In this document: in pieces, positions 1 through 64,000 of the stretch
Layout: every line of letters begins with the position of its first letter
How positions within the stretch are numbered: the stretch's first letter is position 1
NCBI GenBank assembly: GCA_951828385.1
Contig: OX639973.1
Location: forward strand, 5,385,200-5,449,199
Length of the DNA: 64,000 nt
Reading direction: 5' to 3'
DNA from: an uncultured Poribacteria bacterium
Lineage (GTDB): Bacteria > Poribacteria > WGA-4E > WGA-3G
Made by a program: the position numbers and the translations under genes
The notes under the pieces: generated by a model
Databases searched by the model: none
What the model was told of the DNA's origin: nothing
What the model saw: only the letters and a program-made list of their open reading frames with translations

Positions 1-57
1 GTTAGCATGCAATTTATCCGTGGGTTGTGGGCAGTCAAATGTCCGTCTATAAAAGCG

Positions 58-1425
58 TTAAGCGTTCACACCTGGTATTATCAGTGTCGCCTCTACAAAA
101 TACTTACCTCCGACGCGAAATATCAAAGTAGCGTGTTCATCGGCAAAGAGCATCTGGTTCTCAACGCGTGAAATCCTTACCTCTGAGGAATTGGCAAAAG
201 TTTGCTCAATTTCTTCGACAGTTTTGAGCGGTACCATGAATCCATCGCTATCCTCGGACAATTTAAGTGGGTCACAATGTGCGAGGGCAAGTTGTTTTCT
301 AATGGTTGCAGCAGCTTTTGTGCTGTCCTCCAAATAGAGCCCATTTAGAAAGTAACGGGATCCATTCTTTAGGGCCGGCGCAAATTCAGTTTTATAGAGG
401 ATTGACCGCAAGGTTTCCCCATCAATAGCAAATGTCTCCTTGCCAACAGACGGAAGTTGTGGAAATTCTGCCTCAGCAAGTTCAATGATCTTGCAGGTGC
501 CATCTCCACAAGTGATTTCAACTCGGTTGTCCGCCGTCGTTGCCAAGTTTATCAGTTTTTCACTGGGTAACCCTTTAACGATATCTGCCAATTTTTGGGT
601 AGAGACAACAATGGATCCTTCCGCCTCAATAGTTCCTTCAACCTTCATTCTAATACCGATTTCCGTGTCTGTCGCCATACACTCGATCGTGTTGCCTTTG
701 GCGTGGATGCGGACATTTGATATAATAGGTGGGGTCCTCCGCCCATTTGTGACACCCTGCATCGCTTGTAAGGAGTCCAACAAGTCATCTCTTTTAAAAG
801 TTAATTTCATTCCAAAACCTCCGTTCAAATGTTCTTGGGAGCGATGCCCTTCTTCAATTGTGGTGTCTTGAATCATGAATTCATACTTCTTTAGTTGTTG
901 CCGCGCACGGCGAATGCGACTTTTAATCGTTCCTTCTGATACACCTAAAAAGTCGCCTATCTCTGCGTAGGTCATCCCTTTGAAGTAGTGAAGCGTGATG
1001 GCTGTCCGACTGTTCTCCTGCAGCTTGGCAAGCAAATTTTCGACCAAATCGCGTCGCGCTTCAGCAAAAGTGTGAGCGTTTTGCATAGCGACAAATTGGG
1101 AATACGCCTCTGTTTCTATGTCCGTGGTGTCAGGGCCTTCCAGCGGTTCGGTCTGTATCCGGTTTTTTCGGCACCACGCGATACAGAGGCGATCTACAAT
1201 CACATAAATCCACCTCGGAAACTTTGCCGGATCTTCCAAGGTCTCCAATTTCTGATAGACTTGCAGGAAGGCTTCCTGCATGATGTCTTCGGCGATATGG
1301 AAATCCCCAATTTTCCGCCAGGCAAGCGCATGAACCTGTTTCTGGTACTTTCTAACCAGACTCGCAAAGGCAGTCTCGTCACCTGAAAGGATACGTTGGA
1401 TCAATGTAACATCGTCGTTTCGCAT
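58..1425 (-). CDS. ECF sigma factor fused to a DnaN-like sliding-clamp domain
   Basis: 455 aa. Residues 1-185 are an ECF sigma-70 factor: region 2 carries the AEDIMQEAFLQVYQKL helix and region 4 the helix-turn-helix around YAEIGDFLGVSEGTIKSRIRRAR. From residue 206 (MKLTFKRDDLL) to the end the protein matches the first two of the three domains of the DNA polymerase III beta clamp: the start-like strand, LADIVKGLP, FPQLP, RYFLNGLYLE, and the domain-2 end near IIPGVNA. Domain 3 is absent. The upstream start is ATG with GGAGAT 8 nt before it. A second strong ribosome site (GGAGG at 818-822, 7 nt before ATG 808-810) lies exactly at the clamp boundary, so a free 250-aa clamp-like protein may also be made. 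The sigma part is of the same subfamily as the sigma factors at 47098 and 52659. Sigma activity and the clamp fold are family inferences; the fusion itself is read directly from the uninterrupted frame. Confidence 0.88.
   Translation of the reverse strand: MRNDDVTLIQRILSGDETAFASLVRKYQKQVHALAWRKIGDFHIAEDIMQEAFLQVYQKLETLEDPAKFPRWIYVIVDRLCIAWCRKNRIQTEPLEGPDTTDIETEAYSQFVAMQNAHTFAEARRDLVENLLAKLQENSRTAITLHYFKGMTYAEIGDFLGVSEGTIKSRIRRARQQLKKYEFMIQDTTIEEGHRSQEHLNGGFGMKLTFKRDDLLDSLQAMQGVTNGRRTPPIISNVRIHAKGNTIECMATDTEIGIRMKVEGTIEAEGSIVVSTQKLADIVKGLPSEKLINLATTADNRVEITCGDGTCKIIELAEAEFPQLPSVGKETFAIDGETLRSILYKTEFAPALKNGSRYFLNGLYLEDSTKAAATIRKQLALAHCDPLKLSEDSDGFMVPLKTVEEIEQTFANSSEVRISRVENQMLFADEHATLIFRVGGKYFVEATLIIPGVNA
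808..822 (-). promoter_or_regulatory. internal ribosome binding site and start at the sigma/clamp boundary
   Basis: On the minus strand GGAGG (818-822) stands 7 nt before an in-frame ATG (808-810) inside the sigma-clamp gene. The encoded N-terminus MKLTFKRDDLL looks like a natural DnaN start. This is either a functional internal start giving a free clamp-like protein or a relic of a formerly separate gene. Confidence 0.6.
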
Positions 1426-1877
1426 TAGACATCTCCAGAAAGGCTACTTTTATCAACGGAACTTATCAATTGCTATGTTTTATAGGTAGGTGTGCCTACA
1501 CATCGTGAAGAGGCACTCTATTAACTAACTCACGTCACTATATAATGACGCGAATTAGAAAAAAAAAGATGCATTATTTGGGAAAGAAAGAGGAAAAAAT
1601 CGCTGAAGGCAAAAAATTAATTGGTTAATTTCATAACGATGCCCGGCATCCGTTCCCAGTGACCGGTGGGAACCCTGGTTAGAATGCCGATTGCATGCAT
1701 CAACGCAGGGTGCGCGTGTTGCCTCGCAGCGAGAGTCGTCGGGGCGAGTACGCCGCAACACCGCGAAGCAATCCGCAGAAATACCATAGCAATACGCAAA
1801 AACACCGCAAGCAAAAACGCTACTGGGGTTCGGGATTGGCATCCGTAATCCATTCGCGTTAGTTTGCTAAAGCGGTG
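1426..1877. other. intergenic region with small hairpins
   Basis: No convincing gene. Visible structure: a 7-bp stem GTTCCCA/TGGGAAC with an 8-nt loop (1652-1673), an adjacent GATGCC/GGCATC palindrome (1638-1650), and a purine-rich, GCAA-repetitive stretch (about 1755-1820) that reads on the minus strand as degenerate copies of a GCGGTGTTTTTGCG-like unit. Short open frames here have low-complexity translations and no ribosome site. The promoter of the sigma-clamp gene should lie in 1426-1500, but I see no clear consensus. Confidence 0.5.
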
Positions 1878-4652
1878 TTATTTCAAAATGACCATCCGGC
1901 GGGTGCTTTGAAAATCGCCAGCGGTAAATGTATAGAAATAGATACCACTTGCGACGCGCGTCCCGGATGCGTCTCTACCATCCCAATACGCAGCCTTATC
2001 TTGACTCTGGTAATTACCCAGCTCTTGTAGCCCAACATTCAATTGACGAACAAGCCCGCCGCCGATGTCGTAGATTTTCACAGTAACATCGGCTTGCTCA
2101 GCCAAGTTATAGGGGAACCACGTTTCGGGGTTAAAGGGATTCGGATAGTTCTGGAAAACGGTTGTGTGTTTAATGTGCCCAAGTGTCGTAAGTGTCTGGG
2201 AGGTTGGATCAACAGGGAACGGAACATCTGCCGCTTGGAATCCCAAATCGATAGGATTATAGATAAAAGCCGAGCCAGCATTATCACCAGCATTATCATT
2301 ACCTGCAGCCCCAACGATAGCGAACGCGCCTCTGATAGCAACCGAAGCACCGAACAGGTCTGATCGGTTCGTGCTGCCTGCAATAATTCTGCGCTTCTCC
2401 ACCCAAGTCAACCCGTCCCGCAGGTAGGCGTAGGCTGAGCCTTTGTCGATTTGTTCAGCGGGGTTTTCACTTGTACTGGTCGGATGGTCATCCTTCCACG
2501 CCCCGACAATGGCTGCGTTTTCATGAATGGCGACAGCTGACCCGAATTCATCGCCCGCTTCGGCATCAGTAGCAGCGAGTTTTGCCTGTTGTAGCCAAGC
2601 ATCTCGCGTCTCCACAAAAACATAAGCGGCTCCCATGTCCGGTTCTCGCCGATCCTCTTTAGGCGCGCCGATGATAGCGACACCGTTAGTTAGATCCACA
2701 GCATAACCGAATTCGTCGCCGAGTCCACTATCGTTTGGGATAAGTTGGAAGTCTTGGCTCCATGTGTCGCCGTTGCGCGTAAAGATGTATGCGGCACCGG
2801 AGTCGGGGCCTGTTGCGTCACTCCGATGTGCGCCAATGAGTGCACTATCGCTGTAGATAGCCACAGCACGTCCGAACTGATCTCCGGGTACAGCATTTTG
2901 GTGTGTGAGTTTTGCCTGTTGTGTCCAGGAGCCTCCGTTTCGGACAAAGATGTATGCGGCACCAGCGTCTACACTGCTTTCATCCTTTCCGTGAGCACCG
3001 ATGACAGCGGTATTCTCATGGAGTGCGACGGCTGTTCCGAAGTGGTCGAACATACTGGTATCGTTCCCTATTAATTTGGCTTGTTGAATCCATTCGGTGT
3101 CTGATTGGATGAAGACGTATGCTGCACCTGCTTCTGGCCCAGCATCATCAACACCGGGGGCACCGATAAGTACGGTTTCACCATTAATAGCGGCAGCATT
3201 TCCGAATAGATCGCCTGCCTTAGCGTCGTCAGCGGCAAGCTTTGCGCGTTGTAGCCAGAGGGCCCCACTCCGCTCAAAGATGTATGCGGCACCGGCGTTC
3301 GGTTCGATGTCGTCATCTTGTTGCGCGCCTGCGACAGCAAGATTGCCACTAATCGAGACCGAGATGCCAAACTGATCTTCGGAAGCGGTTTCGCCATCGC
3401 TTAACTTGATAGTCTCAACCCACGCCCCATCTTCCTTTTGCTCAAAGATATATGCGGCACCAGAAGCGAGACCGCCTGCGCTGTGTTTTGGCGCGCCTGT
3501 GATAACCTCGTTTCCACTGATAGCGACAGCAAACCCAAGTTGGTCTCCGCCGCGTCTATCACCTGCGACGAGTTTGGTGTGTTGGTTCCAGAATGGCGGT
3601 TCGTTCTGAGTAAAGACGTAAGCTGCGCCGACTGTATCTTCACCGACGACACCACCGATTGCTCCAATAACAGCGGTTTCGCCACTGATATCAACAGAGG
3701 TGCCGAAGGCGGAGGCGCCATCTGGATCAATGGGAATCATCCGGATACGGACGCGGTTTCTTTTCTGCTGCCATTTGGTGCCGTCGCGCTGATAGATGTA
3801 AGCGGCACCTTGCCCTTTATTTTTCGGTGAAGTTACAATCGCGAAATCGCCATCAACATCGACGGCGTATCCGAAATTATCCTCCGATTCGGTGTTGTTA
3901 CCGAGAAGTTTTTCTTCTAATGTCCATTGGATGCCATTGCGTACAAAGACATAAGCAGCCCCAGCATCTGAACCTGCTTCGTCATCACGGGTCGCTCCGA
4001 TGATAGCAGTATCTCCATCAATACCGACAGAAAAGCCGAAGTATGCGAATTTAGTGGCATCTGGAGCCGTGAGCTGGTCTGTCTGAATCCAGCTATTGCC
4101 GAGCCGCTCAAAAACGTAGACGGATCCTGCGTCTGCAGTAGGTTTATTGACACGGTGGGCACCGACGAGTGCTGTGTCGCCATCAATCGCGACCGAAATT
4201 CCAAAATAGTCGCCTGCGTGTGCTTCGGGCGCGACGAGTTTTGTCTGCTCTACCCATTCTGTGCCTTGCCGCGTAAAGATATATGCGGCACCAGAGTTAT
4301 TTCCGAAATCGTCTCTCCGTGGCGCGCCGACGATAGCATAATCGCCGCTCATTGCGAGGGTTGTGCCTAATTCGTCACCACCTATTGTGTCACTGGCGTT
4401 CAGTTTTTGATGTTGTACCCATCCGGTTTCACTCCGAAAAAAGACTTGGATCGAACCGGCATTTCTGCCGTCGTCGGTATCATCTTTCGGGACACCTACC
4501 ATTGCGTAATCACCGCTCATGCCGACACTCGCACCGAGATTATCGTGAATGACAGCGGCACTTGTATTGAGTTGCACTCGGTCAGCCCTACTTTGTCCTG
4601 CCAACCCGATTCCAAGGAGCAGGGTCAATATCGTTATCTGTAATCTTCTCAA
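1878..4652 (-). CDS. FG-GAP repeat surface protein with C-terminal sorting-type domain
   Basis: 924 aa. A signal peptide (hydrophobic ITILTLLLGIGLAG, cleavage near QSRA) is followed by about 13 repeats of roughly 60 aa. Each repeat has the core D.FG.AVAI.GD.A.VGA and ends SGAAYIF or AGAAYVF, typical of FG-GAP_2 beta-propeller blades of integrin-like proteins. The last 90 residues (YPNPFNPETWFPYNL, then VKIYDIGG, WDGRD.SG..V.SGIYFY) match the FlgD-Ig/type IX sorting-like C-terminal domain of secreted proteins. The start is TTG with AGGAGG 10 nt upstream; no in-frame ATG gives a better signal peptide. Probably exported and surface-attached; the ligand is unknown. Confidence 0.9.
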   Translation of the reverse strand: MRRLQITILTLLLGIGLAGQSRADRVQLNTSAAVIHDNLGASVGMSGDYAMVGVPKDDTDDGRNAGSIQVFFRSETGWVQHQKLNASDTIGGDELGTTLAMSGDYAIVGAPRRDDFGNNSGAAYIFTRQGTEWVEQTKLVAPEAHAGDYFGISVAIDGDTALVGAHRVNKPTADAGSVYVFERLGNSWIQTDQLTAPDATKFAYFGFSVGIDGDTAIIGATRDDEAGSDAGAAYVFVRNGIQWTLEEKLLGNNTESEDNFGYAVDVDGDFAIVTSPKNKGQGAAYIYQRDGTKWQQKRNRVRIRMIPIDPDGASAFGTSVDISGETAVIGAIGGVVGEDTVGAAYVFTQNEPPFWNQHTKLVAGDRRGGDQLGFAVAISGNEVITGAPKHSAGGLASGAAYIFEQKEDGAWVETIKLSDGETASEDQFGISVSISGNLAVAGAQQDDDIEPNAGAAYIFERSGALWLQRAKLAADDAKAGDLFGNAAAINGETVLIGAPGVDDAGPEAGAAYVFIQSDTEWIQQAKLIGNDTSMFDHFGTAVALHENTAVIGAHGKDESSVDAGAAYIFVRNGGSWTQQAKLTHQNAVPGDQFGRAVAIYSDSALIGAHRSDATGPDSGAAYIFTRNGDTWSQDFQLIPNDSGLGDEFGYAVDLTNGVAIIGAPKEDRREPDMGAAYVFVETRDAWLQQAKLAATDAEAGDEFGSAVAIHENAAIVGAWKDDHPTSTSENPAEQIDKGSAYAYLRDGLTWVEKRRIIAGSTNRSDLFGASVAIRGAFAIVGAAGNDNAGDNAGSAFIYNPIDLGFQAADVPFPVDPTSQTLTTLGHIKHTTVFQNYPNPFNPETWFPYNLAEQADVTVKIYDIGGGLVRQLNVGLQELGNYQSQDKAAYWDGRDASGTRVASGIYFYTFTAGDFQSTRRMVILK

Positions 4653-4848
4653 GTCTTTCTTTCCTCCTCACCATTAGATGCTATCCCTATCCGCTAAATC
4701 TATAGGAATAATTGAAATTCATTCTTTCTCCATTGTTATCAGTGAAAATCTTGATTGTTAATGACACAATTTGCAAGCCAAAAGGGTGCATATTTTGAAA
4801 AAACCGCAAAAATCAGGGCCCATGAAAGGTACGCCTCCCCATTTGGTC

Positions 4849-4994
4849 TGTATATAACGTGAGTTTGATAAAACGAGACTCCGTGTTTCTCGTAGGGGCG
4901 AGGTACTCTCGTCCGTAGGGGTTAGGCGACCTAACCCCTACGAACCGTTCGTTTATTTTAGAATTTGATATATATCAAACCTACGTTGTATATA
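4849..4994. mobile_element. MITE-like element with nested palindromes
   Basis: Terminal inverted repeats: left 4849-4870 (TATATAACGTGAGTTTGATA core) and right 4973-4994 (TATCAAACCTACGTTGTATA core), matching except for about two substitutions and one inserted base. Inside are a perfect 13-bp stem with a 3-nt loop (4914-4942, arm CGTAGGGGTTAGG) and a 16-bp palindrome TTTGATATATATCAAA (4964-4979) overlapping the right end. No coding potential. The rest of the 4653-5134 gap shows nothing else I can name. Confidence 0.6.
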
Positions 4995-5134
4995 GCGTAG
5001 CAAATTACATGCCACTCGAAAATTCAGATAAAATCGGTGAATTTCGACCGCTTTCAACAGAATCTGCAATTCGTTGTTCACCTATTGAACACTGCTACGG
5101 CAATTACGCTATTTGCCTCGCTTTGGACTGAGTG

Positions 5135-5758
5135 CTACTCCGATATGCTGAGTTTATGGATTTTTTTTGCTTTATCTTCGCCATACCATAACGCAGTGCC
5201 GTCCCAAGTCAACCCATGCGGTTCGCTTGGACATGAAACGGAATTGAGCACTTCACCAGATTCGGGGTGAATTCGGTAAACGACATGGTCATTTGTATCA
5301 GCGTTCCAAAGTGCTTCGCCATCCCATGCGAGACCGTGTGCGCGACCACCCGGTGTTGATAATTCAGCAAGGATTTCCCCGGTCTCAGGACACTGTTTGA
5401 TGAACCGACTCGTGTTCATGTCAACGCTCCAGAGATGCTCACCATCCCATGCCAACCCGTGGGGTCCTTCCGCGGGCGACGAAAAGGTTGTGACAACCTC
5501 TAAATCCGGTACTGTGAGTTTGTAAAATGTTTGCTGCCATATACTATTGTACCAAAGATGTTCACCTGCCCACTCCAAACCGGCACCACCGGGATAAGGC
5601 GGTGTAAGTGTAAGCAAAACCTCACCGGTCTCAGGATCAATTTCATGGATGGGACCGACACCTTCAACACTCCAGAGTGATGTTCCGCGCCATGCAAGTC
5701 CGTTAGTCCCAGCACCGGGAGATGGAATTTGATGATATCCATTCGTTGTTTCACGCAT
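5135..5758 (-). CDS. beta-propeller-like repeat protein
   Basis: 207 aa with no signal peptide. It consists of four to five repeats of about 42 aa, each with the pattern GLAWDGEHLW...I...PETGEVL, as in SMP-30/NHL or glutaminyl-cyclase-like propellers. Five blades would be few for a closed propeller, so it may be a partial propeller or an oligomer. The start ATG has GGAGG 10 nt upstream and overlaps the queG stop by 8 nt, so it is translationally coupled as the third gene of the pheA-queG operon. Function unknown. Confidence 0.72.
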   Translation of the reverse strand: MRETTNGYHQIPSPGAGTNGLAWRGTSLWSVEGVGPIHEIDPETGEVLLTLTPPYPGGAGLEWAGEHLWYNSIWQQTFYKLTVPDLEVVTTFSSPAEGPHGLAWDGEHLWSVDMNTSRFIKQCPETGEILAELSTPGGRAHGLAWDGEALWNADTNDHVVYRIHPESGEVLNSVSCPSEPHGLTWDGTALWYGEDKAKKIHKLSISE

Positions 5759-6911
5759 TGTTTTTATACCTCCGTGATGATTGATCTGTCTCTAAAAGCG
5801 CGTTCTGAATTTCAGTGATTACTTCTTGTTCGATTTCAATAGTTAATCGCGTCTGTAGTATCTGCTTGGCGGTATCGCCTCCGATTTTTCCCAATGCCCA
5901 TGCGGCATGGCTTCGGACCAAAGGCTCATCATCGGTTAACGCGTCTTTGAGTGCTGGGACGGCACGCGGCTCGCCCCAATTCCCGATAGCGACAAGAACA
6001 TTCCGTAGGAACCCGCGACGTTTCGTACGTTTGATCGGGCTCCCTTTGAACCTTCGGCTAAATTCCTGTTGTGTCATGCCGATAAGTGATAGCAATTTAG
6101 GCGTAAGATTTCCGTCGCGGGGTTGGAATGCTGGATCGTCCGTTGGAACTGCTTTACTATTCCATGGACAGACCTCCTGACAGATGTCGCATCCAAAGAT
6201 TAAGTTACCGATTTTTGGGCGTAATGCTTTCGGAATGCTCTCCTTGAGTTCAATTGTTAGATAAGAGATGCAAAGTCGAGAATCAAGGAGATTCGGTTCA
6301 ATAATCGCATCCGTTGGACATGCTTCAATGCAGCGCGTGCAAGTTCCACAACTCCCGCGGAGCGGAGCGGTATCTGATTCTAAGTCGATATTGATGAGTA
6401 CCTCTGCGAGGAAATACCAAGAACCGGAACGCCAATGGATGAGGTTGGTATTCTTACCGATCCAACCGATACCTGCCTTTTGTGCGTACTCCCTTTCGAT
6501 GATGGGCGCGGTATCCACGCAGACGCGTGTTTTCAATTCAGTTTCAGCTGTCTTCTTAATAAAATCAACAAGTTCAGAAAGACGTTGACGGATGACATCG
6601 TGATAGTCGTCCCCCCATGCATAGCGGGAAATCTGTCCACGCGCGGGGTCCTCCGCGAGTGCCTTCGGTGGATCAAGCGTATAATAGTTCATCGCGAGGC
6701 TAATGACAGATTTCGCCTCTGTCAAAAGGTAGCGAACATCCGCTTTGAGGGGCAGATGCCTTTCGAGATAGTCCATCTTCCCAGCATACCCGTTTTCTAT
6801 CCATTGCCGATAACGCGCAATCGTTTCGCTCTGTGCCGCAGGCGTAATTCCGACGAGTTCAAATCCGAGCTTATTTGCGCGCGCATGAATTTGTTGCGTT
6901 AGTGCTAACAT
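5751..6911 (-). CDS. queG: epoxyqueuosine reductase QueG
   Basis: 386 aa from the ATG at 6911. The frame extends upstream, but this start overlaps the pheA stop as TGATG and begins at the expected family N-terminus (MLALTQQIHARA). It catalyses the last step of queuosine synthesis in tRNA, reducing epoxyqueuosine with cobalamin and two 4Fe-4S clusters. Visible motifs: VDTAPIIEREYAQKAGIGWIG, the first cluster CGTCTRCIEACP and the second CDICQEVCP, followed by a C-terminal HEAT-like region (AVPALKDAL...VRSHAAWALGKIG) as in bacterial QueG. Cytoplasmic. Second gene of the operon. High confidence from the full motif set. Confidence 0.95.
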   Translation of the reverse strand: MLALTQQIHARANKLGFELVGITPAAQSETIARYRQWIENGYAGKMDYLERHLPLKADVRYLLTEAKSVISLAMNYYTLDPPKALAEDPARGQISRYAWGDDYHDVIRQRLSELVDFIKKTAETELKTRVCVDTAPIIEREYAQKAGIGWIGKNTNLIHWRSGSWYFLAEVLINIDLESDTAPLRGSCGTCTRCIEACPTDAIIEPNLLDSRLCISYLTIELKESIPKALRPKIGNLIFGCDICQEVCPWNSKAVPTDDPAFQPRDGNLTPKLLSLIGMTQQEFSRRFKGSPIKRTKRRGFLRNVLVAIGNWGEPRAVPALKDALTDDEPLVRSHAAWALGKIGGDTAKQILQTRLTIEIEQEVITEIQNALLETDQSSRRYKNNA

Positions 6912-7978
6912 CAAGGTGTCCCACGCGGATAGGATCCGATAACATTGACATCCCGGCACAATTCTTCAAGCTGCTCAAGTGCGACAATGACGCGTTCGTC
7001 AGCAATATGGCCATCCATCTCAGCAAAGAAGACATACTCCCACGGTTTGGTTCGTGATGGCAGAGATTCAAGATAACTCAGATTCAACCGGGCTTCCTCT
7101 AAAATACCGAGGACTTGGTGCAGTGCTCCAACTTTGTCCCGAATTGCAAAAAAGAACGAAGTCCGATCATGCCCACTTGGGTCTGACATCTGACTTCCGA
7201 TGATAAAGAAGCGCGTTGTGTTATTTGGCTCATCCATAATGGCGTTTGCAACAATTGGAATCTGATAAATTTCGCTTGCGAGTTCGCTTGCAATGGCAGC
7301 TGCTAACGGTTCTTCGGCGGCTCGCTGCGCTGCTTCAGACGTACTAACGACCTCAACTTGTTCAACACTTCCAAGATGTCGGCTTAGCCATGCCCTGCAT
7401 TGCGCGAAAGGTTGCGGATGCGAATAGACACACCGAATTTCTGTAAGCGGCGATTTCGACAATAAGTGCTGTTTTATCGGTTGAAATGTCTCTGCGCAAA
7501 TCCACAAAGATGTGTGTTGGAAACGTTCTAAAACGTCCCGAACCGTCCCCTGCACCGAATTTTCGATAGCGACCACACCATAATTTGCTCTTCCAGATTC
7601 AACCTCAGTAAAGATGTCAACCTGCGGATGAACAGGAATCAACTCCGTTGACGCGCCGAAATGACATCGAGCTGCCAAGTGTCCGAAACTACCCACCGGA
7701 CCGAGAAAGGCGACCCGCTCCGGTTCCTGCAAAGCACGGGATGCAGATAAAATCTCGGTCCAGATCGCTTCAAGCGCAGCTTCTGGGAACTTACCGTCAT
7801 TCTGCGCCATCAAGCGTACGATGACTTCCCGCTGCCGGTGCGGAACATAAACCTGCGCAATGCCTGTTTCTGATTTCACCGCCCCGACCTTCTTGGAAAT
7901 CTCTGCTCGTTTCTGTAGCAGTGCTAAAATCTGGTCATCAATCTCGTTAATCTGGTCGCGATACTCAGTTAATTCCAA
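6911..7978 (-). CDS. pheA: bifunctional chorismate mutase / prephenate dehydratase
   Basis: 355 aa P-protein of phenylalanine synthesis. Residues 1-90 form an AroQ chorismate mutase domain (IDDQILALLQKRAEISKKVG, then PHRQREVIVRL). Residues about 92-265 form the prephenate dehydratase domain (VAFLGPVGSFGHLAA, NYGVVAIENSVQGTV, and the catalytic-site-like NNTTRFFIIG). The C-terminal ACT domain (TSFFFAIRDKVGALHQVL, LNLSYLESLPSR, YVFFAEMDGH) allows feedback control by phenylalanine. The start is TTG with AGGAG 10 nt upstream. The stop overlaps the queG start, so it is the first gene of a three-gene operon. Confidence 0.96.
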   Translation of the reverse strand: MELTEYRDQINEIDDQILALLQKRAEISKKVGAVKSETGIAQVYVPHRQREVIVRLMAQNDGKFPEAALEAIWTEILSASRALQEPERVAFLGPVGSFGHLAARCHFGASTELIPVHPQVDIFTEVESGRANYGVVAIENSVQGTVRDVLERFQHTSLWICAETFQPIKQHLLSKSPLTEIRCVYSHPQPFAQCRAWLSRHLGSVEQVEVVSTSEAAQRAAEEPLAAAIASELASEIYQIPIVANAIMDEPNNTTRFFIIGSQMSDPSGHDRTSFFFAIRDKVGALHQVLGILEEARLNLSYLESLPSRTKPWEYVFFAEMDGHIADERVIVALEQLEELCRDVNVIGSYPRGTP

Positions 7979-8034
7979 AAAAATAGATCTCCTGGTGGTT
8001 ATTGGTTATAAGTGCGCTGCCCTTTAAGTTATAA

Positions 8035-8061
8035 GTTAAGAGTGAAGTGAAACCTCTTAAC
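8035..8061. repeat. dispersed intergenic hairpin repeat, copy 1
   Basis: GTTAAGAG (8035-8042) pairs with CTCTTAAC (8054-8061). The same 27-nt unit with one base change recurs at 11765-11791. Next to it is an 11-bp inverted repeat, CCGAGAACTCG (8074-8084) with CGAGTTCTCGG (8109-8119), in the space after the DUF5069-like gene. It could act as a transcription end but lacks a T-run. Confidence 0.55.
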
Positions 8062-8140
8062 TTACAACCTTGACCGAGAACTCGCGCCTAAGTAAAAGTA
8101 TCTGTAGACGAGTTCTCGGCTAAAACTTATAACGACTCCA

Positions 8141-8386
8141 CTATCCATCCAATTTCTTCATAGCGGCAATCATTTCATCGTCTGAAGGGTTGTCTTTCAC
8201 CATTTCGACAAACGCCTCAGCACTTAACTTATGTTCCTCCAGGAACATTTTGTCCTGCGGTCACGGATAGATATACTCACCGATGATACCTTGTAATTGT
8301 GCGTTGGCTTTATCGCTGATTCTGGCTAACCATGGGATCCCTCCGATAATCATATCCCTATGGCGTGGTTTCCAATCAAGAGCCAT
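8141..8386 (-). CDS. DUF5069-like small selenoprotein candidate (in-frame UGA)
   Basis: 81 aa if the in-frame UGA (8261-8263, codon 42) is read as selenocysteine. The ATG at 8384-8386 has a perfect AGGAGGT 7 nt upstream. Before the UGA the protein reads MALDWKPRHRDMIIGGIPWL...IGEYIYP, after it PQDKMFLEEHKLSAEAF...MKKLDG, ending at TAG. From memory, DUF5069 proteins carry a Cys at this place in a Y-x-C-P-x-D context, so UGA replaces a conserved Cys. A perfect 7-bp hairpin with loop UGGA follows 12 nt after the UGA. Five SelN genes in the same window show the organism probably decodes UGA as Sec. The alternative is a recent nonsense mutation or sequencing error. The biochemical role of DUF5069 is unknown. 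Confidence 0.65.
8231..8248 (-). promoter_or_regulatory. candidate bacterial SECIS hairpin of the DUF5069-like gene
   Basis: Perfect stem ATGTTCC/GGAACAT with tetraloop TGGA. The loop begins 19 nt after the UGA and has G at its second position, both within the published bacterial SECIS consensus (loop 16-37 nt from UGA, a G in the first two loop bases). Confidence 0.6.
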
Positions 8387-8396
8387 CTGTTTCACC

Positions 8397-8557
8397 TCCT
8401 TTAATAGTTGTCAGTTATCGGTTGTCAGTTGTCAGAAGAATAGTTTTCAGTTTTCAGTTGTGTCAGTTACCTTTCACGTTACTGCCACAAGACACCTCTT
8501 AACTGATAACTGAAAGGTTTTTCGCAGAAAAACCGAACTGATAACTGACAACTGATT
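8397..8557. repeat. CAGTTATCAGTT-type low-complexity intergenic repeat
   Basis: Degenerate 7-nt units (CAGTTGT, CAGTTAT, CAGTTTT) run in one orientation (8406-8470) and then inverted (8498-8555), so the segment can fold into a long imperfect hairpin. The same family occurs at 16312-16345, 41980-42245, 45410-45545, 49160-49255 and 54811-54880, always between genes. Confidence 0.6.
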
Positions 8558-11500
8558 TTACTGTGTATTTCCTTCGAGCTCCTGCAAGGTCTCCTCTAAA
8601 AGTTGCAAGGCGCGTCCGTATTCTGCCCAGTCGCCGGCACGCTGTGCCGTTTGCGCCTCATTGAAATACTGGCTTGCTTGCTCAATGAGTCCTCGTAATG
8701 AGGTCTGCTCTGTGCTGGGATCGGCTGTCGTTTCAGGTGTCGCAGCTGCCTCCGTGATTTGGCGTCGCGTTCTCTGTCCGAACATTTCTTCAAGTGCAGC
8801 CTCAAGGGTTTCACCCCAGACGACCTCGTTTTCATATCCGATGACGACTCGCCGCAATTCGGGAATAGCCGTTTTCTCATCTTCAGATTGGATGTAGATA
8901 GGTTCGACATAGAGCAGGGAGTTGTTCATCGGCAGGATCAATAAATTTCCGCGTAGCACCCGAGAACCTTGCGTATTCCAGAGACTGATCTGCTGGGAAA
9001 TATCGGGTTCTTGGCTAATAAAGTTTTCTACCTGCATCGGTCCTGCTATCTGTTTGCCTTTCGGGAAGCGATAGACGAGAAGCTGCCCGTATTGGGGCAG
9101 ATCACATCGTGCGGCCATCCATGCGGTGAGGTTCGGTTTGTTGAGCGGCGTGAAGGGCAGCATCAACATGAATTCAGGTTTTTCTTCCCCGGGTAGCCTG
9201 ATAACGACGTAATAAGGTTCGACGCGTTGTCCCTCCGCAGCTGGACGTTGGACGGTCTGCTGTTGTGGCACAAATGGACTTCTCGGCTGTTGTTGCACTT
9301 GTTGTGTTTGTGCATCTGTATTGTCGTAGAGTTCCATCCCAATTTCCCATTGATCTTCACCGGCATAGAAGGTTACAGGGTCTTTCATGTGATAATCCTG
9401 ATAGACACGCGCTTGGATGAGGAACATTGCCAAGGGGTACCGAGTATGCGCTTTGAGTTCATCCGGCATTTCCTGAAACGGTTTGAAAAGGCCGGGAAAG
9501 ATTTTTCTATAGCATTCCGCGATCGGATCCTGTTCCCGTTCCATAATGTAAAAATCGATGGTGCCATCGTAAGCATCGACAACGACTTTAACAGAATTTC
9601 GGATGTAATTACCCCAGGGTTGATCGGCGCGTTGCGTATCTGGGAGCTGCCGCCTTCTCTCGTCAACGAATTCTTTCATAGAAACGGAATAGGGGTACCG
9701 ATGTGTAATCGTATAGGCATCAATCATCCAAATGAGTCTGCCATTATGGATAATCATGTACGGATCCCCATCGTATCGCAAGAAGTCTGCTATTTTCTGA
9801 ATTCGTTTTTTGATATTCCGGTTGTAGAGGATTCGGCTTGTTGATGAAATTTCACCCGGTAGGACGAAGTTAATTTGGTTATCAAACTTGAGCATGTACA
9901 CCATTTTCCGCCAAAAAGAGTTCAATAGCACACCACCTTCTCCCTGATATGCGTATTCGGCGTATTTCTGTTCATCTTGTGGATAGTCGAACTCAAGGGG
10001 TTGCGGACGGTCCGGGTGGACGATAACGTAGCGGTCTGTACGTTCGCCGTAGTAGATACGGGGGCCCGGCGTTTCATTAAACCGATGCTGCCAATCGGCT
10101 TTATACTCAATAGGGGGCAGTCCCTGAATATACATGCTCGGTTTGCCGTTATCAATTTCGTTCACAGGACTTACAACGGCGCCATATCCGTGGGTGTAGA
10201 CGTATGTCTGCTTATACCAATCATCTCTGATTTCCACGGCGAGCTCATTGATATTGAGTTCCCGTCCGGACAGCATTACTTGTCGGACTTCGTTATTAAC
10301 GACATAACGATCGATATCGACATCTTTGAAGTCGTACTGTGAGCGTAATTCTTGGAGTTGTCGGAAGGTTCTACGTAGGGGTTTCCAGTCCCAGAGACGG
10401 ATACTGTTGAAAACCGGTGCGTTTTCATCACTGGTTATGTCCTCATAACTGAGTTGCTCTGTCAGTGGATACTCTTCTTCGGTTACCGTGTTCTCGGCTA
10501 AACCGTAAGCTTCAAGTGTCGATTTGATGTTATAGTTGATGTAGTCTGCTTCTAAGACCTGTTTATTGGGTTCAACCCGCCAGTTTTGTATCGCTACTGG
10601 GTAGACTTGTCCAAGGAAACCGGCGATGAGGAATACGGCAAACCCACCGAAAGCAAAGGTATTCCGTTTCAGGAAGATACTGATAATAAAGACTAAAGCA
10701 CAGAGTACTGTGATACAGAGCATGATCCACAATATCGGGAGGCGTGCCTGTATGGCGGCGTACCCACCGCCGCCGCGCACGACCTTGTTTGAGGCATACA
10801 GCAGATCGTACATAACAAATTGGTAGTTCCATGCTCTGCAGAGGAGCGTCACACCGACAAGCGCGAACAGATGGGCTCTAACGTTGAGAGGCGGGCGGAA
10901 CCGGAATTGACTGGTATCGCCTGTGATGAGTCCGTGGAAAAAATAGATGACGGTTGCAAATATTGTCACCCACATAAAGATGCCAAAAAGCATCCCGCAG
11001 ATATGACGTAGCATCGGCATTTTGAAGACGTAGAAGGCGACATCGTTTTTGAAAATCGGATCGCGTGCAGGGGACGTGAAAAACGCTTTTTGCCCGGGTT
11101 CTATTTGGACACTCGTGTTCAATCGGATCGCGTTGTCCAGCACAGCTTCAACGCGTGCCTCCTGATTTATGCCGTCTATCTGAACGTTGACCTGGTCCCC
11201 AACCTTTATGTGTTTTGCTTGGAGTTCCAATTGTGAGACAGGTATTTCGTTTGTGTCAATAGTTCCTTCCACGCTAATAGGGGTGGCAGCAGGAAAAACG
11301 AGTTCGTCAGAGTTGAAGAAACGTAGATAAATTTCCCATCGGTCGCTTGCAGCATAACCCATCAAAATACTGAAAAGTATCGCGAGGAGTGTAAGTCCAC
11401 CGTAAACCATTTTTCGCGTGGCACCCGGATCGCTTGAGGCACCACCTGCGAATTCAGTACCGCCCATAAATGCGGGACTCAGATGTGCGGGTGTGAATCG

Positions 11501-11722
11501 ATAGACCAAGCCGAGGTTTGTCAAAATAATAGCTAAATAGCAGCCCCCAACAATTGCCCCGACAAGAATTTGGGTCCACAGAATTTTAGTGAAAACAGGT
11601 TTATAATCCACCATCTCAAACCATAGGAAATCGGGATAGAGGTTAACCCAGAGTGCGCCTAATCCAAGAACAATCCCGAAGATAACGACAGTGATAATAA
11701 AACGTTTGGTTCGTGATTCCAT
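8558..11722 (-). CDS. UPF0182 family large membrane protein
   Basis: 1054 aa. It matches the COG1615/UPF0182 plan: about seven N-terminal transmembrane helices in residues 1-400 (for example FIITVVIFGIVLGLGALWVN, ILVGAIVGGCYLAIILTNLG), with LYPDFLWFEMVDYKPVF near the N-terminus. A large extracytoplasmic part follows with YGERTDRYVIVHPDRPQ and VYTHGYGAVVSPVN, conserved in the family. The C-terminal 80 aa are an acidic, coiled-coil-like tail (ASQYFNEAQTAQRAGDWAEYGRALQLLEETL). The start ATG is preceded by AAGGAA. Function is unknown in every organism I know of. It stands alone between two repeat-rich gaps. Confidence 0.92.
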   Translation of the reverse strand: MESRTKRFIITVVIFGIVLGLGALWVNLYPDFLWFEMVDYKPVFTKILWTQILVGAIVGGCYLAIILTNLGLVYRFTPAHLSPAFMGGTEFAGGASSDPGATRKMVYGGLTLLAILFSILMGYAASDRWEIYLRFFNSDELVFPAATPISVEGTIDTNEIPVSQLELQAKHIKVGDQVNVQIDGINQEARVEAVLDNAIRLNTSVQIEPGQKAFFTSPARDPIFKNDVAFYVFKMPMLRHICGMLFGIFMWVTIFATVIYFFHGLITGDTSQFRFRPPLNVRAHLFALVGVTLLCRAWNYQFVMYDLLYASNKVVRGGGGYAAIQARLPILWIMLCITVLCALVFIISIFLKRNTFAFGGFAVFLIAGFLGQVYPVAIQNWRVEPNKQVLEADYINYNIKSTLEAYGLAENTVTEEEYPLTEQLSYEDITSDENAPVFNSIRLWDWKPLRRTFRQLQELRSQYDFKDVDIDRYVVNNEVRQVMLSGRELNINELAVEIRDDWYKQTYVYTHGYGAVVSPVNEIDNGKPSMYIQGLPPIEYKADWQHRFNETPGPRIYYGERTDRYVIVHPDRPQPLEFDYPQDEQKYAEYAYQGEGGVLLNSFWRKMVYMLKFDNQINFVLPGEISSTSRILYNRNIKKRIQKIADFLRYDGDPYMIIHNGRLIWMIDAYTITHRYPYSVSMKEFVDERRRQLPDTQRADQPWGNYIRNSVKVVVDAYDGTIDFYIMEREQDPIAECYRKIFPGLFKPFQEMPDELKAHTRYPLAMFLIQARVYQDYHMKDPVTFYAGEDQWEIGMELYDNTDAQTQQVQQQPRSPFVPQQQTVQRPAAEGQRVEPYYVVIRLPGEEKPEFMLMLPFTPLNKPNLTAWMAARCDLPQYGQLLVYRFPKGKQIAGPMQVENFISQEPDISQQISLWNTQGSRVLRGNLLILPMNNSLLYVEPIYIQSEDEKTAIPELRRVVIGYENEVVWGETLEAALEEMFGQRTRRQITEAAATPETTADPSTEQTSLRGLIEQASQYFNEAQTAQRAGDWAEYGRALQLLEETLQELEGNTQ

Positions 11723-11764
11723 ATTTTTAAGTTTCCTTTTAGAGTTATAAGTTATAAGTTGTAA

Positions 11765-11864
11765 GTTAAGAGTGAAATGAAACCTCTTAACCTATAACTT
11801 AAAGCGCAGCGCACTTCGTACTTATACCCTTTTTAGCACTTATAACTTAAAGCGCAGCGCACTT
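11765..11864. repeat. dispersed hairpin repeat copy 2 with a 24-bp direct repeat
   Basis: GTTAAGAG/CTCTTAAC hairpin (11765-11791) like that at 8035. It is followed by two identical 24-nt segments (11793-11816 and 11841-11864, core AACTTAAAGCGCAGCGCACT), which contain the palindrome-like AGCGCAGCGC. Non-coding gap between UPF0182 and the peptidase/barrel gene. Confidence 0.65.
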
Positions 11865-11889
11865 AAAACCAATAACCTTAATTTAATAT

Positions 11890-14800
11890 TTAAAATGCTT
11901 GCCCAAGCCCGAAGTGATATTTGATACCGGGTTCCAATCGGGTCAGGTCTGTATTTCGCGCTGCGGCAAAATCTATTGAAAACAGCCCGAGTCGTAGTCG
12001 CATCCCGATGCCAATAGCGGCTTTAACATCGTCAAGTCGAATGCGATTTCCTTCTCGGACGATGATATTAAATGGATTCTCTGGTCCGTACTGCCAATCT
12101 GACCATGCGCCGCCGAGATCGGCAAAAACAATACCGCGGATACCGCCGATCGACCACCTGACGGGCCATCCAAAGTGGAGTACATCTATCAAGGGGATGC
12201 GAACTTCTAAGTTGAGCAGCCCGATGCGTGTGCCGACTAAATCTTCATAATTGTAGCCGCGTAAAGTATCAATCCCGCCGAGGTAGAAGTAGGATTTGTC
12301 TGCCCCAAAACTGCCGCCGAGTAGCAAGCGTAGTGCAAGCGTAGAACGTCTGCCAAGACCAAAATAGCGGCGTGCGTCAAAAATAGCGTTTGTGAGTGAA
12401 AGCTCACTGCCGAGTGTTGGAAAAGATTGTTCAAGTTCAATACGGTAGCGAGAACCTGTATAGGGTGCCCACTCCCGCCACATCGTTGTATCACCGACGA
12501 AAGCGATGGATCCCATTGTCAGTAAGCCTCTATCGTCATACGGGTCGAATGTTCGGCTTGTCTGGAAGTTGTAGGAAAACGGTTTTGAGTACATTGAGAA
12601 GTTAAGATCAAGCCGATGGTATCTATCAAACGGATAATTGAGATACGCGCCGAGTCCAGTAATCCGTTGTAGGATGCCGCGCCTACTCTGGATGGCGCCC
12701 AAAATATGGTACTCGTGATAATTGTAGATCATCGCGCCCATATCTGTCCGGTGGGTCAAAAACCCGTATTGTGCGATGAAATCCGGTGCGAGGTAGCTGG
12801 ATTGGTTCATTACGCTGACCCCAATACGATGGTTGCCCAACATATCGCTGCCGACGATTTGTACGGTGCTCCTCAGGATACCGTCGGCACCGAGGCTGAA
12901 ATCCGGGAAGATTGCATCTAAAGCAAACGAGGATCTTGTACTATACTTCCGTTTGGCTATCCTATAATTCTCGGGGGCTTCCGCTGTTAAAATAACAGAG
13001 GACTCCGCTAAATCTGTAACCTCAGCTTTTTCTTCAATAGCTTTGGAAGTCTCCATAACACAGACATCATATTTTCCGTTCTGATAGGCACTAAACAACA
13101 AATGTTTTCCATTCGGGGACAAACTCGGGTTGAAGCAGCCTGTCATCATGTTGGTCAAACGTGTCAACTCAACTTTTAGCGTTTGGTTTGCAAGTTCCGT
13201 TCCACCATTCTCAGTGAACAAGAACCCTTCTTTCGTTATGTCGTCGTTTTGCTGTTTGGGTTGTGTTTCTTCTTTCGTAACCGCGTGCGTTTGCGCGTGC
13301 GCCTTTTCTACAATTTCGAGTTTATAGATGTCGTAAATGCCGTGTTCATCCGAGCAGAAGAGAATTGATTTTCCGCCTGGTGTCCACACTGGACTGATAG
13401 CATTATAGGTACCATCGGTTAACAGACGCTCCGTCCCGCGATCAAGATCTATCAATACAACCCTATTTTTGCCACCGCGTTCAGAAGTATAGACAATTTT
13501 GCTGGTTGTTGGATGCCATGACGGATGCGTGTCGTTAAATGGATCGAAAGTGAGTCTATCAACTTCACCTGTCAGGAGTTCCATAATATAGAGATCTGTT
13601 TGCCCCGCTTTTAGGGCGGAAAAGATGATCCGTTCACCGCTGCCATCGTAGTCTGGGGAAGTGACGCTATCAAAATCGAGTTCAAAGTACTGCGTGAGTT
13701 CCTCTGTCAGGATATTGACTTCAAGGAGGTAGTTAGCGTCGTGATGCTTAGCGACGAAGGCAATCCTATCACCATCGGGTGCCCATGCGAGACTTCTGCC
13801 AAAGCCGCCGAAATCGGTTCGGATTTCCTCATATTTCTCTCGGAAAAACCGCTTGGTAACTCGCTCAATGCGTTCACCGGTTTTTGCGGACATAAGGACA
13901 ATCTCAAGAAATCCATCGTTTCCAGTGACGTAAGCGATCATATCACCGCTCGGCGACCAGACCGGTTTAATGTTATGAGAGTACCGCGCTTCCTCGGTAA
14001 GGTTTTTTGCGACGAGGTCGGGTAACTCTCGATCAACAACGAGGGGCCAATAACGTTTCCGCATTGTCTGTCGCCACGCCTTATCAAAGTCCTCAAGTTC
14101 TACACCGAGGACTTCTCTGAAAACGCGGTCAATGTCTTTCGTACGACTCTGTCGTAACCCTTGCAAAATCTCAGCGACTTTCTCACGTCCGTAGGTCTCT
14201 GCGAGATATGCCACCGCCAATTGCCCCAACTTATATCCGACGAAGGGTGAACTGAGTTGGTTGAAATTCCGGAGTTGGGGTAGCGGGACAATATTGTTAT
14301 TCATACTGGCATCTCGGACGACCATCTCGCCGATTGCGTCATTATCTTCAGCGAAATAATCTGCCATCCCCTCTATGAACCAGATAGGCGGTGAATAGAG
14401 AAACTCACCGCTGTAGATACGGGCATGCGGTTTTTGGTAGATAATATCGTACTGGAAGATATGAATGAGTTCGTGATAGATGACCTCTCGAAAGGCTTCA
14501 AGGGAACCCGTAAACGGTATAACGATACGATGCTTAAAGAGTTCTGCGAAGCCCCCAATACCCTCATGGAGTTCTTGGAGGATTATGTTCGTCTCCTGAA
14601 AATCCTTATGCGATTTGTAAAGAATAAGCGGTGTTCTATCCCGCAGTTCGTGTTCAAAATCCTCGCTGTGCTGCTCGTAAGCCTCCTCGGCAATGGCAGC
14701 CATAATAGGCACCAGTTTCGCTTCGCTGGGGTAGTAATGTATATCAAAATGCTCCGTCCGATGGATGTGCCAATCGAAACGTTGTGCAGTGATCTTGTTT

Positions 14801-14955
14801 TTTCCAAAAGCCTGCGCCCATCCAACAGAAGGTGTCAATAAACTCAGAAGTAAGAGACTATGGAGGAGATACCTAACCAACAATTGTCGTGTATTACTGG
14901 TGTGCTTTTCAGACATCTCTTTTGCTGCTTGGATGCTGTATTTATTTTTTTTCAC
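11890..14955 (-). CDS. peptidase MA-like / TolB-propeller / outer-membrane barrel protein
   Basis: 1021 aa. After an N-terminal hydrophobic signal (LLHSLLLLSLLTPSVGWAQA) comes a gluzincin-like zinc peptidase domain with HELIHIFQYD at about residue 167 and a downstream WFIEGMADYFAE (third ligand Glu). Next are TolB/PD40 propeller repeats (residues about 335-660: KPVWSPSGDMIAYV, SLAWAPDGDRIAFV, HPSWHPTTSKIVYTSERGG). The last 330 residues form an Omp85/surface-antigen-like barrel (YFYLGGIDTLRGYNYEDLVGTR), ending in FGLGQAF with a terminal Phe as in outer-membrane proteins. The start is GTG with AGAGGT upstream; an alternative ATG lies 13 codons later. Probably an outer-membrane protein whose periplasmic propeller and peptidase act on an unknown substrate. 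Confidence 0.86.
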   Translation of the reverse strand: MKKNKYSIQAAKEMSEKHTSNTRQLLVRYLLHSLLLLSLLTPSVGWAQAFGKNKITAQRFDWHIHRTEHFDIHYYPSEAKLVPIMAAIAEEAYEQHSEDFEHELRDRTPLILYKSHKDFQETNIILQELHEGIGGFAELFKHRIVIPFTGSLEAFREVIYHELIHIFQYDIIYQKPHARIYSGEFLYSPPIWFIEGMADYFAEDNDAIGEMVVRDASMNNNIVPLPQLRNFNQLSSPFVGYKLGQLAVAYLAETYGREKVAEILQGLRQSRTKDIDRVFREVLGVELEDFDKAWRQTMRKRYWPLVVDRELPDLVAKNLTEEARYSHNIKPVWSPSGDMIAYVTGNDGFLEIVLMSAKTGERIERVTKRFFREKYEEIRTDFGGFGRSLAWAPDGDRIAFVAKHHDANYLLEVNILTEELTQYFELDFDSVTSPDYDGSGERIIFSALKAGQTDLYIMELLTGEVDRLTFDPFNDTHPSWHPTTSKIVYTSERGGKNRVVLIDLDRGTERLLTDGTYNAISPVWTPGGKSILFCSDEHGIYDIYKLEIVEKAHAQTHAVTKEETQPKQQNDDITKEGFLFTENGGTELANQTLKVELTRLTNMMTGCFNPSLSPNGKHLLFSAYQNGKYDVCVMETSKAIEEKAEVTDLAESSVILTAEAPENYRIAKRKYSTRSSFALDAIFPDFSLGADGILRSTVQIVGSDMLGNHRIGVSVMNQSSYLAPDFIAQYGFLTHRTDMGAMIYNYHEYHILGAIQSRRGILQRITGLGAYLNYPFDRYHRLDLNFSMYSKPFSYNFQTSRTFDPYDDRGLLTMGSIAFVGDTTMWREWAPYTGSRYRIELEQSFPTLGSELSLTNAIFDARRYFGLGRRSTLALRLLLGGSFGADKSYFYLGGIDTLRGYNYEDLVGTRIGLLNLEVRIPLIDVLHFGWPVRWSIGGIRGIVFADLGGAWSDWQYGPENPFNIIVREGNRIRLDDVKAAIGIGMRLRLGLFSIDFAAARNTDLTRLEPGIKYHFGLGQAF

Positions 14956-15062
14956 ACTTCTGACCTCTTTTTTAGTGTTGCTAACCTTTTTCTATAGAAC
15001 AAAGTTACACACCCGGTTTACGCAATTCATAGCAAATGTTTCGCGATCTGCCTAAATCCTAT

Positions 15063-15779
15063 TTAATTGACTAAATATCTATCTTCACGCTCATAGTGTG
15101 GCGAGATTTGACGCGTAAATTCTGATACAGCCCGCTTGCCGAGTTCTCTGATCGTGTTTGACTGTGGTCCTGCCTGAGAGAAAATGAAAGAGCCGATCGT
15201 ATGTGCTTCTGCAGTACTCCGTCGGTAAGTTTCATCCCAGATAACCTGTTCGGTTTCGACATCAATAATCATCACTCTCAGTGAGAGCAGATAGGTTTTC
15301 TGCATATAGTCCTGATAATCCATTACATAGCGTTGCCGTTGTACGGAGTAGCGTTCGCCATAATACCGTCTCGGGCGGCTATCTGAATAGAAACGAAAGC
15401 TGCCGATGATAATCCCTTTCACCTCAAAATACTCTCCGAGTTGACTTAGATGTGCTGTATCAGAGAGCCAATCCTCTCCGACAGTTTCACCTGTGAGCAG
15501 TCTCGCTGTCTCCTGCGTGCCGACGACTTCAAAGTGTTTTTGGCGTGCCAAACCTCTACGGAGCGTTGCGGCAATTTCTGCACCGATCTCCTCGGGCAGT
15601 TTTTCGTTGCGTTCTGTCTGTTTTTCAGCCACAAACGGCAAAACAGCAAAGTTGGAATACCGACCGATGTCAATTTCAGATTGGACTTTCACTGGGATAG
15701 AGACGCGCGTCACGGCACTCCCACATCCACAAAGTGTTAGAACTGCCAATAGCATTCCTATTGTTTTTTTTGTTTGCAT
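15063..15779 (-). CDS. lipoprotein, CsgG/FlgT-like assembly fold suspected
   Basis: 238 aa. Signal peptide with lipobox LTLCGC (Cys at residue about 18), then a soluble domain with the pattern FAVLPFVAE...EEIGAEIAATLRRGL...FEVVGTQE and GIIIGSFRFYSD. This is reminiscent of CsgG/TolB-N-like outer-membrane lipoproteins that bind other envelope proteins. It ends SEFTRQISPHYER. It starts 11 nt after the stop of the TPR lipoprotein gene, so the two are probably one operon, possibly with the barrel gene downstream. Precise function not recognised. Confidence 0.7.
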   Translation of the reverse strand: MQTKKTIGMLLAVLTLCGCGSAVTRVSIPVKVQSEIDIGRYSNFAVLPFVAEKQTERNEKLPEEIGAEIAATLRRGLARQKHFEVVGTQETARLLTGETVGEDWLSDTAHLSQLGEYFEVKGIIIGSFRFYSDSRPRRYYGERYSVQRQRYVMDYQDYMQKTYLLSLRVMIIDVETEQVIWDETYRRSTAEAHTIGSFIFSQAGPQSNTIRELGKRAVSEFTRQISPHYEREDRYLVN

Positions 15780-15789
15780 ATTGTTGCCC

Positions 15790-16191
15790 TCACTGTTCTA
15801 CAGGTGGGAGCTCCTCTTCTAATTGCGATGCGTCTTCATCGTCAAGTCCACTGCGTCGAAGGTGTATACGGCATCGCCGGTAGTTGAGTCGATAGTATTT
15901 GTTGTCGGGTTCTAATTCGGCTGCGCGCTGGTAAGCAGCAATAGCCTCGTCAATGTTTCCGACGGCTTCGTAAGCGACACCGAGGTTGTTGTGTGCCTTT
16001 GAATCATCTGGGTCAACATCGATGACCTGCTTCCACCGGAAGATGGCTTCATTCCAGAGTTGTGCTTGCGCGGCACGTATCGCGAACCGATTGTAAGCTT
16101 CGGTTTGCGATGTGTCCTGGAAGACTGCACATCCCGACAGCATGAAGCAGACTAAAATAGCAATGAACGCAAGTGGGTTGTATTTTAACAC
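15790..16191 (-). CDS. TPR-containing lipoprotein
   Basis: Short lipoprotein with lipobox FMLSGC, then two to three TPR repeats (AYNRFAIRAAQAQLWNEAI, AHNNLGVAYEAVGNIDEAI, AYQRAAELEPDNKYYRLNYRR) and an acidic tail. The frame is open up to 16257, but the GTG at 16189-16191 with AGGGTGA upstream gives a normal signal peptide; GTG at 16198-16200 is equally possible. First gene of the 16191-15063 operon. Probably a periplasmic-side scaffold anchored in a membrane. Confidence 0.75.
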   Translation of the reverse strand: MLKYNPLAFIAILVCFMLSGCAVFQDTSQTEAYNRFAIRAAQAQLWNEAIFRWKQVIDVDPDDSKAHNNLGVAYEAVGNIDEAIAAYQRAAELEPDNKYYRLNYRRCRIHLRRSGLDDEDASQLEEELPPVEQ

Positions 16192-16676
16192 ATTTATCAC
16201 CCTAATACTTAGTGAGTTTGTTTCGCCTATTGCCTCATATATTTTACACGGAATCAACCTTTTACGTCAAGAGAAAATTGGGGTTACGGGAGAAATCGTC
16301 AGTTTTTAGAGGAATAGTTGTCAGCCATTGGCTATCAGTTATCAGTGCGTGTCGCGACCGAGAGGTTGCTCCTACAATGGAATGTTGTGATTTAAAGTTC
16401 GCTCTTATCGGAGAACGAAATGTTCTTAGACCCAGAGGATAAAATATGGGTGTGTAAAGTTTTTGTCACAGTGCGGCGAATATTTTTGAAGTTTGTTGCC
16501 GTTCAAGCGTTAAATACAAGTAGAACATAAATCGAGAAGACCATCGCCTTGAATTATAAATACACACGGAATTCCATCATTCGGAAATACAGAACTGGCA
16601 AGGCATCATTATTGATAAAATTGTAGAGTTGTGCGACATTATTTCTGGGTGAGCGGAGTTGGGCGAGGATCTTAAA
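16192..16676. other. divergent intergenic region before the SelN array
   Basis: Contains one CAGTTATCAGT-type repeat (about 16312-16345) and AT-rich DNA upstream of the first SelN gene. A weak promoter may lie near 16490-16525, but no clear -35/-10 pair is visible. No gene seen. Confidence 0.4.
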
Positions 16677-18197
16677 ATGAAAACACCACTGAACAAAATA
16701 ACACTCAATCTTGACAAGGATGCAGAAATATCCCTTAAAGGGTTCATCGCGCCGATTGAATACACGCAATACAACTTCCACGTAGAGTGGGAGGCATTGG
16801 CACATCTGCAAGCCACCGAACCGGAAAAGCAACATGCGGCATCCGTTTTTCAGGCATTTTTACCATCGGAACCGGTTTCAGTCGGTGAATGTTGGGAGAT
16901 TCAAGAAAGTGTTCTGGAATTACTGAGGCAACTTAATCCGAATCCGAGATTGAATTTGCACATCAATAACGGGGATTCGTATGGAAAGTGGGCATGTCTG
17001 CGTGCTTACAGTAATGAAGTCGCAGACATCATGTTTCGCATCCATGCGGAGTTTGAATTTGCAGATGGTAGGTTCACACCTTCCCAATTTGCTGGTCATC
17101 TCGTTATTGACCGAATCAAAGAAGAAATCACATTTTTTCAGATGCATGTGCCTAAAGGGACGCTGAATTTCGATGTTTATCGGAACACAATCGGATCCGA
17201 TATCGGCTATTGTCCTCAAATGGAACTCTGCACAGGTATACCACCGCATGATGTCGAATTCACCGCATCAATCACACAAGAAGAAGCGGAACACGCACTA
17301 ATATCGTGTTTCTACAAGGTTCAGCACATTAACTGGGTCTCGCTGGAGGCGGCTTTGGAAATGGCACCGGCACAGCAAAAACCGATCCACGCGATCACAT
17401 TAGATGGGCCGCTCTTCGATGAGTCCTGCTGAGCGAGTGGCAAAGGTCTGAGGGCAGGTGTCCTCTCAAGAGACGAGATTATTGAATTCTTGAACGAACA
17501 TTTTATCAACACTTGGATCCCCAATTCTGAATTGGGACGTGTCCGTCGTTTGCGCGAACCCATTGCCAAAAAACGCGAACGCGAAGGCGATCCGTTTGAT
17601 ACAACCCACGCTTTGGCACAAGCCATCATGAGGGGATGGAAGACCGGTTCAAAAAAAGGGTCACCGGTGGATTCCTTCGTTATATCACCCGAATTTGAAC
17701 TGATGGGTAAACAACAGTTTAATGAACTCGCAAGGGATAATATCTCTCCAGCAAAATATTATCACACATTCCTTAGGGAAGCCTTGGATGGGAAACAGCC
17801 CGGATTGGGGAACATTGTTCTTACCCGTGAGCATCCTGCAGAGGAAGTGCTGGACGTTTTTCGGACACCAACGGTCGGTTATTTAGATTACACCGTTGTC
17901 GTGATTGATGTCACATCTTTTGAAAACGGCGGAACACTCACCGTTGATATTAAAATCGGTAGGGAGAGTGGTGACGGTGAGTTTTATCTATTTGACGAGG
18001 CTGGCGAACTTTCCATAAATGAAGAAGAACCGAAAGATGCACTTACTGGGACGTGGGGTGAACCCGGAGATACGCTGCAGATTACACACCGTTTTGACCG
18101 AGGTCAACTTTTTAAGTTAGGTGCTTCAGGATATTGGGACGAAGGGGAAATGTGTACCAACGCATTTCTGGCAAAAATTTCTGTAGAGGAGAATTGA
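16677..18197 (+). CDS. selenoprotein N homolog, copy A (UGA = Sec252)
   Basis: 506 aa reading the UGA at 17430-17432 as selenocysteine; no other stop interrupts the frame. The start ATG has GAGGAT 7 nt upstream. Residues 1-251 match the SelN core: VMFRIHAEFE..-type strand (IMFRIHAEFEFADG), FTPSQFAGHLVID, LNFDV, DIGYCPQMEL, then KPIHAITLDGPLFDESC. Sec follows, then ASGKGLRAGVLSRDEII and FLNEHFINTW, the position of the animal SelN motif SCUGSGR.LR...LLN..F...W. A thioredoxin-like segment and a C-terminal beta-rich domain (VFRTPTVGYLDYTVVVID...NAFLAKISVEE) complete the protein. No signal peptide, so probably cytoplasmic. Here the residue after Sec is Ala. Function inferred only as a thiol/selenol oxidoreductase. 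Confidence 0.9.
17450..17465 (+). promoter_or_regulatory. SECIS hairpin of SelN copy A
   Basis: GAGGGC-AGGT-GTCCTC: six pairs (one G-U), tetraloop AGGU beginning 23 nt after the UGA, G at loop position 2. Meets the bacterial SECIS consensus and keeps the coding frame. Confidence 0.75.
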
Positions 18198-18198
18198 A

Positions 18199-19884
18199 AT
18201 GAAAACATTATCAAACGAAATTACGTTTAATCTTGCCGCGGATGCAGATGTATTGGTCAAAGCTTTTATTGCTCCGATTGAACATACCGTAGGCGGATTT
18301 CATAAGAGATGGGATGCGTTGGCGAATCTACGGGCTGCGGAGCCAGAAAAGCAGTATGCTGCCGCCGTTTTTCACGATTTCCTTCCATCCGAAGCCGTTT
18401 CGGTGGGTGAGTGTTGGGAAATTAAAGAAGCCGGTGTCGAGGAATTGCTGAAACAACTTCATCGCAATCCTTCTCTGGACATGCGTGTGGAGATGTACGG
18501 CTTAGAAGAGTGTAAAGGTCTCCGGGCATGCTTGCGCGCTTACAACGATCAATTGATTCACATCGTTTTTCGCATCCATGCGGAATTTGCTTTAGAGGAC
18601 GGTTGGTTCACACCATCACAGTTCGCTGGACATCTCGTTATGGATCGTGACCAAAAGGCTGTTGTATTCTTTCAGATGTACCTCCCCGCAGGTACACTAA
18701 ACTTTGATGTTCATTGGGAAACGACATTAGAGGGTTGGGACGCTCCGAGATGGATTACAGATTGCGGTTATTGCTCGCAAATGGAGCTCCGTGTCGGTTC
18801 AGATGATGTTCTACAAAGCACCGAATTTACAGAAGCAATCACACAAGAAGAAGCCGAACGTCTTTTAATCCTGCAATTCTACAAATCGCAGCGCATTAAC
18901 TGGGTATCATTAGAGGAAGCGTTGGAAATGGCACCTGCACAACAGAAACCCGTTCATATCATTTCCCTGGATGGTCCACTCGCCGATGAGGCGTGCTGAG
19001 GGAGCGGTAAAAGCCTGAGAGCAGGTGCTCTCTCTCATGACCGAGTCATTAAATTTTTGAACGAAAATTTTATCAACACATGGGTCTCTAATTTTGAATT
19101 AGGCAGGAAGCCGAGTGTGCGAGAATATCTTGCTAAAAGATACGCGCACGAATCTAAATCGTTTGACACTACCCATCCGTTGGCACAAGCAATCAAGAGC
19201 GGTTGGCACGAACGCTCACCTGTGGACTGTTTTGTTATATCGCCTGACTTTGAGTTGAAAGGTAAACTCGCTTTGAATAAATACCTCTTCGGCGGTCACG
19301 GCTTAGATGGCAGCAGAACAGCAGCAGAAAATTACCGGCTCTTTCTGATTGAAGCCTTAGAGGGGAAATATCCGGGATTTAGTACTGATAACGCTTTTGC
19401 TTATCTATTAGGTGAGGAAGAAGATACCCCTGAACAGGAAAGCCCTTTCAAACCTTTCTTAACGGATTTGAACGTTATTCTCAACCCGACGCAGTCCACA
19501 TTGGAAGTTTTGGATATTTTGCGGACCCCTGAAACGGGTTCTCTGGATTCTACTATCGTAACAATTGATGCGACTGCCTTTGAAAAGGGTGGGATACTGA
19601 CGATTGATATACGCCTCGGTAGTGCCAAACTCGCAGGCTCTTTCTATTTATACGATAGCGACACTGAATTTCCGTCGGAACGCGGGCTGCGCTACTATCA
19701 TTCATTTGCCACTGCGACGGATATTCTGTCCGGTGGAACGGCACAAATTACGTATCCTTTCTACCGAGGCCAAGTTTTTAAGCTCGCAATTGTCTCCGCC
19801 GAGCGGGTGGATAACAAAGCATCTGTCAATGCCTTTCAAGCGAGAATTTCTGTAGAGCCAGCAAAAAAGCCTGAATCAATGTAG
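18199..19884 (+). CDS. selenoprotein N homolog, copy B (UGA = Sec267)
   Basis: 561 aa with the UGA at 18997-18999 read as Sec. The ATG lies 1 nt after the copy A stop, with GGAG upstream, so the two genes are co-transcribed. The SelN core is clear: IVFRIHAEFALEDGWFTPSQF, GHLVMD, CGYCSQMELR, then LDGPLADEAC-U-GSGKSLRAGALS and FLNENFINTWV. This copy has Ala instead of Ser before Cys (ACUG). The part after Sec is longer than in A and diverges most, with an acidic insertion (EEEDTPEQES) before the beta-rich C-terminal domain. No signal peptide. Final stop is TAG. Confidence 0.9.
19017..19032 (+). promoter_or_regulatory. SECIS hairpin of SelN copy B
   Basis: GAGAGC-AGGT-GCTCTC: six perfect pairs, the same AGGU loop, 23 nt from the UGA. 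Compared with copy A, pair 4 changes from G-C to A-U and pair 5 from G-U to G-C, keeping the stem: compensatory change. Confidence 0.8.
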
Positions 19885-20046
19885 TATTTGCGAGGCTATG
19901 CATACTAAAGTTTGGACAAAGTCAAATTAAAATTACGTTTTCCTATGAAAGATGTTATAATGTTTCTGAACCTATGGGCCGTGTTTTGTAATCAAAAACG
20001 AACTACATTTTAGCGATACCCTTAATGCAATATAGAGGTAAGAATC

Positions 20047-20331
20047 ATGCTTTCTATCACGTTGGATATCCCTAGTGAACTTTCAACCCCACTTTCCATT
20101 TCTGGTTATAATCAAGAAAAACTAACTGAGGAGGCAAAACGTTTGCTTGCGCTCTCTCTCTTCGAGCGTAACATTCTCTCTTTAGGGCAAGCTGCAAAAT
20201 TGGCAGAACTACACTTATGGGATTTTATTCGTCTTCTGAGTCAGCAGGATATCCCGATTGCTGAATATGATGATGAGGAAATCCAACAGGAATTGAAGAC
20301 TGTCGAATGCTTAATACAACAAACAAAATAA
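20047..20331 (+). CDS. UPF0175 family antitoxin-like protein
   Basis: 94 aa. Matches UPF0175: an N-terminal beta-strand (SITLDIPSEL), then LTEEAKRLLALSLFERNILSLGQAAKLAEL, and a short helix-turn-helix-like part ending near DEEIQQELK. The family is typically found before DUF3368 PIN-like proteins and is thought to act as antitoxin. ATG with GAGGT 7 nt upstream. It overlaps the next gene by 25 nt. Confidence 0.85.
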   Translation: MLSITLDIPSELSTPLSISGYNQEKLTEEAKRLLALSLFERNILSLGQAAKLAELHLWDFIRLLSQQDIPIAEYDDEEIQQELKTVECLIQQTK

Positions 20332-20834
20332 CCGATGCAAGGAAGTTGATAGCTGTCGCGGATGCCTCATTTGTAATTGGTATTTCTCTTTGCGAACAGT
20401 GGGACATTTTAAAAGCACTTGTCGAAACGCTGATCATCGCCGACAAAGTTTGGGAGGAAGTTGTTGAACGAGGCGAAGGGAAACCGGGCGAAAAAGAATT
20501 GCGACAGGCGACTTTTGTTAAAAGGCAAACCGTTTCTAACACATCAGCAGTGACAATGCTAATGGCAACACTAGATAAAGGAGAAGCTGAAACGTTGGTA
20601 TTAGCAACGGAACTGAGTGTAACGAATGTGTTTGTTGATGACCTACGCGGGCGAAAAGTTGCCCAATCTTTAGGATTGCAAACAGTCGGTGTAGCAGGTT
20701 TCCTTTTGTTTGGAAAAAAGAAGAGCAAAATTAAAGCGGTTCGACCATTACTATTACAACTCCAGCAAAAAGGCTTTCGACTCAGCAGTAGGTTGATCGA
20801 TGCGGTGCTTGAAGAGGCGGGCGAAACACTTTGA
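20307..20834 (+). CDS. DUF3368 PIN-like toxin
   Basis: 175 aa. A PIN-fold nuclease-like protein: N-terminal VADASFVIGIS with the first acidic residue, KVWEEVVERG, DKGEAETLVLATEL with the central acidic pair, VFVDDLRGRKVAQSLGL with the third, and TVGVAGFLLFGKKK. PIN domains use three to four acids to bind Mg2+ and cut RNA. Overlap with the UPF0175 gene indicates coupled translation, as in type II toxin-antitoxin pairs. Lies inside the 19902-20876 inverted-repeat element. Confidence 0.87.
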   Translation: MLNTTNKITDARKLIAVADASFVIGISLCEQWDILKALVETLIIADKVWEEVVERGEGKPGEKELRQATFVKRQTVSNTSAVTMLMATLDKGEAETLVLATELSVTNVFVDDLRGRKVAQSLGLQTVGVAGFLLFGKKKSKIKAVRPLLLQLQQKGFRLSSRLIDAVLEEAGETL

Positions 20835-20969
20835 AAATCAATCTGCACGCAACACGAATTGTCCAAACTTTAGTATACAAAAGTGCATCCAAAGTTGGGT
20901 ATAAGTGAATCATTGCCTTTTTCTAATGGCAATGGTATCCTATACCGAAAAGGAAGTTTAGAAAGAAAA

Positions 20970-23000
20970 ATGAAAACTTTCAACAACAAAATTGCACTTA
21001 ATCTTAACCGTGATGCACAAGTGTCTGTCAAAGGTTTCATCGCTCCGATTGAGTATTCCGGGAGTAACTTTCATGTAAAATGGGATACATTGGCAAATCT
21101 TCGGGTCGCTGAACCAGAAAAACAGTATCCCACCTCAATTTTCTGCGATTTTCTTCCGAAGGCGGCCGTCTCTGTCGGTACGCCTTGGGAAATTGAGCAC
21201 GCCGGTGCTCTGGAATTGCTGAAGCAACTTCATCCGAGTCCATCTCTCGGTATGCGTTGGGATCTGACCCATAAAAATGAATCTCAAGGACTGTGGGCAT
21301 GCCTCCGCGCCTACGACGCTGAATTCGCTGAAATTGTGTTCCGTATCCACGCGCAATTTGATCTAAAGGACGGTTGGTTCACACCATCACAGTTTACCGG
21401 GCATCTTGTTATTGATAGACTGAAAAGATCGGTTGCCTTCTTTCAGATGTACGTCCCTAACGGCATCATAAACTTTGACACTTGGTGGAAGAAGGATCCA
21501 GACGAGGAGGGGCATATTACGGATAGCGGCTTCTGCCCGGAAATGGAACTCAGCACCGGAATAGAAGACATCGTGCGAAACACTGAATTCGTCGAATCTA
21601 TTACGCAAGAAGAAGTGGAGCACCAATTGACGCTCTGCTTCTACAAATCGCAGCACATTCACTGGGTATCGCTGGAAGAAGCGTTGGAGATGGCACCCGC
21701 ACAACAGAAGCCGATCCATGCCATCTCAATAGATGGACCACTCTTGGACGAGTCCTGCTGAGGGAGTGGCAAAAGCCTGAGGGCAGGTGTCCTCTCAAGA
21801 GACGCAATTATTGAATTTTTGAACGAAAATTTTATCAATACGTGGGTCCCCAACTGTGAATTAGGACGTATTCATAGTTTACGGGCACCGATTGCGAAAA
21901 GACGCGAACGCGAAAGCCAGAACTTTGACACATCGCACGCCTTAGCACAAACGATTATCAAGGGGTGGAAAACTGGATCCAAAAAAGGCTCGCCGGTAGA
22001 TTGTTTGGTCATTTCGCCAGCGTTTGAACTGATGGGTAGAGTCCTTGTCAATGATCTTGGCGAAGACAGGGAGCGTAGTGGATGGAGATATGATTACGAA
22101 TATTATCTCGCATTTCTCAAGGAAGCCTTGGCTGGAAAACAACCCGGTTTGGGAAACGTTGTCCTCACGGCTGAAGATCCTTCGCAAGAGGTATTGGACA
22201 TTTTTCGGACGCCAACCGTGGGGTATCAAGACTACACTGTTGTCGTGATTGATACGACAGCATTTGAAAACGGCGGCATGCTAACCATTGACATTAAAAT
22301 CGGCAGGGAAGAGGGTGAGGCGGCGTTCTATCTGTTTGATGGCGCTACCGAACTTTCTACAGAAGAAGAAAAACCGAAAGACATACTTACTTGGACATGG
22401 GTGGAACCCGGTGACACCTGCCAAATTATACATCGTTTTGACCGAGGTCAATTTTTTAAATTAGGTACTACTGGTGGACATTGGGCGAGAGACGAACCGT
22501 GTATCAACGCTTTTCAAACACGAATTTCTGTAGCAGAGAATCTAAAGGAACCCTTAGAAGAAAAACGCCCTGAATCGAACGAGGACACGCCAGAGGCACC
22601 ATTAAGTGAATTGAGTCTTGTACTTGACAAGGCACAACCCTCGCAGGAAATATTAAACGCTTTTCGGGCACCCGGCACTGGTTATCAAGATTACACTGTC
22701 ATTAATATTGATACAACAGCGTTTAAAGGCAGCGGGACATTAATTATTGATATCCGTGTCGGGAGTGCTGACATTTCCGGTTCGTTTGATCTCTTTGATG
22801 GTGACACCGAACTGCCGACAGAAGGTTATCCCGATGCCGCGCTTAACTCCGCGTGGGGAATTGGACCAGGTGAAGCAGGAAAAATCAGACATCGTTTCGC
22901 ACAAGGGAGCGTTTTTAAATTTGGTGCTACAGGCGACTGGTACGGCGAGAAGGGACGTATCAATGCCTTTCGCGCAAAATTTTTTGTAGAGGAAAATTAA
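20970..23000 (+). CDS. selenoprotein N homolog, copy C with doubled C-terminal domain (UGA = Sec264)
   Basis: 676 aa with the UGA at 21759-21761 read as Sec. I choose the ATG at 20970, which matches the N-terminus of copy D; the open frame extends upstream without homology. SelN core: IVFRIHAQFDLKDGWFTPSQF, GHLVIDR, SGFCPEMELS, IDGPLLDESC-U-GSGKSLRAGVLS, FLNENFINTWV. After the first C-terminal beta-rich domain (IFRTPTVGYQDYTVVVID) an acidic linker (KEPLEEKRPESNEDTPEAP) leads to a second copy (AFRAPGTGYQDYTVINID...NAFRAKFFVEEN), absent from copies A, B and D. Stop TAA. It overlaps functionally with copy D, whose ATG begins one base after this stop. The 5' end lies just beyond the toxin-antitoxin element. 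Confidence 0.9.
21779..21794 (+). promoter_or_regulatory. SECIS hairpin of SelN copy C
   Basis: GAGGGC-AGGT-GTCCTC, identical to copy A: loop 23 nt after the UGA with G at position 2. Confidence 0.75.
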
Positions 23001-23001
23001 A

Positions 23002-24573
23002 ATGAAATCGACATCAAACCAAATCACGCTTAATCTTAACCGTGATGCACAAGTGTCTGTCAAAGGTTTCATCGCTCCGATTGAGTATTCCGGGAGTAAC
23101 TTTCATGTAAAATGGGATACATTGGCAAATCTTCGGGTCGCTGAACCAGAAAAACAGTATCCCACCTCAATTTTCTGCGATTTTCTTCCGAAGGCGGCCG
23201 TCTCTGTCGGTACGCCTTGGGAAATTGAGCACGCCGGTGCTCTGGAATTGCTGAAGCAACTTCACCCGAATCCATCTCTGAGTATGTGTGGGGAACTACC
23301 GTACCGTAAAACCGAATCTCAAGGACTGTGGGCATGCCTCCGCGCCTATGACACTGAATTCGCTGATGTTGTGTTCCGCATCCATGCGCAATTTGATCTA
23401 AAGGACGGTTGGTTCACGCCTTCCGAGTTTATAGGGCATCTCGTTATTGATAGACTGAAAAGATCGGTTGCCTTCTTTCAGATGTACGTTCCTGAAGGTA
23501 CTATAAACTTTGGTGCTAAATGGAAGATTGATCCAAACGAGGAGGGGCATATTACAGATAGCGGTTTCTGTCCGCAAATAGAACTCCGCGCTGGCATAGA
23601 AAACGTTGGGCGAAACACTGAATTCGTTGAATCCATTACACAAGAAAAGGTGGAGCACAAATTGAGTCTCTGCTTCTACAAATCGCAGCACATTCACTGG
23701 GTATCGCTGGAAGAAGCGTTGGAGATGGCACCGATACAACAGAAACCGATCCATGCGATTTCCATAGATGGACCGCTCTTGGACGAGTCCTGCTGAGGGA
23801 GTGGCAAACGCCTGAGGGCACGTGTGCTCTCAAGAGATAAAGTTATTGAATTCTTGAACGACAATTTCATTAACACATGGGTCCCCAATTCTGAATTGGG
23901 ACGTATTCATAGCTTACGAGAACCGATTGCCAAAAGGCGCGAACGCGAAGGTCAAACGTTTGACACAACACACCCGTTGGCACAAGCGATTATCAAGGGG
24001 TGGAAAACCGGCGCGAAAAAAGATTCACCCGTGGATTGTTTCGTTATATCATCAGCGTTTGGACTGATGGGTAGACAACTGATACACGACCTCCGGGAAG
24101 ATAGTGAGCGTAGCGAATCTGAATATTATCTTGCATTTCTCAAAGAAGCCTTAGCAGGAAAACAGCCCGGGTTAGGTAATATTGTACTCAGCAGTGAAAA
24201 TCCTTCGCAGGTGGTATTGGACCTCTTTCGGACACCAACAGCTGGAAACCATCAGGATTATACCGTTGTCACAATTGATGCAACTGCGTTTGAAAATGGC
24301 GGGACCCTCACTGTTGATATTGAAATCGGTAGGGAAGAGGGTGAAGCGGCGTTCTATCTGTTTGATGGTGATACCGAACTCTCCACAGCAGAAGAATCGC
24401 CGAAAGATATGCTGACTTGGGAGTGGGGTGAACCCGGTGACACCCGTCAAATCACGCACACTTTCGACCGAGGCCAATTTTTTAAGTTGGGTGTTACCGG
24501 ACATTGGGCGAGAGACGAACCGTGTATCAACGCTTTTCGCGCAAAAATTTCTGTGGAAGCGGAAATCGACTGA
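23002..24573 (+). CDS. selenoprotein N homolog, copy D (UGA = Sec265)
   Basis: 523 aa with the UGA at 23794-23796 read as Sec. ATG with AGAGGA upstream, 1 nt after the copy C stop. SelN core: VVFRIHAQFDLKDGWFTPSEF, GHLVIDR, SGFCPQIELR, IDGPLLDESC-U-GSGKRLRARVLS, FLNDNFINTWV. One C-terminal beta-rich domain. A 236-nt stretch near the 5' end (23029-23264) is identical to copy C (20997-21232), showing very recent duplication or gene conversion. Its SECIS hairpin is altered, so Sec may be inserted poorly here. Last gene of the array. Confidence 0.88.
23814..23829 (+). promoter_or_regulatory. altered SECIS-position hairpin of SelN copy D
   Basis: GAGGGC-ACGT-GTGCTC: compared with copy C the loop changes AGGU to ACGU and pair 4 becomes a G-G mismatch. 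The usual register then lacks a G in the first two loop bases. A shifted fold with loop CGUG is possible. Confidence 0.45.
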
Positions 24574-24736
24574 GGAACGGTTACCTGTTTACAGTGGAAG
24601 CGTGTTCCTTGCTATGATGCGTCTTTTTTAAAATTGACACCTACGGTGTGGTTAGGAAACTGTATCTACTGACTCTCGTTATCCAAATCATTTCAAAGAC
24701 GGGAAACTAAATAGCCCCAACCCAGAGCATAAAATA

Positions 24737-24766
24737 TTGTCAATTTTTCGGATGGTGTGATATACT
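24737..24766 (+). promoter_or_regulatory. sigma-70-like promoter before the DUF1828 pair
   Basis: TTGTCA (24737-24742), 18-nt spacer, TATACT (24761-24766), about 100 nt before the ATG at 24870. The remaining gap 24574-24736 shows nothing further. Confidence 0.5.
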
Positions 24767-24869
24767 TTACTATGTTACTTATTATATTTTTAGACTTCAA
24801 TAAGAAGAACGTTTGGTTATCTATACCGGTGAATCTGCCAGAGTCAAAGTTTGTCAGTGGATTGCATTA

Positions 24870-25325
24870 ATGGATATAAAATACACCGATCAACAAATAG
24901 CAGCGTTAATTAATGAACGTAAAGTTTTACCAGATGACTGGCGTATCCAACTAAATAAGGACAGTAGTTTGTATATCATTGGGGAAAACGGTAACCGTTT
25001 CCGCCTCATAACCAACCAGAATGAAAAATATCCATCAGATTTTTCGGTAATCTTAGCGGTTATAAATCCTAAAACGGGGGCAACCTTTCGGATCCGTCGC
25101 TATAATGGTATGCCCAAACGGCCACATAATAACAAAATTGAAAAAGAAAAAATTTACGGTTACCACATTCACCTTGCTACAGAGCGATATCAAGAGAGAG
25201 GATATGATGAGGAAACTTATGCAGAGGAAACAGATCGCTATAACAATCTTGAAGGTGCACTACAGTGTCTTATACAGGATGCGAACTTTGAATTACCTGC
25301 ACAGTTAGAATTAGAACTTACTTAG
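24870..25325 (+). CDS. uncharacterised protein upstream of a DUF1828 gene (DUF6978-like?)
   Basis: 151 aa from the ATG at 24870 (MDIKYTDQQIAALINERK). The frame is open further upstream from a TTG, but without a ribosome site. Features: an N-terminal helix, a beta-rich middle (SLYIIGENGNRFRLITNQ, FSVILAVINPKTGATFRIRRYNG), a His-rich KIYGYHIHLATERYQ and an aromatic YNNLEGALQCLI helix. The layout resembles DUF6978 proteins that accompany DUF1828 genes, but I cannot confirm this. The stop abuts the ribosome site of the next gene. Possibly a two-gene defence or toxin-antitoxin-like unit. Confidence 0.6.
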   Translation: MDIKYTDQQIAALINERKVLPDDWRIQLNKDSSLYIIGENGNRFRLITNQNEKYPSDFSVILAVINPKTGATFRIRRYNGMPKRPHNNKIEKEKIYGYHIHLATERYQERGYDEETYAEETDRYNNLEGALQCLIQDANFELPAQLELELT

Positions 25326-25337
25326 GTGGTGAGAACA

Positions 25338-26120
25338 ATGTCAGTTAAAACAATAGAAAAAGATTTTATTGATAAAGTTTCCGCAGAGATACAGCTTTCA
25401 GCAGATGGCAAAGACCGTTTCCTCGTTTTTACGCCGTTCCATTTCAATGACGGGGATCAGTTGGTTATTGTCCTGAAAAAGATGGGGAATAGGTGGGTCC
25501 TCTCAGACGAGGCACATACCTATATGCACCTCTCATACTATATGGATGAACAGAGACTTCATAGCGGGAACCGCCAAAAGTTAATTTTAAAAGCCCTATC
25601 CATGTTCCAAGTTGAAGACTATGACGGAGAATTAGTTATTGATGTTTCTGATGGATGTTATGGGGAAGCACTTTACGACTTTGTCCAAGCCCTACTCAAG
25701 ATCATTGACGTTACGTACTTGTCAAGAGAAACGGTTAGATCAACATTCATCGACGATTTTCGTGCCTTTTTGTATCAGAAGGTAGAATTAAATCGTATGA
25801 CATTCAACTGGCAACATCCAACAAAAGATCCCGATGGAATTTATAAAGTAGACTGTAGAATAAACGGAAAGATACCTCCACTATTTGTGTTTGCTCTAAA
25901 TAGTGATACTAAAACGCAAGCTGCAGCACTCGCATTACACCAATTCAAGGCATGGGGAGTTGATTGCCAACCCGTAGGTATTTTTGAAAAAGAGAATACA
26001 ACGACTCGTGATGTGTTTTTACGTTTCAACGATATTTGCGATACATACTTCACCGACATAATCGAAAATGGCGAAGAAATCGGACGATATTTGCAAGATT
26101 ATATGTCAGGTGAAGGATAA
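25338..26120 (+). CDS. DUF1828 domain protein
   Basis: 260 aa from the ATG at 25338 (AGGTGG 8 nt upstream; an in-frame GTG at 25326 is less likely). The N-terminal half shows the DUF1828 pattern: FLVFTPFHFNDGDQLVIVLKKMGNRWVLSDEAHTYMHL, followed by a helical part. The C-terminal half (PPLFVFALNSDTKTQAAALALHQFKAWG) fits the DUF1829-type partner domain. The biochemical role is unknown to me; such genes sit in variable islands. Starts 12 nt after the previous stop, so co-transcribed with it. Confidence 0.72.
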   Translation: MSVKTIEKDFIDKVSAEIQLSADGKDRFLVFTPFHFNDGDQLVIVLKKMGNRWVLSDEAHTYMHLSYYMDEQRLHSGNRQKLILKALSMFQVEDYDGELVIDVSDGCYGEALYDFVQALLKIIDVTYLSRETVRSTFIDDFRAFLYQKVELNRMTFNWQHPTKDPDGIYKVDCRINGKIPPLFVFALNSDTKTQAAALALHQFKAWGVDCQPVGIFEKENTTTRDVFLRFNDICDTYFTDIIENGEEIGRYLQDYMSGEG

Positions 26121-26171
26121 CAACTGATATAGGACTGACTTAACTATAAAACGTAACAAGGAGCCTATTGA

Positions 26172-27272
26172 ATGTCTAATACAACGCCAGTCCGCACGGT
26201 GATTGTCGGGTGTGGTATGATTTCTGCGGGGGGCTATCAACCCCGTTGCCAAGCGTACCCACATCTCATTGAATTGGTCGGCTTCTACGACCAAGACGAG
26301 GCGCGCGCCTCGGCATTAGCAGAACGCAACGGTGGACGCGTTTACAAATCGCTTGAGGAAGTGCTGAATGATCCGAATGTAGAAGCGATTGTGAATTTAA
26401 CGCTTCACATCTCTCATTATCCGGTTTCGTTGGCAGCACTAAAAGCCGGGAAACATGTTTATTCTGAAAAACCGATCTCTATCCGCACCGACGAGGCGAA
26501 CGAGCTCGTAGAAACAGCGGAAGCGATGGGTTTAAAGTTGGCGTGCGCACCGTCAGCGATTCTCGGCTATGTTCAGCAGAACGTCTGGCAACGGATTCGT
26601 GAAGGTGAAATCGGCGATGTTATTTCTGCAATCGGGAATTTCGGTGGTCCCTTAGAACACTGGCATCCGAGTGCGGACGCGTTTCTGATGCATGCCGGGC
26701 CGTTCCGAGACGTCGCACCTTATCCGCTCACAACGATGACGACCATGATCGCCCCAGTCAAGACAGTGCACGGGTTCGCGCGAGTCGCTGTTCCAAAGCG
26801 GGTGTTAACCCAAGGCCCGCGTCAAGGCACTGAGTTCGAGGTAAATGAGAAGGATCACGGATTCGCCGTGCTTGAATTCGAGAACGGGGCCCACGGATTC
26901 ATCTATCACAGTTTTACCGTTGTTTCTGGAATTCCGCCGTACGAAATACACGGTACAGCAGGCGGGTTCTCCCTTCAGGCACACGATGACGGGCGCGGCA
27001 TCAAAAAATTCACGCCACAAGGCGGATGGCAAGATGAACCGTCGCCTCCGAAAGCCTTCACTGGATTAGACTGGGGCAAAGGGGTTGCCGATTTCGCAGA
27101 CGCGATCCGATCTGACCGGAATCCGCGGTGTAATGGCGCGCAAGCACGGCATGCTTTGGAGATATGCGAACGCGTGATTGAGTCGTCAGATTTGGGTAGA
27201 CCTGTTGATGTCGTGAGCCGCTTCCCGGCACCACCGCCTGTTGGCGATGTGGCACCGTGGGAGGATGCTTAG
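26172..27272 (+). CDS. Gfo/Idh/MocA family NAD(P)-dependent oxidoreductase
   Basis: 366 aa. N-terminal Rossmann fold (RTVIVGCGMISAGGYQPR), the family signature AGKHVYSEKPIS with the catalytic Lys of EKP, and a C-terminal alpha/beta domain (DVAPYPLTTMTTMIAPVKTV, FENGAHGFIYHSF). Members oxidise or epimerise sugars or inositols with NAD(P). ATG with AGGAG 8 nt upstream. It converges with the PIG-L gene. It may act in carbohydrate use together with the isomerase at 30072, but substrates cannot be read from sequence. Confidence 0.92.
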   Translation: MSNTTPVRTVIVGCGMISAGGYQPRCQAYPHLIELVGFYDQDEARASALAERNGGRVYKSLEEVLNDPNVEAIVNLTLHISHYPVSLAALKAGKHVYSEKPISIRTDEANELVETAEAMGLKLACAPSAILGYVQQNVWQRIREGEIGDVISAIGNFGGPLEHWHPSADAFLMHAGPFRDVAPYPLTTMTTMIAPVKTVHGFARVAVPKRVLTQGPRQGTEFEVNEKDHGFAVLEFENGAHGFIYHSFTVVSGIPPYEIHGTAGGFSLQAHDDGRGIKKFTPQGGWQDEPSPPKAFTGLDWGKGVADFADAIRSDRNPRCNGAQARHALEICERVIESSDLGRPVDVVSRFPAPPPVGDVAPWEDA

Positions 27273-27315
27273 TAGGGACGAGGTGACCTTGAAGAAATAC
27301 CCAAGCAAAAATCCC

Positions 27316-30009
27316 CTACTGACCAAGCGTTAGCATGTTAATGAAAAGGCGATACGCGCCTGCGACCCCTGCGGGAAGTTGCCTATAAAAGGCATACGCA
27401 GCATAGGTATAGGTGCCTTGTCCGTATTGGGTGTAGAGAAGTCCGCCGTGTTGTGGCTCCTGCTCACGATCATTGCATGTGAGGAGTGCCTGATAATTTC
27501 CGTCCCATTCAGTCAGGAATTTAGAACCGCGCTCCTCGACCCATTCATCAAAATCAGCCGCCGTAATTTGATTCGGATACTGGAATATTGGGTTGTCTGG
27601 CATCAAAATAGTCACCTGTGCATCCTCTTCGGAGACCTCTTCTGGCCGTCTCCCCATTGCATAGGGATAGGGACCGAAGGGGGCTGCGTCATATTCGGGG
27701 GTTTGGTATTGGACGATGAGATTGCCGCCTTTATGCACATAATCAAGGAGTCTGCTGTTATAGGCAACGAGATCGCGTCGAACGGCATACGCTCGGATGC
27801 CAACGAGAATCGTATCAAACCGGTTCAAATCGCCGGTGCGGAGTTCTTCTCTGTCTAACATCTCTACATCAATCCCCATCTGTGCAAGAGCTTCAGGGAT
27901 TTTATCGCCTACACCCATGACATAGCCGACACTCAAATTCCGTGGCAGCTCAAGCGGGATACTGTGAAGCGTCATTGTAGCAGGACGGTAGAGATGGCGC
28001 GGCTCAAGGTCTGGATGCTCGATTGTCTGATAGCCGGTCGTGTATTCTTTACCGTTGTATGTAGCGACTGCCTGAATTGTGTGTTCTTTACCGATTTCCA
28101 CATTCTCAGCAGATACTTGAAAAGTGAAAGTCTTGCTTGCGCCTTCGTGTGTAAATGCGAAAGGGGCATTTTCAGGAGACGCATGCCATCCGTCCGGTAA
28201 TTGAAGTGCCAACATCCCTTCTGCTTCGCCCTTTACGTTATTCAGCATTTCCACTGTTGCGAGAAAGGTGATCTTCTCGTTTGCCATGGCAGATTTGGAG
28301 ATTGGTACAACGCCAATATGCGGCGAGACAGATAAACTGATGGCTGGAGCCACTGTGAGCAAACGCCGTTTTTCTCCCCAAGGTCGGTTAATCGAGCGTG
28401 TTTTTGCTGGCTGTGTCAGTGTAAAGTCCACACCATCCACGCGATAGGTGATAACGCCGTGAACATCAGGCGGCGCAGCAGGTAGAAAGCGGTATTCTGG
28501 TTGCTTAAGCGTATAAACAGCGTCGTGGTATTCAGATTCGCGGGTCCAGTACGGTTGCGTATACGCTGCATTCTGCGGCACTTCTACTTCAAACGTAATG
28601 GAGACGGGTGCGTTTGTCTGTATAGTACCTATCTCTTCTGTATCCGAATCTGTTTTCGCTTGTCTTACATTCCAACCTTCAGGCGTGTGGAGTGAGGCAT
28701 TGACGAATTCAGCTGCAACCGGAGCAGGGTTCACCAATCGCATTCCGATTGAGAATTTTTGTCCTGGAATTGCGACAGTAAAAGTTTGAGACGAACGCGT
28801 GCCTGCGGGTTGAACAAGCACTTCCAGAGACAGTCCGAGTGCGGCATTTGTTGCGGTCATAAATTCTTGCTCTTTGTTGTGAAGCAGGAAAAGGAGATGT
28901 GATCGCACCTTGTCGTCAAGATCCAAACTGTGCATCTTTTCGATTAAGCCACGAGTCATTTTGAGTCCACTTGCAAGGTGTGGGACAACCGTCCAAGGGT
29001 GACGCGCATCATAGTCGCGTATTGCGGCGTTAACGCTTTCCTGAAGCTGCGCGAATTCTGCATTCAACGTAGGCACATTGGCGAGTTTCGCCATGCCCAT
29101 TATTGTTGTGTCAAGCCCATCAAATAGACTGCCTTCAGATTTCGGATGCTCGGAAAGTGTTGTATTGATTAACTGCAGTTCGGTGAGCGAAGCCCCCTTG
29201 GATGCGCGCGTTTGTCCGACTCCTTGTGAACGCTGGTAACTAAGTCCTTGACGTGCAATTTGGGAGTATGATAGTCCTAATAAAGCGTTATATTCACCGG
29301 TATCAATTTTTACGACAGGTGTATCAGAGGTTTCGGCGTTACTGCGTCGCCATCTGGAGCGGGTGATATAGAGTTTTTTAGGTTGCCACGGTTGGAGACC
29401 TTCGGCGAGGTGTTCTGGGAACCGGTTCGCATCGCCTGCGGCATCGAACGCTTCTAACGTTACAACACCAGAGGCTTGATGGTGCCCATGTCCATCTCGG
29501 CGATTGCCTTGAAACCGAGAGATAATGATATCCGGACGGTAGTAGCGAATGAGGCGGACCATATCCTCCAAGAGCATCTGGTAATCCCATTTTTCCAAGG
29601 TTTCGTCGAGTCGTTTGGAATAACCGAAATCGACAGCACTACTGAAAAAGAGGTCAATGCCGTAGTAACGTATGGCAGCGAGGTGCTCCTCTGTCCGGAC
29701 GATTCCGAGAGCGTCAAAGAGTTCGGGACCGATAAGGTTTGCGCCACCTTCGCCACGCGTGGTCGAGTAGAGTGCAGTTCTGACACCCTGTCCACGACTG
29801 AGCCACGTCAACAGTGCACCGTTTTCATCGTCCGGGTGTGCGACGGTGTGGAGAACGGTAGCAGTGGTCTGTAGGCGTTGCAAGGCACGCCAAACTTCCG
29901 AAGCGTTTGTTGCGCCTGCCATTTCTCCAGTATCTGCCATTGTAGTGGTTCCTCCTATTGTTCCAAACAGTGCGAAAATCAAAATTGGTATTACGATTTT
30001 CCTGATCAT
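27316..30009 (-). CDS. PIG-L family deacetylase, large secreted form
   Basis: 897 aa from the ATG at 30009 (GGAGGG 9 nt upstream). Signal peptide (IRKIVIPILIFALFGTIGG). The N-terminal third is a LmbE/PIG-L zinc deacetylase: VLHTVAHPDDENGALLTWLSRG gives the HPDDE metal site, TRGEGGANLIGPEL follows, and DGHGHHQASG gives the third ligand. The middle is beta-rich, NEW3/alpha-galactosidase-associated-like (PEGWNVRQAKTDSDTEE, FEVEVPQNAAYTQPYWTR). The C-terminal part (DTILVGIRAYAVRRDLVAYNSRLL, GGNLIVQYQTPEYD) resembles a glutamine-amidotransferase-like fold. Probably removes N-acetyl groups from a glycan outside the cytoplasm. Second gene after the sugar isomerase. Confidence 0.88.
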   Translation of the reverse strand: MIRKIVIPILIFALFGTIGGTTTMADTGEMAGATNASEVWRALQRLQTTATVLHTVAHPDDENGALLTWLSRGQGVRTALYSTTRGEGGANLIGPELFDALGIVRTEEHLAAIRYYGIDLFFSSAVDFGYSKRLDETLEKWDYQMLLEDMVRLIRYYRPDIIISRFQGNRRDGHGHHQASGVVTLEAFDAAGDANRFPEHLAEGLQPWQPKKLYITRSRWRRSNAETSDTPVVKIDTGEYNALLGLSYSQIARQGLSYQRSQGVGQTRASKGASLTELQLINTTLSEHPKSEGSLFDGLDTTIMGMAKLANVPTLNAEFAQLQESVNAAIRDYDARHPWTVVPHLASGLKMTRGLIEKMHSLDLDDKVRSHLLFLLHNKEQEFMTATNAALGLSLEVLVQPAGTRSSQTFTVAIPGQKFSIGMRLVNPAPVAAEFVNASLHTPEGWNVRQAKTDSDTEEIGTIQTNAPVSITFEVEVPQNAAYTQPYWTRESEYHDAVYTLKQPEYRFLPAAPPDVHGVITYRVDGVDFTLTQPAKTRSINRPWGEKRRLLTVAPAISLSVSPHIGVVPISKSAMANEKITFLATVEMLNNVKGEAEGMLALQLPDGWHASPENAPFAFTHEGASKTFTFQVSAENVEIGKEHTIQAVATYNGKEYTTGYQTIEHPDLEPRHLYRPATMTLHSIPLELPRNLSVGYVMGVGDKIPEALAQMGIDVEMLDREELRTGDLNRFDTILVGIRAYAVRRDLVAYNSRLLDYVHKGGNLIVQYQTPEYDAAPFGPYPYAMGRRPEEVSEEDAQVTILMPDNPIFQYPNQITAADFDEWVEERGSKFLTEWDGNYQALLTCNDREQEPQHGGLLYTQYGQGTYTYAAYAFYRQLPAGVAGAYRLFINMLTLGQ

Positions 30010-30071
30010 TAGAAGATCCCTCCGAGGGAACGCGTCCACCGTTATGCATTGTACAGGAAGATTATACTTCG

Positions 30072-30896
30072 CTATTTCGGGAGCGCGTTGCGAAGCATTT
30101 CCACACTCTGTGGAACGCCGACGTGGGCATCCGCTTTCCCCTCAAATTCGATGGATACGTATCCCTGAAATCCGACATCTTTTAGAATTTTGCCGATTTT
30201 AGTGTAATCCAGATCTAACGTATACCATTCACCTTCGCCGTAATAGGTTTTGGCGTGGACAAGCACCGCCTCATCCGCAATCTGTGTTAATTTTTCGTAT
30301 GGATCTGAGAGAAAATTGCCACAGTCCATCGTTACTTTCAACCATTCTGAATCAATAGCGGAGACAATACGGTTGACACCTTCAGGTGTGCAGGTCAGTC
30401 CCCAGTGGTTTTCGAGTCCGAGGACGACCCCGCATTTTTCAGCGTCCGGGAGGCATTTTTCGATGGCAGCGATGACCCATTCAAACGCCTCATCTTCTGT
30501 GTGTCCTGGGAGTGTCGGTTCTTGTCCTTCGGTTTTCATCAGTTCATTGAAGGACGGGACGGTACCCCATCGTCCTGAGTTGAGACGGATTGAAGGGATA
30601 CCGAGTTCGTGTGCTAACCGGATACAATGGATGGTGTGATTGATGTTTTTTTGCCGCGTCGCCGCGTCTGGTGAGACGAAGCCTTGATGGATGGAGAGCG
30701 CGTAGAGATCGAGTCCATGGATGAAAGCGTGCCGTTTCAATTTCTGAAGATACGGATTCGCTTCCGATGCCATCTGCTGATGTAGGATTTCAATGCCATC
30801 AAGTTCGAGTCGTGCGGCTTCTTCGATAACATGTTCAATAGGGACACGTTCGGGTTTGAAATGCCAATAGGAATAAGTGGATACGCCGAGTTTCAT
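30072..30896 (-). CDS. sugar phosphate isomerase/epimerase (xylose isomerase-like TIM barrel)
   Basis: 274 aa. TIM-barrel AP-endonuclease-2 family: KLGVSTYSYWHFKP at the start, LELDGIEILHQQM, LYALSIHQGF, IPSIRLNSGRW, GVVLGLENHWG, LKVTMDCGNFLSDP, VHAKTYYGEGEW, and GYVSIEFEGK carrying a metal-binding Glu. It probably isomerises or epimerises a keto sugar. ATG with GAGGTGA upstream. Followed 62 nt later by the PIG-L deacetylase, probably as one operon. Confidence 0.9.
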   Translation of the reverse strand: MKLGVSTYSYWHFKPERVPIEHVIEEAARLELDGIEILHQQMASEANPYLQKLKRHAFIHGLDLYALSIHQGFVSPDAATRQKNINHTIHCIRLAHELGIPSIRLNSGRWGTVPSFNELMKTEGQEPTLPGHTEDEAFEWVIAAIEKCLPDAEKCGVVLGLENHWGLTCTPEGVNRIVSAIDSEWLKVTMDCGNFLSDPYEKLTQIADEAVLVHAKTYYGEGEWYTLDLDYTKIGKILKDVGFQGYVSIEFEGKADAHVGVPQSVEMLRNALPK

Positions 30897-30966
30897 TTAT
30901 CACCTCAATAGGAAATATCTTTCCATTCATGATAGCATAACTCGGAATGCAAATCCACTCTTTATA

Positions 30967-31158
30967 CTACAAATATCAGGGCCATTCAATTTTAAGAAAT
31001 TATTGGATTGGACGTCTTTTTCCAGGATCTGGTGCGAAAACCTTCTAGCGAAATGCTGCGAAATGCTGCGAAAATTTCTGCGAATTGTTTTAAAACATAA
31101 CATATATTAAGTATTAGCACCTACGAGAAATACAATTGAATGACCCTGCTACAAATAT
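30967..31158. mobile_element. MITE with target-site duplication
   Basis: Inverted ends CAGGGCCATTCAATTTT (30977-30993) and ACAATTGAATGACCCTG (31132-31148) match at 15 of 17 positions. A 10-bp direct repeat CTACAAATAT flanks both sides (30967-30976 and 31149-31158), consistent with target duplication. Inside are three short repeats of TGCTGCGAAA type. No coding potential. It occupies most of the 30897-31199 gap. Confidence 0.75.
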
Positions 31159-31161
31159 ATA

Positions 31162-31186
31162 GGCGCGGTTTTGAACCGCGCCTTTT
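31162..31186. terminator. hairpin terminator between the isomerase and the SelN-TlpA gene
   Basis: GGCGCGGTT (31162-31170) pairs with AACCGCGCC (31174-31182), followed on + by TTTT. On the minus strand it follows the stop of the SelN-TlpA gene by 13 nt; there the T-run is weak (TATATATTT), so it may work in either direction. Confidence 0.65.
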
Positions 31187-31199
31187 CGGTAGGACGCGG

Positions 31200-33086
31200 C
31201 TATCGGTTTTTGGAGTTATCCACCACTGCTGCTGCGACTAACCGCTCTAAATCTGGCTCTCTGCCTTCGCGAGAGATCAACTTGTGATTGGCTTCATGAG
31301 CGATCAATTTGCCATCTTTGCCGATAAGCCACCGTGCTGGAATAGATTTAACATCATACTGTTTCACAAGCGGATCCTGCCGTTCTAACCCACTGAAAAT
31401 CTGCCGCCAAGGGATGTCATTTTCCTTGAGGTAGTTGCGCAGCTTCGTTTCGTCAGTATCGAGACTCACCCCGATGATGTCAAATCCCCGATCTTTATAG
31501 GTAGCGTAAATTCTTTTGAGATTCAGTATATCTCCGATGCAAAACCCGTTCCAAACCGCCCAAAAATCGAGTAACACAACTTTCCCGCGATACTGCTGGA
31601 GCGAGATCGGCTTGCTATCAAGGTCGGTTGCAGAAAAATCGGGAACAGGTTTTCCAATTAACGCCAGCGGAGGCGTAACCTTGCTGCGGTATTCCATTGC
31701 GCGTTCGGCGTTGCCTAATTCTTCATGAATCTGAGCAAGAAGAGTTTTAGCGTTGACAAGTTTGAAACGGTCAATAAGTTGATCTACATCTTTTTCCCGT
31801 CCAGCTTCAATATAGAGACGAATAAGTAGGCGGTAGATATAGAAAAAATTTTCATTATCTGGGTGTTGCTGAAGTTGCGCTTCCAAATCGGCAATAGATT
31901 TTTCGAGGGGTGCCTCGTTGAGATCTTCGCTCGGTTTTTGCGCCACCACTTCCACACCCGCAGATGACTTTAGCAGTTTTAAATATCGAGGTATCCGCTC
32001 ACGGCGAGGCAGATAGTAAGGATGGAATAAGTTCCAACTGGACAGATGTTCAATCACTTCCAAGTCAGGGGTTAATGTCAGAATGTCTACGGAATCGGTG
32101 TAATGTTGTCGGAGTTTCGTTGCCAAGGCAGCGGCTGCTGCGCCTTTGGCACCTGCCTGCAGCTCGGGCACATCCCTGAGCAAGACCCAGACGTTCACAA
32201 AGTGCGTGTTGAGCAATTTGATAATTTTCGGTGAGGAGAGCGGACCCGCTCTCAAAGATTTACCCGTTCCTCAGCAGGATTCATCATCAAGTACACCGAA
32301 CAAAAGCACCGCATGAATTGGACGATTCGATGCTTTCGCGAGTTCAACCGCATCTTCAATCGGGGTCCACTCAATTTCAAAGAATTTGTAAAGCACTTTC
32401 TGAAACTTCTTCTCGACTTCTTCCATAGTGATAGCAGTTTCCCAATTGATCGATTTTGGCTGCGCTTCTGATAAACTACAGAGCTCCATGTGAGGCACAA
32501 ACCCTATATCGTGAGTTCTAAAAGCCCCCATATCTACATTGCTGTTGCGGGAAGGAAGTGATAGTGTGAATTGGCAAATCGTTCCGTTGCTGCGATTGAT
32601 TATTAGATGTCCAGCAAATTGGGCTGGTCTCAAATAGGCACCGATGGATGCGTCCAGTACGAAGCGCGTATGGATTCGGAAGACAATATCAGCATATTCA
32701 GGCGAAATTGCCCGTAAGCAGGCTTTCGCGCTGTTTCCACCATATCCGAGATTCATTGTTGCTTCTGGGTGAAACTGATGGAGAAAGGGGAGAATCCGCT
32801 CCGGATCCAAGTCCCAGACTTCCCCAACGTTGACAGTTGATGGTGGAAGAAAGACTTGAAAATCCGCTGTGCTGTAGTGTTTCAATGGCTGCGCAGGTCC
32901 CGGATTGAACAACTTTAGCCACTGTTCCCACGTCATATCTATCGGTTCTGACCATTGTGTTTTGGTACGGTTAAACTTTTCCTCTGTTGCCCAATGCAGG
33001 TTATTCGCTGTGTTCTCGATCGGTTCCCAATGCGCCTGCACTGGGATATTCGCTGAAGTGCTTAGCATATTACGAAGGTCTATCAT
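31200..33086 (-). CDS. selenoprotein N homolog fused to TPR and TlpA-like domain, copy E (UGA = Sec272)
   Basis: 628 aa with the UGA at 32271-32273 read as Sec. I choose ATG 33084-33086 with AGGAG 8 nt upstream. The SelN core is the closest here to animal SelN: IVFRIHTRFVLD, LRPAQFAGHLIINR, NVDM, DIGFVPHMEL, IHAVLLFGVLDDESC-U-GTGKSLRAGPLS and LLNTHFVNVWV. After the thioredoxin-like segment come TPR-like helices (about residues 380-470), then a TlpA/redoxin domain (PVPDFSATDLDSKPISLQQYRGKVVLLDFW). Its active site is WNGFC: Asn replaces the first Cys of CxxC. The cis-Pro region SIPARWLI is kept. No signal peptide. Last of the minus-strand redox genes after two TlpA-like proteins. Confidence 0.9.
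32236..32253 (-). promoter_or_regulatory. SECIS hairpin of SelN copy E
   Basis: Fully self-complementary 18-mer GAGAGCGGGTCCGCTCTC. As a hairpin it has 7 pairs and loop GGUC, starting 24 nt after the UGA with G first. The stem is longer than in copies A-C but lies in the same register. Confidence 0.8.
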
Positions 33087-33111
33087 TATCTCCACTCCTA
33101 TTTTAAAAGAT

Positions 33112-33202
33112 AGGACTTACGCAATTTACTGATGAAGACCTACGGACCGCACCCCGCTGGCGAGGTTTAAAACCTCGCCAGCAAGGACGCTGCGTAAGTC
33201 CT
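33112..33202. mobile_element. 91-bp MITE with AGGACTTACGCA ends
   Basis: Perfect 12-bp inverted ends AGGACTTACGCA (33112-33123) and TGCGTAAGTCCT (33191-33202) enclose a perfect 13-bp hairpin (33156-33182, arm GCTGGCGAGGTTT). Located between a TlpA-like gene and SelN copy E, where it would be transcribed within the operon. Confidence 0.78.
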
Positions 33203-33221
33203 GAAAGATTTAGTGAAGGTC

Positions 33222-34535
33222 CTATTGGTTCGCGGGTTTATCCTTGAGGGCTTCCACTACGAGACCTTCTAACTTCTCCCCTCTCGCCTTATGCGTGATT
33301 AATTTGCCATCTCTGTCAATAAGCCACTGTGAAGGCACACCCGTAATTTTAAACTGCTGTGCAAGTGGATCCTCCTCCCACCTTTCACCGCTATAAATTT
33401 GCCGCCACTGGAGGGCGTTCTCCTTAATGTAGTCCCGCAGCACCGATGCCTCATCATCAAGACTGACACCGATGATGTCAAATCCTTGCTCTTTATAGGT
33501 AGCGTAGACCCTTTTAAGGTTGGGCATTTCGTTAATGCAGAAACCACACCACACTCCCCAAAAGTCGAGCAAGACGACTTTTCCACGATAGTCCTGAAGC
33601 GAAATCGGATTCCCATCAAGATCAGTTGCGGAAAAGTCTGGCACAGGTTTTCCAATCAATTCGTATGTAGGATCAGCCTTACGGTCATACACATCGGCGA
33701 GTTCGGTATTACCTAATTTCCTATAGATGTAGGCGAGTCGCCAGAGGATAGGTTCCGCGTCAGGGTGCTGCTGCTCAGCCTCCTTAAAAACCTCAAGCAT
33801 TTCCTCGTATCGCTCGGCTCTTGAAAGCACATCGAATAACATTCGATAACTATCAAGGTCTTTTGTTGTGCCTGACTTGAGACGCTCTATAAGGACATTT
33901 GCAGATTGTTGATTTCCTACTTTAGTGTAGAGTCTGATAAGCTGTGGATAGACTTCAAAGAAACGAGGGTCATCTGGGTGTCGCGCAAGGGCATCCTCGA
34001 GAGCGGTGATGGCTGCTGCGTCGTTGCCATAGAGGTCTTCCAGTCTGGATTCCCAAACACCGGATGATTTGTAGACTTTTGCAGAGAAACTCAGGTTCAA
34101 ACAACCAAAATCTTCGTTCTCGTGATGTCGGCAGCGGACAAGCGGCATGACATCCCCGTACATCTCGCGTTGGGCACTTTTTTCCTTTCGGTATTCAGGG
34201 TGAAACTGATACCCATAACTCACCGGCATTCCCGGATCGGTGTTCAGGGAAAATATTGTCTTGCCACCCTCTTCGTCCGCAGGACAGATCAAGGTGTTCG
34301 CACCTGCCAAATGTCTCGGATGGAGGTCTGAAAGCCAGTCAGGAAAATCACCGTGCTCTTTCTGATAGGTTTGAATTGCCTCGCCAATTGCAACCAAATT
34401 TTGCGTGCAAACTTCAATATTTTTCTCATGCTGTTCCATCATCAGACCTTCGTTGGGTTTTTCTGCAGGTGTATCTGCGTTCGCAGAAGTGATTGATGAA
34501 CCTATCGCCATTGCCGCAGTCAAAATTGCTCTCAT
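33222..34535 (-). CDS. TlpA-like thiol-disulfide protein with prepilin-like and TPR regions
   Basis: 437 aa from the ATG at 34535 (AAGGAG upstream). Signal peptide RAILTAAMAIGSSITSANA. Residues about 45-165 resemble the DUF1559/H-X9-DG prepilin-like region (CTQNLVAIGEAIQTYQKEHGDFPDWL, LICPADEEGG, VSYGYQFHPEY, MPLVRCRHH, CLNLSFSAKVY). TPR helices follow, then a TlpA/redoxin domain with WCGFC, the PVPDFSATDLDG N-terminal strand and cis-Pro GVPSQWLI. Exported; likely a periplasmic thiol reductase or disulfide exchanger. Paralogue of the gene at 34632. Confidence 0.87.
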   Translation of the reverse strand: MRAILTAAMAIGSSITSANADTPAEKPNEGLMMEQHEKNIEVCTQNLVAIGEAIQTYQKEHGDFPDWLSDLHPRHLAGANTLICPADEEGGKTIFSLNTDPGMPVSYGYQFHPEYRKEKSAQREMYGDVMPLVRCRHHENEDFGCLNLSFSAKVYKSSGVWESRLEDLYGNDAAAITALEDALARHPDDPRFFEVYPQLIRLYTKVGNQQSANVLIERLKSGTTKDLDSYRMLFDVLSRAERYEEMLEVFKEAEQQHPDAEPILWRLAYIYRKLGNTELADVYDRKADPTYELIGKPVPDFSATDLDGNPISLQDYRGKVVLLDFWGVWCGFCINEMPNLKRVYATYKEQGFDIIGVSLDDEASVLRDYIKENALQWRQIYSGERWEEDPLAQQFKITGVPSQWLIDRDGKLITHKARGEKLEGLVVEALKDKPANQ

Positions 34536-34631
34536 TTTGGTATTCTCCTTTTCAGATTTCTTACGGAATAATGTTGAACATTCCCTCATCTATGGAAACT
34601 TATTTGCGTCTAAGCGAACCCTTTCGTTCAA

Positions 34632-35948
34632 CTATTCGTTCTCAACTTTGCTTCGGAGTGCTTCCACTACAAGACGTTCTAACTTCACGCCTCTGGCTTC
34701 GCGTGAGATTAAGGTGCCGTCTCTTGCGATGAGCCACGGGGCGGGGATACTGCGAATATGATACTGTTTCGCAAGAGGACTGTCCCACCCTTTGCCGCTG
34801 TAAATCTGCCGCCAGGGGATGTCACTCTCTTTGAGGTAGTTATGCAATCTCTCTTCATCAGTATCAAGGCTGATGCCGATGATGTCAAACCCCTGATATT
34901 TATGGGTCTCGTAAACTTTTTTGACGTTCGGCATCTCTCCGACGCAAGGTCCACACCAGACCGCCCAGAAATCGAGTAGGACGACTTTCCCGCGATAGTC
35001 TTGAAGCGAAATCGGTTTGCCATCAAGGTCGGTTGCGGAAAAGTTAGGCACGACTTTCCCAACCAACGCTGACGCAGGGTCGGCCTTCTTCCGATATTCC
35101 GCTGCGCGTTCAGAATTACCGAGTGCTTCATGCATTCGCGCAAGTTTATCAAGAACATAGCGGCTGTTTGGATGGTGCTGCTCAAGATTCTCAAAAAGTT
35201 TAAGGACTTCTTCATCTCGATTCGCTAACTCAAGCATCGCACTGAGAACGGAATGTGCCTGAAGGCCATCGGATTTCATATTTGATTTGAAACGGTTAAT
35301 GAGGGTGTTGACATCTTTTTCGCCTCCGACTTCGATGTAAAGCCGAGCGAGCGGAAGGTAGAGATCTAAGGCGTACCTACTGTCCGGTTGTTTCTGAAGT
35401 CCGGCTTCTAAAGCCTCAATGGCTTTCTCGGGGGTTCCGTACATCTCTTCGGGTGTGTTTTCCCAAACATGGGATGATGGATATACCTTAAAGGCGAAAC
35501 TCAAGTTTAGACAGGCAAAGGGTTGATTTTTATGGTGCCGGCACCGGACAAGCGGCATGGCATCACCATACACCTGGCGTTGTCCACTTTTCAGATCTCG
35601 ATATTCTGGGTGAAGCTGGTAACCATAACTCACGGGCATCTTCGGGTCCGCATTACCTGTAAAAATGGGCGTGCCACCCTTTTCATCTGCTGGACACAGC
35701 AAGAGGTTGGCATCTGGCAAGTATTTTGGATAAAGTTCTGAAAGCCAGTCTGGGAGATCCCCGTGTGCTTTCTGGTAGGCTTCAAGTACCTTTCCAATAG
35801 TAAGCAAGTTTTGGGTGCAAATGTCAATGTTTTTCCGGTTCTGTGCCTCTTCGAGATCTGCGCTCGATTTTTGTGCCTGTACTTCCGCTACTGATGCGAA
35901 AGTGATTAGCAAACTCAACACGATTCCTAAGGTCAAAACTAACTTCAT
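34632..35948 (-). CDS. TlpA-like thiol-disulfide protein, paralogue
   Basis: 438 aa from the ATG at 35948 (AAGGAG 9 nt upstream). Signal peptide LVLTLGIVLSLLITFASVAEVQA. Same architecture as the previous gene: prepilin-like region (CTQNLLTIGKVLEAYQKAHGDLPDWL, LLCPADEKGG, VSYGYQLHPEY, MPLVRCRHH), TPR repeats, and a TlpA domain with the canonical WCGPC site and SIPAPWLI. The C-terminal half is also very close to the tail of the BlaR1 fusion at 37649, suggesting they arose by duplication. Separated from that gene by the TnpB element. Confidence 0.88.
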   Translation of the reverse strand: MKLVLTLGIVLSLLITFASVAEVQAQKSSADLEEAQNRKNIDICTQNLLTIGKVLEAYQKAHGDLPDWLSELYPKYLPDANLLLCPADEKGGTPIFTGNADPKMPVSYGYQLHPEYRDLKSGQRQVYGDAMPLVRCRHHKNQPFACLNLSFAFKVYPSSHVWENTPEEMYGTPEKAIEALEAGLQKQPDSRYALDLYLPLARLYIEVGGEKDVNTLINRFKSNMKSDGLQAHSVLSAMLELANRDEEVLKLFENLEQHHPNSRYVLDKLARMHEALGNSERAAEYRKKADPASALVGKVVPNFSATDLDGKPISLQDYRGKVVLLDFWAVWCGPCVGEMPNVKKVYETHKYQGFDIIGISLDTDEERLHNYLKESDIPWRQIYSGKGWDSPLAKQYHIRSIPAPWLIARDGTLISREARGVKLERLVVEALRSKVENE

Positions 35949-36100
35949 TAGGTACGCTCCTTCTTGGGATAAGGGTTTTGCGAAAATAGCCCTATTAAAC
36001 GGTCTTGTGTGATGCGCTCTCGTTTTATTTATTTTCTTCCGAAAGTAGTTCCTGAAATTTAGAAACGACACCCCTTGTCATCTAATCTTCGGGCAGGAAA

Positions 36101-36272
36101 CCCAATGCTTTAGCTTTGGGAGGAATGCCCGCTCCTATATTGTGTCGAAAAAAGGTTTGAAATTCTATCAAAAATATAGTATAATTATAGTATCACGTTG
36201 GCAGACAGGTTAAGCACAATCGCTTGATTGTGTGTCTGCCTACTTACTTAACCGGGGTTAAAGACGTGATAC
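36101..36272 (+). other. structured leader/left end before tnpB
   Basis: Within the 35949-36282 gap. 36101-36120 is a hairpin (CCCAATGCT/AGCTTTGGG). 36190-36272 contains nested pairings: GTATCACGT with ACGTGATAC (36190-36198/36264-36272), GGCAGACA with TGTCTGCC (36200-36207/36233-36240), CACAATC with GATTGTG (36215-36221/36226-36232), and GGTTAAG with CTTAACC (36208-36214/36247-36253), the last forming a possible pseudoknot. Probably the left end of an IS200/IS605-type element, or a structured leader RNA. Confidence 0.55.
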
Positions 36273-36282
36273 GTGAGAACCC

Positions 36283-37446
36283 ATGGCAAAAAAACGAAAA
36301 AGAAAGCGAAAAGAACACCGCAGAACGTATAAATATCAGATACGCGAACACCCGCAAAATATGCGTCTCGGCAATATGCTGGATGATCTTGCTGATGTCC
36401 ACAACCATTTTTTGCGACTTGAGAACCGCTATTATCGCAGATATGGCAAATATGCGGGGCGTTACCGTCTGCAACCACACTTGACGAAGTTGTTGGATCG
36501 CACCAAGAAACATTGGGCATGGATACCTCGTGACACACTTGACGCTGTAATTATACGCCTCCACATCTCTTTTGAAAGGTTTTTCGATGTCCCAGGCATC
36601 GGTCGTCCGAAATACAAGAAACGTGGAAAATACCGTTCTGCGAAGTTTCAAAGTGGTTATCTCCTTGAAGAAGGTCGTGTCCGTCTCTCTTTTAAAGCAT
36701 GGGACGCACCTTCGCACTCCTTTAAATTCCACAAACGCTGGTTTTCTTTTCATCAGCATCGCGATTGGAAAGGGAATGTTCGTTATATCCAAATCCTTCG
36801 TGATGCTGTCGGAACCTATTGGCTCTATGTCGTGACCGATGATACCTCTAAAGAGGTGCTGCCTGCTACGGGTGAAAGTGTAGGGGCAGACTTCGGTATG
36901 AAAGACGCATTTTTGACGTTGAACACGGGCGAAAAGATACCATCGCCACAATTCTTGAAACACTCCTTGACCGAACTTCGCAACCTCCACAAAAGCCTTT
37001 CGCGCAAAGTCAAAGGTTCTAACAATTGGTGGCGTGCTGTCCGTCAACTCGCCCGGTTGTATCGCAAAGTTTCTAATCAACGCAAAGATTGGCATTGGAA
37101 ACTTGCCACGGACCTGTGTCGGCGATTTGACCTTATCGCCACTGAAACGCTGAACCTTAGAGGCATGAAACGGCTGTGGGGCCGCAAAGTTTCCGACCTT
37201 TCCTTCGGGCAGTTTGTTGAGATTTTGAAGTTCAAGTGTTTCAAACATAATCGTGAGTTCCGTCAAGTCGGACAATGGACCCCTACAACCAAACCGTGTT
37301 CGGATTGTGGGTATCACAACAAAAATCTTTCTCTCTCTGATAGGCAGTGGACCTGTCCTGAATGTGGTTCACACCATGATAGAGATGTCAACGCTGCGAT
37401 AAACATTTTGAGGGCTGCTTGTGGTCCCTCTGTGGAGCAGATGTAA
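36283..37446 (+). CDS. tnpB: TnpB, IS200/IS605-family RNA-guided nuclease (OrfB)
   Basis: 387 aa, full length for the family. Basic N-terminus (MAKKRKRKRK), RuvC-like acidic residues in VGADFGMKDAF, IATETLNLRGM and DRDVNAAINIL, and a zinc ribbon with CSDCG and CPECG. TnpB proteins cut DNA under guidance of an RNA from the element's right end. No TnpA transposase is present, so the element is IS1341-like and non-autonomous. ATG at 36283 with only a weak ribosome site. Inserted between the BlaR1 fusion and the TlpA-like genes, against their direction. Confidence 0.93.
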   Translation: MAKKRKRKRKEHRRTYKYQIREHPQNMRLGNMLDDLADVHNHFLRLENRYYRRYGKYAGRYRLQPHLTKLLDRTKKHWAWIPRDTLDAVIIRLHISFERFFDVPGIGRPKYKKRGKYRSAKFQSGYLLEEGRVRLSFKAWDAPSHSFKFHKRWFSFHQHRDWKGNVRYIQILRDAVGTYWLYVVTDDTSKEVLPATGESVGADFGMKDAFLTLNTGEKIPSPQFLKHSLTELRNLHKSLSRKVKGSNNWWRAVRQLARLYRKVSNQRKDWHWKLATDLCRRFDLIATETLNLRGMKRLWGRKVSDLSFGQFVEILKFKCFKHNREFRQVGQWTPTTKPCSDCGYHNKNLSLSDRQWTCPECGSHHDRDVNAAINILRAACGPSVEQM

Positions 37447-37507
37447 GACGTTTCCTCGGAAATGCGAACTGCTACGAAGCACAAGCCCCTGCCTTTAGGC
37501 AGTGGGT
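37447..37507 (+). other. right end / guide RNA (omega RNA) region of the tnpB element
   Basis: After the tnpB stop there is an imperfect hairpin around CCCCTGCC TTTA GGCAGTGGG (37487-37507) within GAAGCACAAGC...GTGCCTTGA, typical of IS200/IS605 right ends and the 3' part of the guide RNA. The exact end is uncertain. Two short inverted repeats follow, at 37524-37541 and 37590-37611, before the next gene. Confidence 0.5.
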
Positions 37508-37648
37508 GCCTTGACCTTTAGAGAACAGGTGTAAACCTGTTTGGAAATGTTCAATCAGGTTTTCTGTGAGATTGTCAACGCGTTTCCAGTTTGACACAGC
37601 AAAGTGTCAAAAATCGGTTCATTTTTTTACTCCTGTTGTTAGGACGAT

Positions 37649-40075
37649 TTAGTAAGTATCCGATGGGTTCGTGGATTTGTCTTTGAGTGCTTCCACTACG
37701 AGTCGTTCTAACTTCACACCTCTGGCTTCGCGTGAGATTAAGGTGCCATCTCTCGCAATAAGCCACGGGGCGGGGATACTGCGAATATGATACTGTTGCG
37801 CAAGGAGGCTTCTCCACTTTTGACCACTGAATATTTGCCGCCAAGCGATGTTATTCTTTTTTAGATAATTGCGCAGCCGCGTTTCATCCGTGTCAAGGCT
37901 AACCCCGATAATGTCAAACCCTTGATCCTTATAGGTATCGTAAACCCTTTTGAGATTCGGTATCTCTGTAAGGCAGGGACCGCACCAAACCGCCCAGAAA
38001 TCGAGTAAGACGACCTTTCCGCGATAGTCTTGTAGCGAGATCGGTTTGCCATCAAGGTCCGTCGCGGAAAAGTTAGGTACAACTTCCCCTATCAGTTCTG
38101 ACATAGGGTCCGCCTTTTTCCGATATTCTTCCGCGAGTTCGGTATTACCGAGCCTTTCATGAATTCGGACAAGTTCATCGAGAACATCGCGGTCATCAGG
38201 ATACCGCTCCTCAAGTTTCTCAAAAACTTTCAGCACTTCTTGATGCTGATTTGCGATCTCAAGCATCGCGCCAAGGGCGAAATGTGCTTGAAGGTCGTCA
38301 GGATTCATCGTCGATTTAAAATGGTTAGCGAGGTTCTCAGCATCTTTTTCGCGTCCGACTTCAATGTAGAGACGGGCAAGCGAGCGATAGACATAGAAGA
38401 AAGGTGGATTATCTGCTTGTCGTTGAAGTCCGTTTTCCAAAGCCTCAATGGTTTTTTCGGGAGTTCCATACATCTCTTCAGGTGTGTATTCCCAAACCTG
38501 GGATGAGGGATATACCTTAAAGGCGAAACTCAAGTTTAGGCATTCAAACGGCTGATTGGCATGATGCCGGCAACGCACGAGTGGTATGACATCGCCGTAC
38601 ATCGCTCGGTTTTTCGGCGTGCTTTCTCTATACCCAGGGTGCAATCCGTACCCGTAGCTCACGGGCATTTTTGGATCTATATTCGGCGGAAAGAGAGCTC
38701 TGCCTCCGACTCTATCCCCTGGACAAAGTAAGATATTCGCGTCTGGCAGATATTTAGGGTAAAGTTCTGAGAGCCACTCTGGAAAATCGTCCTGTTCTTT
38801 CTGATAAACTTGAATCGCCTTGCCAATTTCGAGCAGATGCTGTTTGCAGATTTCAACGTTTTCGTCAATCTGTTCTGCCTTCGTCGTTCGGTCAGAAGGA
38901 TACTCCCTTGATGCTGGTTGGGATGTGGATGCTTCCTGAATTTGTGGGGACAGTGCTTCCTTTGGGTCAACCGCTTGTGCCAAACGGACCGCACCTATTG
39001 GGACAGCGAAACAGGTGAGGACGAGCAGTCCTATCCCGACAGCGACCTTTGTTATCGGATGCCGATTCAAGTTTTCGGCGAGAACGGTTCGGAGTCGTTC
39101 TTCAATCTTTGAGGGACATGCCATCGCCACAGCCGCACGCGAAGCAAAACTGGCAACGTTCACATTTCGCACAATATCAAGCAGGTGTTGGGCGTAGTCA
39201 GTCGGTTGATATCCGGCATTTAGCACCTGGTCATCGCATGCTTGCTCTGCTTCTATTCGCATCCAACGTGCTGCAAACCACACAAGCGGGTTAAACCAGT
39301 AGACTGCACACACGACCTGTGCAATCATCTGCATCACCCAATCCCGTCGTTTAATGTGTGCCAATTCGTGGAACAGGACAGCACGCAGCCGCTCCGTTTG
39401 CCAGTTGTCCGCCCCAATTGGCAGCAAAATCACGGGACGAAATACGCCCCATACCATTGGGACTGTGATTTTGTCGCTGAGACGCACACCGAATTTTTGA
39501 TTCCAAGTGGAGGGCAGCGGGTCAATCGTGCCGTTAAAATCATGAGCACGCGTGGATATATGCCAGACCGCACCGATTCCAAAAACCAGACAAACAAGAA
39601 GGAACGCGCTAACACATCCGCAAACTATCGCTATCCAATGTGTCCAAGGAATTGTGCCCGGCATATCGTTCCTACGGATCTCAACTTTCGGTTGAAATGG
39701 CGTAGGTGTGGCTTGCGTTGATGCCTCCGTTTCTGTTGGCACCTCGCTCGGTGCAATTGAAGTAGGATCAACAACTGTTCGCGTAGAAGCGACAGGGGTC
39801 TGAGATATTTCTGCCAACTGATACGTTTCATATTTGACGGGTGCTTGCGGTAAGATATTGACCTCCCACTTCGGGAGCAGAAAAGAAAACAACGGAACGA
39901 TGAGGCATCCAAGGATTGCCATGCTCCAGACGAAGCCGCGCACTGCTGCCGATTTCCGACGGAGGCAGAAAATAAATAAACCCGCCACAGCAAAAATCAC
40001 GAAACTTTTCAGCGTCGTATTGACGAGAAATTTCAGCAGTGGATCTGCATAGAGTGTTTCAATGAATTGCATCAT
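37649..40075 (-). CDS. BlaR1/M56-type sensor peptidase fused to a TlpA-like domain
   Basis: 808 aa. The N-terminal 300 residues are a BlaR1/MecR1-like M56 membrane metallopeptidase: transmembrane helices (FVIFAVAGLFIFCL, GFVWSMAILGCLIVPLFSFLL, WIAIVCGCVSAFLLVCLVF), HELAHIKRRDWV zinc site and the downstream EAEQACDDQVL ligand. After another transmembrane helix (VAVGIGLLVLTCFAVPIGAV) come a prepilin-like region (CKQHLLEIGKAIQVYQKE, VSYGYGLHPGY), TPR helices and a C-terminal TlpA domain with WCGPC. In BlaR1 this side carries a penicillin-sensing domain; here a thiol redoxin occupies the sensor place. The ATG overlaps the blaI stop by 4 nt. Confidence 0.9.
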   Translation of the reverse strand: MMQFIETLYADPLLKFLVNTTLKSFVIFAVAGLFIFCLRRKSAAVRGFVWSMAILGCLIVPLFSFLLPKWEVNILPQAPVKYETYQLAEISQTPVASTRTVVDPTSIAPSEVPTETEASTQATPTPFQPKVEIRRNDMPGTIPWTHWIAIVCGCVSAFLLVCLVFGIGAVWHISTRAHDFNGTIDPLPSTWNQKFGVRLSDKITVPMVWGVFRPVILLPIGADNWQTERLRAVLFHELAHIKRRDWVMQMIAQVVCAVYWFNPLVWFAARWMRIEAEQACDDQVLNAGYQPTDYAQHLLDIVRNVNVASFASRAAVAMACPSKIEERLRTVLAENLNRHPITKVAVGIGLLVLTCFAVPIGAVRLAQAVDPKEALSPQIQEASTSQPASREYPSDRTTKAEQIDENVEICKQHLLEIGKAIQVYQKEQDDFPEWLSELYPKYLPDANILLCPGDRVGGRALFPPNIDPKMPVSYGYGLHPGYRESTPKNRAMYGDVIPLVRCRHHANQPFECLNLSFAFKVYPSSQVWEYTPEEMYGTPEKTIEALENGLQRQADNPPFFYVYRSLARLYIEVGREKDAENLANHFKSTMNPDDLQAHFALGAMLEIANQHQEVLKVFEKLEERYPDDRDVLDELVRIHERLGNTELAEEYRKKADPMSELIGEVVPNFSATDLDGKPISLQDYRGKVVLLDFWAVWCGPCLTEIPNLKRVYDTYKDQGFDIIGVSLDTDETRLRNYLKKNNIAWRQIFSGQKWRSLLAQQYHIRSIPAPWLIARDGTLISREARGVKLERLVVEALKDKSTNPSDTY

Positions 40076-40461
40076 GATGAGGTGTCTCCTTTTTTCGCTT
40101 GCTCGATGCGTTGGCTTAAACGGTCGAGTTCCTCATCCGAGAGGTTAGCATCGGAAACCAGTGTCATGACCGTTTTCTCAATGGATTTATCAAAAAATGT
40201 CTGAAAAATCTGTTTGAGTGCGAAACGTCCTGCCTGATGGCGTGGTTGCGTCGGACGATAAATGTAACGTTTGCCATCTTTTTTGTGGGTGAGATACCCC
40301 TTCTCCTCCAAGATTCGTAACAGTGCCCGAACTGTAGAGTAACTTGGTGGATCCGGGAGGTCTTCAAGGACATCGGCAACAGAAGCGCGCCCGCGTTGAT
40401 AGACGATATCCATGATTTGTCGTTCCCGCCGACTCAGTTTATCGGCCTGGTAATCTTCCAT
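40072..40461 (-). CDS. BlaI/MecI/CopY-family transcriptional repressor
   Basis: 129 aa from the ATG at 40461 (AGAGGTGA upstream). Winged-helix N-terminus (LSRRERQIMDIVYQRGRASVADVLEDLP, SYSTVRALLRILEEKGYLTHKKDGKRYIY), then the dimerisation tail. BlaI-type repressors are inactivated by proteolysis triggered by the BlaR1 partner encoded directly downstream. The palindromic operators in its own promoter (40518-40576) and in three others are the likely targets. Confidence 0.94.
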   Translation of the reverse strand: MEDYQADKLSRRERQIMDIVYQRGRASVADVLEDLPDPPSYSTVRALLRILEEKGYLTHKKDGKRYIYRPTQPRHQAGRFALKQIFQTFFDKSIEKTVMTLVSDANLSDEELDRLSQRIEQAKKGDTSS

Positions 40462-40517
40462 ATTTATCACCTCTTTCTTTTGGTAATGTGCTGATATTTT
40501 TCTATTTATAAAGAATA

Positions 40518-40576
40518 TGCTAATATTTTAGCACTTACAAAAATTGATGTCAAGAAAAAATGCTAAAAATTCAGCA
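40518..40576 (-). promoter_or_regulatory. BlaI-type promoter/operator module 1 (before blaI)
   Basis: TTGACA (40548-40553), 17-nt spacer, TAAAAT (40525-40530) on the minus strand. Operator TGCTAATATTTTAGCA (40518-40533) covers the -10; a second palindrome TGCTAAAAATTCAGCA (40561-40576) lies just upstream of the -35. Confidence 0.82.
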
Positions 40577-40584
40577 TCAATTAA

Positions 40585-41970
40585 TTAGATCTCAACACGC
40601 ACAAACGCGAGATACGCACCCGCCAGCAAAACGATGACAAACAGTGTCAACAGCAGCAACTTCGTCGCAGCGGTGTTGAAATCTTTACCGATGTTGCGCG
40701 TATCTTCAAACCTCGGTACCGCCTCTGGATTGACAGGTTTCTGGGACATCCCCTCGCGAACGCCCATGATATGGCGACTCTCTGGGTCGCCTCTCTCCAT
40801 ATCTACGATGAATTCTCGGTATTCACGGGCGTAACGCTGAGCATTCTCAGTAAATTGCTGGTACCGATCCAGACCTGTTCCAGCAAACGCCTCAAAGAGA
40901 TGCTGGAGGAGTGCCGCGGGTGAGATACTGGTGATCGAGCGCGCACGTTGAACTTGGGTAATCTTAAAGGTTAAGTACTCCCCAGCCAAGCGTTCGCCCC
41001 TTACTGCTATTTTGGTGTGCCACTCACCTCTTATCCTTAGCATTTTTTCGTCATTTGACTGGTACCAGGCGTATCGCCAAGTTCTCCGAAGTTTGTGATA
41101 ACTTTGGCCGTATCGGTCAGAATATTCATGGCGAGACATAGATGATGAAAAGCCGCTCGCAAGTGCGGCGAGCGTACTCGGCATAAAAGCGACAAAAGTG
41201 ACCCACGTCAACAGAAGTATCACAAGACTCACGGCACTCCGTTGCACACGCGCCGAGACTAATAGCCCTAACGCCAGAAACAGACACGTGTACAAAAGCG
41301 CGATAAAGAGGATGATACCTAAGCGTCCCCACGCTTCAGTACTCAGGTGAATCTCATTTGCGGAGGAAATCATTAGGAGGTTCACTAACATAGCCAGCAT
41401 AAAGGGAATGGTTATACTTACCAACGCCCCCAGAAACTTACCGATCAGCACGGTATGTCGTGGGATTGCATTTGCCAACGTTAATCGGAGCGTGCCGTGC
41501 TCGCGTTCGCCGGAGATCGCATCAAACGTAAATAAGAGCGCAATGAGACTCAAGATATAACCGATGATAAACGTCCAATCGACTTGGGAAACGTCGGGTC
41601 CAACATTCTTCATATTTATGTTGACATCTGGATATTCCAGTCTCCAGAATCCCCTGCTACCAGAAGGGCTGTCAACCCTATCGGGTAAAAAGGCTTCTCC
41701 ACCCGCCGCGCAGAAATGGAGCGGCGACGGTTTTTTGTAAAGCGTTCCGGGTCCCTCGTGTGCCAGTGTATAGAGACTGTCGTCGGCGCGAGACGTTAAT
41801 AGGTTCATGGATGCAGTGACAGCGTCGTGATACTTCTGGACCCGTTTTGGATGCTCTCGGATATGTCTCACAGCATTGGTTACCATCAGTGCCAGCAACA
41901 ACACAGTCGTCAGCGCAAATCGGAGGCTATTCAGATTATTGTATATTTCGCGTTTTGTGATATGCCACAT
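40585..41970 (-). CDS. ABC-2 type permease, type 2, cassette 1
   Basis: 461 aa membrane protein. N-terminal helix (LRFALTTVLLLALMVTNAV), a large non-membrane part, then five helices with the ABC-2 signature ISGEREHGTLRLTLANAIPRHTVLIGKFLGALVSI, and a last helix at the C-terminus (LLLLTLFVIVLLAGAYLAFV). Probably one half of an exporter or membrane-remodelling complex with the type 1 permease at 42252. No ATPase is encoded nearby. Paralogues at 44016 (very close) and 49559. Confidence 0.87.
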   Translation of the reverse strand: MWHITKREIYNNLNSLRFALTTVLLLALMVTNAVRHIREHPKRVQKYHDAVTASMNLLTSRADDSLYTLAHEGPGTLYKKPSPLHFCAAGGEAFLPDRVDSPSGSRGFWRLEYPDVNINMKNVGPDVSQVDWTFIIGYILSLIALLFTFDAISGEREHGTLRLTLANAIPRHTVLIGKFLGALVSITIPFMLAMLVNLLMISSANEIHLSTEAWGRLGIILFIALLYTCLFLALGLLVSARVQRSAVSLVILLLTWVTFVAFMPSTLAALASGFSSSMSRHEYSDRYGQSYHKLRRTWRYAWYQSNDEKMLRIRGEWHTKIAVRGERLAGEYLTFKITQVQRARSITSISPAALLQHLFEAFAGTGLDRYQQFTENAQRYAREYREFIVDMERGDPESRHIMGVREGMSQKPVNPEAVPRFEDTRNIGKDFNTAATKLLLLTLFVIVLLAGAYLAFVRVEI

Positions 41971-41994
41971 AAGTAGTCAGTTACCAGTAACCAG

Positions 41995-42102
41995 TTAACA
42001 GTTAACAGTTTTCAGCCTCCGCAGTAAAGATGTCAACTCATACATCCTCAAAGTTAAATCATGAGATTTTTGCCAAACTTGCAACTTCTTAAAATCCTGC
42101 AT
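41995..42102 (-). pseudogene. truncated four-helix-bundle (23S rRNA intervening-sequence protein-like) gene
   Basis: ATG (42100-42102) with AGGAG 5 nt upstream opens MQDFKKLQVWQKSHDLTLRM, the typical N-terminus of the four-helix-bundle family (usual length near 120 aa). The frame runs into the repeat sequence and stops after 35 aa. Probably a remnant cut off by the repeat, in the 41971-42251 gap. Confidence 0.65.
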
Positions 42103-42251
42103 ATCTTCTCCTATGGTAGGTTTTAGAATCATCAATTTATCAGTTACCAGTTACCAGAGAAGAGGGTTTTTATGAACCATTTCCTTCTTCTCTTAACTGA
42201 CCACTGGTTACTGACCACTGGTTACTGGCCACTGGTACACTGGAAACTCCT

Positions 42252-43766
42252 TCACACTTCACTTTTGACAAAAACCAGAAATATTGCGATAAAGAGAAGG
42301 ACATTCATTGTGAGCAGCAGGAACAGATCCGGCACTGCTCGTTTTGCGTTGATGCCTATATCGCTTCTCTGAAAAGAGAATTGCGGGAGTGTGTCCCAAT
42401 CGACGGCACTCTGATCGGAAGAAAACCACTGTCGGGACGCAAATATTTTCTCATCATGAAAGTAATTGATGATTGCTTGTCGGTAGTTTTGTGTTGCTGT
42501 GAAAAAATCTTGGATGCCATTGAGGTCGGTGCCTGCCCACGCTTCGGTTGCGGCATCATACAACCCCGCAGGGGAGAACTTCAACAACATTCGCCCTCTA
42601 TTTGCCGGTTGGATGTAGATCGTCTCGAATGCCGGTTTTCGGATGAGCCATGTGCGTTCCGCGGTATTGACCGTTAGCGGTCCAAAGAAGCGGAAATAAT
42701 TCTGGACGTGCGGCACGTAAGGTTCAAATTTCGCGTCAATCGTTTCAAGGTCGCTTGAAGCACGTCTGAGGTGGTGAAACACTAAACGTGATGGCTCGTC
42801 TGATATCGCCCCATAAATGTAATCTCCCAAACCTTCTGCTGATGATAGGACAGGGTCGTTGCGGAGAAACTGCCCGCACTCTCTCTCAAGTTCCTCCCAG
42901 ATCTGTTTAACCTGATGGTAAGCGGCGGATTCCGTGTCCGTGCGCGGGGCAGTATCCACTGCGGTGAGAATCAGATTTGGGTAGACGAGCACTAAGAACC
43001 CCCAGACGAACATCGAGAGGATGAGCGCAGTACTGGTGCGGCGTGTGATTGCAGAAATGAGCATGCCGATGAGGTAAAACAGTGATAGATAGACGAGGGA
43101 CATCAGAACAATCCCACCGATCCGCAGAAAATCATCGGTGTTCAGGGAAATCATGGCGGAAGTCGTCAGCAAAATGAGCATCAGGAGCAGACTCACCAAC
43201 AAGGGCACGAACAAACAGACCATCGCACCGATATATTTGGCGAACAGGATGTACCCACGTCCCACGGGATGGGATAGCACTAAGCGTAGCGTGCCGTGTT
43301 CGTATTCGCCAGCGATAGCATCGTAGGCGAAAATAAGTGCCAGTAGGCTAAGAATCCCTTGAAAAATAAGGACAATATCAATTGAAGTAAGGATGTTGAA
43401 CAATGGGTTTTCCGCCTCAGATTTGTCGGCATCCCAAATTGTCGGCGTAAAAGTATGGGAAACTCTAATTTCGTTCCCCAATCGCTTATCTAAACCGGTG
43501 TTGAAAATGCTCAATGGGTTCGGCGGCCGGTCAACGTGCATCCCCCACGGTCCAAGCATTGCATATGAATAGGTGTTGCTCTCCTGCTGGAGTTCCTGCC
43601 GGTGGGTTTTGACGGCGGTGTTATAATCCGCCAACCGCTGTTCATAGTCCTTGATGAGCACAACGGTATTCGCGACCACGAGCAACAGCATAATCACAAC
43701 AGCTGCCGCAAATCGGAACGTCATCAGATTGTCGAGGAGTTCTCGCCGAATGAGTGTTAGAAACAT
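42252..43766 (-). CDS. ABC-2 type permease, type 1, cassette 1
   Basis: 504 aa. N-terminal RRELLDNLMTFRFAAAVVIMLLLVVANTVVL helix, a long extracytoplasmic region, helices around ILSLLALIFAYDAIAGEYEHGTLRLVLSHPVGRGYILFAKYIGA (ABC-2 signature), three more helices, and a final helix (LFLLLTMNVLLFIAIFLVFV). AGGTGA precedes the ATG. Pairs with the type 2 permease downstream. In cassettes 2 and 3 a sigma-TPR-thioredoxin gene stands directly before this gene; here only a scrap of it remains. Confidence 0.87.
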   Translation of the reverse strand: MFLTLIRRELLDNLMTFRFAAAVVIMLLLVVANTVVLIKDYEQRLADYNTAVKTHRQELQQESNTYSYAMLGPWGMHVDRPPNPLSIFNTGLDKRLGNEIRVSHTFTPTIWDADKSEAENPLFNILTSIDIVLIFQGILSLLALIFAYDAIAGEYEHGTLRLVLSHPVGRGYILFAKYIGAMVCLFVPLLVSLLLMLILLTTSAMISLNTDDFLRIGGIVLMSLVYLSLFYLIGMLISAITRRTSTALILSMFVWGFLVLVYPNLILTAVDTAPRTDTESAAYHQVKQIWEELERECGQFLRNDPVLSSAEGLGDYIYGAISDEPSRLVFHHLRRASSDLETIDAKFEPYVPHVQNYFRFFGPLTVNTAERTWLIRKPAFETIYIQPANRGRMLLKFSPAGLYDAATEAWAGTDLNGIQDFFTATQNYRQAIINYFHDEKIFASRQWFSSDQSAVDWDTLPQFSFQRSDIGINAKRAVPDLFLLLTMNVLLFIAIFLVFVKSEV

Positions 43767-43777
43767 CGCATTATCAC

Positions 43778-43886
43778 CTAATCTGATAGGAGTGCCTCAA
43801 TCATCCAAATTAAGGGCTGACCGTTTATGATATTCGAACTCCCAAAGCTGTATTGCCAAATCTTGTTGATGCTTATCATCGGACAT
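43778..43886 (-). pseudogene. relic 3' end of a third sigma-TPR-thioredoxin gene
   Basis: On the minus strand 43858 to 43778 encodes WQYSFGSSNIINGQ...LIWMIEALLSD and a TAG, matching the last 26 codons of the sigma genes at 47098 and 52659. Everything upstream of it is lost. A different frame opens at ATG 43884-43886 (GGAGG 6 nt upstream), giving a 29-aa peptide across the relic (43797-43886); it is probably accidental. Promoter module 2 still stands upstream. Confidence 0.75.
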
Positions 43887-43948
43887 CTGTCTGCCTCCCT
43901 TTAGGTGTTCACAGGAAACCTGTTGAACAGGCGTTAAATTAGTTTATA

Positions 43949-44007
43949 TGCTAATATTTTAGCATATACGAAAAACTATGTCAAATAAAAATGCTAAAAA
44001 TTCAGCA
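43949..44007 (-). promoter_or_regulatory. BlaI-type promoter/operator module 2 (cassette 1)
   Basis: TTGACA (43979-43984), 17 nt, TAAAAT (43956-43961). Operators TGCTAATATTTTAGCA (43949-43964) and TGCTAAAAATTCAGCA (43992-44007). Confidence 0.82.
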
Positions 44008-44015
44008 TCAATTAA

Positions 44016-45407
44016 TTAGATCTCAACGCGCACAAATGCGAGATACGCACCCGCCAGCAAAACGATGACAAACAGTGTCAACAGCAGCAACTTCGTCGCA
44101 GCGGTGTTGAAATCTTTACCGATGTTGCGCGTATCTTCAAACCTCGGTACCGCCTCTGGATTGACAGGTTTCTGAGACATCCCCTCGCGAACCCCCATGA
44201 TATGGCGACTTTCTGGGTCGCCTCTGTCCATATCTACGACGAATTCCCGATATTCACGGGCGTAACGCTGGACATTCTCTATAAATTGCTGATGCCGATC
44301 CAGACCTGTTCCGGCAAATGCCTCAAGGAGATGCTGAAGAAGTACCGCGGGTGAGATATTGGTGATCGCACGCGCACGTTGAACTTGGGTAATCTTAAAG
44401 GTTAAGAACCCCTCGTTCAAGTGTTCTTGGTTTGCCGCCATTATGGTAAAAAACTCACCTCTTTTCCTTAGTGTTCTTTCGTCCAATCCCTTTGCCCGCG
44501 CCCAAACATGGTTCTCGTGCCGAAATTTGTGATCACTTTCGCCGTATCGCTCCCAATATTCATCGCGAGACATAGATGATGAAAAATCTCTCGCGAGCGC
44601 AGCGAGCGTACTCGGCATAAAAACGACAACAGTGACCCACGTTAAAAGAAGTATCACGAGACTCACAGCACTCCGTTGCACACGCGCCGAGACTAACAAC
44701 CCTAACGCCAGAAACAGACACGTGTACAAAAGCGCGATAAAGAGAATGATACCTAAACGTCCCCAGGCTTGGGTATTCAGGTGAACAGCACTTGCGGTGG
44801 AAAGCATTAAAAGGTTCACCAACACAGCCAGCATGAAGGGGATCGTCGTACTGATCAATGCCCCCAGAAACTTACCGATCAGCACAGTCCGCCGCGGGAT
44901 TGCATTTGCCAATGTCAATCGGAGTGTGCCGTGCTCGCGTTCGCTGGAGATAGCATCAAAAGTGAAAATAAGTGCTATGAGACTCAAGATATAACCGATG
45001 ATGAATGCCCAATCGACTTGGGAAACGTCGGGTCCAACGTTCATCATATTTATGTTAGCATCTGGATATCTCAGTGACCAGAACTGTACACTCCCTAACC
45101 CGCCGCCATTGATCCTATCTGGTAAAAGGGTTTCTCCGCCCTCTGCGCAGAAATGCAGGGCTGATGGTTTTTTGTAGAGGTCTCCGGGTCCTTTTTGTGC
45201 CAGCGTATAGAGACTGCTGTCAGCGTGAGAAGTTAATCGATCCACGGATTCAGTGACAGCGTCGTGATACTTCTGGACACGCTTTGGATGCTCCCGGATA
45301 TGTCTCACGGCATTGGTTACCATCAGTGCAAGCAGTAACACAGTCGTCAGCGCAAATCGGAGGCTATTCAAATTATTATAGAGTTCACGTTTCGTGATAT
45401 GCCACAT
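44016..45407 (-). CDS. ABC-2 type permease, type 2, cassette 2
   Basis: 463 aa, closely similar to the protein at 40585 over the whole length; the last 100 residues are almost identical, pointing to recent duplication or gene conversion. Same features: N-terminal helix, ISSEREHGTLRLTLANAIPRRTVLIGKFLGAL, and a terminal helix. The predicted exposed part (about residues 270-330) is the most divergent, so the copies may differ in what they contact. Confidence 0.87.
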   Translation of the reverse strand: MWHITKRELYNNLNSLRFALTTVLLLALMVTNAVRHIREHPKRVQKYHDAVTESVDRLTSHADSSLYTLAQKGPGDLYKKPSALHFCAEGGETLLPDRINGGGLGSVQFWSLRYPDANINMMNVGPDVSQVDWAFIIGYILSLIALIFTFDAISSEREHGTLRLTLANAIPRRTVLIGKFLGALISTTIPFMLAVLVNLLMLSTASAVHLNTQAWGRLGIILFIALLYTCLFLALGLLVSARVQRSAVSLVILLLTWVTVVVFMPSTLAALARDFSSSMSRDEYWERYGESDHKFRHENHVWARAKGLDERTLRKRGEFFTIMAANQEHLNEGFLTFKITQVQRARAITNISPAVLLQHLLEAFAGTGLDRHQQFIENVQRYAREYREFVVDMDRGDPESRHIMGVREGMSQKPVNPEAVPRFEDTRNIGKDFNTAATKLLLLTLFVIVLLAGAYLAFVRVEI

Positions 45408-45409
45408 AA

Positions 45410-45550
45410 GTAGTCAGTTTCCAGTTAACAGTTTCCAGTTAACAGTTTCCAGTTAACAGTTTCCAGTTTCCAGAGAAGAGGGTTTTTATGAACCATTTCC
45501 TTCTTCTCTTAACTGGCCACTGGTTACTGGCCACTGGTACACTGGAAACT
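45410..45550. repeat. CAGTTTCCAGTTAACAGTT-type repeat between permease genes
   Basis: Tandem 7-nt units (CAGTTTC, CAGTTAA) run for about 60 nt, then appear inverted (ACTGGCCACTGGTTACTGG). Parts, including the segment around GGGTTTTTATGAACCATTT, are repeated almost exactly at 42160-42250. Confidence 0.65.
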
Positions 45551-45553
45551 CCT

Positions 45554-47086
45554 TCACACTTCACTTTTGATAAAAACCAGAAATATCGCTATAAAGAGAA
45601 AGACATTCATCATAAGCAGCAGGAACAGATCCGGTAATGCGCGTTTTGCGTTGATGCCTATGTCGCTTCTCTGAAAAGAGAACTGCGGGAGTGTATCCCA
45701 ATCGACGGCACCTTGATCGGAAGAAAACCACTGTCGGGACGCAAATATTTTTTCATCATAAAAGTGATTGACGACTGCCTGTCGGTGGCGTTGCGCCGCT
45801 CTGAAAAAATCTTGGATGCCATTGAGGTCGGTGCCTGCCCACGCTTCGGTTGCGGCATCATACAAACCCGCAGGAGAGAGCTTCAGCAACATTCGCCCTC
45901 TGTTTGCCGGTTCGACGTAAATCGTCTCGAGTGCCGGTTTTCGGATGAGCCATGTTCGTTCTACCGTATTGACGGTCAGGGGTCCAATGAAGCCGTAAAA
46001 ATTCTGGGCGTGTGGCACCTGTGATTCGGATTTTTCGTCAATCGTTTCAAATTCGGATCCAACGTAGGTGTAATACAGTAATCTTGATGGTTTGTCTTCA
46101 CCACCCGAGAAAATGAAGTCATGTCCTTCCGAGTTGACCACACCGAATCCCCAACCCTCTCCTGGGACAGGGTCGTTGCGGAGAAACTGCTCCCGCTTTC
46201 TCTCAAGTTCGTCCCAGATCCGCTTAATCTGATGGTAAGCAGCGGGTTCCGGGTCCGCTTGTGGAGCAGTATCAACTGCGGTGAGAATCAGATTTGGGTA
46301 GACGAGCACCAAGAACCCCCAGACGAACATTGAAAGGATGAGTGCTGTGCTGGTTCGGCGTGTGATTGCAGAAATCAGCATACCGATGAGGTAGAACAGC
46401 GACAGATAGATGAGCGACGTAAGCACAATCCCACCGATCCGCAGAAAATCATCGGTGCTCAGGGAAGCGGTAGCGGAAGTCGTCAGCAAAATGAGCATCA
46501 GGAGCAGACTCATCAACAACGGCACGAACAAGCAGACCATCGCACCGATATATTTGGCGAACAAGATGGACCCACGTCTCACGGGGTGAGATAGCACCAA
46601 GCGTAGGGTGCCATGTTCGTATTCTCCGGCGATGGCATCGTAGGCGAAAGTGAGTGCCAGCAGGCTGAGGATCCCTTGAAAAATGAGGACGATGTCGATT
46701 GAAGTGAGGATATTGAAATATGGATTATCCGCCGCGTGCTTGTTGGCATCCCAAATTGTCGGCGTAAAAATGTGAGAAACTCTAATTTCGTTCCCCAATC
46801 GCTTATCTAAACCGGTGTTGAAAATACTCAACGGGTTCGGCGGCCGGTCAACGATTATTGTCCCCCAGAAACTAAGCATTCCATCTGAATAGGTTTTGTT
46901 CTCCAAGCGGAGTTCCTGCCGATGATTTTTGACAGCAGTGTTATAGTCCGCTAACCGTCCTTCATAGTCCTTGATGAGCACAACGGTATTCGCAACGACC
47001 AGTAACAGCATAATCACAACAGCTGCCGCAAATCGGAACGTCATAAGATTGTCAAGGAGTTCTCGCCGAATGAGTATTAGAAACAT
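45554..47086 (-). CDS. ABC-2 type permease, type 1, cassette 2
   Basis: 510 aa, strongly similar to the protein at 42252. The ABC-2 signature is present (AIAGEYEHGTLRLVLSHPVRRGSILFAKYIGA), with an N-terminal helix and a final helix (LFLLLMMNVFLFIAIFLVFI). The ATG follows the sigma-TPR-thioredoxin stop by 11 nt with AGGTGA between, so translation is probably coupled. The segment 290-350 differs from cassette 1. Confidence 0.87.
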   Translation of the reverse strand: MFLILIRRELLDNLMTFRFAAAVVIMLLLVVANTVVLIKDYEGRLADYNTAVKNHRQELRLENKTYSDGMLSFWGTIIVDRPPNPLSIFNTGLDKRLGNEIRVSHIFTPTIWDANKHAADNPYFNILTSIDIVLIFQGILSLLALTFAYDAIAGEYEHGTLRLVLSHPVRRGSILFAKYIGAMVCLFVPLLMSLLLMLILLTTSATASLSTDDFLRIGGIVLTSLIYLSLFYLIGMLISAITRRTSTALILSMFVWGFLVLVYPNLILTAVDTAPQADPEPAAYHQIKRIWDELERKREQFLRNDPVPGEGWGFGVVNSEGHDFIFSGGEDKPSRLLYYTYVGSEFETIDEKSESQVPHAQNFYGFIGPLTVNTVERTWLIRKPALETIYVEPANRGRMLLKLSPAGLYDAATEAWAGTDLNGIQDFFRAAQRHRQAVVNHFYDEKIFASRQWFSSDQGAVDWDTLPQFSFQRSDIGINAKRALPDLFLLLMMNVFLFIAIFLVFIKSEV

Positions 47087-47097
47087 CGCATTATCAC

Positions 47098-49143
47098 CTA
47101 ATCTGATAGAAGTGCTTCAATCATCCAAATTAAGGGCTGACCGCTTATAGGATCCAGGTCTCCACAACTGTATTGCCAATTCCCAGCTTTATCAATCAAG
47201 ATAGCACGTGGGATTCCTATAATCTGATAAGCCTTTCTCACTGCCCCATGCGGATCCAGCAAGATTGGCCAGGGCACGGGATGTTCGTCTAAATATTTCC
47301 GGACTTGGTGCGTGGTTATATCGTCATTGATGCCCAAGATGACCACATCATCAACTTTGCTGAATCGCTCGTAGGCGATTTTAACTTCTGGAATCTGCCT
47401 ATTGTGTACCCGAGTCCTCGAAGACCCGATGTCCAGCAAAACAACCTTACCCGACATCGCCGACAGCGTATAAGTCTCGCCTTGCAAAGTTTCTAAACGG
47501 AAACCAGGTGCTTTCCTATTCAATCTACTCGTGATAAGTCTCTGTCGGATTTTTTCGCGATCGGTATCTTCTCGAATCCGGTATTGAACTTCTGCCTCTT
47601 TTAGGAATGCCTTAAATGTATCGGTAGACCTTCGTTCGATTTGGTTATAGATGCGTTTCAAACCTGTTCTGGCTTCGGTGTGAGGTGTAGGAGGAAAGTG
47701 TGCATCGGTATAGTAGCGTCTGGCGGTTTCCCAATCTCCTATGACTTCTGCTGAGCGTCCCAACATATAGAAGTAATTTATGGTGTCTTCACAGAACCTT
47801 TCCGATAGTGATTCCAAATAATCCGGGGCATTTGCAACAAGTCCATCATAAGTTTCTTGCCAGCGTTCCTGTCGGAAATAGATTTCAGCGCGCAAGCGCG
47901 CTATTTTCTTGTACGCTTCTTCTACAGAGCCTCCGTTGTGTTCGACAAGCCACTTCTGTTCCTCTGTCTCCCCTAATCTAATTTCAGCACGATCTAAAGT
48001 TTCATAAGCTTTGTCCAATCTGTTGTTAAACTTCAGTCGATATTTAACTGCTTCCGTATAAGCCCAACCGAACCACTGCTGTGTCTCCTTGCACATGGCA
48101 AGATGTGTCTTCAAGAATCCATCAATAAGTTCGTCAAGGGAACCATCACTTGCTAAAGAACGATCCGCCTCGGCTAACCACAGCATAACTTCATAAGCTA
48201 ACAAATACCAAGATAATTCTGGGGCATCCGAGATGGTAAATGCATCAGTGACGCGCTGGTAATAGTTCCACTTCTGACAAACATCTTCGCTCCGCGCCGC
48301 TAACCCTAACAGCGCGCTTAGATAAATTTCGGTTTTGGGGTATTGCAACATCTTATCAAACAAACTGTTGGGAACATTCGCGACACCGCCGGGAAGGTGC
48401 CTATATCCCCAGTATGCAGTGTTTAATACTTCCGGGGTTTCGGGGTGTATCCGCAACAGCGTTTCGATTTCAGCGCAAATTCTTTTCTTGGCCTCCGCCT
48501 CTGAAAACGTGTCGGCTATGAGTTTCCATCGAGCATCGCAAACCTCTAAGTCCGTTATCTGTATACTGTCAAGAAATTCCTGAATCAAAAGTTCCTGATC
48601 CGCTTTCAAACGTTTTCGCGCCCGATGCAGCTGACTGACAACCGTGTTCACCGATACTCCTAAGAATGTGCTTATCTTTTTTGTTGGCATTTCATCAAGA
48701 TAATGGAGCACCATCACTGTGCGTTCACGCTTCGGCAGTTTTTTCAGAAGTTCTTCAACGATCTCATAACGACGTTCAATCGCTTCTGACTCAAACTGCT
48801 TCGATACATAACGGTCATAAGTTAAGTTATCTATTGCTTTCGCAGGCGTGTCATCCAGCGGTTGCATCGCAGGTCTTTGCCTTCGCATCCAAGCAATGCA
48901 AAACCGATTCGCAATGGCATAGAGCCATCCAGCAAATCGATTCGGATCCTTGAGTGTTGAGAGTTTTTTGTATGCCTGAAGGAAAGTGTCTTGGGTAATC
49001 TCTTCAGCATAGTGAAAATCGCTGATTTTCCGATGCACAAGTGCATGGACGCTTTTTTGATATTTTTGGACTAAGGCGTTAAACGCTGCATCGTCGCCAG
49101 ACAGAATTTTGCGAATTAATTGAACATCGTCTTCTCTTTCCAC
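47098..49143 (-). CDS. ECF sigma factor-TPR-thioredoxin-like fusion, cassette 2
   Basis: 681 aa. Residues 1-180 are an ECF sigma factor (region 2 YAEEITQDTFLQAYKKLSTL; region 4 PTKKISTFLGVSVNTVVSQLHRARKRL). Residues about 200-530 form a helical TPR-like region. The C-terminal 140 residues form a TlpA/redoxin-like fold (KAPGFRLETLQGETYTLSAMSGKVVLLDIG). The CxxC site is replaced: SSRTRVHNRQIP stands where WCGPC..EMP would be, so thiol chemistry is unlikely, but IIGIPRAILID keeps the cis-Pro. The start is GTG with AGGAGG upstream. Promoter module 3 controls it. It may sense a partner through the inactive thioredoxin fold and redirect RNA polymerase. Confidence 0.88.
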   Translation of the reverse strand: MEREDDVQLIRKILSGDDAAFNALVQKYQKSVHALVHRKISDFHYAEEITQDTFLQAYKKLSTLKDPNRFAGWLYAIANRFCIAWMRRQRPAMQPLDDTPAKAIDNLTYDRYVSKQFESEAIERRYEIVEELLKKLPKRERTVMVLHYLDEMPTKKISTFLGVSVNTVVSQLHRARKRLKADQELLIQEFLDSIQITDLEVCDARWKLIADTFSEAEAKKRICAEIETLLRIHPETPEVLNTAYWGYRHLPGGVANVPNSLFDKMLQYPKTEIYLSALLGLAARSEDVCQKWNYYQRVTDAFTISDAPELSWYLLAYEVMLWLAEADRSLASDGSLDELIDGFLKTHLAMCKETQQWFGWAYTEAVKYRLKFNNRLDKAYETLDRAEIRLGETEEQKWLVEHNGGSVEEAYKKIARLRAEIYFRQERWQETYDGLVANAPDYLESLSERFCEDTINYFYMLGRSAEVIGDWETARRYYTDAHFPPTPHTEARTGLKRIYNQIERRSTDTFKAFLKEAEVQYRIREDTDREKIRQRLITSRLNRKAPGFRLETLQGETYTLSAMSGKVVLLDIGSSRTRVHNRQIPEVKIAYERFSKVDDVVILGINDDITTHQVRKYLDEHPVPWPILLDPHGAVRKAYQIIGIPRAILIDKAGNWQYSCGDLDPISGQPLIWMIEALLSD

Positions 49144-49558
49144 CGAGTTCCTCCTAACAAAGAGTCATCAGTTATCGGTTGTCAGTTGTGGCAGTAGCAG
49201 TCATTAAACTGCCACAAAAGATTAACTGACGATTGAAGATTCTGACGCTGATAACTATTCTATTGCTTATTAAAGACGCGATTTCGGGCAGACAACATTG
49301 CATAATCTGAAAAAAATGAAAAAATTTGGATTTTTTAGGAATTGTTTCGCTAATGTCTGTTTCTTAATATGCTAATATTTTAGCACTTATGGAAAATGAT
49401 GTCAAGAAAAAATGCTAAAAATTTAGCATAAATTAATGGAGCAGGCGATTGACACATTTGCAAGCACCACAATGAAACCTTCTTTTCATGAGCAGGCACC
49501 GATACTTTCTCTGCCTCTTGATTTTCGCCTATTGAAATGGATAGGATTGAAGCATTCT
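49144..49558. other. intergenic leader of cassette 2 with promoter module 3
   Basis: Contains CAGTTATCGGTTGTCAGTT-type repeats (49160-49255), a block shared with 54858-54946 (GATTCTGACGCTGATAACTA and following), promoter module 3, and a gene-free stretch 49431-49558 after the cassette 3 type 2 permease gene. No gene seen. Confidence 0.55.
49370..49428 (-). promoter_or_regulatory. BlaI-type promoter/operator module 3 (cassette 2)
   Basis: TTGACA (49400-49405), 17 nt, TAAAAT (49377-49382). Operators TGCTAATATTTTAGCA (49370-49385) and the near-perfect TGCTAAAAATTTAGCA (49413-49428). Confidence 0.82.
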
Positions 49559-50995
49559 TTAAACATCAATGCGGAGGAACGAAAGAAAAGCACCTGCGAA
49601 TAATACCACAAAAAACAGCAATAGTAACAGAAGGTCCGTAGCTGCAGCATTGTATGCCCCACCGAAACTGATGCGATCTTCAAATTTCGGGATTGATTCA
49701 AAGCGCACCGGCTTTTGTGATGTCCCTTCCTTAGGACCGATTGCGTTCGGACTGTCTGGATCGGCACGATCAGTTTCGATGAGAAACGCCATGAATTCAT
49801 CCGCATATCGACGCACGTGCGCTAAAAATTGCACATGACGTGTGAAACCGGTTCCAGCAAGGGATTCAATAGCATACTGCACGCTCGATGCTGGCGATAT
49901 ACGAGTTATGGATCTCGCCAGTTGAATCTGAGCAATCTGAGCGTTCAAGTGTTCTTCATTCAAACTTTCACTGCGTTTAGCATCTTCCGCGATGTATTTC
50001 GCCCAGAACAACGTCCCTTCTGTTGCCGGAATCTCTCGTGAGGGGATTTTGTCGTCGTGCCGACGGCGGATGTATTGTGCGTCAAGATTCTGGTACAGGC
50101 TCTGCCAACGGGCATTGAATTCGTCACTGGTCATCGTCGGCTGTAAACCGCTGGTCGTCGCGCCAAGCGTAGAAGGCAGCAAGACTACCCAAACGGTCCA
50201 AATCAGTAAGAGAATTGTGAGACTCGTTGACGAGTTACTCACACGAGAAGATATGAGCAGCCCCAGTGCAAGAAAAATTGACACATAAACAAGAGCGATA
50301 AGAACGATAACTCCCAATCGTCCCCACTCACTTAGTCCGAATGAAATGCTTCCTGAAGTGTAAAGGAGAAAGAGGTTAATTAATGCAGCCATGAAAAAAG
50401 GGATACTGATAGTTATCAATGCTGCGAGAAACTTGCTTATCAATACAGTGCCACGTGAAACGCTGTTGGACAGTATCAGTCGCAGTGTACCGTGTTCTTG
50501 CTCCGAGGAAATCGCATCGAAAGTGAATAGAATGGCAACCAAACTCAACACCACAGAAACGATATCGCTCCAATCAACATTTGTGTAATCTGGCATGATA
50601 TTCCACAGATTTGGGTTGGACTGTGGATATTCCATTCGCCACATCGCTTTGAATGAAAAACGGGTCGGTAACATAGCTGAACGGTCACTCACTCCGTCAG
50701 CGGATTCGGGTATAAATGCTTCACCACTGCTTGCGCAAAAGGAGAGTGCGGACGGTTTTTTGTAGAGCGTGCCTGGTCCTGCTATAAGCAGATTATATAG
50801 ACTATCTGCATTGGATCTCATTTTATCTGAGGACGCTGAGACCTTTTTTTGATATGCTGCCGATTGTGCTTTGTATTCGCCAAGATACCCGATTGCGTTG
50901 ACGATCATCAGTATGAGCAGCAGTACCATTGTAAAAGCGAATCGCAGACTGTTCAGATGGTCATAGAGTTCGCGTTTTGTGATGTGCCAAATCAT
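49559..50995 (-). CDS. ABC-2 type permease, type 2, cassette 3
   Basis: 478 aa from the ATG at 50995 (AAGGAA upstream; the frame extends 11 codons further). Same plan as the genes at 40585 and 44016, but clearly more diverged: LRFAFTMVLLLILMIVNAIG, ISSEQEHGTLRLILSNSVSRGTVLISKFLAALI, final helix LLLLFFVVLFAGAFLSFL. The exposed segment contains YIRRRHDDKIPSREIPATEG, unlike the others. Pairs with the gene at 51145. Confidence 0.86.
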   Translation of the reverse strand: MIWHITKRELYDHLNSLRFAFTMVLLLILMIVNAIGYLGEYKAQSAAYQKKVSASSDKMRSNADSLYNLLIAGPGTLYKKPSALSFCASSGEAFIPESADGVSDRSAMLPTRFSFKAMWRMEYPQSNPNLWNIMPDYTNVDWSDIVSVVLSLVAILFTFDAISSEQEHGTLRLILSNSVSRGTVLISKFLAALITISIPFFMAALINLFLLYTSGSISFGLSEWGRLGVIVLIALVYVSIFLALGLLISSRVSNSSTSLTILLLIWTVWVVLLPSTLGATTSGLQPTMTSDEFNARWQSLYQNLDAQYIRRRHDDKIPSREIPATEGTLFWAKYIAEDAKRSESLNEEHLNAQIAQIQLARSITRISPASSVQYAIESLAGTGFTRHVQFLAHVRRYADEFMAFLIETDRADPDSPNAIGPKEGTSQKPVRFESIPKFEDRISFGGAYNAAATDLLLLLLFFVVLFAGAFLSFLRIDV

Positions 50996-51144
50996 TATTT
51001 TAACTTTCCTTGCGGTGCGATCAGACAAGACTTAGCAAAGACGTTCCTTTCCGTAAACTGCTCCAGCCCGTTGGTTGAGGCAGCAAACTTTGGCTAAGCT
51101 GCTTCCAAAACCCTTTTAACCGTTGACCAACCAACTACTATTTT

Positions 51145-52647
51145 CTACACTTCTTGCCGCATAAAGATTAAAAACGTCGTCATAAACAGCACAATGTTGA
51201 TGAGTAGCAAACAAGCAATATCACCACTGGCGTGTTTTGTACTGGTTGATATATCCGCTCGGTGATAAGAAAATTGAGGGAAATCGCTTAAATTGACGTT
51301 TCCTGGGTCGGTAGCGAACCATTGCCGCGAAGAAAAAGCCGCCTTATCATAGAAATAATCGATAATTGTTTGCCGATACTGTTGAACTGTTGTGATGAAA
51401 TCATCAATGCCATGAAAATCTGTTCCTGCCCACGCCTCAGTTGCGAAATCATACATCGCCGCTGGTGAGAAACGCATCAGGTTTTTTGCCAAATCTGCTT
51501 TGCGAATGTGGACCTGGTCCAGAGTTTTCTGACGAATTTGCCACGTTCTCTCTGCTGCCCGGATTCGTCGCGGCTCTGAGAATTGAAAGTAAGCTTTGAC
51601 ATGAGGAACCAATAGTTCTGCATTTGGCTTGATCGACCGGCTGCAAGTTTCTGCCTTAGAATACTTGAGTGTTATCGGATCGGAAATATGAGGAGCACTC
51701 CAAGTTCCTGCCCCGAACACATTGAAATCCCTATCTTCCCCCTCAACCGCATCGTTCCTCAGGAAATCCATCCGTTCCCTTTCAAAATCTTCCCAGACCT
51801 GCTCAATTTCACGATAAGCAGACTCCAAGTGAGAAGACGTATCCGAAAGCCGATTGACAGCGAATACGCTGAGGCTTGGGTAGATGAGGACCAGGGTACT
51901 CCATATCACCATTGACAGCATCAAGGCGGTCGCAGCACGGCGAGTGATCACGGAGGTCAACAAACCTATTAGGTAAAAAGCGGAAAGATAGATAATCGAG
52001 ATTAGCAAAATGCCGCCAATGCGGAGCCAATCATCACCACTCAGCAAAATTGACCCAGATATAGAAAACAAAATTAGTACGAGTAGCAAACTCATGATTA
52101 CAGGAAGCATCAGACAAGCCATCGCACTGATGTACTTTGCTAACAGAATAACGGGACGACTGACGGGGTTTGCCATCGTCAAGCGGAGCGTGCCTGCTTC
52201 CCGTTCCCCAGCGATTGCATCGTGGGCAAAAAGCAATGCCAGTAGACTGAGAATTACCTGAAAGATTAAAATTAAATCAACGCTGGAAAACAGATTGAGG
52301 AAAGGGTTATCTGCACTGTGTGATTCAGTGTCCCAAAGCGTTGGTACCAAGGCATGCCTGAAATTAATAGAATTGCCAAGCCGTCGATCCAGACCTGCAT
52401 TGAAAATACTCAGTGGGTTGGGTGGTCGGTCCACGAGGATTTTTATTCTCGAATAGGTGCTTGCGTTTGAAACCTCCTGAGAGTGTTGCTGTGCAGCAGT
52501 ACTGTAACTTGTAAGGCGACGTTCGTAATCAGCAATCAGTACAACGGTATTCGCTACAACCAGCGACAGTGTGACGACCATTGCAACGAGAAACCGAAAT
52601 GTCATAAGATTAGCGAGGAGTTCTCGGCGAATAAGTATTAGTAGCAT
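51145..52647 (-). CDS. ABC-2 type permease, type 1, cassette 3
   Basis: 500 aa. N-terminal RRELLANLMTFRFLVAMVVTLSLVVANTVVL, ABC-2 signature AIAGEREAGTLRLTMANPVSRPVILLAKYISA, final helix CLLLINIVLFMTTFLIFM. Less similar to cassettes 1 and 2 than those are to each other, so it is an older duplicate. Begins 11 nt after the stop of the sigma fusion at 52659. Confidence 0.86.
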   Translation of the reverse strand: MLLILIRRELLANLMTFRFLVAMVVTLSLVVANTVVLIADYERRLTSYSTAAQQHSQEVSNASTYSRIKILVDRPPNPLSIFNAGLDRRLGNSINFRHALVPTLWDTESHSADNPFLNLFSSVDLILIFQVILSLLALLFAHDAIAGEREAGTLRLTMANPVSRPVILLAKYISAMACLMLPVIMSLLLVLILFSISGSILLSGDDWLRIGGILLISIIYLSAFYLIGLLTSVITRRAATALMLSMVIWSTLVLIYPSLSVFAVNRLSDTSSHLESAYREIEQVWEDFERERMDFLRNDAVEGEDRDFNVFGAGTWSAPHISDPITLKYSKAETCSRSIKPNAELLVPHVKAYFQFSEPRRIRAAERTWQIRQKTLDQVHIRKADLAKNLMRFSPAAMYDFATEAWAGTDFHGIDDFITTVQQYRQTIIDYFYDKAAFSSRQWFATDPGNVNLSDFPQFSYHRADISTSTKHASGDIACLLLINIVLFMTTFLIFMRQEV

Positions 52648-52658
52648 TGTATTATCAC

Positions 52659-54791
52659 TTAATCTGATAGAAGTGCCTCAATCATCCAAATTAAGGGCTG
52701 ACCGCTTATGGGATCCAGGTCTCTACAACTGTATTGCCAATTCCCAGCTTTATCAATCAAGATAGCACGTGGGATTCCTATAATCTGATAAGCCTTTCTC
52801 ACTGCCCCATGCGGATCCAGCAAGATTGGCCAGGGCACAGGATGTTCGTCTAAATATTTCCGGACTTGGTGCGTGGTTATATCGTCATTGATGCCCAAGA
52901 TGACCACATCATCAACTTTGCTGAATCGCTCGTAGACAATTTTAACTTCTGGAATCTGCCTATTGTGTACCCGAGTCCTTGAAGACCCGATGTCCAGCAA
53001 AACGACCTTACCAGACATCGCCGACAGTGTATAAGTTTCACCTTGCAAGGTCTCTAAACGGAAACCCGTCGCTTTTTTATTGTGTTTGTTCGTAATAAGT
53101 CTCTGCCGGATTGTTTCGCGATCGGTATCTTCTCGAATTCGGTATTCGGTTTCTGCCGCTTTGAGGAATGCTTCAAATGTATCGGTAGACCTTCGTTCGA
53201 TTTGGTGATAGATGCGTTTCAAACCTGCTCGGGCTTCGGCGTGAGGTGTAGGTGCAAAGTGTGCCTCGGTATAGTAACGCCTTGCTTTTTCGCAATCTCC
53301 GATGCCTTCTGCTGCGCGTCCCAACATATAGAAGTAATCTATGGTGTCTTCGCAGAACCTTTCCGATAGTGATTCCAAATAATCCGGTGCGTTTGCTAAA
53401 AGTCCATCATAAGCTTCTCGCCACCGTTCCTGCCGGAAAAAGACTTCAGCGCGCAAGCGCGAGATATTCTTGTGTGCTTTTTCCACAGATCCTTTGTTAT
53501 GTTCGACAAGCCACTTCTGTTCCTCTGCCTCCCCTAATCTAATTTCAGCACGATCTAAAGTTTCCAACGCTTTGTCTAATCGGTTGTTATACTTCAGCCG
53601 CCATTCAACCGCTGTAGTATAAGCCCATCCAAAATATTGCTGTGTATTTTCACAATAGGCAAGATGTGCCTTCAAGAGTCCATCAGTAAGCTCATCAAGG
53701 TAATCATCGTTTGCCAGAGAACGATCCGCCTCGGCTAACCTCAGCATTTCTTCATAAGCTAATAGATACCATGATAGTACGGGGACATCCGAGATGGTGA
53801 ACTCATCAATGACGCGCTGGTAATAATGCCATTTCTGACTTGTCTCTTCGCTCCGTTCAACTAATCCGAACAATGCAGCCAGATAAATTTCGGTTCGGGG
53901 GTATTGCAGTATCTGCTCAAACAGACTGCTTGGGACATTCTTTGCGCGACCGGGAAGGCTCATATATCCCCAATATGCAGTGCTTAATACTTCCGGAGTT
54001 CCTGAGTGTGTTTGCAGAATATATTCGATTTCAGGGGAAATCCTTTTTTTCCCATCTTCTTCTGGAAACATTTCGGCTATCAGTCTCCATCGAGAACCAT
54101 AAGCCTCTAAGTCCGCTGGATTGGATTCCAACGCACGTGTGCTGATCTCTAAAGCCTTATCGAATTCTCCCGACTTATAGTGGTTTTCGATCTGTGCTGC
54201 TAAATTCTGTTGCTGGTTATTACTTGGCATTTGAAAAAATTCTCCTGTCTCTTGTAAACGCTTTCGTGCCCGGTGGAGCCGACTCACAATCGTATTCACC
54301 GACACACCTAAGAAATCGCCTATTTCCTTTGTTGTCATTTCACCGAGATAGTAGAGGGTCATTACCGTACGTTCACTCTCCGGCAGTTTTGTCAGGAGCC
54401 CATCAACGATTTCATGACGATGCTCGGTTGCTTCTAATTCGCGCTGCTCCAATATATAACGCTCATACGCTAAGTTATCTATTGCTTTTACAGACGTGTC
54501 ATCCAGCGGTTGCATCGCAGGTCTTTGCCTTCGTATCCAAGCAATGCAAAGCCGATTTGCAATGACATAAAGCCACCCAGCAAATTGATTCGGATCCTTA
54601 AGGGTCGGGAGTTTCTCGTATACTTGGAGGAAAGTATCTTGCGTAATCTCTTCAGCGTAGTGAAAGTCACCGATCTTCCGCCATACAAGCGCGTGGATAC
54701 TTTTTCCGTACTTTTGAACTAAAGTATTGAATGCGTCGTCATCGCCTGACAAGATTTTGCGAATGAGCTGGACATCGTCTTCTCTTTCCAC
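52659..54791 (-). CDS. ECF sigma factor-TPR-thioredoxin-like fusion, cassette 3
   Basis: 710 aa from the GTG at 54791 (AGGAG upstream). Same architecture as the gene at 47098, with a small extra TPR-like insert after sigma region 4 (AAQIENHYKSGEFDKALEIS). Region 2 (YAEEITQDTFLQVYEKLPTL) and region 4 (TTKEIGDFLGVSVNTIVSRLHRAR) are intact. The thioredoxin-like domain again reads SSRTRVHNRQIP in place of CxxC. The last 400 nt are almost identical to those of the cassette 2 gene, much closer than the middle of the genes, indicating gene conversion of the tail. Confidence 0.88.
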   Translation of the reverse strand: MEREDDVQLIRKILSGDDDAFNTLVQKYGKSIHALVWRKIGDFHYAEEITQDTFLQVYEKLPTLKDPNQFAGWLYVIANRLCIAWIRRQRPAMQPLDDTSVKAIDNLAYERYILEQRELEATEHRHEIVDGLLTKLPESERTVMTLYYLGEMTTKEIGDFLGVSVNTIVSRLHRARKRLQETGEFFQMPSNNQQQNLAAQIENHYKSGEFDKALEISTRALESNPADLEAYGSRWRLIAEMFPEEDGKKRISPEIEYILQTHSGTPEVLSTAYWGYMSLPGRAKNVPSSLFEQILQYPRTEIYLAALFGLVERSEETSQKWHYYQRVIDEFTISDVPVLSWYLLAYEEMLRLAEADRSLANDDYLDELTDGLLKAHLAYCENTQQYFGWAYTTAVEWRLKYNNRLDKALETLDRAEIRLGEAEEQKWLVEHNKGSVEKAHKNISRLRAEVFFRQERWREAYDGLLANAPDYLESLSERFCEDTIDYFYMLGRAAEGIGDCEKARRYYTEAHFAPTPHAEARAGLKRIYHQIERRSTDTFEAFLKAAETEYRIREDTDRETIRQRLITNKHNKKATGFRLETLQGETYTLSAMSGKVVLLDIGSSRTRVHNRQIPEVKIVYERFSKVDDVVILGINDDITTHQVRKYLDEHPVPWPILLDPHGAVRKAYQIIGIPRAILIDKAGNWQYSCRDLDPISGQPLIWMIEALLSD

Positions 54792-54955
54792 AGAGTTTTC
54801 TCCTAACAACAAGTCGTCAGTTGTGGTAGTAACAGTCAATTAAACCGCCACAAGAGGACAATTGAAGATTCTGACGCTGATAACTATTCTATTGCATATT
54901 AAAGACGCGATTTCGGGCAGAAAACATTGCATAATCTGAAAAAAATTAGACAATA

Positions 54956-55014
54956 TGCTAATATTTTAGCATTTATGGAAAATGATGTCAAGAAAAAATG
55001 CTAAAAATTTAGCA
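54956..55014 (-). promoter_or_regulatory. BlaI-type promoter/operator module 4 (cassette 3)
   Basis: TTGACA (54986-54991), 17 nt, TAAAAT (54963-54968). Operators TGCTAATATTTTAGCA (54956-54971) and TGCTAAAAATTTAGCA (54999-55014). Confidence 0.82.
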
Positions 55015-55125
55015 TGAATTTCTACATGGATTACATCTAAAAAGAAATTGGTGGGGAGGATTGCGTGTTGTATGCAAATTGCTTGAGAGGGTTCGGTTAT
55101 CTCCCGCCCAAGTCAGTTTAAAAGA

Positions 55126-55170
55126 CTAAGGCTGTTCAGTAATCCGAGGTGGATAACTAAACAGCCTTAG
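55126..55170 (-). terminator. Rho-independent terminator of the DUF4159 gene
   Basis: CTAAGGCTGTT (55126-55136) pairs with AACAGCCTTAG (55160-55170). On the minus strand the stem is followed by TCTTTT. Located 42 nt after the stop of the gene at 55212. Confidence 0.75.
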
Positions 55171-55211
55171 AGAAGATGTGCAGTTAAAAACCGCACTAAG
55201 AGACAAAAGCT

Positions 55212-56690
55212 CTATTCAAAACCGCCGACCTTCGCTGCTTCAGGTGCGCGTGTCGGGAGTTCTTTCTTGGCTAACGTGTCTTCTGGCACATAACCGGAGT
55301 AGTCAGAAATCTGACCGTGTGTCAACGCATACACCACAACGTTCGTCATGAAACGATAGACACCGGGTGAATAGTGGACACTACGTGTCGGGAGACTGAC
55401 AGACTCCATTGCGCACATGTAGTCACGACGGACAACGATAACGGACAACTTTTCACCGACGGAGATACCTTCGAGGTAGTTCCGTTTCGGTGGACGTGTG
55501 CCCCACCAGAAGATGTCGAAGCCGACTGGCGGTCCGCCCATTTCATAGAAGTTGTCATAGACTTCGTGATCGTTGGCAATCCGTTCAATCTGATACTCAG
55601 GCATAACGTAACGCATCTGTGCGAGGAAGAGACGAATCATCGCCTGTGCAGGAGCGTTCACACCGCAGTCGTCAAAGACAAGGAATCCACCTTTTTCAAC
55701 GAGGTAGCGGCGCATACCGGCAGCTTCAGTCTCAGTGAGACGGCTGTCCATTTTACCACCACCATACTGTCGTCCGAGCAAGTTACGAGAACGGACGAGT
55801 GAGGGGTCGTGTCCTGTCATGAAGACGAAGGGTGTTTTGAAGAGGTTAGCATCGGTAAGTTTCAATGCGCCACCTTCAACGTTCATGTCGGTTTTGATTT
55901 TGGTACGTTCGTTGAGCCACTTCGTCAATGCGTTCAAGGAAGAAGCATCTGCCCACCAGTCAGAGAGACTGTGGCGGATCCGTGTGAAACGGAATACGCC
56001 GCGGATGTCTTTACCTTTACCGATAACGCGGCCACCCGGTTCGCCTCTGGGCAGGGGTGGGACTTCAACGTTACCGAGGGTGATGTTTTCAACGACATCG
56101 CCGAGGGCATCACGTGCGGCACCGACGTTTTCGACCATTGCGAGGCCGGGTGGACGTTCAAAAGCGACTTTGACCTGTACAGCAGTGCCTGCGACACCAC
56201 GACCGATGTTAGCCGGTCCGGCGGAAGGGGCACTTGCGACAGGTGCGGAGAACGCCAAGGCACCGGGTGCGTCCGATACCGGGAGATCTGTATGTGTTAC
56301 AACAGTCGGTACGGGTGCGTTCGGTGTAACGACTTTCGGGACATTCGGATTGATGGGTGCGTCAACTTTGACGGTCTGGTTTGAGAATTCGAGTACCGTC
56401 TGCGGTTGGAAGCTTGACTTTGCGACAAACGCAGTCGTTACACGCGGTTGTACCTGAACCTGTTCGACAACGACAGTGTTTTGCGTCGGAACAGTCGGCT
56501 TAATAACCGGTTTCACGACAGGCTTCCGTACCTTAGGCTTCGGTGGCTCCTTGGGTTGGAGCACTTCGGCACCGACGAGATCTTTAAACTGTTCGGTTTG
56601 TGTAACCAGATAAATACCGGCAACGACCGCGATGACCACGTGGAGTACCAATGAAGTCATGAAGGCACCAGAGGTTCTTTTTACGCTCAT
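55212..56690 (-). CDS. DUF4159 domain protein with TonB-like N-terminus
   Basis: 492 aa. One N-terminal transmembrane helix (SLVLHVVIAVVAGIYLV), then a Pro/Val/Lys-rich stretch (PKEPPKPKVRKPVVKPVIKP) typical of TonB-like spanning segments. From about residue 250 comes a DUF4159 domain (FRFTRIRHSLSDWW, LNALTKWLNERTKI, FVFMTGHDP, VEKGGFLVFDDCG, VYRFMTNVVVYALTHG), which resembles a glutamine-amidotransferase-like fold. ATG with GGAGG 9 nt upstream. Such proteins often neighbour VWA-domain and MoxR genes; a VWA protein with a similar N-terminus starts at 63128. Function unknown. Confidence 0.9.
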   Translation of the reverse strand: MSVKRTSGAFMTSLVLHVVIAVVAGIYLVTQTEQFKDLVGAEVLQPKEPPKPKVRKPVVKPVIKPTVPTQNTVVVEQVQVQPRVTTAFVAKSSFQPQTVLEFSNQTVKVDAPINPNVPKVVTPNAPVPTVVTHTDLPVSDAPGALAFSAPVASAPSAGPANIGRGVAGTAVQVKVAFERPPGLAMVENVGAARDALGDVVENITLGNVEVPPLPRGEPGGRVIGKGKDIRGVFRFTRIRHSLSDWWADASSLNALTKWLNERTKIKTDMNVEGGALKLTDANLFKTPFVFMTGHDPSLVRSRNLLGRQYGGGKMDSRLTETEAAGMRRYLVEKGGFLVFDDCGVNAPAQAMIRLFLAQMRYVMPEYQIERIANDHEVYDNFYEMGGPPVGFDIFWWGTRPPKRNYLEGISVGEKLSVIVVRRDYMCAMESVSLPTRSVHYSPGVYRFMTNVVVYALTHGQISDYSGYVPEDTLAKKELPTRAPEAAKVGGFE

Positions 56691-56825
56691 TCGTTATTAC
56701 CTCCAAGGGGTATTGTTTACGTATCCTACAAAAAATAAAAGTTGTTGATGCAGGAAATACATGCAATTTCTATGCCAATGCAAAAACGCTGAATTTGTGG
56801 GTAATCTCTGCATCAAACGGGTTAT

Positions 56826-56875
56826 GCTGCACAAAATGGGGCAGCGGACTCTCTAAGTTGCACAAAAAGGGGCAG
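56826..56875. repeat. direct repeat upstream of the DUF4159 gene
   Basis: GCTGCACAAAATGGGGCAG (56826-56844) and GTTGCACAAAAAGGGGCAG (56857-56875) are 17/19 identical and 31 nt apart start to start. Possible operator pair or recombination remnant. Confidence 0.45.
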
Positions 56876-56901
56876 TTTTTAACACAACGTACGGAACGTT
56901 A

Positions 56902-57558
56902 TTAGGATTTTTCCGCTTCTCTGGTAACCTTGATGAACTTTTCAATTCGCGGTTTGCCTTTGTGAAAGCCAAAGATTCCGAGGTTGTTTTCGGTGCTGCT
57001 ATCAAGCTCATGAATTTTCCACCCCTTGTCACCTTTTATCAAATAGAGGTGTGTTTCCCCCGGGAACGAGCCTTTGTAACAGTTGTAGCCTATTGCGGCG
57101 GCTTCCAATTTACTTCCTTTGTAGCGAATCCAAAAATCTGTCAATCTATCGTTCTGTCCCCATTTGGCACCCTTTGTGCCGATACCGTTCCACAAAGCTA
57201 AGATATTGGTTTGGACATTCTTCCAACCTATCGCTACTGGCACAGGTTCGTTACCGGCGAAGATCGTCCCGAATTGAATAGAAGCAGTATCAAAGGTATC
57301 CTGAATGGCTTTGATCTCGTTGTCGTTAAAGGCTTTATAGAACTCAGTGTAAACTTCTTGAATCGCCTGTTTTTCGGCATCAAAGTCGATGGGGGGTCTT
57401 GAAGCGACAACAGGTTCTTCCGCTGGCTCTGTTGAGGTGCTCTCTGTTGGCTTTGCTGGGGCTTCTTCTTCGTCCGTACCACACCCTACAATGCCGATGC
57501 TCATGATGCCGACTGCGAAAAGGACAAGCACGAGCCACGTTAATCTCAATTGCTGCAT
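56902..57558 (-). CDS. lipoprotein with an NTF2/SnoaL-like domain
   Basis: 218 aa. Lipobox IGIVGC, then an acidic/Pro-Thr-rich spacer (TDEEEAPAKPTESTSTEPAEEP), then an alpha+beta domain (EKQAIQEVYTEFYKAFNDNEIKAI, FAGNEPVPVAIGWKNV, GDKGWKIHELDSS) of SnoaL/DUF4440-like type. Probably binds a small ligand on the periplasmic side. AGGAGG upstream of the ATG. The gap 57559-57841 before the next gene shows no further feature. Confidence 0.78.
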   Translation of the reverse strand: MQQLRLTWLVLVLFAVGIMSIGIVGCGTDEEEAPAKPTESTSTEPAEEPVVASRPPIDFDAEKQAIQEVYTEFYKAFNDNEIKAIQDTFDTASIQFGTIFAGNEPVPVAIGWKNVQTNILALWNGIGTKGAKWGQNDRLTDFWIRYKGSKLEAAAIGYNCYKGSFPGETHLYLIKGDKGWKIHELDSSTENNLGIFGFHKGKPRIEKFIKVTREAEKS

Positions 57559-57841
57559 TTTTCTAAATTCCTCCTGTTTAGGTTCATCGCATAGCTTGCA
57601 AACCGATGTTGCAAGCCGATCGCATCCAAAAATCGTATTTTCCTACTAAACTGTAGACTTTACAATACGCGCGGGGAAAAAATGACCGTCGGATGACTAA
57701 GGCATATTTCTATGGATGCTGTGTTTCACACTTTAAAGACATTATACCTTTTTTTCAAAACTATGTCAAGTTAATTTGTCACTGTTGTTAATTTCTCAGT
57801 GTTGGTCGATGTTTTTGTTTCCATCAAATCGTCCTATTTTC

Positions 57842-58957
57842 TCACGGCAAATACGCGGTCTCTTCAAGCGTCTGCCTTACGTCTGCAACTTGAATTTTGG
57901 ACATACATCCGTCTTTACCGAATCGGCAGGTTGTTCCTCGACAGGGCGGGCAATCCGTTTGACTTTGAAGCGTCCGACACTTTGTGCCTACCGGTCCAAA
58001 GCGGGTTGGGTCACCGGGACCATAGAGTCCTATTGTCGGGGTGCCTACCGCTGCAGCGAGATGCATCGGACCGCTATCGTTGCCGATAAACACATTGCTT
58101 ATGTGCAGGATTGATGCCAATTGGGTCAGGGATGTTTTACCGGCGATATTGATAGACTCAGCCTGCATCCGCCGTTGGATTTCAGTGATTATCGGCACTT
58201 CGTCTTCCACGCCGACAAACAGAATTTTTGCACGTTTTCGTGCAATTAGCCAATCCGCTAATTCTGCGTATCGCTCAGGCATCCACCTTTTTAACGGAAT
58301 CGGGGAACCTGGATGGATAGCAATTAACGGTCGCTCTTCGCCAATGTGATGCTCTGTTAGGAAATTGGATGCCCATTTCTTGTCTTCTGCTGTTACCGAG
58401 AAGGTCGTGGTCTTTATGGGTGTCGGAATGCCTGCTTTGTCTAAGACATCAAGGTTGCGTGTTGTTTCGTGTATTCCGGTGAATCGCGCGAAACCCAATT
58501 TGTTCACAACTTGCAGCGTCGCTCGGTCCAGACGTTTCGGTGCAACTCGCAGCAGTGAAAAACAAATAATACGCCAATCCTTTCGGAGTTCCACCATCAG
58601 GTCGTATTTTTGACGACGTAACTCTCGGTAAAGTTGGAAGGTTTGTTTTAGTGAAGTCGGTTGTCCTGTACGACAAAAAGCGGGGGAATTGTATTCCAGG
58701 ACCTTATTAATATCAGGATGTTTCTCCAAAACAACGCGGCTCCACGCCCCGGCCAATGCGTGCAGTTCGGCATCTGGATACGCTTGGCTTAGATTGGAAA
58801 ACACCGGTGTTGCTAACACGACATCTCCGAGATGATCAAGTTTGACAACGAGAATGCGTTTCGGTGCGAAGTTCTTCGGCAAACGTTTCCGATAAAAGAG
58901 CCACTGTATGGCAGTGGAAGCGATTAAAGTGAGAGTTTCGGATATGTTCTGAAACAT
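57842..58957 (-). CDS. glycosyltransferase family 9 (heptosyltransferase-like)
   Basis: 371 aa from the ATG at 58957. GT9 features: ILVVKLDHLGDVVLATPVFSNL (N-terminal acceptor domain), KYDLMVELRKDWR, then the nucleotide-sugar half with IAIHPGSPIPLKRWMPERYAEL, VFIGNDSGPMHLAAAVGTPTIGLYGPGDPTRFGPVG and a Cys-rich tail (CPPCRGTTCRFGKDGC). Adds heptose-like sugars to lipopolysaccharide, consistent with an outer membrane. A TTGACA...TAAACT promoter overlaps the region just before the ATG, so the longer frame from TTG 58991-58993 is unlikely. Confidence 0.9.
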   Translation of the reverse strand: MFQNISETLTLIASTAIQWLFYRKRLPKNFAPKRILVVKLDHLGDVVLATPVFSNLSQAYPDAELHALAGAWSRVVLEKHPDINKVLEYNSPAFCRTGQPTSLKQTFQLYRELRRQKYDLMVELRKDWRIICFSLLRVAPKRLDRATLQVVNKLGFARFTGIHETTRNLDVLDKAGIPTPIKTTTFSVTAEDKKWASNFLTEHHIGEERPLIAIHPGSPIPLKRWMPERYAELADWLIARKRAKILFVGVEDEVPIITEIQRRMQAESINIAGKTSLTQLASILHISNVFIGNDSGPMHLAAAVGTPTIGLYGPGDPTRFGPVGTKCRTLQSQTDCPPCRGTTCRFGKDGCMSKIQVADVRQTLEETAYLP

Positions 58958-58964
58958 TTTTCTC

Positions 58965-58993
58965 AGTTTAGCCAATTTGCGGAGATTTGTCAA
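58965..58993 (-). promoter_or_regulatory. promoter of the GT9 gene
   Basis: TTGACA (58988-58993), 17 nt, TAAACT (58965-58970). The -10 ends 7 nt before the ATG, so the mRNA would be leaderless or nearly so. Confidence 0.6.
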
Positions 58994-59370
58994 GAGGTAT
59001 AGAGAAGAAAACTAATGACCGTATAAATTAAGAGTTTGCTTGACCGTCTTTTCAGAAATTAATGCGGCAGATCTTCGTGTGTTGCCGAAGCATGATTCAT
59101 AAACGCGCCGACTTCAAAATCCTACCTGCTTGCAGAAGAAAATCTGCAACTCCGCAAGTACGTACGAGTGAAATCCAACAGTTTTTTGTTCATTTTTTGA
59201 ACAGACTTGTCCATTTTTATTACGGAAAAAATTTGATAAACCTACAAAATAAGGCACTCCTTGCCCATTTCAGGTTTGGCATTGTATTTGCGATGCTTAG
59301 CATTATGTAGATTCCACCTATTTGAATGAGCGCACACGGAAACTGATTATTCACAAGGGAGCTTGTCATT
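58994..59370. other. divergent intergenic region
   Basis: AT-rich gap between the GT9 gene and the cytochrome-like lipoprotein gene. A GGGAG ribosome site stands before the latter's ATG at 59371. No other element seen. Confidence 0.4.
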
Positions 59371-60342
59371 ATGAAGATAAAAAATAGATACAGATTTTTC
59401 TTTCTGACTGTTGGGTTGGTACTGCACTTGCTTGGGTGCGATCCCGAGCGAGGTGGTTTCTTATTACCAGATAACATTTTATCTGAAAACGAGCAGGTTC
59501 CAGCTATGGAAAGCGTCGAGAGCACTAACGCTGAAACCTCCTTTGAACAGAATCTTTCGCCTATTCTGACGGAAAGATGTGCGTATGCGGGTTGCCATGT
59601 TGCTGGCGGACCCAAAAACCTTGATTTCAGCACATATCAAGCTTTTATAAAGGGTGGCGATGAGGGTCCCGTATTTATTCCGGGCAATGCCCAAGGAAGT
59701 GCTATTATTGATGAAATTGTCTCAGGTAGAATGCCCATCGGTGGGCCGCAGCTGACCCATGCCGAAATTCAACGCTTTACTGATTGGATTAACAGCCAAG
59801 AAACAGTCACGGATAAACCCGTTGAAGAATCGCCTGGAACCCAAACTCCGGAATCCACTGACGGTACAGTTTCTTTTGAACAGGACCTGCTACCTATTCT
59901 CACGGCGAGGTGTGCATATAGTGGTTGTCATGATGCTAACGGTCCCGACGACCTCGATTTCAGGACATACCAAACTTTCATAAGAAGCGCAGAGGACGAG
60001 GATGTATTCGTCCCAGGTAATGCCCGAAGCAGCGATATTATTGAAGAAATTGTCTCTGGCAGAATGCCGCCTGACGGTCCTTCGTTGACTGCTGCGCAAA
60101 TTCAACTCTTCAGAGATTGGATTAATCAGCAAGACCCTGCCGATTTTCCTAACCTCCGTTACGATGATGATGATGACGAGGACGACGAGGACGACGACGA
60201 TGATGATGGTGATGATGACCACGACCACGACGACCACGATGACGACGATGATGATGATGAAGATGACGATGATGACGATGACCACGATGATGATGACGAT
60301 GATGACGACGATGATGATGATGACGATGATGATGATGACTAA
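59371..60342 (+). CDS. lipoprotein with two cytochrome-c-like domains and a poly-Asp tail
   Basis: 323 aa. Lipobox LHLLGC, then two similar domains of about 90 aa. Each starts SFEQ.L.PILT.RCAY.GCH and ends VSGRMP..GP.LT.AEIQ or AAQIQ with a WIN motif; this is the Planctomycete-type cytochrome domain. The heme motif is CX4CH (CAYAGCH, CAYSGCH) rather than CXXCH, and RMP supplies a possible Met ligand. The last about 65 residues are almost only Asp with some Glu and His, encoded by GAT/GAC runs (60162-60339). Probably an anchored electron carrier or surface protein; the acidic tail could bind cations. Stop TAA. Confidence 0.82.
   Translation: MKIKNRYRFFFLTVGLVLHLLGCDPERGGFLLPDNILSENEQVPAMESVESTNAETSFEQNLSPILTERCAYAGCHVAGGPKNLDFSTYQAFIKGGDEGPVFIPGNAQGSAIIDEIVSGRMPIGGPQLTHAEIQRFTDWINSQETVTDKPVEESPGTQTPESTDGTVSFEQDLLPILTARCAYSGCHDANGPDDLDFRTYQTFIRSAEDEDVFVPGNARSSDIIEEIVSGRMPPDGPSLTAAQIQLFRDWINQQDPADFPNLRYDDDDDEDDEDDDDDDGDDDHDHDDHDDDDDDDEDDDDDDDHDDDDDDDDDDDDDDDDDD
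60162..60339 (+). repeat. GAY trinucleotide tract encoding poly-Asp
   Basis: About 60 codons of GAT/GAC with occasional GAG/GAA and CAC. Mixed use of both Asp codons indicates selection on the protein rather than fresh slippage. The tract also gives long spurious frames on the other strand. Confidence 0.85.
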
Positions 60343-60392
60343 TAGCAATTCCAATATCTTACTATTTCAAAATTCTATAAATTCAAAATTCT

Positions 60393-60421
60393 ATAAAGGC
60401 TGGTTTTATACCGGCCTTTAT
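60393..60421 (+). terminator. hairpin terminator after the cytochrome-like gene
   Basis: ATAAAGGCTGGT (60393-60404) pairs with ACCGGCCTTTAT (60410-60421) with one T-G pair, followed by GTTTAA. Located 51 nt after the stop. Confidence 0.6.
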
Positions 60422-60465
60422 GTTTAACCCACCACTCTTCTGTCAGTAATAACCGCTAAACGCAT

Positions 60466-60495
60466 TTGCATTTCGCAGATGGATTCTGCTATACT
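60466..60495 (+). promoter_or_regulatory. promoter of the PEP-utilising gene
   Basis: TTGCAT (60466-60471), 18 nt, TATACT (60490-60495), 41 nt before the ATG at 60537. Confidence 0.5.
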
Positions 60496-60536
60496 ATTTT
60501 CAATTGCTTCTATCCTTCGCAGACGAATCTTGGCTT

Positions 60537-63113
60537 ATGCAATTTATCAAAAACTTTTCAGAGATTGACGAGACAGACTTACCCCGCGTCGGTGGAAAAG
60601 GGCTAAATCTCGGAAAATTGACGCGGGCGGGGTTTCAGGTGCCGCAAGGTTTTTGTGTCACCACAGATGCCTATCGGCTTTCCGTTCAGAATCTATCAGA
60701 ACAGAGGGTAAGCACTATTAAGGAGCTTGTATTGTCGCAAGAACTTGTCGCGGAAATCCACACGGCACGGGAGAAATTGCAGACAACGACAGTCGCTGTA
60801 CGTTCCAGCGCGACCGCGGAGGATTTGGCAGAAGCGAGCTTCGCTGGACAACAGGATACCTTTTTGAATGTAGCGTCCGATGAACTCTTAGATGCACTCA
60901 AAGCGTGTTGGGCATCGCTCTGGTCGGAACGGGCTATCGCCTATCGGCAGACACAAGGCATTACTGATGAAGGCTTGGCGATGGCGGTTGTGATCCAAGA
61001 GATGTGCGAGGCAGATGTCTCCGGTGTGCTTTTCACTGTCAGTCCTTTTAGCGAAGATGTCGCTATCGTTGAGTCGAATTGGGGGTTAGGCGAGTCGGTT
61101 GTTTCTGGTGCGATCACGCCTGATAGTTTCTATGTATCGCGGGAGACAGGCGAGGTTTTGGAAAAAAACGTTGCTACAAAACGTGAAATGGTAACTGCTG
61201 CCGGTGTCGGTGAGGTATTGCCTGCCCAACAGGACGTTCCGAGTCTAACGGATGTGCAACTGAAGGAACTGACGCAACTCGGTATGCAGGTTGAAACTTT
61301 ATACGGAAAACCGATGGATATTGAGTGGGCACTCGTCAATGCCCAGTTTGTGTTGTTGCAAGCACGCCACATTACCACACCTGTCACCGCAACTACATCC
61401 TCAGAATGCGTACATCCGACCTCTGGAGTCAACACGGAGTCGGTTGAAAAACTCCGTCAAGAAGAGATTCAGAAACTGGAGGCATATACCGACACACACG
61501 GGACTGTCTGGTGTCATCACAATCTCGCGGAGGTGCTGCCCGCGCCGTTGCCGATGACTTGGGCGATTGTCAAGGAATTTATGTCCGGTGCTGGTGGGTT
61601 AGGTAAAGCGTACCGCGGCTTAGGATTTCATCCGAGCCAACGGGTAGATCGTGAAGGGACTCTTGACTTAATCTGTGGACGGGTCTACGTTAATTTGAAC
61701 CGTGAGGCAGAACTCCACTTCGACGGTTTCCCGTTGGCACACGATTTTAATGCCTTGAAGCAGAACCCGCAGCAGGCGATGTATGCGCAAGCGCAAACCG
61801 ATATTACGCGGAGTAACGCGTCATTTTGGTTGAAACTGCCGCTCCATATTATTCGTATGAGCAAAGCAGAGCTGCAGCTCCGCCGCATTCGATCAGACTT
61901 TGACCGGCTGCTAACAGAAGAGATATTCCCAACGTTTCAAAAGGAAGTTGAGGCAGAACAAAAGTGCTTATACGTTGACTTATCGGAGACGGAATTAGTG
62001 GCGAAATTCCGGGCATGGCGCGCCAAAACACTGGACGATTTCGCACCAAAGGCTCTTACGGCTACACTACTCGCTGGCTTTTCACTCCAGCGGTTGGAGG
62101 CGGCACTCCAAAAGCACCTGAATGAAACAGAGGCAAAGGTGCTTGCAAGCAGGCTTATTAGCGGACTTTCCGGGAATCTTACCGTTGAAACGAACGAGAA
62201 ATTATGGCAGGTGGCAAGTGCGAATTTGGCACTTACCGATTTCCTTAAAGACTATGGACACCGTGCTGTTGGTGAGTTTGAATTGGCACAACCGAGATGG
62301 CGCGAAGATACGACCTACCTCGAACAGGTGATTGCATCTTTTCAGCAAGAGACTTCAGCAACAGACGTGCAACAAAACCGGGCTTCACATTTTGCGAGAC
62401 AAGTAGGGCAGCGTGAGGCTGCGGAGACGGAACTCAGCGCGATCTTCAAAGATAAGGCAAATTTACAGAAACAGATCGAAAGTGAACTGGATTTCACAAG
62501 GCGTTACATGCCTTTTAGAGAAACAGCGAAATTTTACCTGATGCTCGGCTATGAACAGATGCGACGCGCTTTAGTTGAATTAGACAACCGTTATGAACTC
62601 AATGGCGGCATATTCTATCTGGTGCCAGATGAATTAGAGCGACTGATTGATGGCGATGATTTCAGAGGTGTTATCGCCGCGCGGAGAACTAAACGGGAAC
62701 TGATGTTACAGATTGAGATGCCGGATGTCATTTTCAGTGATGCGCTAGAACAGATTGGCGCGCCAGTGTCAATTGACGCAGCAGAGACATATACCGGTAT
62801 AGGCGTTTCAGCGGGCGTTGCAACGGGAAAAGCACGTGTGATGCTGACACCCTCGGACGTAAATCCATCTGACCGCGATTATATTTTGGTGTGTCCATCG
62901 ACCGATCCTGCGTGGACACCGCTTTTTCTGCATGCGGTAGGATTGGTGATGGAGCGCGGTGGAATTCTGTCACACGGCGCGGTTGTCGCGAGAGAGTACG
63001 GTGTTCCGGCAGTTGTCAACATTCCGAACGCCACTCAGCGTATAGTTGATGGACAAATGCTACAACTTGATGGGAATAAGGGAATCGTCTCAATTTACCA
63101 TGGGACTTCATAG
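60537..63113 (+). CDS. PEP synthase/rifampicin phosphotransferase-like protein
   Basis: 858 aa from the ATG at 60537 (no clear ribosome site; an upstream TTG frame lacks homology). N-terminal ATP-grasp/PPDK-N domain (VGGKGLNLGKLTRAGFQVPQGFCVT, VAVRSSATAEDLAEASFAGQQDTFLNV, WGLGESVVSGAITPD, MDIEWAL). A long linker domain follows, then the C-terminal phosphohistidine domain (PSTDPAWTPLFLHAVGLVMERGGILSHGAVVAREYGVPAVVNI) with the catalytic His in SHGA. This matches the three-domain plan of rifampicin phosphotransferase (usual length about 860 aa), which transfers phosphate from ATP to a small molecule. Whether the substrate is rifampicin is unknown. Confidence 0.88.
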   Translation: MQFIKNFSEIDETDLPRVGGKGLNLGKLTRAGFQVPQGFCVTTDAYRLSVQNLSEQRVSTIKELVLSQELVAEIHTAREKLQTTTVAVRSSATAEDLAEASFAGQQDTFLNVASDELLDALKACWASLWSERAIAYRQTQGITDEGLAMAVVIQEMCEADVSGVLFTVSPFSEDVAIVESNWGLGESVVSGAITPDSFYVSRETGEVLEKNVATKREMVTAAGVGEVLPAQQDVPSLTDVQLKELTQLGMQVETLYGKPMDIEWALVNAQFVLLQARHITTPVTATTSSECVHPTSGVNTESVEKLRQEEIQKLEAYTDTHGTVWCHHNLAEVLPAPLPMTWAIVKEFMSGAGGLGKAYRGLGFHPSQRVDREGTLDLICGRVYVNLNREAELHFDGFPLAHDFNALKQNPQQAMYAQAQTDITRSNASFWLKLPLHIIRMSKAELQLRRIRSDFDRLLTEEIFPTFQKEVEAEQKCLYVDLSETELVAKFRAWRAKTLDDFAPKALTATLLAGFSLQRLEAALQKHLNETEAKVLASRLISGLSGNLTVETNEKLWQVASANLALTDFLKDYGHRAVGEFELAQPRWREDTTYLEQVIASFQQETSATDVQQNRASHFARQVGQREAAETELSAIFKDKANLQKQIESELDFTRRYMPFRETAKFYLMLGYEQMRRALVELDNRYELNGGIFYLVPDELERLIDGDDFRGVIAARRTKRELMLQIEMPDVIFSDALEQIGAPVSIDAAETYTGIGVSAGVATGKARVMLTPSDVNPSDRDYILVCPSTDPAWTPLFLHAVGLVMERGGILSHGAVVAREYGVPAVVNIPNATQRIVDGQMLQLDGNKGIVSIYHGTS

Positions 63114-63127
63114 TGGAGAAAAAGACC

Positions 63128-64000
63128 ATGCTATTCGATGCCTATTGGGATAAACGACTACAAAAACGTAGGAAAACGCGCAGGGCATTACTCATCTCAT
63201 TGGTTTTACACGCCATCGCGATAGGAATGATGAGTATTGGTTATATTCGGTGGTATCACCCGATGCAGCCCTCGGAACCGCTGGTGTCTGAAGCTATCAC
63301 GGTGACGGAACTCCGCCGTTTTCATGTGAGCAGTACACATAAACGTTCGATGCCAGCACGGCGTTCCACGCCTGTACACGCGAAGCATTCACCCGCTGCC
63401 AACCAAAATGCTGCAAAGCTGACGCATTCAGCACCTCCGACGCTATCTAATGCCTCAATCCCTATGTTAAAAACAGATGCCCGATTACCGATGGCAGAGA
63501 CCTCGCTACGCGAACACACGACAGAAACACCAGCATGGAAAACAATTGCAACCGCACATGCACAGGTCCCCACAATCGCGCCTAAGCCCAAAACTACACA
63601 GGGACAAACCGAGATGAACGAAGCTGAAGGTCGTAAAAGTCCTGCCCAACCTATTGACAGAGACGCTCGGATGGGAGAGGCACTCGAAGGTATCGCGGAA
63701 AGTATCGCTGATGGCGAAACCGAAGATGCCGTTGATCTCGTTTTTCTGCTTGACATTAGTGGGAGCATGATAGATAATATCCGCGCAGTCGGTAGGCAGC
63801 TGAATCAAATGGTAACAGTATTTGAAGAGAAAGGGATCGACTTCACGCTCGGTATCGTTATTTTTAGGTACCTTGAAAGTGATACTATTATTCACCCGCA
63901 GACACGGGATAGCGAGAAATTCAAACGGTTGTTAACGACCCATGTCGTTGCTGGCATGGGCGATGAGCGGGCACACAACGCCATCATAAAAACGATTCGC
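63128..64000 (+). CDS. VWA-domain protein with TonB-like N-terminus (partial, runs off the window)
   Basis: 291 codons visible. ATG at 63128 with GGAG about 10 nt upstream, 14 nt after the previous stop. A basic N-terminus is followed by a transmembrane helix (ALLISLVLHAIAIGMMSIGYI) and a long Pro/Thr/Ala-rich spacer. From about residue 205 there is a von Willebrand A domain: DLVFLLDISGSM carries the DxSxS metal site, then LGIVIFRYL. The lower conservation of the spacer fits a periplasmic stalk. It resembles the DUF4159 protein at 55212 in its anchor layout. The 3' end is outside the window. Confidence 0.85.
   Translation, partial: MLFDAYWDKRLQKRRKTRRALLISLVLHAIAIGMMSIGYIRWYHPMQPSEPLVSEAITVTELRRFHVSSTHKRSMPARRSTPVHAKHSPAANQNAAKLTHSAPPTLSNASIPMLKTDARLPMAETSLREHTTETPAWKTIATAHAQVPTIAPKPKTTQGQTEMNEAEGRKSPAQPIDRDARMGEALEGIAESIADGETEDAVDLVFLLDISGSMIDNIRAVGRQLNQMVTVFEEKGIDFTLGIVIFRYLESDTIIHPQTRDSEKFKRLLTTHVVAGMGDERAHNAIIKTIR

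What the first reader, a model, noticed from the sequence alone, without database searches (positions are those of the whole stretch)
8141..8386. Small DUF5069-like gene with an in-frame UGA and a hairpin: a second selenoprotein family candidate
Seen: perfect Shine-Dalgarno, coherent 81-codon frame, TGA at codon 42 in YIYP-U-PQDK, and a perfect 7-bp hairpin with loop UGGA whose loop starts 19 nt after the UGA. Known: I recall a conserved Cys at this place in DUF5069 proteins. SelN genes in the same window make Sec decoding likely. Frame-only gene finders would split or discard this gene.
Basis: partly seen in the sequence, partly recalled or inferred. Interest (0 to 1): 0.8.

Follow-up and report, generated by a model that had tools for sequence, protein, structure and literature searches.

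The report
New bacterial selenoprotein family: DUF5069
A tiny 81-residue protein of unknown function in sponge-associated Poribacteria is read through an internal UGA "stop" codon that almost certainly inserts selenocysteine, and 71 related genomes keep that single in-frame UGA, while other relatives carry ordinary cysteine there and lack the accompanying RNA hairpin.

Summary
The finding is confirmed and much strengthened. The gene lies on the minus strand (8386..8141): 81 codons, strong Shine-Dalgarno, in-frame UGA at codon 42, final UAG, Pfam DUF5069 (E=8e-14). Of 82 genomes in the same class (Candidatus Poribacteria), 77 hold the ortholog. In 71 it has exactly one in-frame stop, a UGA; in the 44 distinct genes read it is always the same codon. 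The other six carry Cys codons there. The relatives read from other phyla also carry Cys, and so does the solved DUF5069 structure 3omd. The hairpin 19 nt after the UGA keeps at least a 5-bp stem and a UGGA loop in every UGA form read, shows three pairs with compensatory change, freezes four consecutive synonymous codons in 44 of 44 distinct genes, and is absent from the Cys forms. It fits the published bacterial SECIS model. The genome has selA, selB, selC (tRNA-Sec) and a Sec-containing selD, and the window also holds SelN-like UGA genes. DUF5069 is not among the 119 prokaryotic selenoprotein families of the 2026 inventory, and no paper in the library mentions it. The biochemical role is unknown; a single Sec at a helix start suggests a thiol/selenol reaction, but this is inference.

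The parts
8393..8400 (-). Shine-Dalgarno AGGAGGTG; the AGGAGG core ends 8 nt before the ATG
   Evidence: sequence; kept in most orthologs
8141..8386 (-). DUF5069 selenoprotein gene, 81 codons plus TAG, one in-frame UGA
8261..8263 (-). UGA, codon 42, read as selenocysteine (Sec/Cys column)
   Evidence: 44 of 44 distinct UGA genes; Cys codon in all other orthologs read
8231..8248 (-). bacterial SECIS hairpin AUGUUCC-UGGA-GGAACAU, 19 nt after the UGA
   Evidence: absent in Cys forms

Best explanation
The gene encodes a small DUF5069-family selenoprotein. During translation, SelB carrying Sec-tRNA-Sec binds the hairpin just after the UGA and delivers selenocysteine at codon 42, so the ribosome reads on to UAG and makes an 81-residue, mostly helical protein. 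The decoding step is inferred from comparative genomics and the presence of the machinery (about 97% likely; not shown by experiment). In the model the single Sec sits in a Pro-Sec-Pro motif just before the N-terminus of a helix, where a selenolate would be stabilised. The likely role is a one-selenol redox or nucleophilic reaction, with an outside thiol or reductase as partner, since the window protein has no cysteine and no second Cys is conserved (about 40%; inference).
For: One in-frame UGA and no other stop in 71 of 77 ortholog-bearing genomes of the class; same codon in all 44 distinct genes read. Cys codon (TGC/TGT) in 6 other Poribacteria and in loci from Latescibacterota, Chloroflexota, Bacillota, Gemmatimonadota and others; no third residue seen. 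Protein-like substitution after the UGA (differences at codon positions 1/2/3 = 5283/3384/14032). Hairpin: four synonymous codons TTC CTG GAG GAA frozen in 44/44, the only such run in the gene; three pairs with changes on both sides, slid structures far worse; absent in Cys forms. Fits the bSECIS model of PMC13188914: loop 3-9 nt, stem 4-16 bp, G in first two loop positions, spacing 16-37 nt, MFE <= -7.5. selC 39 bases from selB, selA, and a selD with its own Sec codon. UGA still means stop: in G057, G060 and G073 this same gene ends in UGA. Sec column precedes helix 43-51 in the model, which matches 3omd.
Against: No protein or selenium data. The biochemical role has no direct support: the neighbours (UPF0182, chorismate mutase/prephenate dehydratase) give no clear clue. 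The structure model is of moderate confidence (pLDDT 75).
Confidence: 0.96

Rival explanations
1. Pseudogene or sequencing error: the UGA is a disabling mutation.
For: None beyond the bare presence of an in-frame stop.
Against: The same single UGA at the same codon across independently assembled genomes of several families, no other stop or frameshift, purifying selection on both sides.
Confidence: 0.01
2. UGA is reassigned genome-wide (for example to Trp or Gly) or simply leaks.
For: Read-through would also give an intact protein.
Against: The same gene in G057, G060 and G073 ends in UGA; a full Sec pathway is present; the homologous residue is always Cys, never Trp or Gly; a UGA-linked hairpin is kept.
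Confidence: 0.01
3. The UGA is a real stop: a 41-residue peptide is made and the downstream part is a separate product or regulatory structure.
For: The hairpin lies just after the UGA.
Against: Uninterrupted DUF5069 homology spans the UGA, Cys orthologs are single proteins, and downstream codons evolve as protein.
Confidence: 0.02
4. It is a selenoprotein, but the Sec acts structurally or binds metal rather than taking part in redox chemistry.
For: Lone Sec without a conserved resolving Cys; helical model matching only 3omd among solved structures; Cys replaced by GESSGLD-type sequence in a DUF5069 paralog.
Against: Use of Sec rather than Cys usually reflects reactivity (general knowledge of selenoproteins); helix-start position.
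Confidence: 0.3

Closest known systems
DUF5069 (Pfam PF16798; structure 3omd, Leptospirillum rubarum)
   Same: Sequence family (E=8e-14 to Pfam, 1.3e-16 to 3omd), fold (Z 10.2 over 75 residues), Cys at the Sec column in 3omd (YNCPLD)
   Different: 81 residues, covering profile positions 4-75 of 133; Sec in place of Cys. No function is known for either.
Bacterial SelB/SECIS-decoded selenoproteins such as formate dehydrogenase FdhF
   Same: UGA plus stem-loop immediately downstream, G in the first two loop positions; full selABCD
   Different: Short stem (5 bp always kept, 7 bp here), UGGA loop; a protein family not previously listed as a selenoprotein
SelN-like selenoprotein genes in the same window
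   Same: In-frame UGA with a stem-loop downstream, same organism
   Different: Unrelated protein, SCU[GA][ST]GK motif, tandem copies

Membership tests
Bacterial selenoprotein gene | In-frame UGA aligned with a conserved Cys in homologs | tested here: met
Bacterial selenoprotein gene | bSECIS just downstream: 3-9 nt loop, 4-16 bp stem, G in first two loop positions, 16-37 nt spacing, MFE <= -7.5 (criteria from PMC13188914) | tested here: met
   4-nt loop UGGA, 7 bp, 19 nt, -14.1 kcal/mol for the 56-nt stretch
Bacterial selenoprotein gene | Sec machinery in the genome: selA, selB, selC, selD | tested here: met
Bacterial selenoprotein gene | Sec found in the protein by experiment | not testable with these tools
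   needs mass spectrometry or 75Se labelling
DUF5069 (PF16798) | Score above Pfam's curated cut-off | tested here: met
   52.3 bits against cut-off 27
Known prokaryotic selenoprotein families (119 listed in PMC13188914, 2026) | DUF5069 or PF16798 listed | tested here: not met
   whole table read; no library paper holds DUF5069 or PF16798; no NCBIfam model matches

The most novel reading that the evidence does not exclude
A previously unlisted selenoprotein family built on a small helical fold without the usual two-residue redox motif, with one lone Sec and no conserved resolving cysteine, carrying out selenol chemistry of a kind not yet described in Poribacteria.
Probability: 0.3. Interest if true: 0.75.

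Novelty: new member of a known kind. Interest (0 to 1): 0.58.

Why it matters
It adds a family to the roughly 119 listed prokaryotic selenoprotein families, and one without the usual UxxC/CxxU redox motif. It gives DUF5069, a family with a solved structure but no function, its first functional clue: the conserved Cys/Sec is probably the reactive residue. It shows a gene that frame-only gene finders would cut at 41 codons across most of a candidate phylum's class. The natural Sec and Cys versions, with and without the hairpin, make Sec decoding in Poribacteria and the role of the residue directly testable.

Tried and rejected
NCBIfam gave no match. Rfam gave no match in the window. Literature searches for DUF5069, PF16798, Poribacteria+selenoprotein and SelN+Poribacteria gave nothing; Poribacteria+selenocysteine gave two papers, of which the one read only remarks that SelA/SelB co-occur in most sponge symbiont bins (PMC5649159). 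Haft and Tolstoy 2025 is not held, but its families appear in the 2026 table. Fold search beyond 3omd gave only noise. Neighbourhoods gave no functional clue: UPF0182 and chorismate mutase/prephenate dehydratase in Poribacteria; in Cys-form bacteria of other phyla a conserved upstream gene without a Pfam match. A tree of 61 proteins is too short to resolve: Sec forms lie on one side of a branch with support 76/81, so one origin is not excluded.

Full report
Observation. The gene is on the minus strand, 8386..8141. It has a strong Shine-Dalgarno, ATG, 81 codons, UGA at codon 42 (8263-8261) and TAG. Pfam gives DUF5069, E=8e-14, spanning residues 7-78 and so both sides of the UGA. The hairpin AUGUUCC-UGGA-GGAACAU begins its loop after 19 intervening nt. 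Taken alone, such a hairpin follows about 0.8% of UGA trinucleotides in the window and the fold z-score is only -1.5, so the single sequence is suggestive and no more.

Conservation of the UGA. A search of 82 genomes of the class found the ortholog in 77. In 71 genomes (72 copies) the frame holds exactly one stop, a TGA; in six it holds none. In the fetched orthologs the TGA is always the same codon (44 of 44 distinct genes), and the six uninterrupted ones have TGC or TGT there. A scan of named genomes identified the UGA genomes as Candidatus Poribacteria metagenome-assembled genomes and gave 60 TGA, 18 TGC and 2 TGT among the 80 best loci (these overlap with the set above, and a few Cys loci are themselves Poribacteria). 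The Cys loci outside Poribacteria come from Latescibacterota, Handelsmanbacteria, Chloroflexota, Bacillota/Clostridia and Gemmatimonas records. The solved DUF5069 structure 3omd has Cys at the column. One of the two patterns used contained the Cys, so UGA forms in other phyla could have been missed.

The downstream half is translated. Differences among UGA genes by codon position after the UGA are 5283/3384/14032, against 5415/2838/16569 before it: the same protein-like pattern on both sides. There is no frameshift in the genes read; the only length change inside the aligned part is one whole codon in G059.

The hairpin is selected as RNA. Codons 48-51 (TTC CTG GAG GAA) are identical in all 44 distinct UGA genes; no other run of degenerate codons in the gene is frozen. 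On 20 distinct UGA sequences the inner five pairs always form, three of the seven pairs show changes on both sides, and sliding the structure lowers pairing from 87.9% to 24-66%. G059, with its inserted codon, has GUAUUCC-UGGA-GGAAUAC, and G058/G061 have AAGUUCC-UGGA-GGAACUU, both compensatory. The outer two pairs are often lost, so the core is a 5-bp stem. The Cys forms do not keep the stem. The element meets the bSECIS criteria in PMC13188914.

Machinery. tRNA-Sec (76.4 bits; anticodon tca) lies 39 bases from selB (355 bits); selA 603 bits; selD 363 bits with its own in-frame UGA. selB passes the cut-off in most relatives, including five of the six genomes with the Cys form, so those keep Cys although able to make Sec; the sixth, G080, is only 61% complete. 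UGA is not reassigned: in G057, G060 and G073 this gene itself ends in UGA.

The protein. A predicted model from 23 orthologs (pLDDT 75) is mostly helical, with the Sec column directly before helix 43-51. It matches 3omd with Z 10.2 over 75 residues. The window protein has no cysteine, and no second Cys is conserved in the alignment. The motif is YP-U-PxD. Sec at a helix start with no resolving Cys suggests one-selenol chemistry with an external partner; this is inference. In the same genome a three-domain DUF5069 protein of 427 residues has GESSGLD-like sequence in place of CPxD, so the thiol/selenol is not needed in every DUF5069 protein.

Context. In Poribacteria the gene sits between a UPF0182 membrane protein gene and a chorismate mutase/prephenate dehydratase gene; the latter neighbour is shared by 57 loci including Cys-form Poribacteria. 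This does not reveal the function.

Known or new. A 2026 inventory of 119 prokaryotic selenoprotein families (PMC13188914; full table) does not list DUF5069, and no held paper mentions DUF5069 or PF16798. Unpublished or database-only annotation cannot be excluded, and one recent MAG survey cited there (Deng et al. 2026) was not read. It is a new member of a known kind: SelB/SECIS selenoproteins. What it does is open.

Noticed in passing
window 17430, 21759, 23794 (+) and 32273 (-): Four SelN-like genes with in-frame UGA in an SCU[GA][ST]GK..LRA motif, each with a predicted stem-loop downstream; tandem copies. A further similar gene ends in DEAC at 18999. SelN does not occur in the text of the 2026 prokaryotic inventory, nor in any held paper together with Poribacteria.
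   Followed up: partly
L147:301-1344 (G000:C1:1330100-1331143): selD of this genome is itself a selenoprotein gene (KCAGUASK).
   Followed up: yes
L146:1367-2650: 427-residue protein with three DUF5069 domains, each without the Cys (GESSGLD, GDDSGQD, AEDSGID); longer paralogs of about 430 residues are listed in many Poribacteria.
   Followed up: partly
L131, L133, L134, L143 and others, about 1 kb upstream of the Cys-form gene: A conserved gene of about 330-400 residues sits next to the Cys form in 12 loci outside Poribacteria; the two members scanned have no Pfam match. Motifs like TDYNPRN...FIEF recall a phosphotransferase fold (impression only).
   Followed up: partly
window 8021-8068 and 8406-8556: Short intergenic direct and inverted repeats (AACTGATAACTGACAACT type) flank the gene on both sides.
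   Followed up: partly
window 59371-60342: This open reading frame ends in a long run of Asp (with some His and Glu) codons.
   Followed up: no

Follow-up and report, generated by a model that had tools for sequence, protein, structure and literature searches.

Thioredoxin-fold proteins in which a non-canonical or dead domain stands beside an active one are known, for example among members of the PDI family. Loss of selenoprotein N (SelN; SELENON or SEPN1 in animals) leads to myopathy in humans, and what the protein reacts with is still debated. SEPN1 has a thioredoxin domain that encompasses the selenocysteine (Sec), and trapping mutants at C427/U428 have been described (PMC7474598). In algae, the selenoproteins include SELENON and TlpA as separate families, with Sec located within the TlpA proteins themselves; the accessible part of this algal selenoproteome describes no fusion of SelN with TlpA (PMC7539508).

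Here we describe a gene in which a SelN module and a TlpA-like domain are joined in a single reading frame. It is located in the window, a stretch of 64,000 nucleotides of DNA from a sponge-associated bacterium (Candidatus Poribacteria). The gene and its parts are the following:

31200-33086, minus strand: selenoprotein gene encoding the SelN-TlpA fusion, 628 residues when the UGA is decoded as Sec; stop codon TAG at 31200-31202
33095-33099, minus strand: AGGAG, a putative ribosome-binding site, 8 nt upstream of the ATG at 33084-33086
31956-33086, minus strand: selenoprotein N module, residues 1-377, with a thioredoxin-like beta-alpha-beta core around SCUG
32271-32276, minus strand: Cys271 codon TGC and Sec272 codon TGA (SCUG motif)
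32236-32253, minus strand: bacterial SECIS-like hairpin GAGAGCG-GGUC-CGCUCUC, 17 nt 3' of the UGA
31653-31955, minus strand: helical TPR-like spacer, residues 378-478, of variable length between orthologues (dN/dS 0.44)
31203-31652, minus strand: TlpA/ResA (AhpC-TSA family) thioredoxin-fold domain, residues 479-628
31539-31553, minus strand: degenerate active site W512-N513-G514-F515-C516 (canonical form WCxxC)
31263-31289, minus strand: insertion, residues 600-608, with H601, K602, L603 and G608 invariant; present only in fusions without the first cysteine

Reading frame and selenocysteine decoding

The fusion is a genuine, conserved Sec-encoding gene of Candidatus Poribacteria. The minus-strand frame that runs from the ATG at 33086 to the TAG at 31200 contains a single in-frame TGA (32271-32273), which is the 272nd codon counted from the ATG bearing the Shine-Dalgarno-like site. 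Along this frame the SelN sequence (...DDESC-U-GTGKSLRAGPLSS...) is followed by the helical spacer and then by the TlpA domain (...LLDFWAVWNGFCIGD...). Most fusion orthologues have an AGGAG-like site upstream of the SelN start. A sequence-only reading of the locus had described it as a fifth UGA-interrupted SelN that continues in the same frame into a TlpA-like domain. Both parts of this description hold: five UGA-containing SelN frames are counted in the window, and a search of other genomes recovered the same architecture in 21 full-length orthologues of the genus (20 aligned sequences and L110, found in addition) and in one orthologue of a sister genus. A recent or chance origin of the fusion was rejected on account of these orthologues.

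The UGA is found at the same place in all 21 genus orthologues and in the sister-genus one, the frame is otherwise open up to its terminal stop, and the codon pair is TGC-TGA in 20 of the 20 aligned sequences. The genomic attributes of a bacterial selenoprotein are present: the genome that carries the fusion encodes SelA (604 bits), SelD (363 bits) and a tRNA-Sec (76 bits) that adjoins selB (355 bits), and a SECIS-like hairpin follows the UGA. The selD gene (G000:C1:1330118-1331041) carries an in-frame UGA of its own.

A hairpin is located directly after the UGA in every SelN gene examined. Across 23 SelN genes, its stem forms standard pairs in 94.4% of the cells, above any version slid by 1-3 columns, and its apical loop contains an invariant U30 and near-invariant G28 and G29. 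The covariation is modest, with one pair altered on both sides and the others varying on one side or not at all. No named RNA was found in Rfam at the fusion gene.

Pairwise comparison gave dN/dS values of 0.174 for the SelN module, 0.145 for the TlpA domain and 0.44 for the spacer. The purifying selection acting on the TlpA domain indicates that the region beyond the UGA is translated. A TTG six codons past the UGA could in principle open a 351-residue frame, but CTG stands in its place in L032, L110 and several more SelN paralogues, none of the start codons beyond the UGA is conserved among the fusion orthologues, strongly conserved SelN sequence continues across the UGA, and the full Sec machinery and the SECIS-like hairpin are present; we therefore reject as extremely unlikely the explanation that the UGA is a plain stop at which SelN ends and after which translation of the TlpA half begins anew from its own gene. 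UGA also serves as the terminal stop of several fusion genes (L027, L029, L032 and L110), so that this codon has two meanings within one gene.

The SelN module and its paralogues

The SelN module aligns to human SELENON with 29% identity over 335 residues (E 9e-49), and both the SCUG motif and the cysteine of ACLxA line up, the human sequence being a provisional copy of the part that follows the N-terminal segment. Two structure models were calculated. The first, based on close sequences only, was discarded (pLDDT 62.6, with the catalytic region below 50). The second, based on 64 diverse sequences (pLDDT 87.3), contains a beta-alpha-beta-alpha-beta-beta-alpha order around SCUG, and this modelled fold agrees with the thioredoxin domain around the Sec of SEPN1 (PMC7474598). 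A search of the PDB with the SelN profile found no solved homologue, and comparison of the SelN and TlpA profiles found no relation between them.

SelN is massively expanded in Poribacteria. It is found in 65 of 85 genomes of the phylum, with up to 18 matches per genome, and nearly all of the matches listed contain an internal UGA. In its own genome, the SelN module of the fusion has 12 matches, each with exactly one TGA. The aligned copies carry the motif CUGxG or CUAxG, and none has a cysteine at the Sec position. Many copies are unfused, lacking both the TlpA domain and its cysteine. Some of the other paralogues, for example that of L008, have a signal-like N-terminus.

Four more SelN genes are arranged in tandem on the plus strand of the window, at about 16653-24573. 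Each of them continues in frame into a C-terminal domain (DYTVVEIDTTAFE...) that measures some 100 residues or more, is doubled in one of the genes and gave no significant Pfam match where tested. A SelN-like gene in genome G018 (L072:4001-4850, plus strand) reads DDESCC and then leaves the frame; it has no UGA at the Sec position and is perhaps recombined or a pseudogene.

The TlpA domain, its gene cluster and the origin of the fusion

The domain at the C-terminus of the fusion exceeds the Pfam cut-offs for AhpC-TSA (66.5 bits against 26), Redoxin and Thioredoxin_8, and its best Foldseek matches are ResA-like proteins (TMt 0.76-0.85). Its scores for the NCBIfam families ResA, TlpA and DsbE are far below the cut-offs. 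The spacer that connects it to SelN had been read from the sequence as TPR-like helices. Its helical nature is reproduced in the second model, while Pfam support for TPR is weak (TPR_19, E 0.089). Spacers of about 30 residues occur in L037-L040, of about 70 in L111, of about 100 in the window gene and of about 140 in L029-L036.

All 23 fused-type domains of the genus have Asn or His in place of the first cysteine of the active site, which is present in all 25 unfused TlpA domains of the loci included in this count. The window gene does not have WCxxC, and all fused domains of the genus read WN/WH[S/G]FC. The difference from the neighbouring paralogues seen in the sequence-only reading, WNGFC in the fusion against WCGFC and WCGPC, is confirmed. 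The fused domains of the genus keep the second cysteine, have Leu in place of the helix Pro, and carry Asp or Glu at residue 519, the equivalent of ResA Glu80. Retention of this acidic residue suggests that part of the active-site chemistry may survive. Cys516 is present in all 21 full-length genus orthologues while Cys171, Cys203 and Cys571 drift, which hints that Cys516 still matters. As 53 of the 150 positions of the domain (35%) are also invariant in the same set of orthologues, its invariance is by itself weak evidence of function.

A fusion from a sister genus of the same family (G064, L111:892-2745, minus strand) has intact SCUG and WCGFC...E.P motifs and lacks the HKL insertion of the WN/WH clade. 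In the phylogenetic tree, the fused TlpA domains form one clade (97/94), and L111 branches outside the WN/WH clade (100/94). The fusion arose in one event, within a cluster of TlpA genes. Because a fusion with WCGFC branches outside the WN/WH clade, the fusion came first and the cysteine and the proline were lost later; the loss of the first cysteine is, to judge from this tree, secondary.

A search for separate genes with their own starts at the fusion site, the arrangement that the sequence-only reading had set against its own proposal, found none. Genomes G005 and G023 each contain a fused-type fragment with TlpA alone (candidate loci L051 and L052); the two were considered as separate-gene relatives and rejected, since both are cut by contig ends. 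A scan of 84,980 species genomes returned matches in Poribacteria only, with patterns that used Cys-for-Sec codons or were specific to the SelN subfamily and are unfair outside the phylum.

In genome G015 (L053:3544-4401, plus strand) an in-frame deletion inside the fusion has brought the middle of SelN next to the late part of TlpA, so that Sec and WNSFC are gone; it is either real or an assembly error or collapse. The fusion orthologue L110:1489-3390 (plus strand, genome G084) has Gly (AKAGLRA) in place of Cys123, which is invariant in the others.

The fusion stands at the end of a cluster of genes on one strand, in the order BlaI, M56/TlpA, TlpA, TlpA, SelN-TlpA. The other members of the cluster are:

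33222-34589, minus strand: TlpA paralogue adjoining the fusion, with WCGFC and a signal-peptide-like N-terminus
34632-36071, minus strand: TlpA paralogue with WCGPC and a signal-peptide-like N-terminus
37649-40075, minus strand: BlaR1-like M56 metallopeptidase with TPR and a TlpA domain (WCGPC)
40072-40470, minus strand: BlaI/MecI-type repressor (Penicillinase_R)

Genes for BlaI, M56/TlpA and TlpA again adjoin the fusion, on the same strand, in several other genomes. The genetic link between SelN and TlpA proteins, drawn earlier from the fusion, is borne out by the fusion itself and by this conserved cluster. The association places SelN genetically in a disulfide-exchange pathway. Gene order suggests that expression of the fusion is probably under the control of the BlaI and BlaR1-like regulators at the head of the cluster.

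Within 37649-40470 (minus strand), the C-terminal part of the BlaR1-like protein consists of a pilin-like segment, TPR and TlpA, without a penicillin sensor. It is possible that the M56/TlpA and BlaI pair constitutes a redox-sensing version of BlaR1/BlaI. A TnpB-like IS605 OrfB gene (OrfB_IS605, Cas12f1-like_TNB; 36283-37446, plus strand) is inserted into the TlpA cluster, between two of its genes and opposed to them in orientation. At 40585-47086 (minus strand), ABC-2 type permease genes of two families, each repeated, form alternating near-duplicate pairs.

No signal peptide, membrane anchor or hydrophobic N-terminal stretch was found in the sequence of the fusion, which in this respect shows neither the secretory or membrane location of SELENON nor the extracytoplasmic location of TlpA/ResA. 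Because its N-terminus is not hydrophobic, the fusion is probably located in the cytoplasm, unlike its TlpA relatives, which are exported.

Proposed function and comparison with known systems

We propose that the fusion protein acts as a cytoplasmic, Sec-dependent thiol-disulfide reductase. In line with proposals for SELENON, the chemistry would be carried out by Cys271 and Sec272 in the SelN module. The earlier suggestion that the selenol may be the active nucleophile agrees with the Sec site, and not the TlpA site, being the only complete conserved redox motif left in the fusion. The ancestral TlpA CxxC was probably a relay that delivered electrons to the SelN site or received them from it. 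In the genus with WN/WH, this relay would have been given up, and the TlpA domain would now probably be a module to which disulfide partners dock or bind as substrates, Cys516 acting as an accessory thiol at most. We infer docking because the catalytic residue was lost while constraint on the domain continues. Under BlaI and BlaR1-like control, the protein would belong to a response to redox stress that can be induced. Judged from sequence, the chances are about even that this explanation is correct as a whole, from the cytoplasmic Sec reductase with a TlpA module turned into a non-relay docking domain to its BlaI-controlled response.

It was also proposed, from the sequence, that the remaining TlpA cysteine is an internal partner of the selenol. 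In such a split active site, Sec272 would be the nucleophile and Cys516 the resolving partner, the two forming an interdomain selenenylsulfide. The persistence of Cys516 in the 21 full-length orthologues despite the loss of the first cysteine, together with the drift of the three other cysteines and the retained acidic residue 519, is consistent with this arrangement. However, the second cysteine of a CxxC motif is normally buried and poorly nucleophilic, the spacer between Sec and Cys ranges from about 30 to 140 residues in the orthologues, a difference of more than 100, and SelN already has the neighbouring Cys271 and exists in many unfused copies without a TlpA domain. We consider a split site rather unlikely. 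As an internal partner of the selenol, Cys516 is possible but not favoured, given the variable spacer, the unfused SelN copies without this cysteine and the intact CxxC of the sister genus. The more elaborate proposal, in which Sec272 and the orphan Cys516 constitute a split selenenylsulfide switch, the TlpA domain having borrowed its partner's selenol while L111 keeps the ancestral two-site relay, is in our judgement unlikely.

The TlpA domain could instead be a leftover without catalytic function, kept only to stabilise the protein; its invariance would then be structural. The active site of the genus has lost Cys and Pro and its Glu is weakened, and with 35% of the domain positions invariant, Cys516 alone says little about function. 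But the dN/dS of the domain (0.145) is no higher than that of the SelN module, and the domain has gained the invariant HKL..G insertion; these two features argue for a positive role and make a dead leftover rather improbable. Alternatively, the TlpA domain may still relay electrons, with Cys516 as a one-thiol site and with thioredoxin or a low-molecular-weight thiol, for instance, as the external partner. There are precedents for thioredoxin-fold proteins with one cysteine that act through mixed disulfides, and both Cys516 and the acidic residue 519 are retained. Since the cysteine that was lost is the first, nucleophilic one and the partner is purely hypothetical, we regard a one-thiol relay as distinctly unlikely, and the docking module is our preferred reading.

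The locus provides anchor-free versions of SelN that can be compared with one another: the Sec site, the two-site form of the sister genus and the one-site form of the window genus. With both of its redox sites intact, the L111 fusion constitutes a natural control for the ancestral state.

The searchable prokaryotic selenoproteome literature, whose coverage is incomplete, makes no mention of SelN in bacteria. No paper that combines 'selenoprotein N' with 'Poribacteria' was found in the searchable literature, which is likewise incomplete and no proof of novelty. As the literature searched mentions no bacterial SelN, as algal selenoproteomes list SELENON and TlpA separately, and as the SelN profile matched no solved structure, we see in the fusion a selenoprotein of known kind that has entered a new architecture, in which its partner domain has undergone a change specific to the lineage.

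Similarities and differences with three known systems can be observed. The fusion resembles animal SELENON/SEPN1 in the homology to its luminal part, the SCUG motif, the cysteine of ACLxA and the thioredoxin-like core around Sec. In contrast to the animal protein, it is bacterial, its UGA is decoded by SelB with a SECIS inside the coding region, it has no signal or transmembrane segment, it is fused to TlpA, and it has many paralogues per genome. With the TlpA/ResA oxidoreductases (AhpC-TSA / Redoxin) it shares the Pfam families and a ResA-like fold, but its first cysteine is Asn or His, its helix Pro is Leu, and the signal peptide is absent. Like PDI-family-type proteins, it contains two tandem thioredoxin-like modules, one of which has an incomplete active site. 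Its active module, however, is a Sec-containing SelN rather than a PDI a-domain, and the order of the modules and the spacer between them are unrelated to those of the PDI family.
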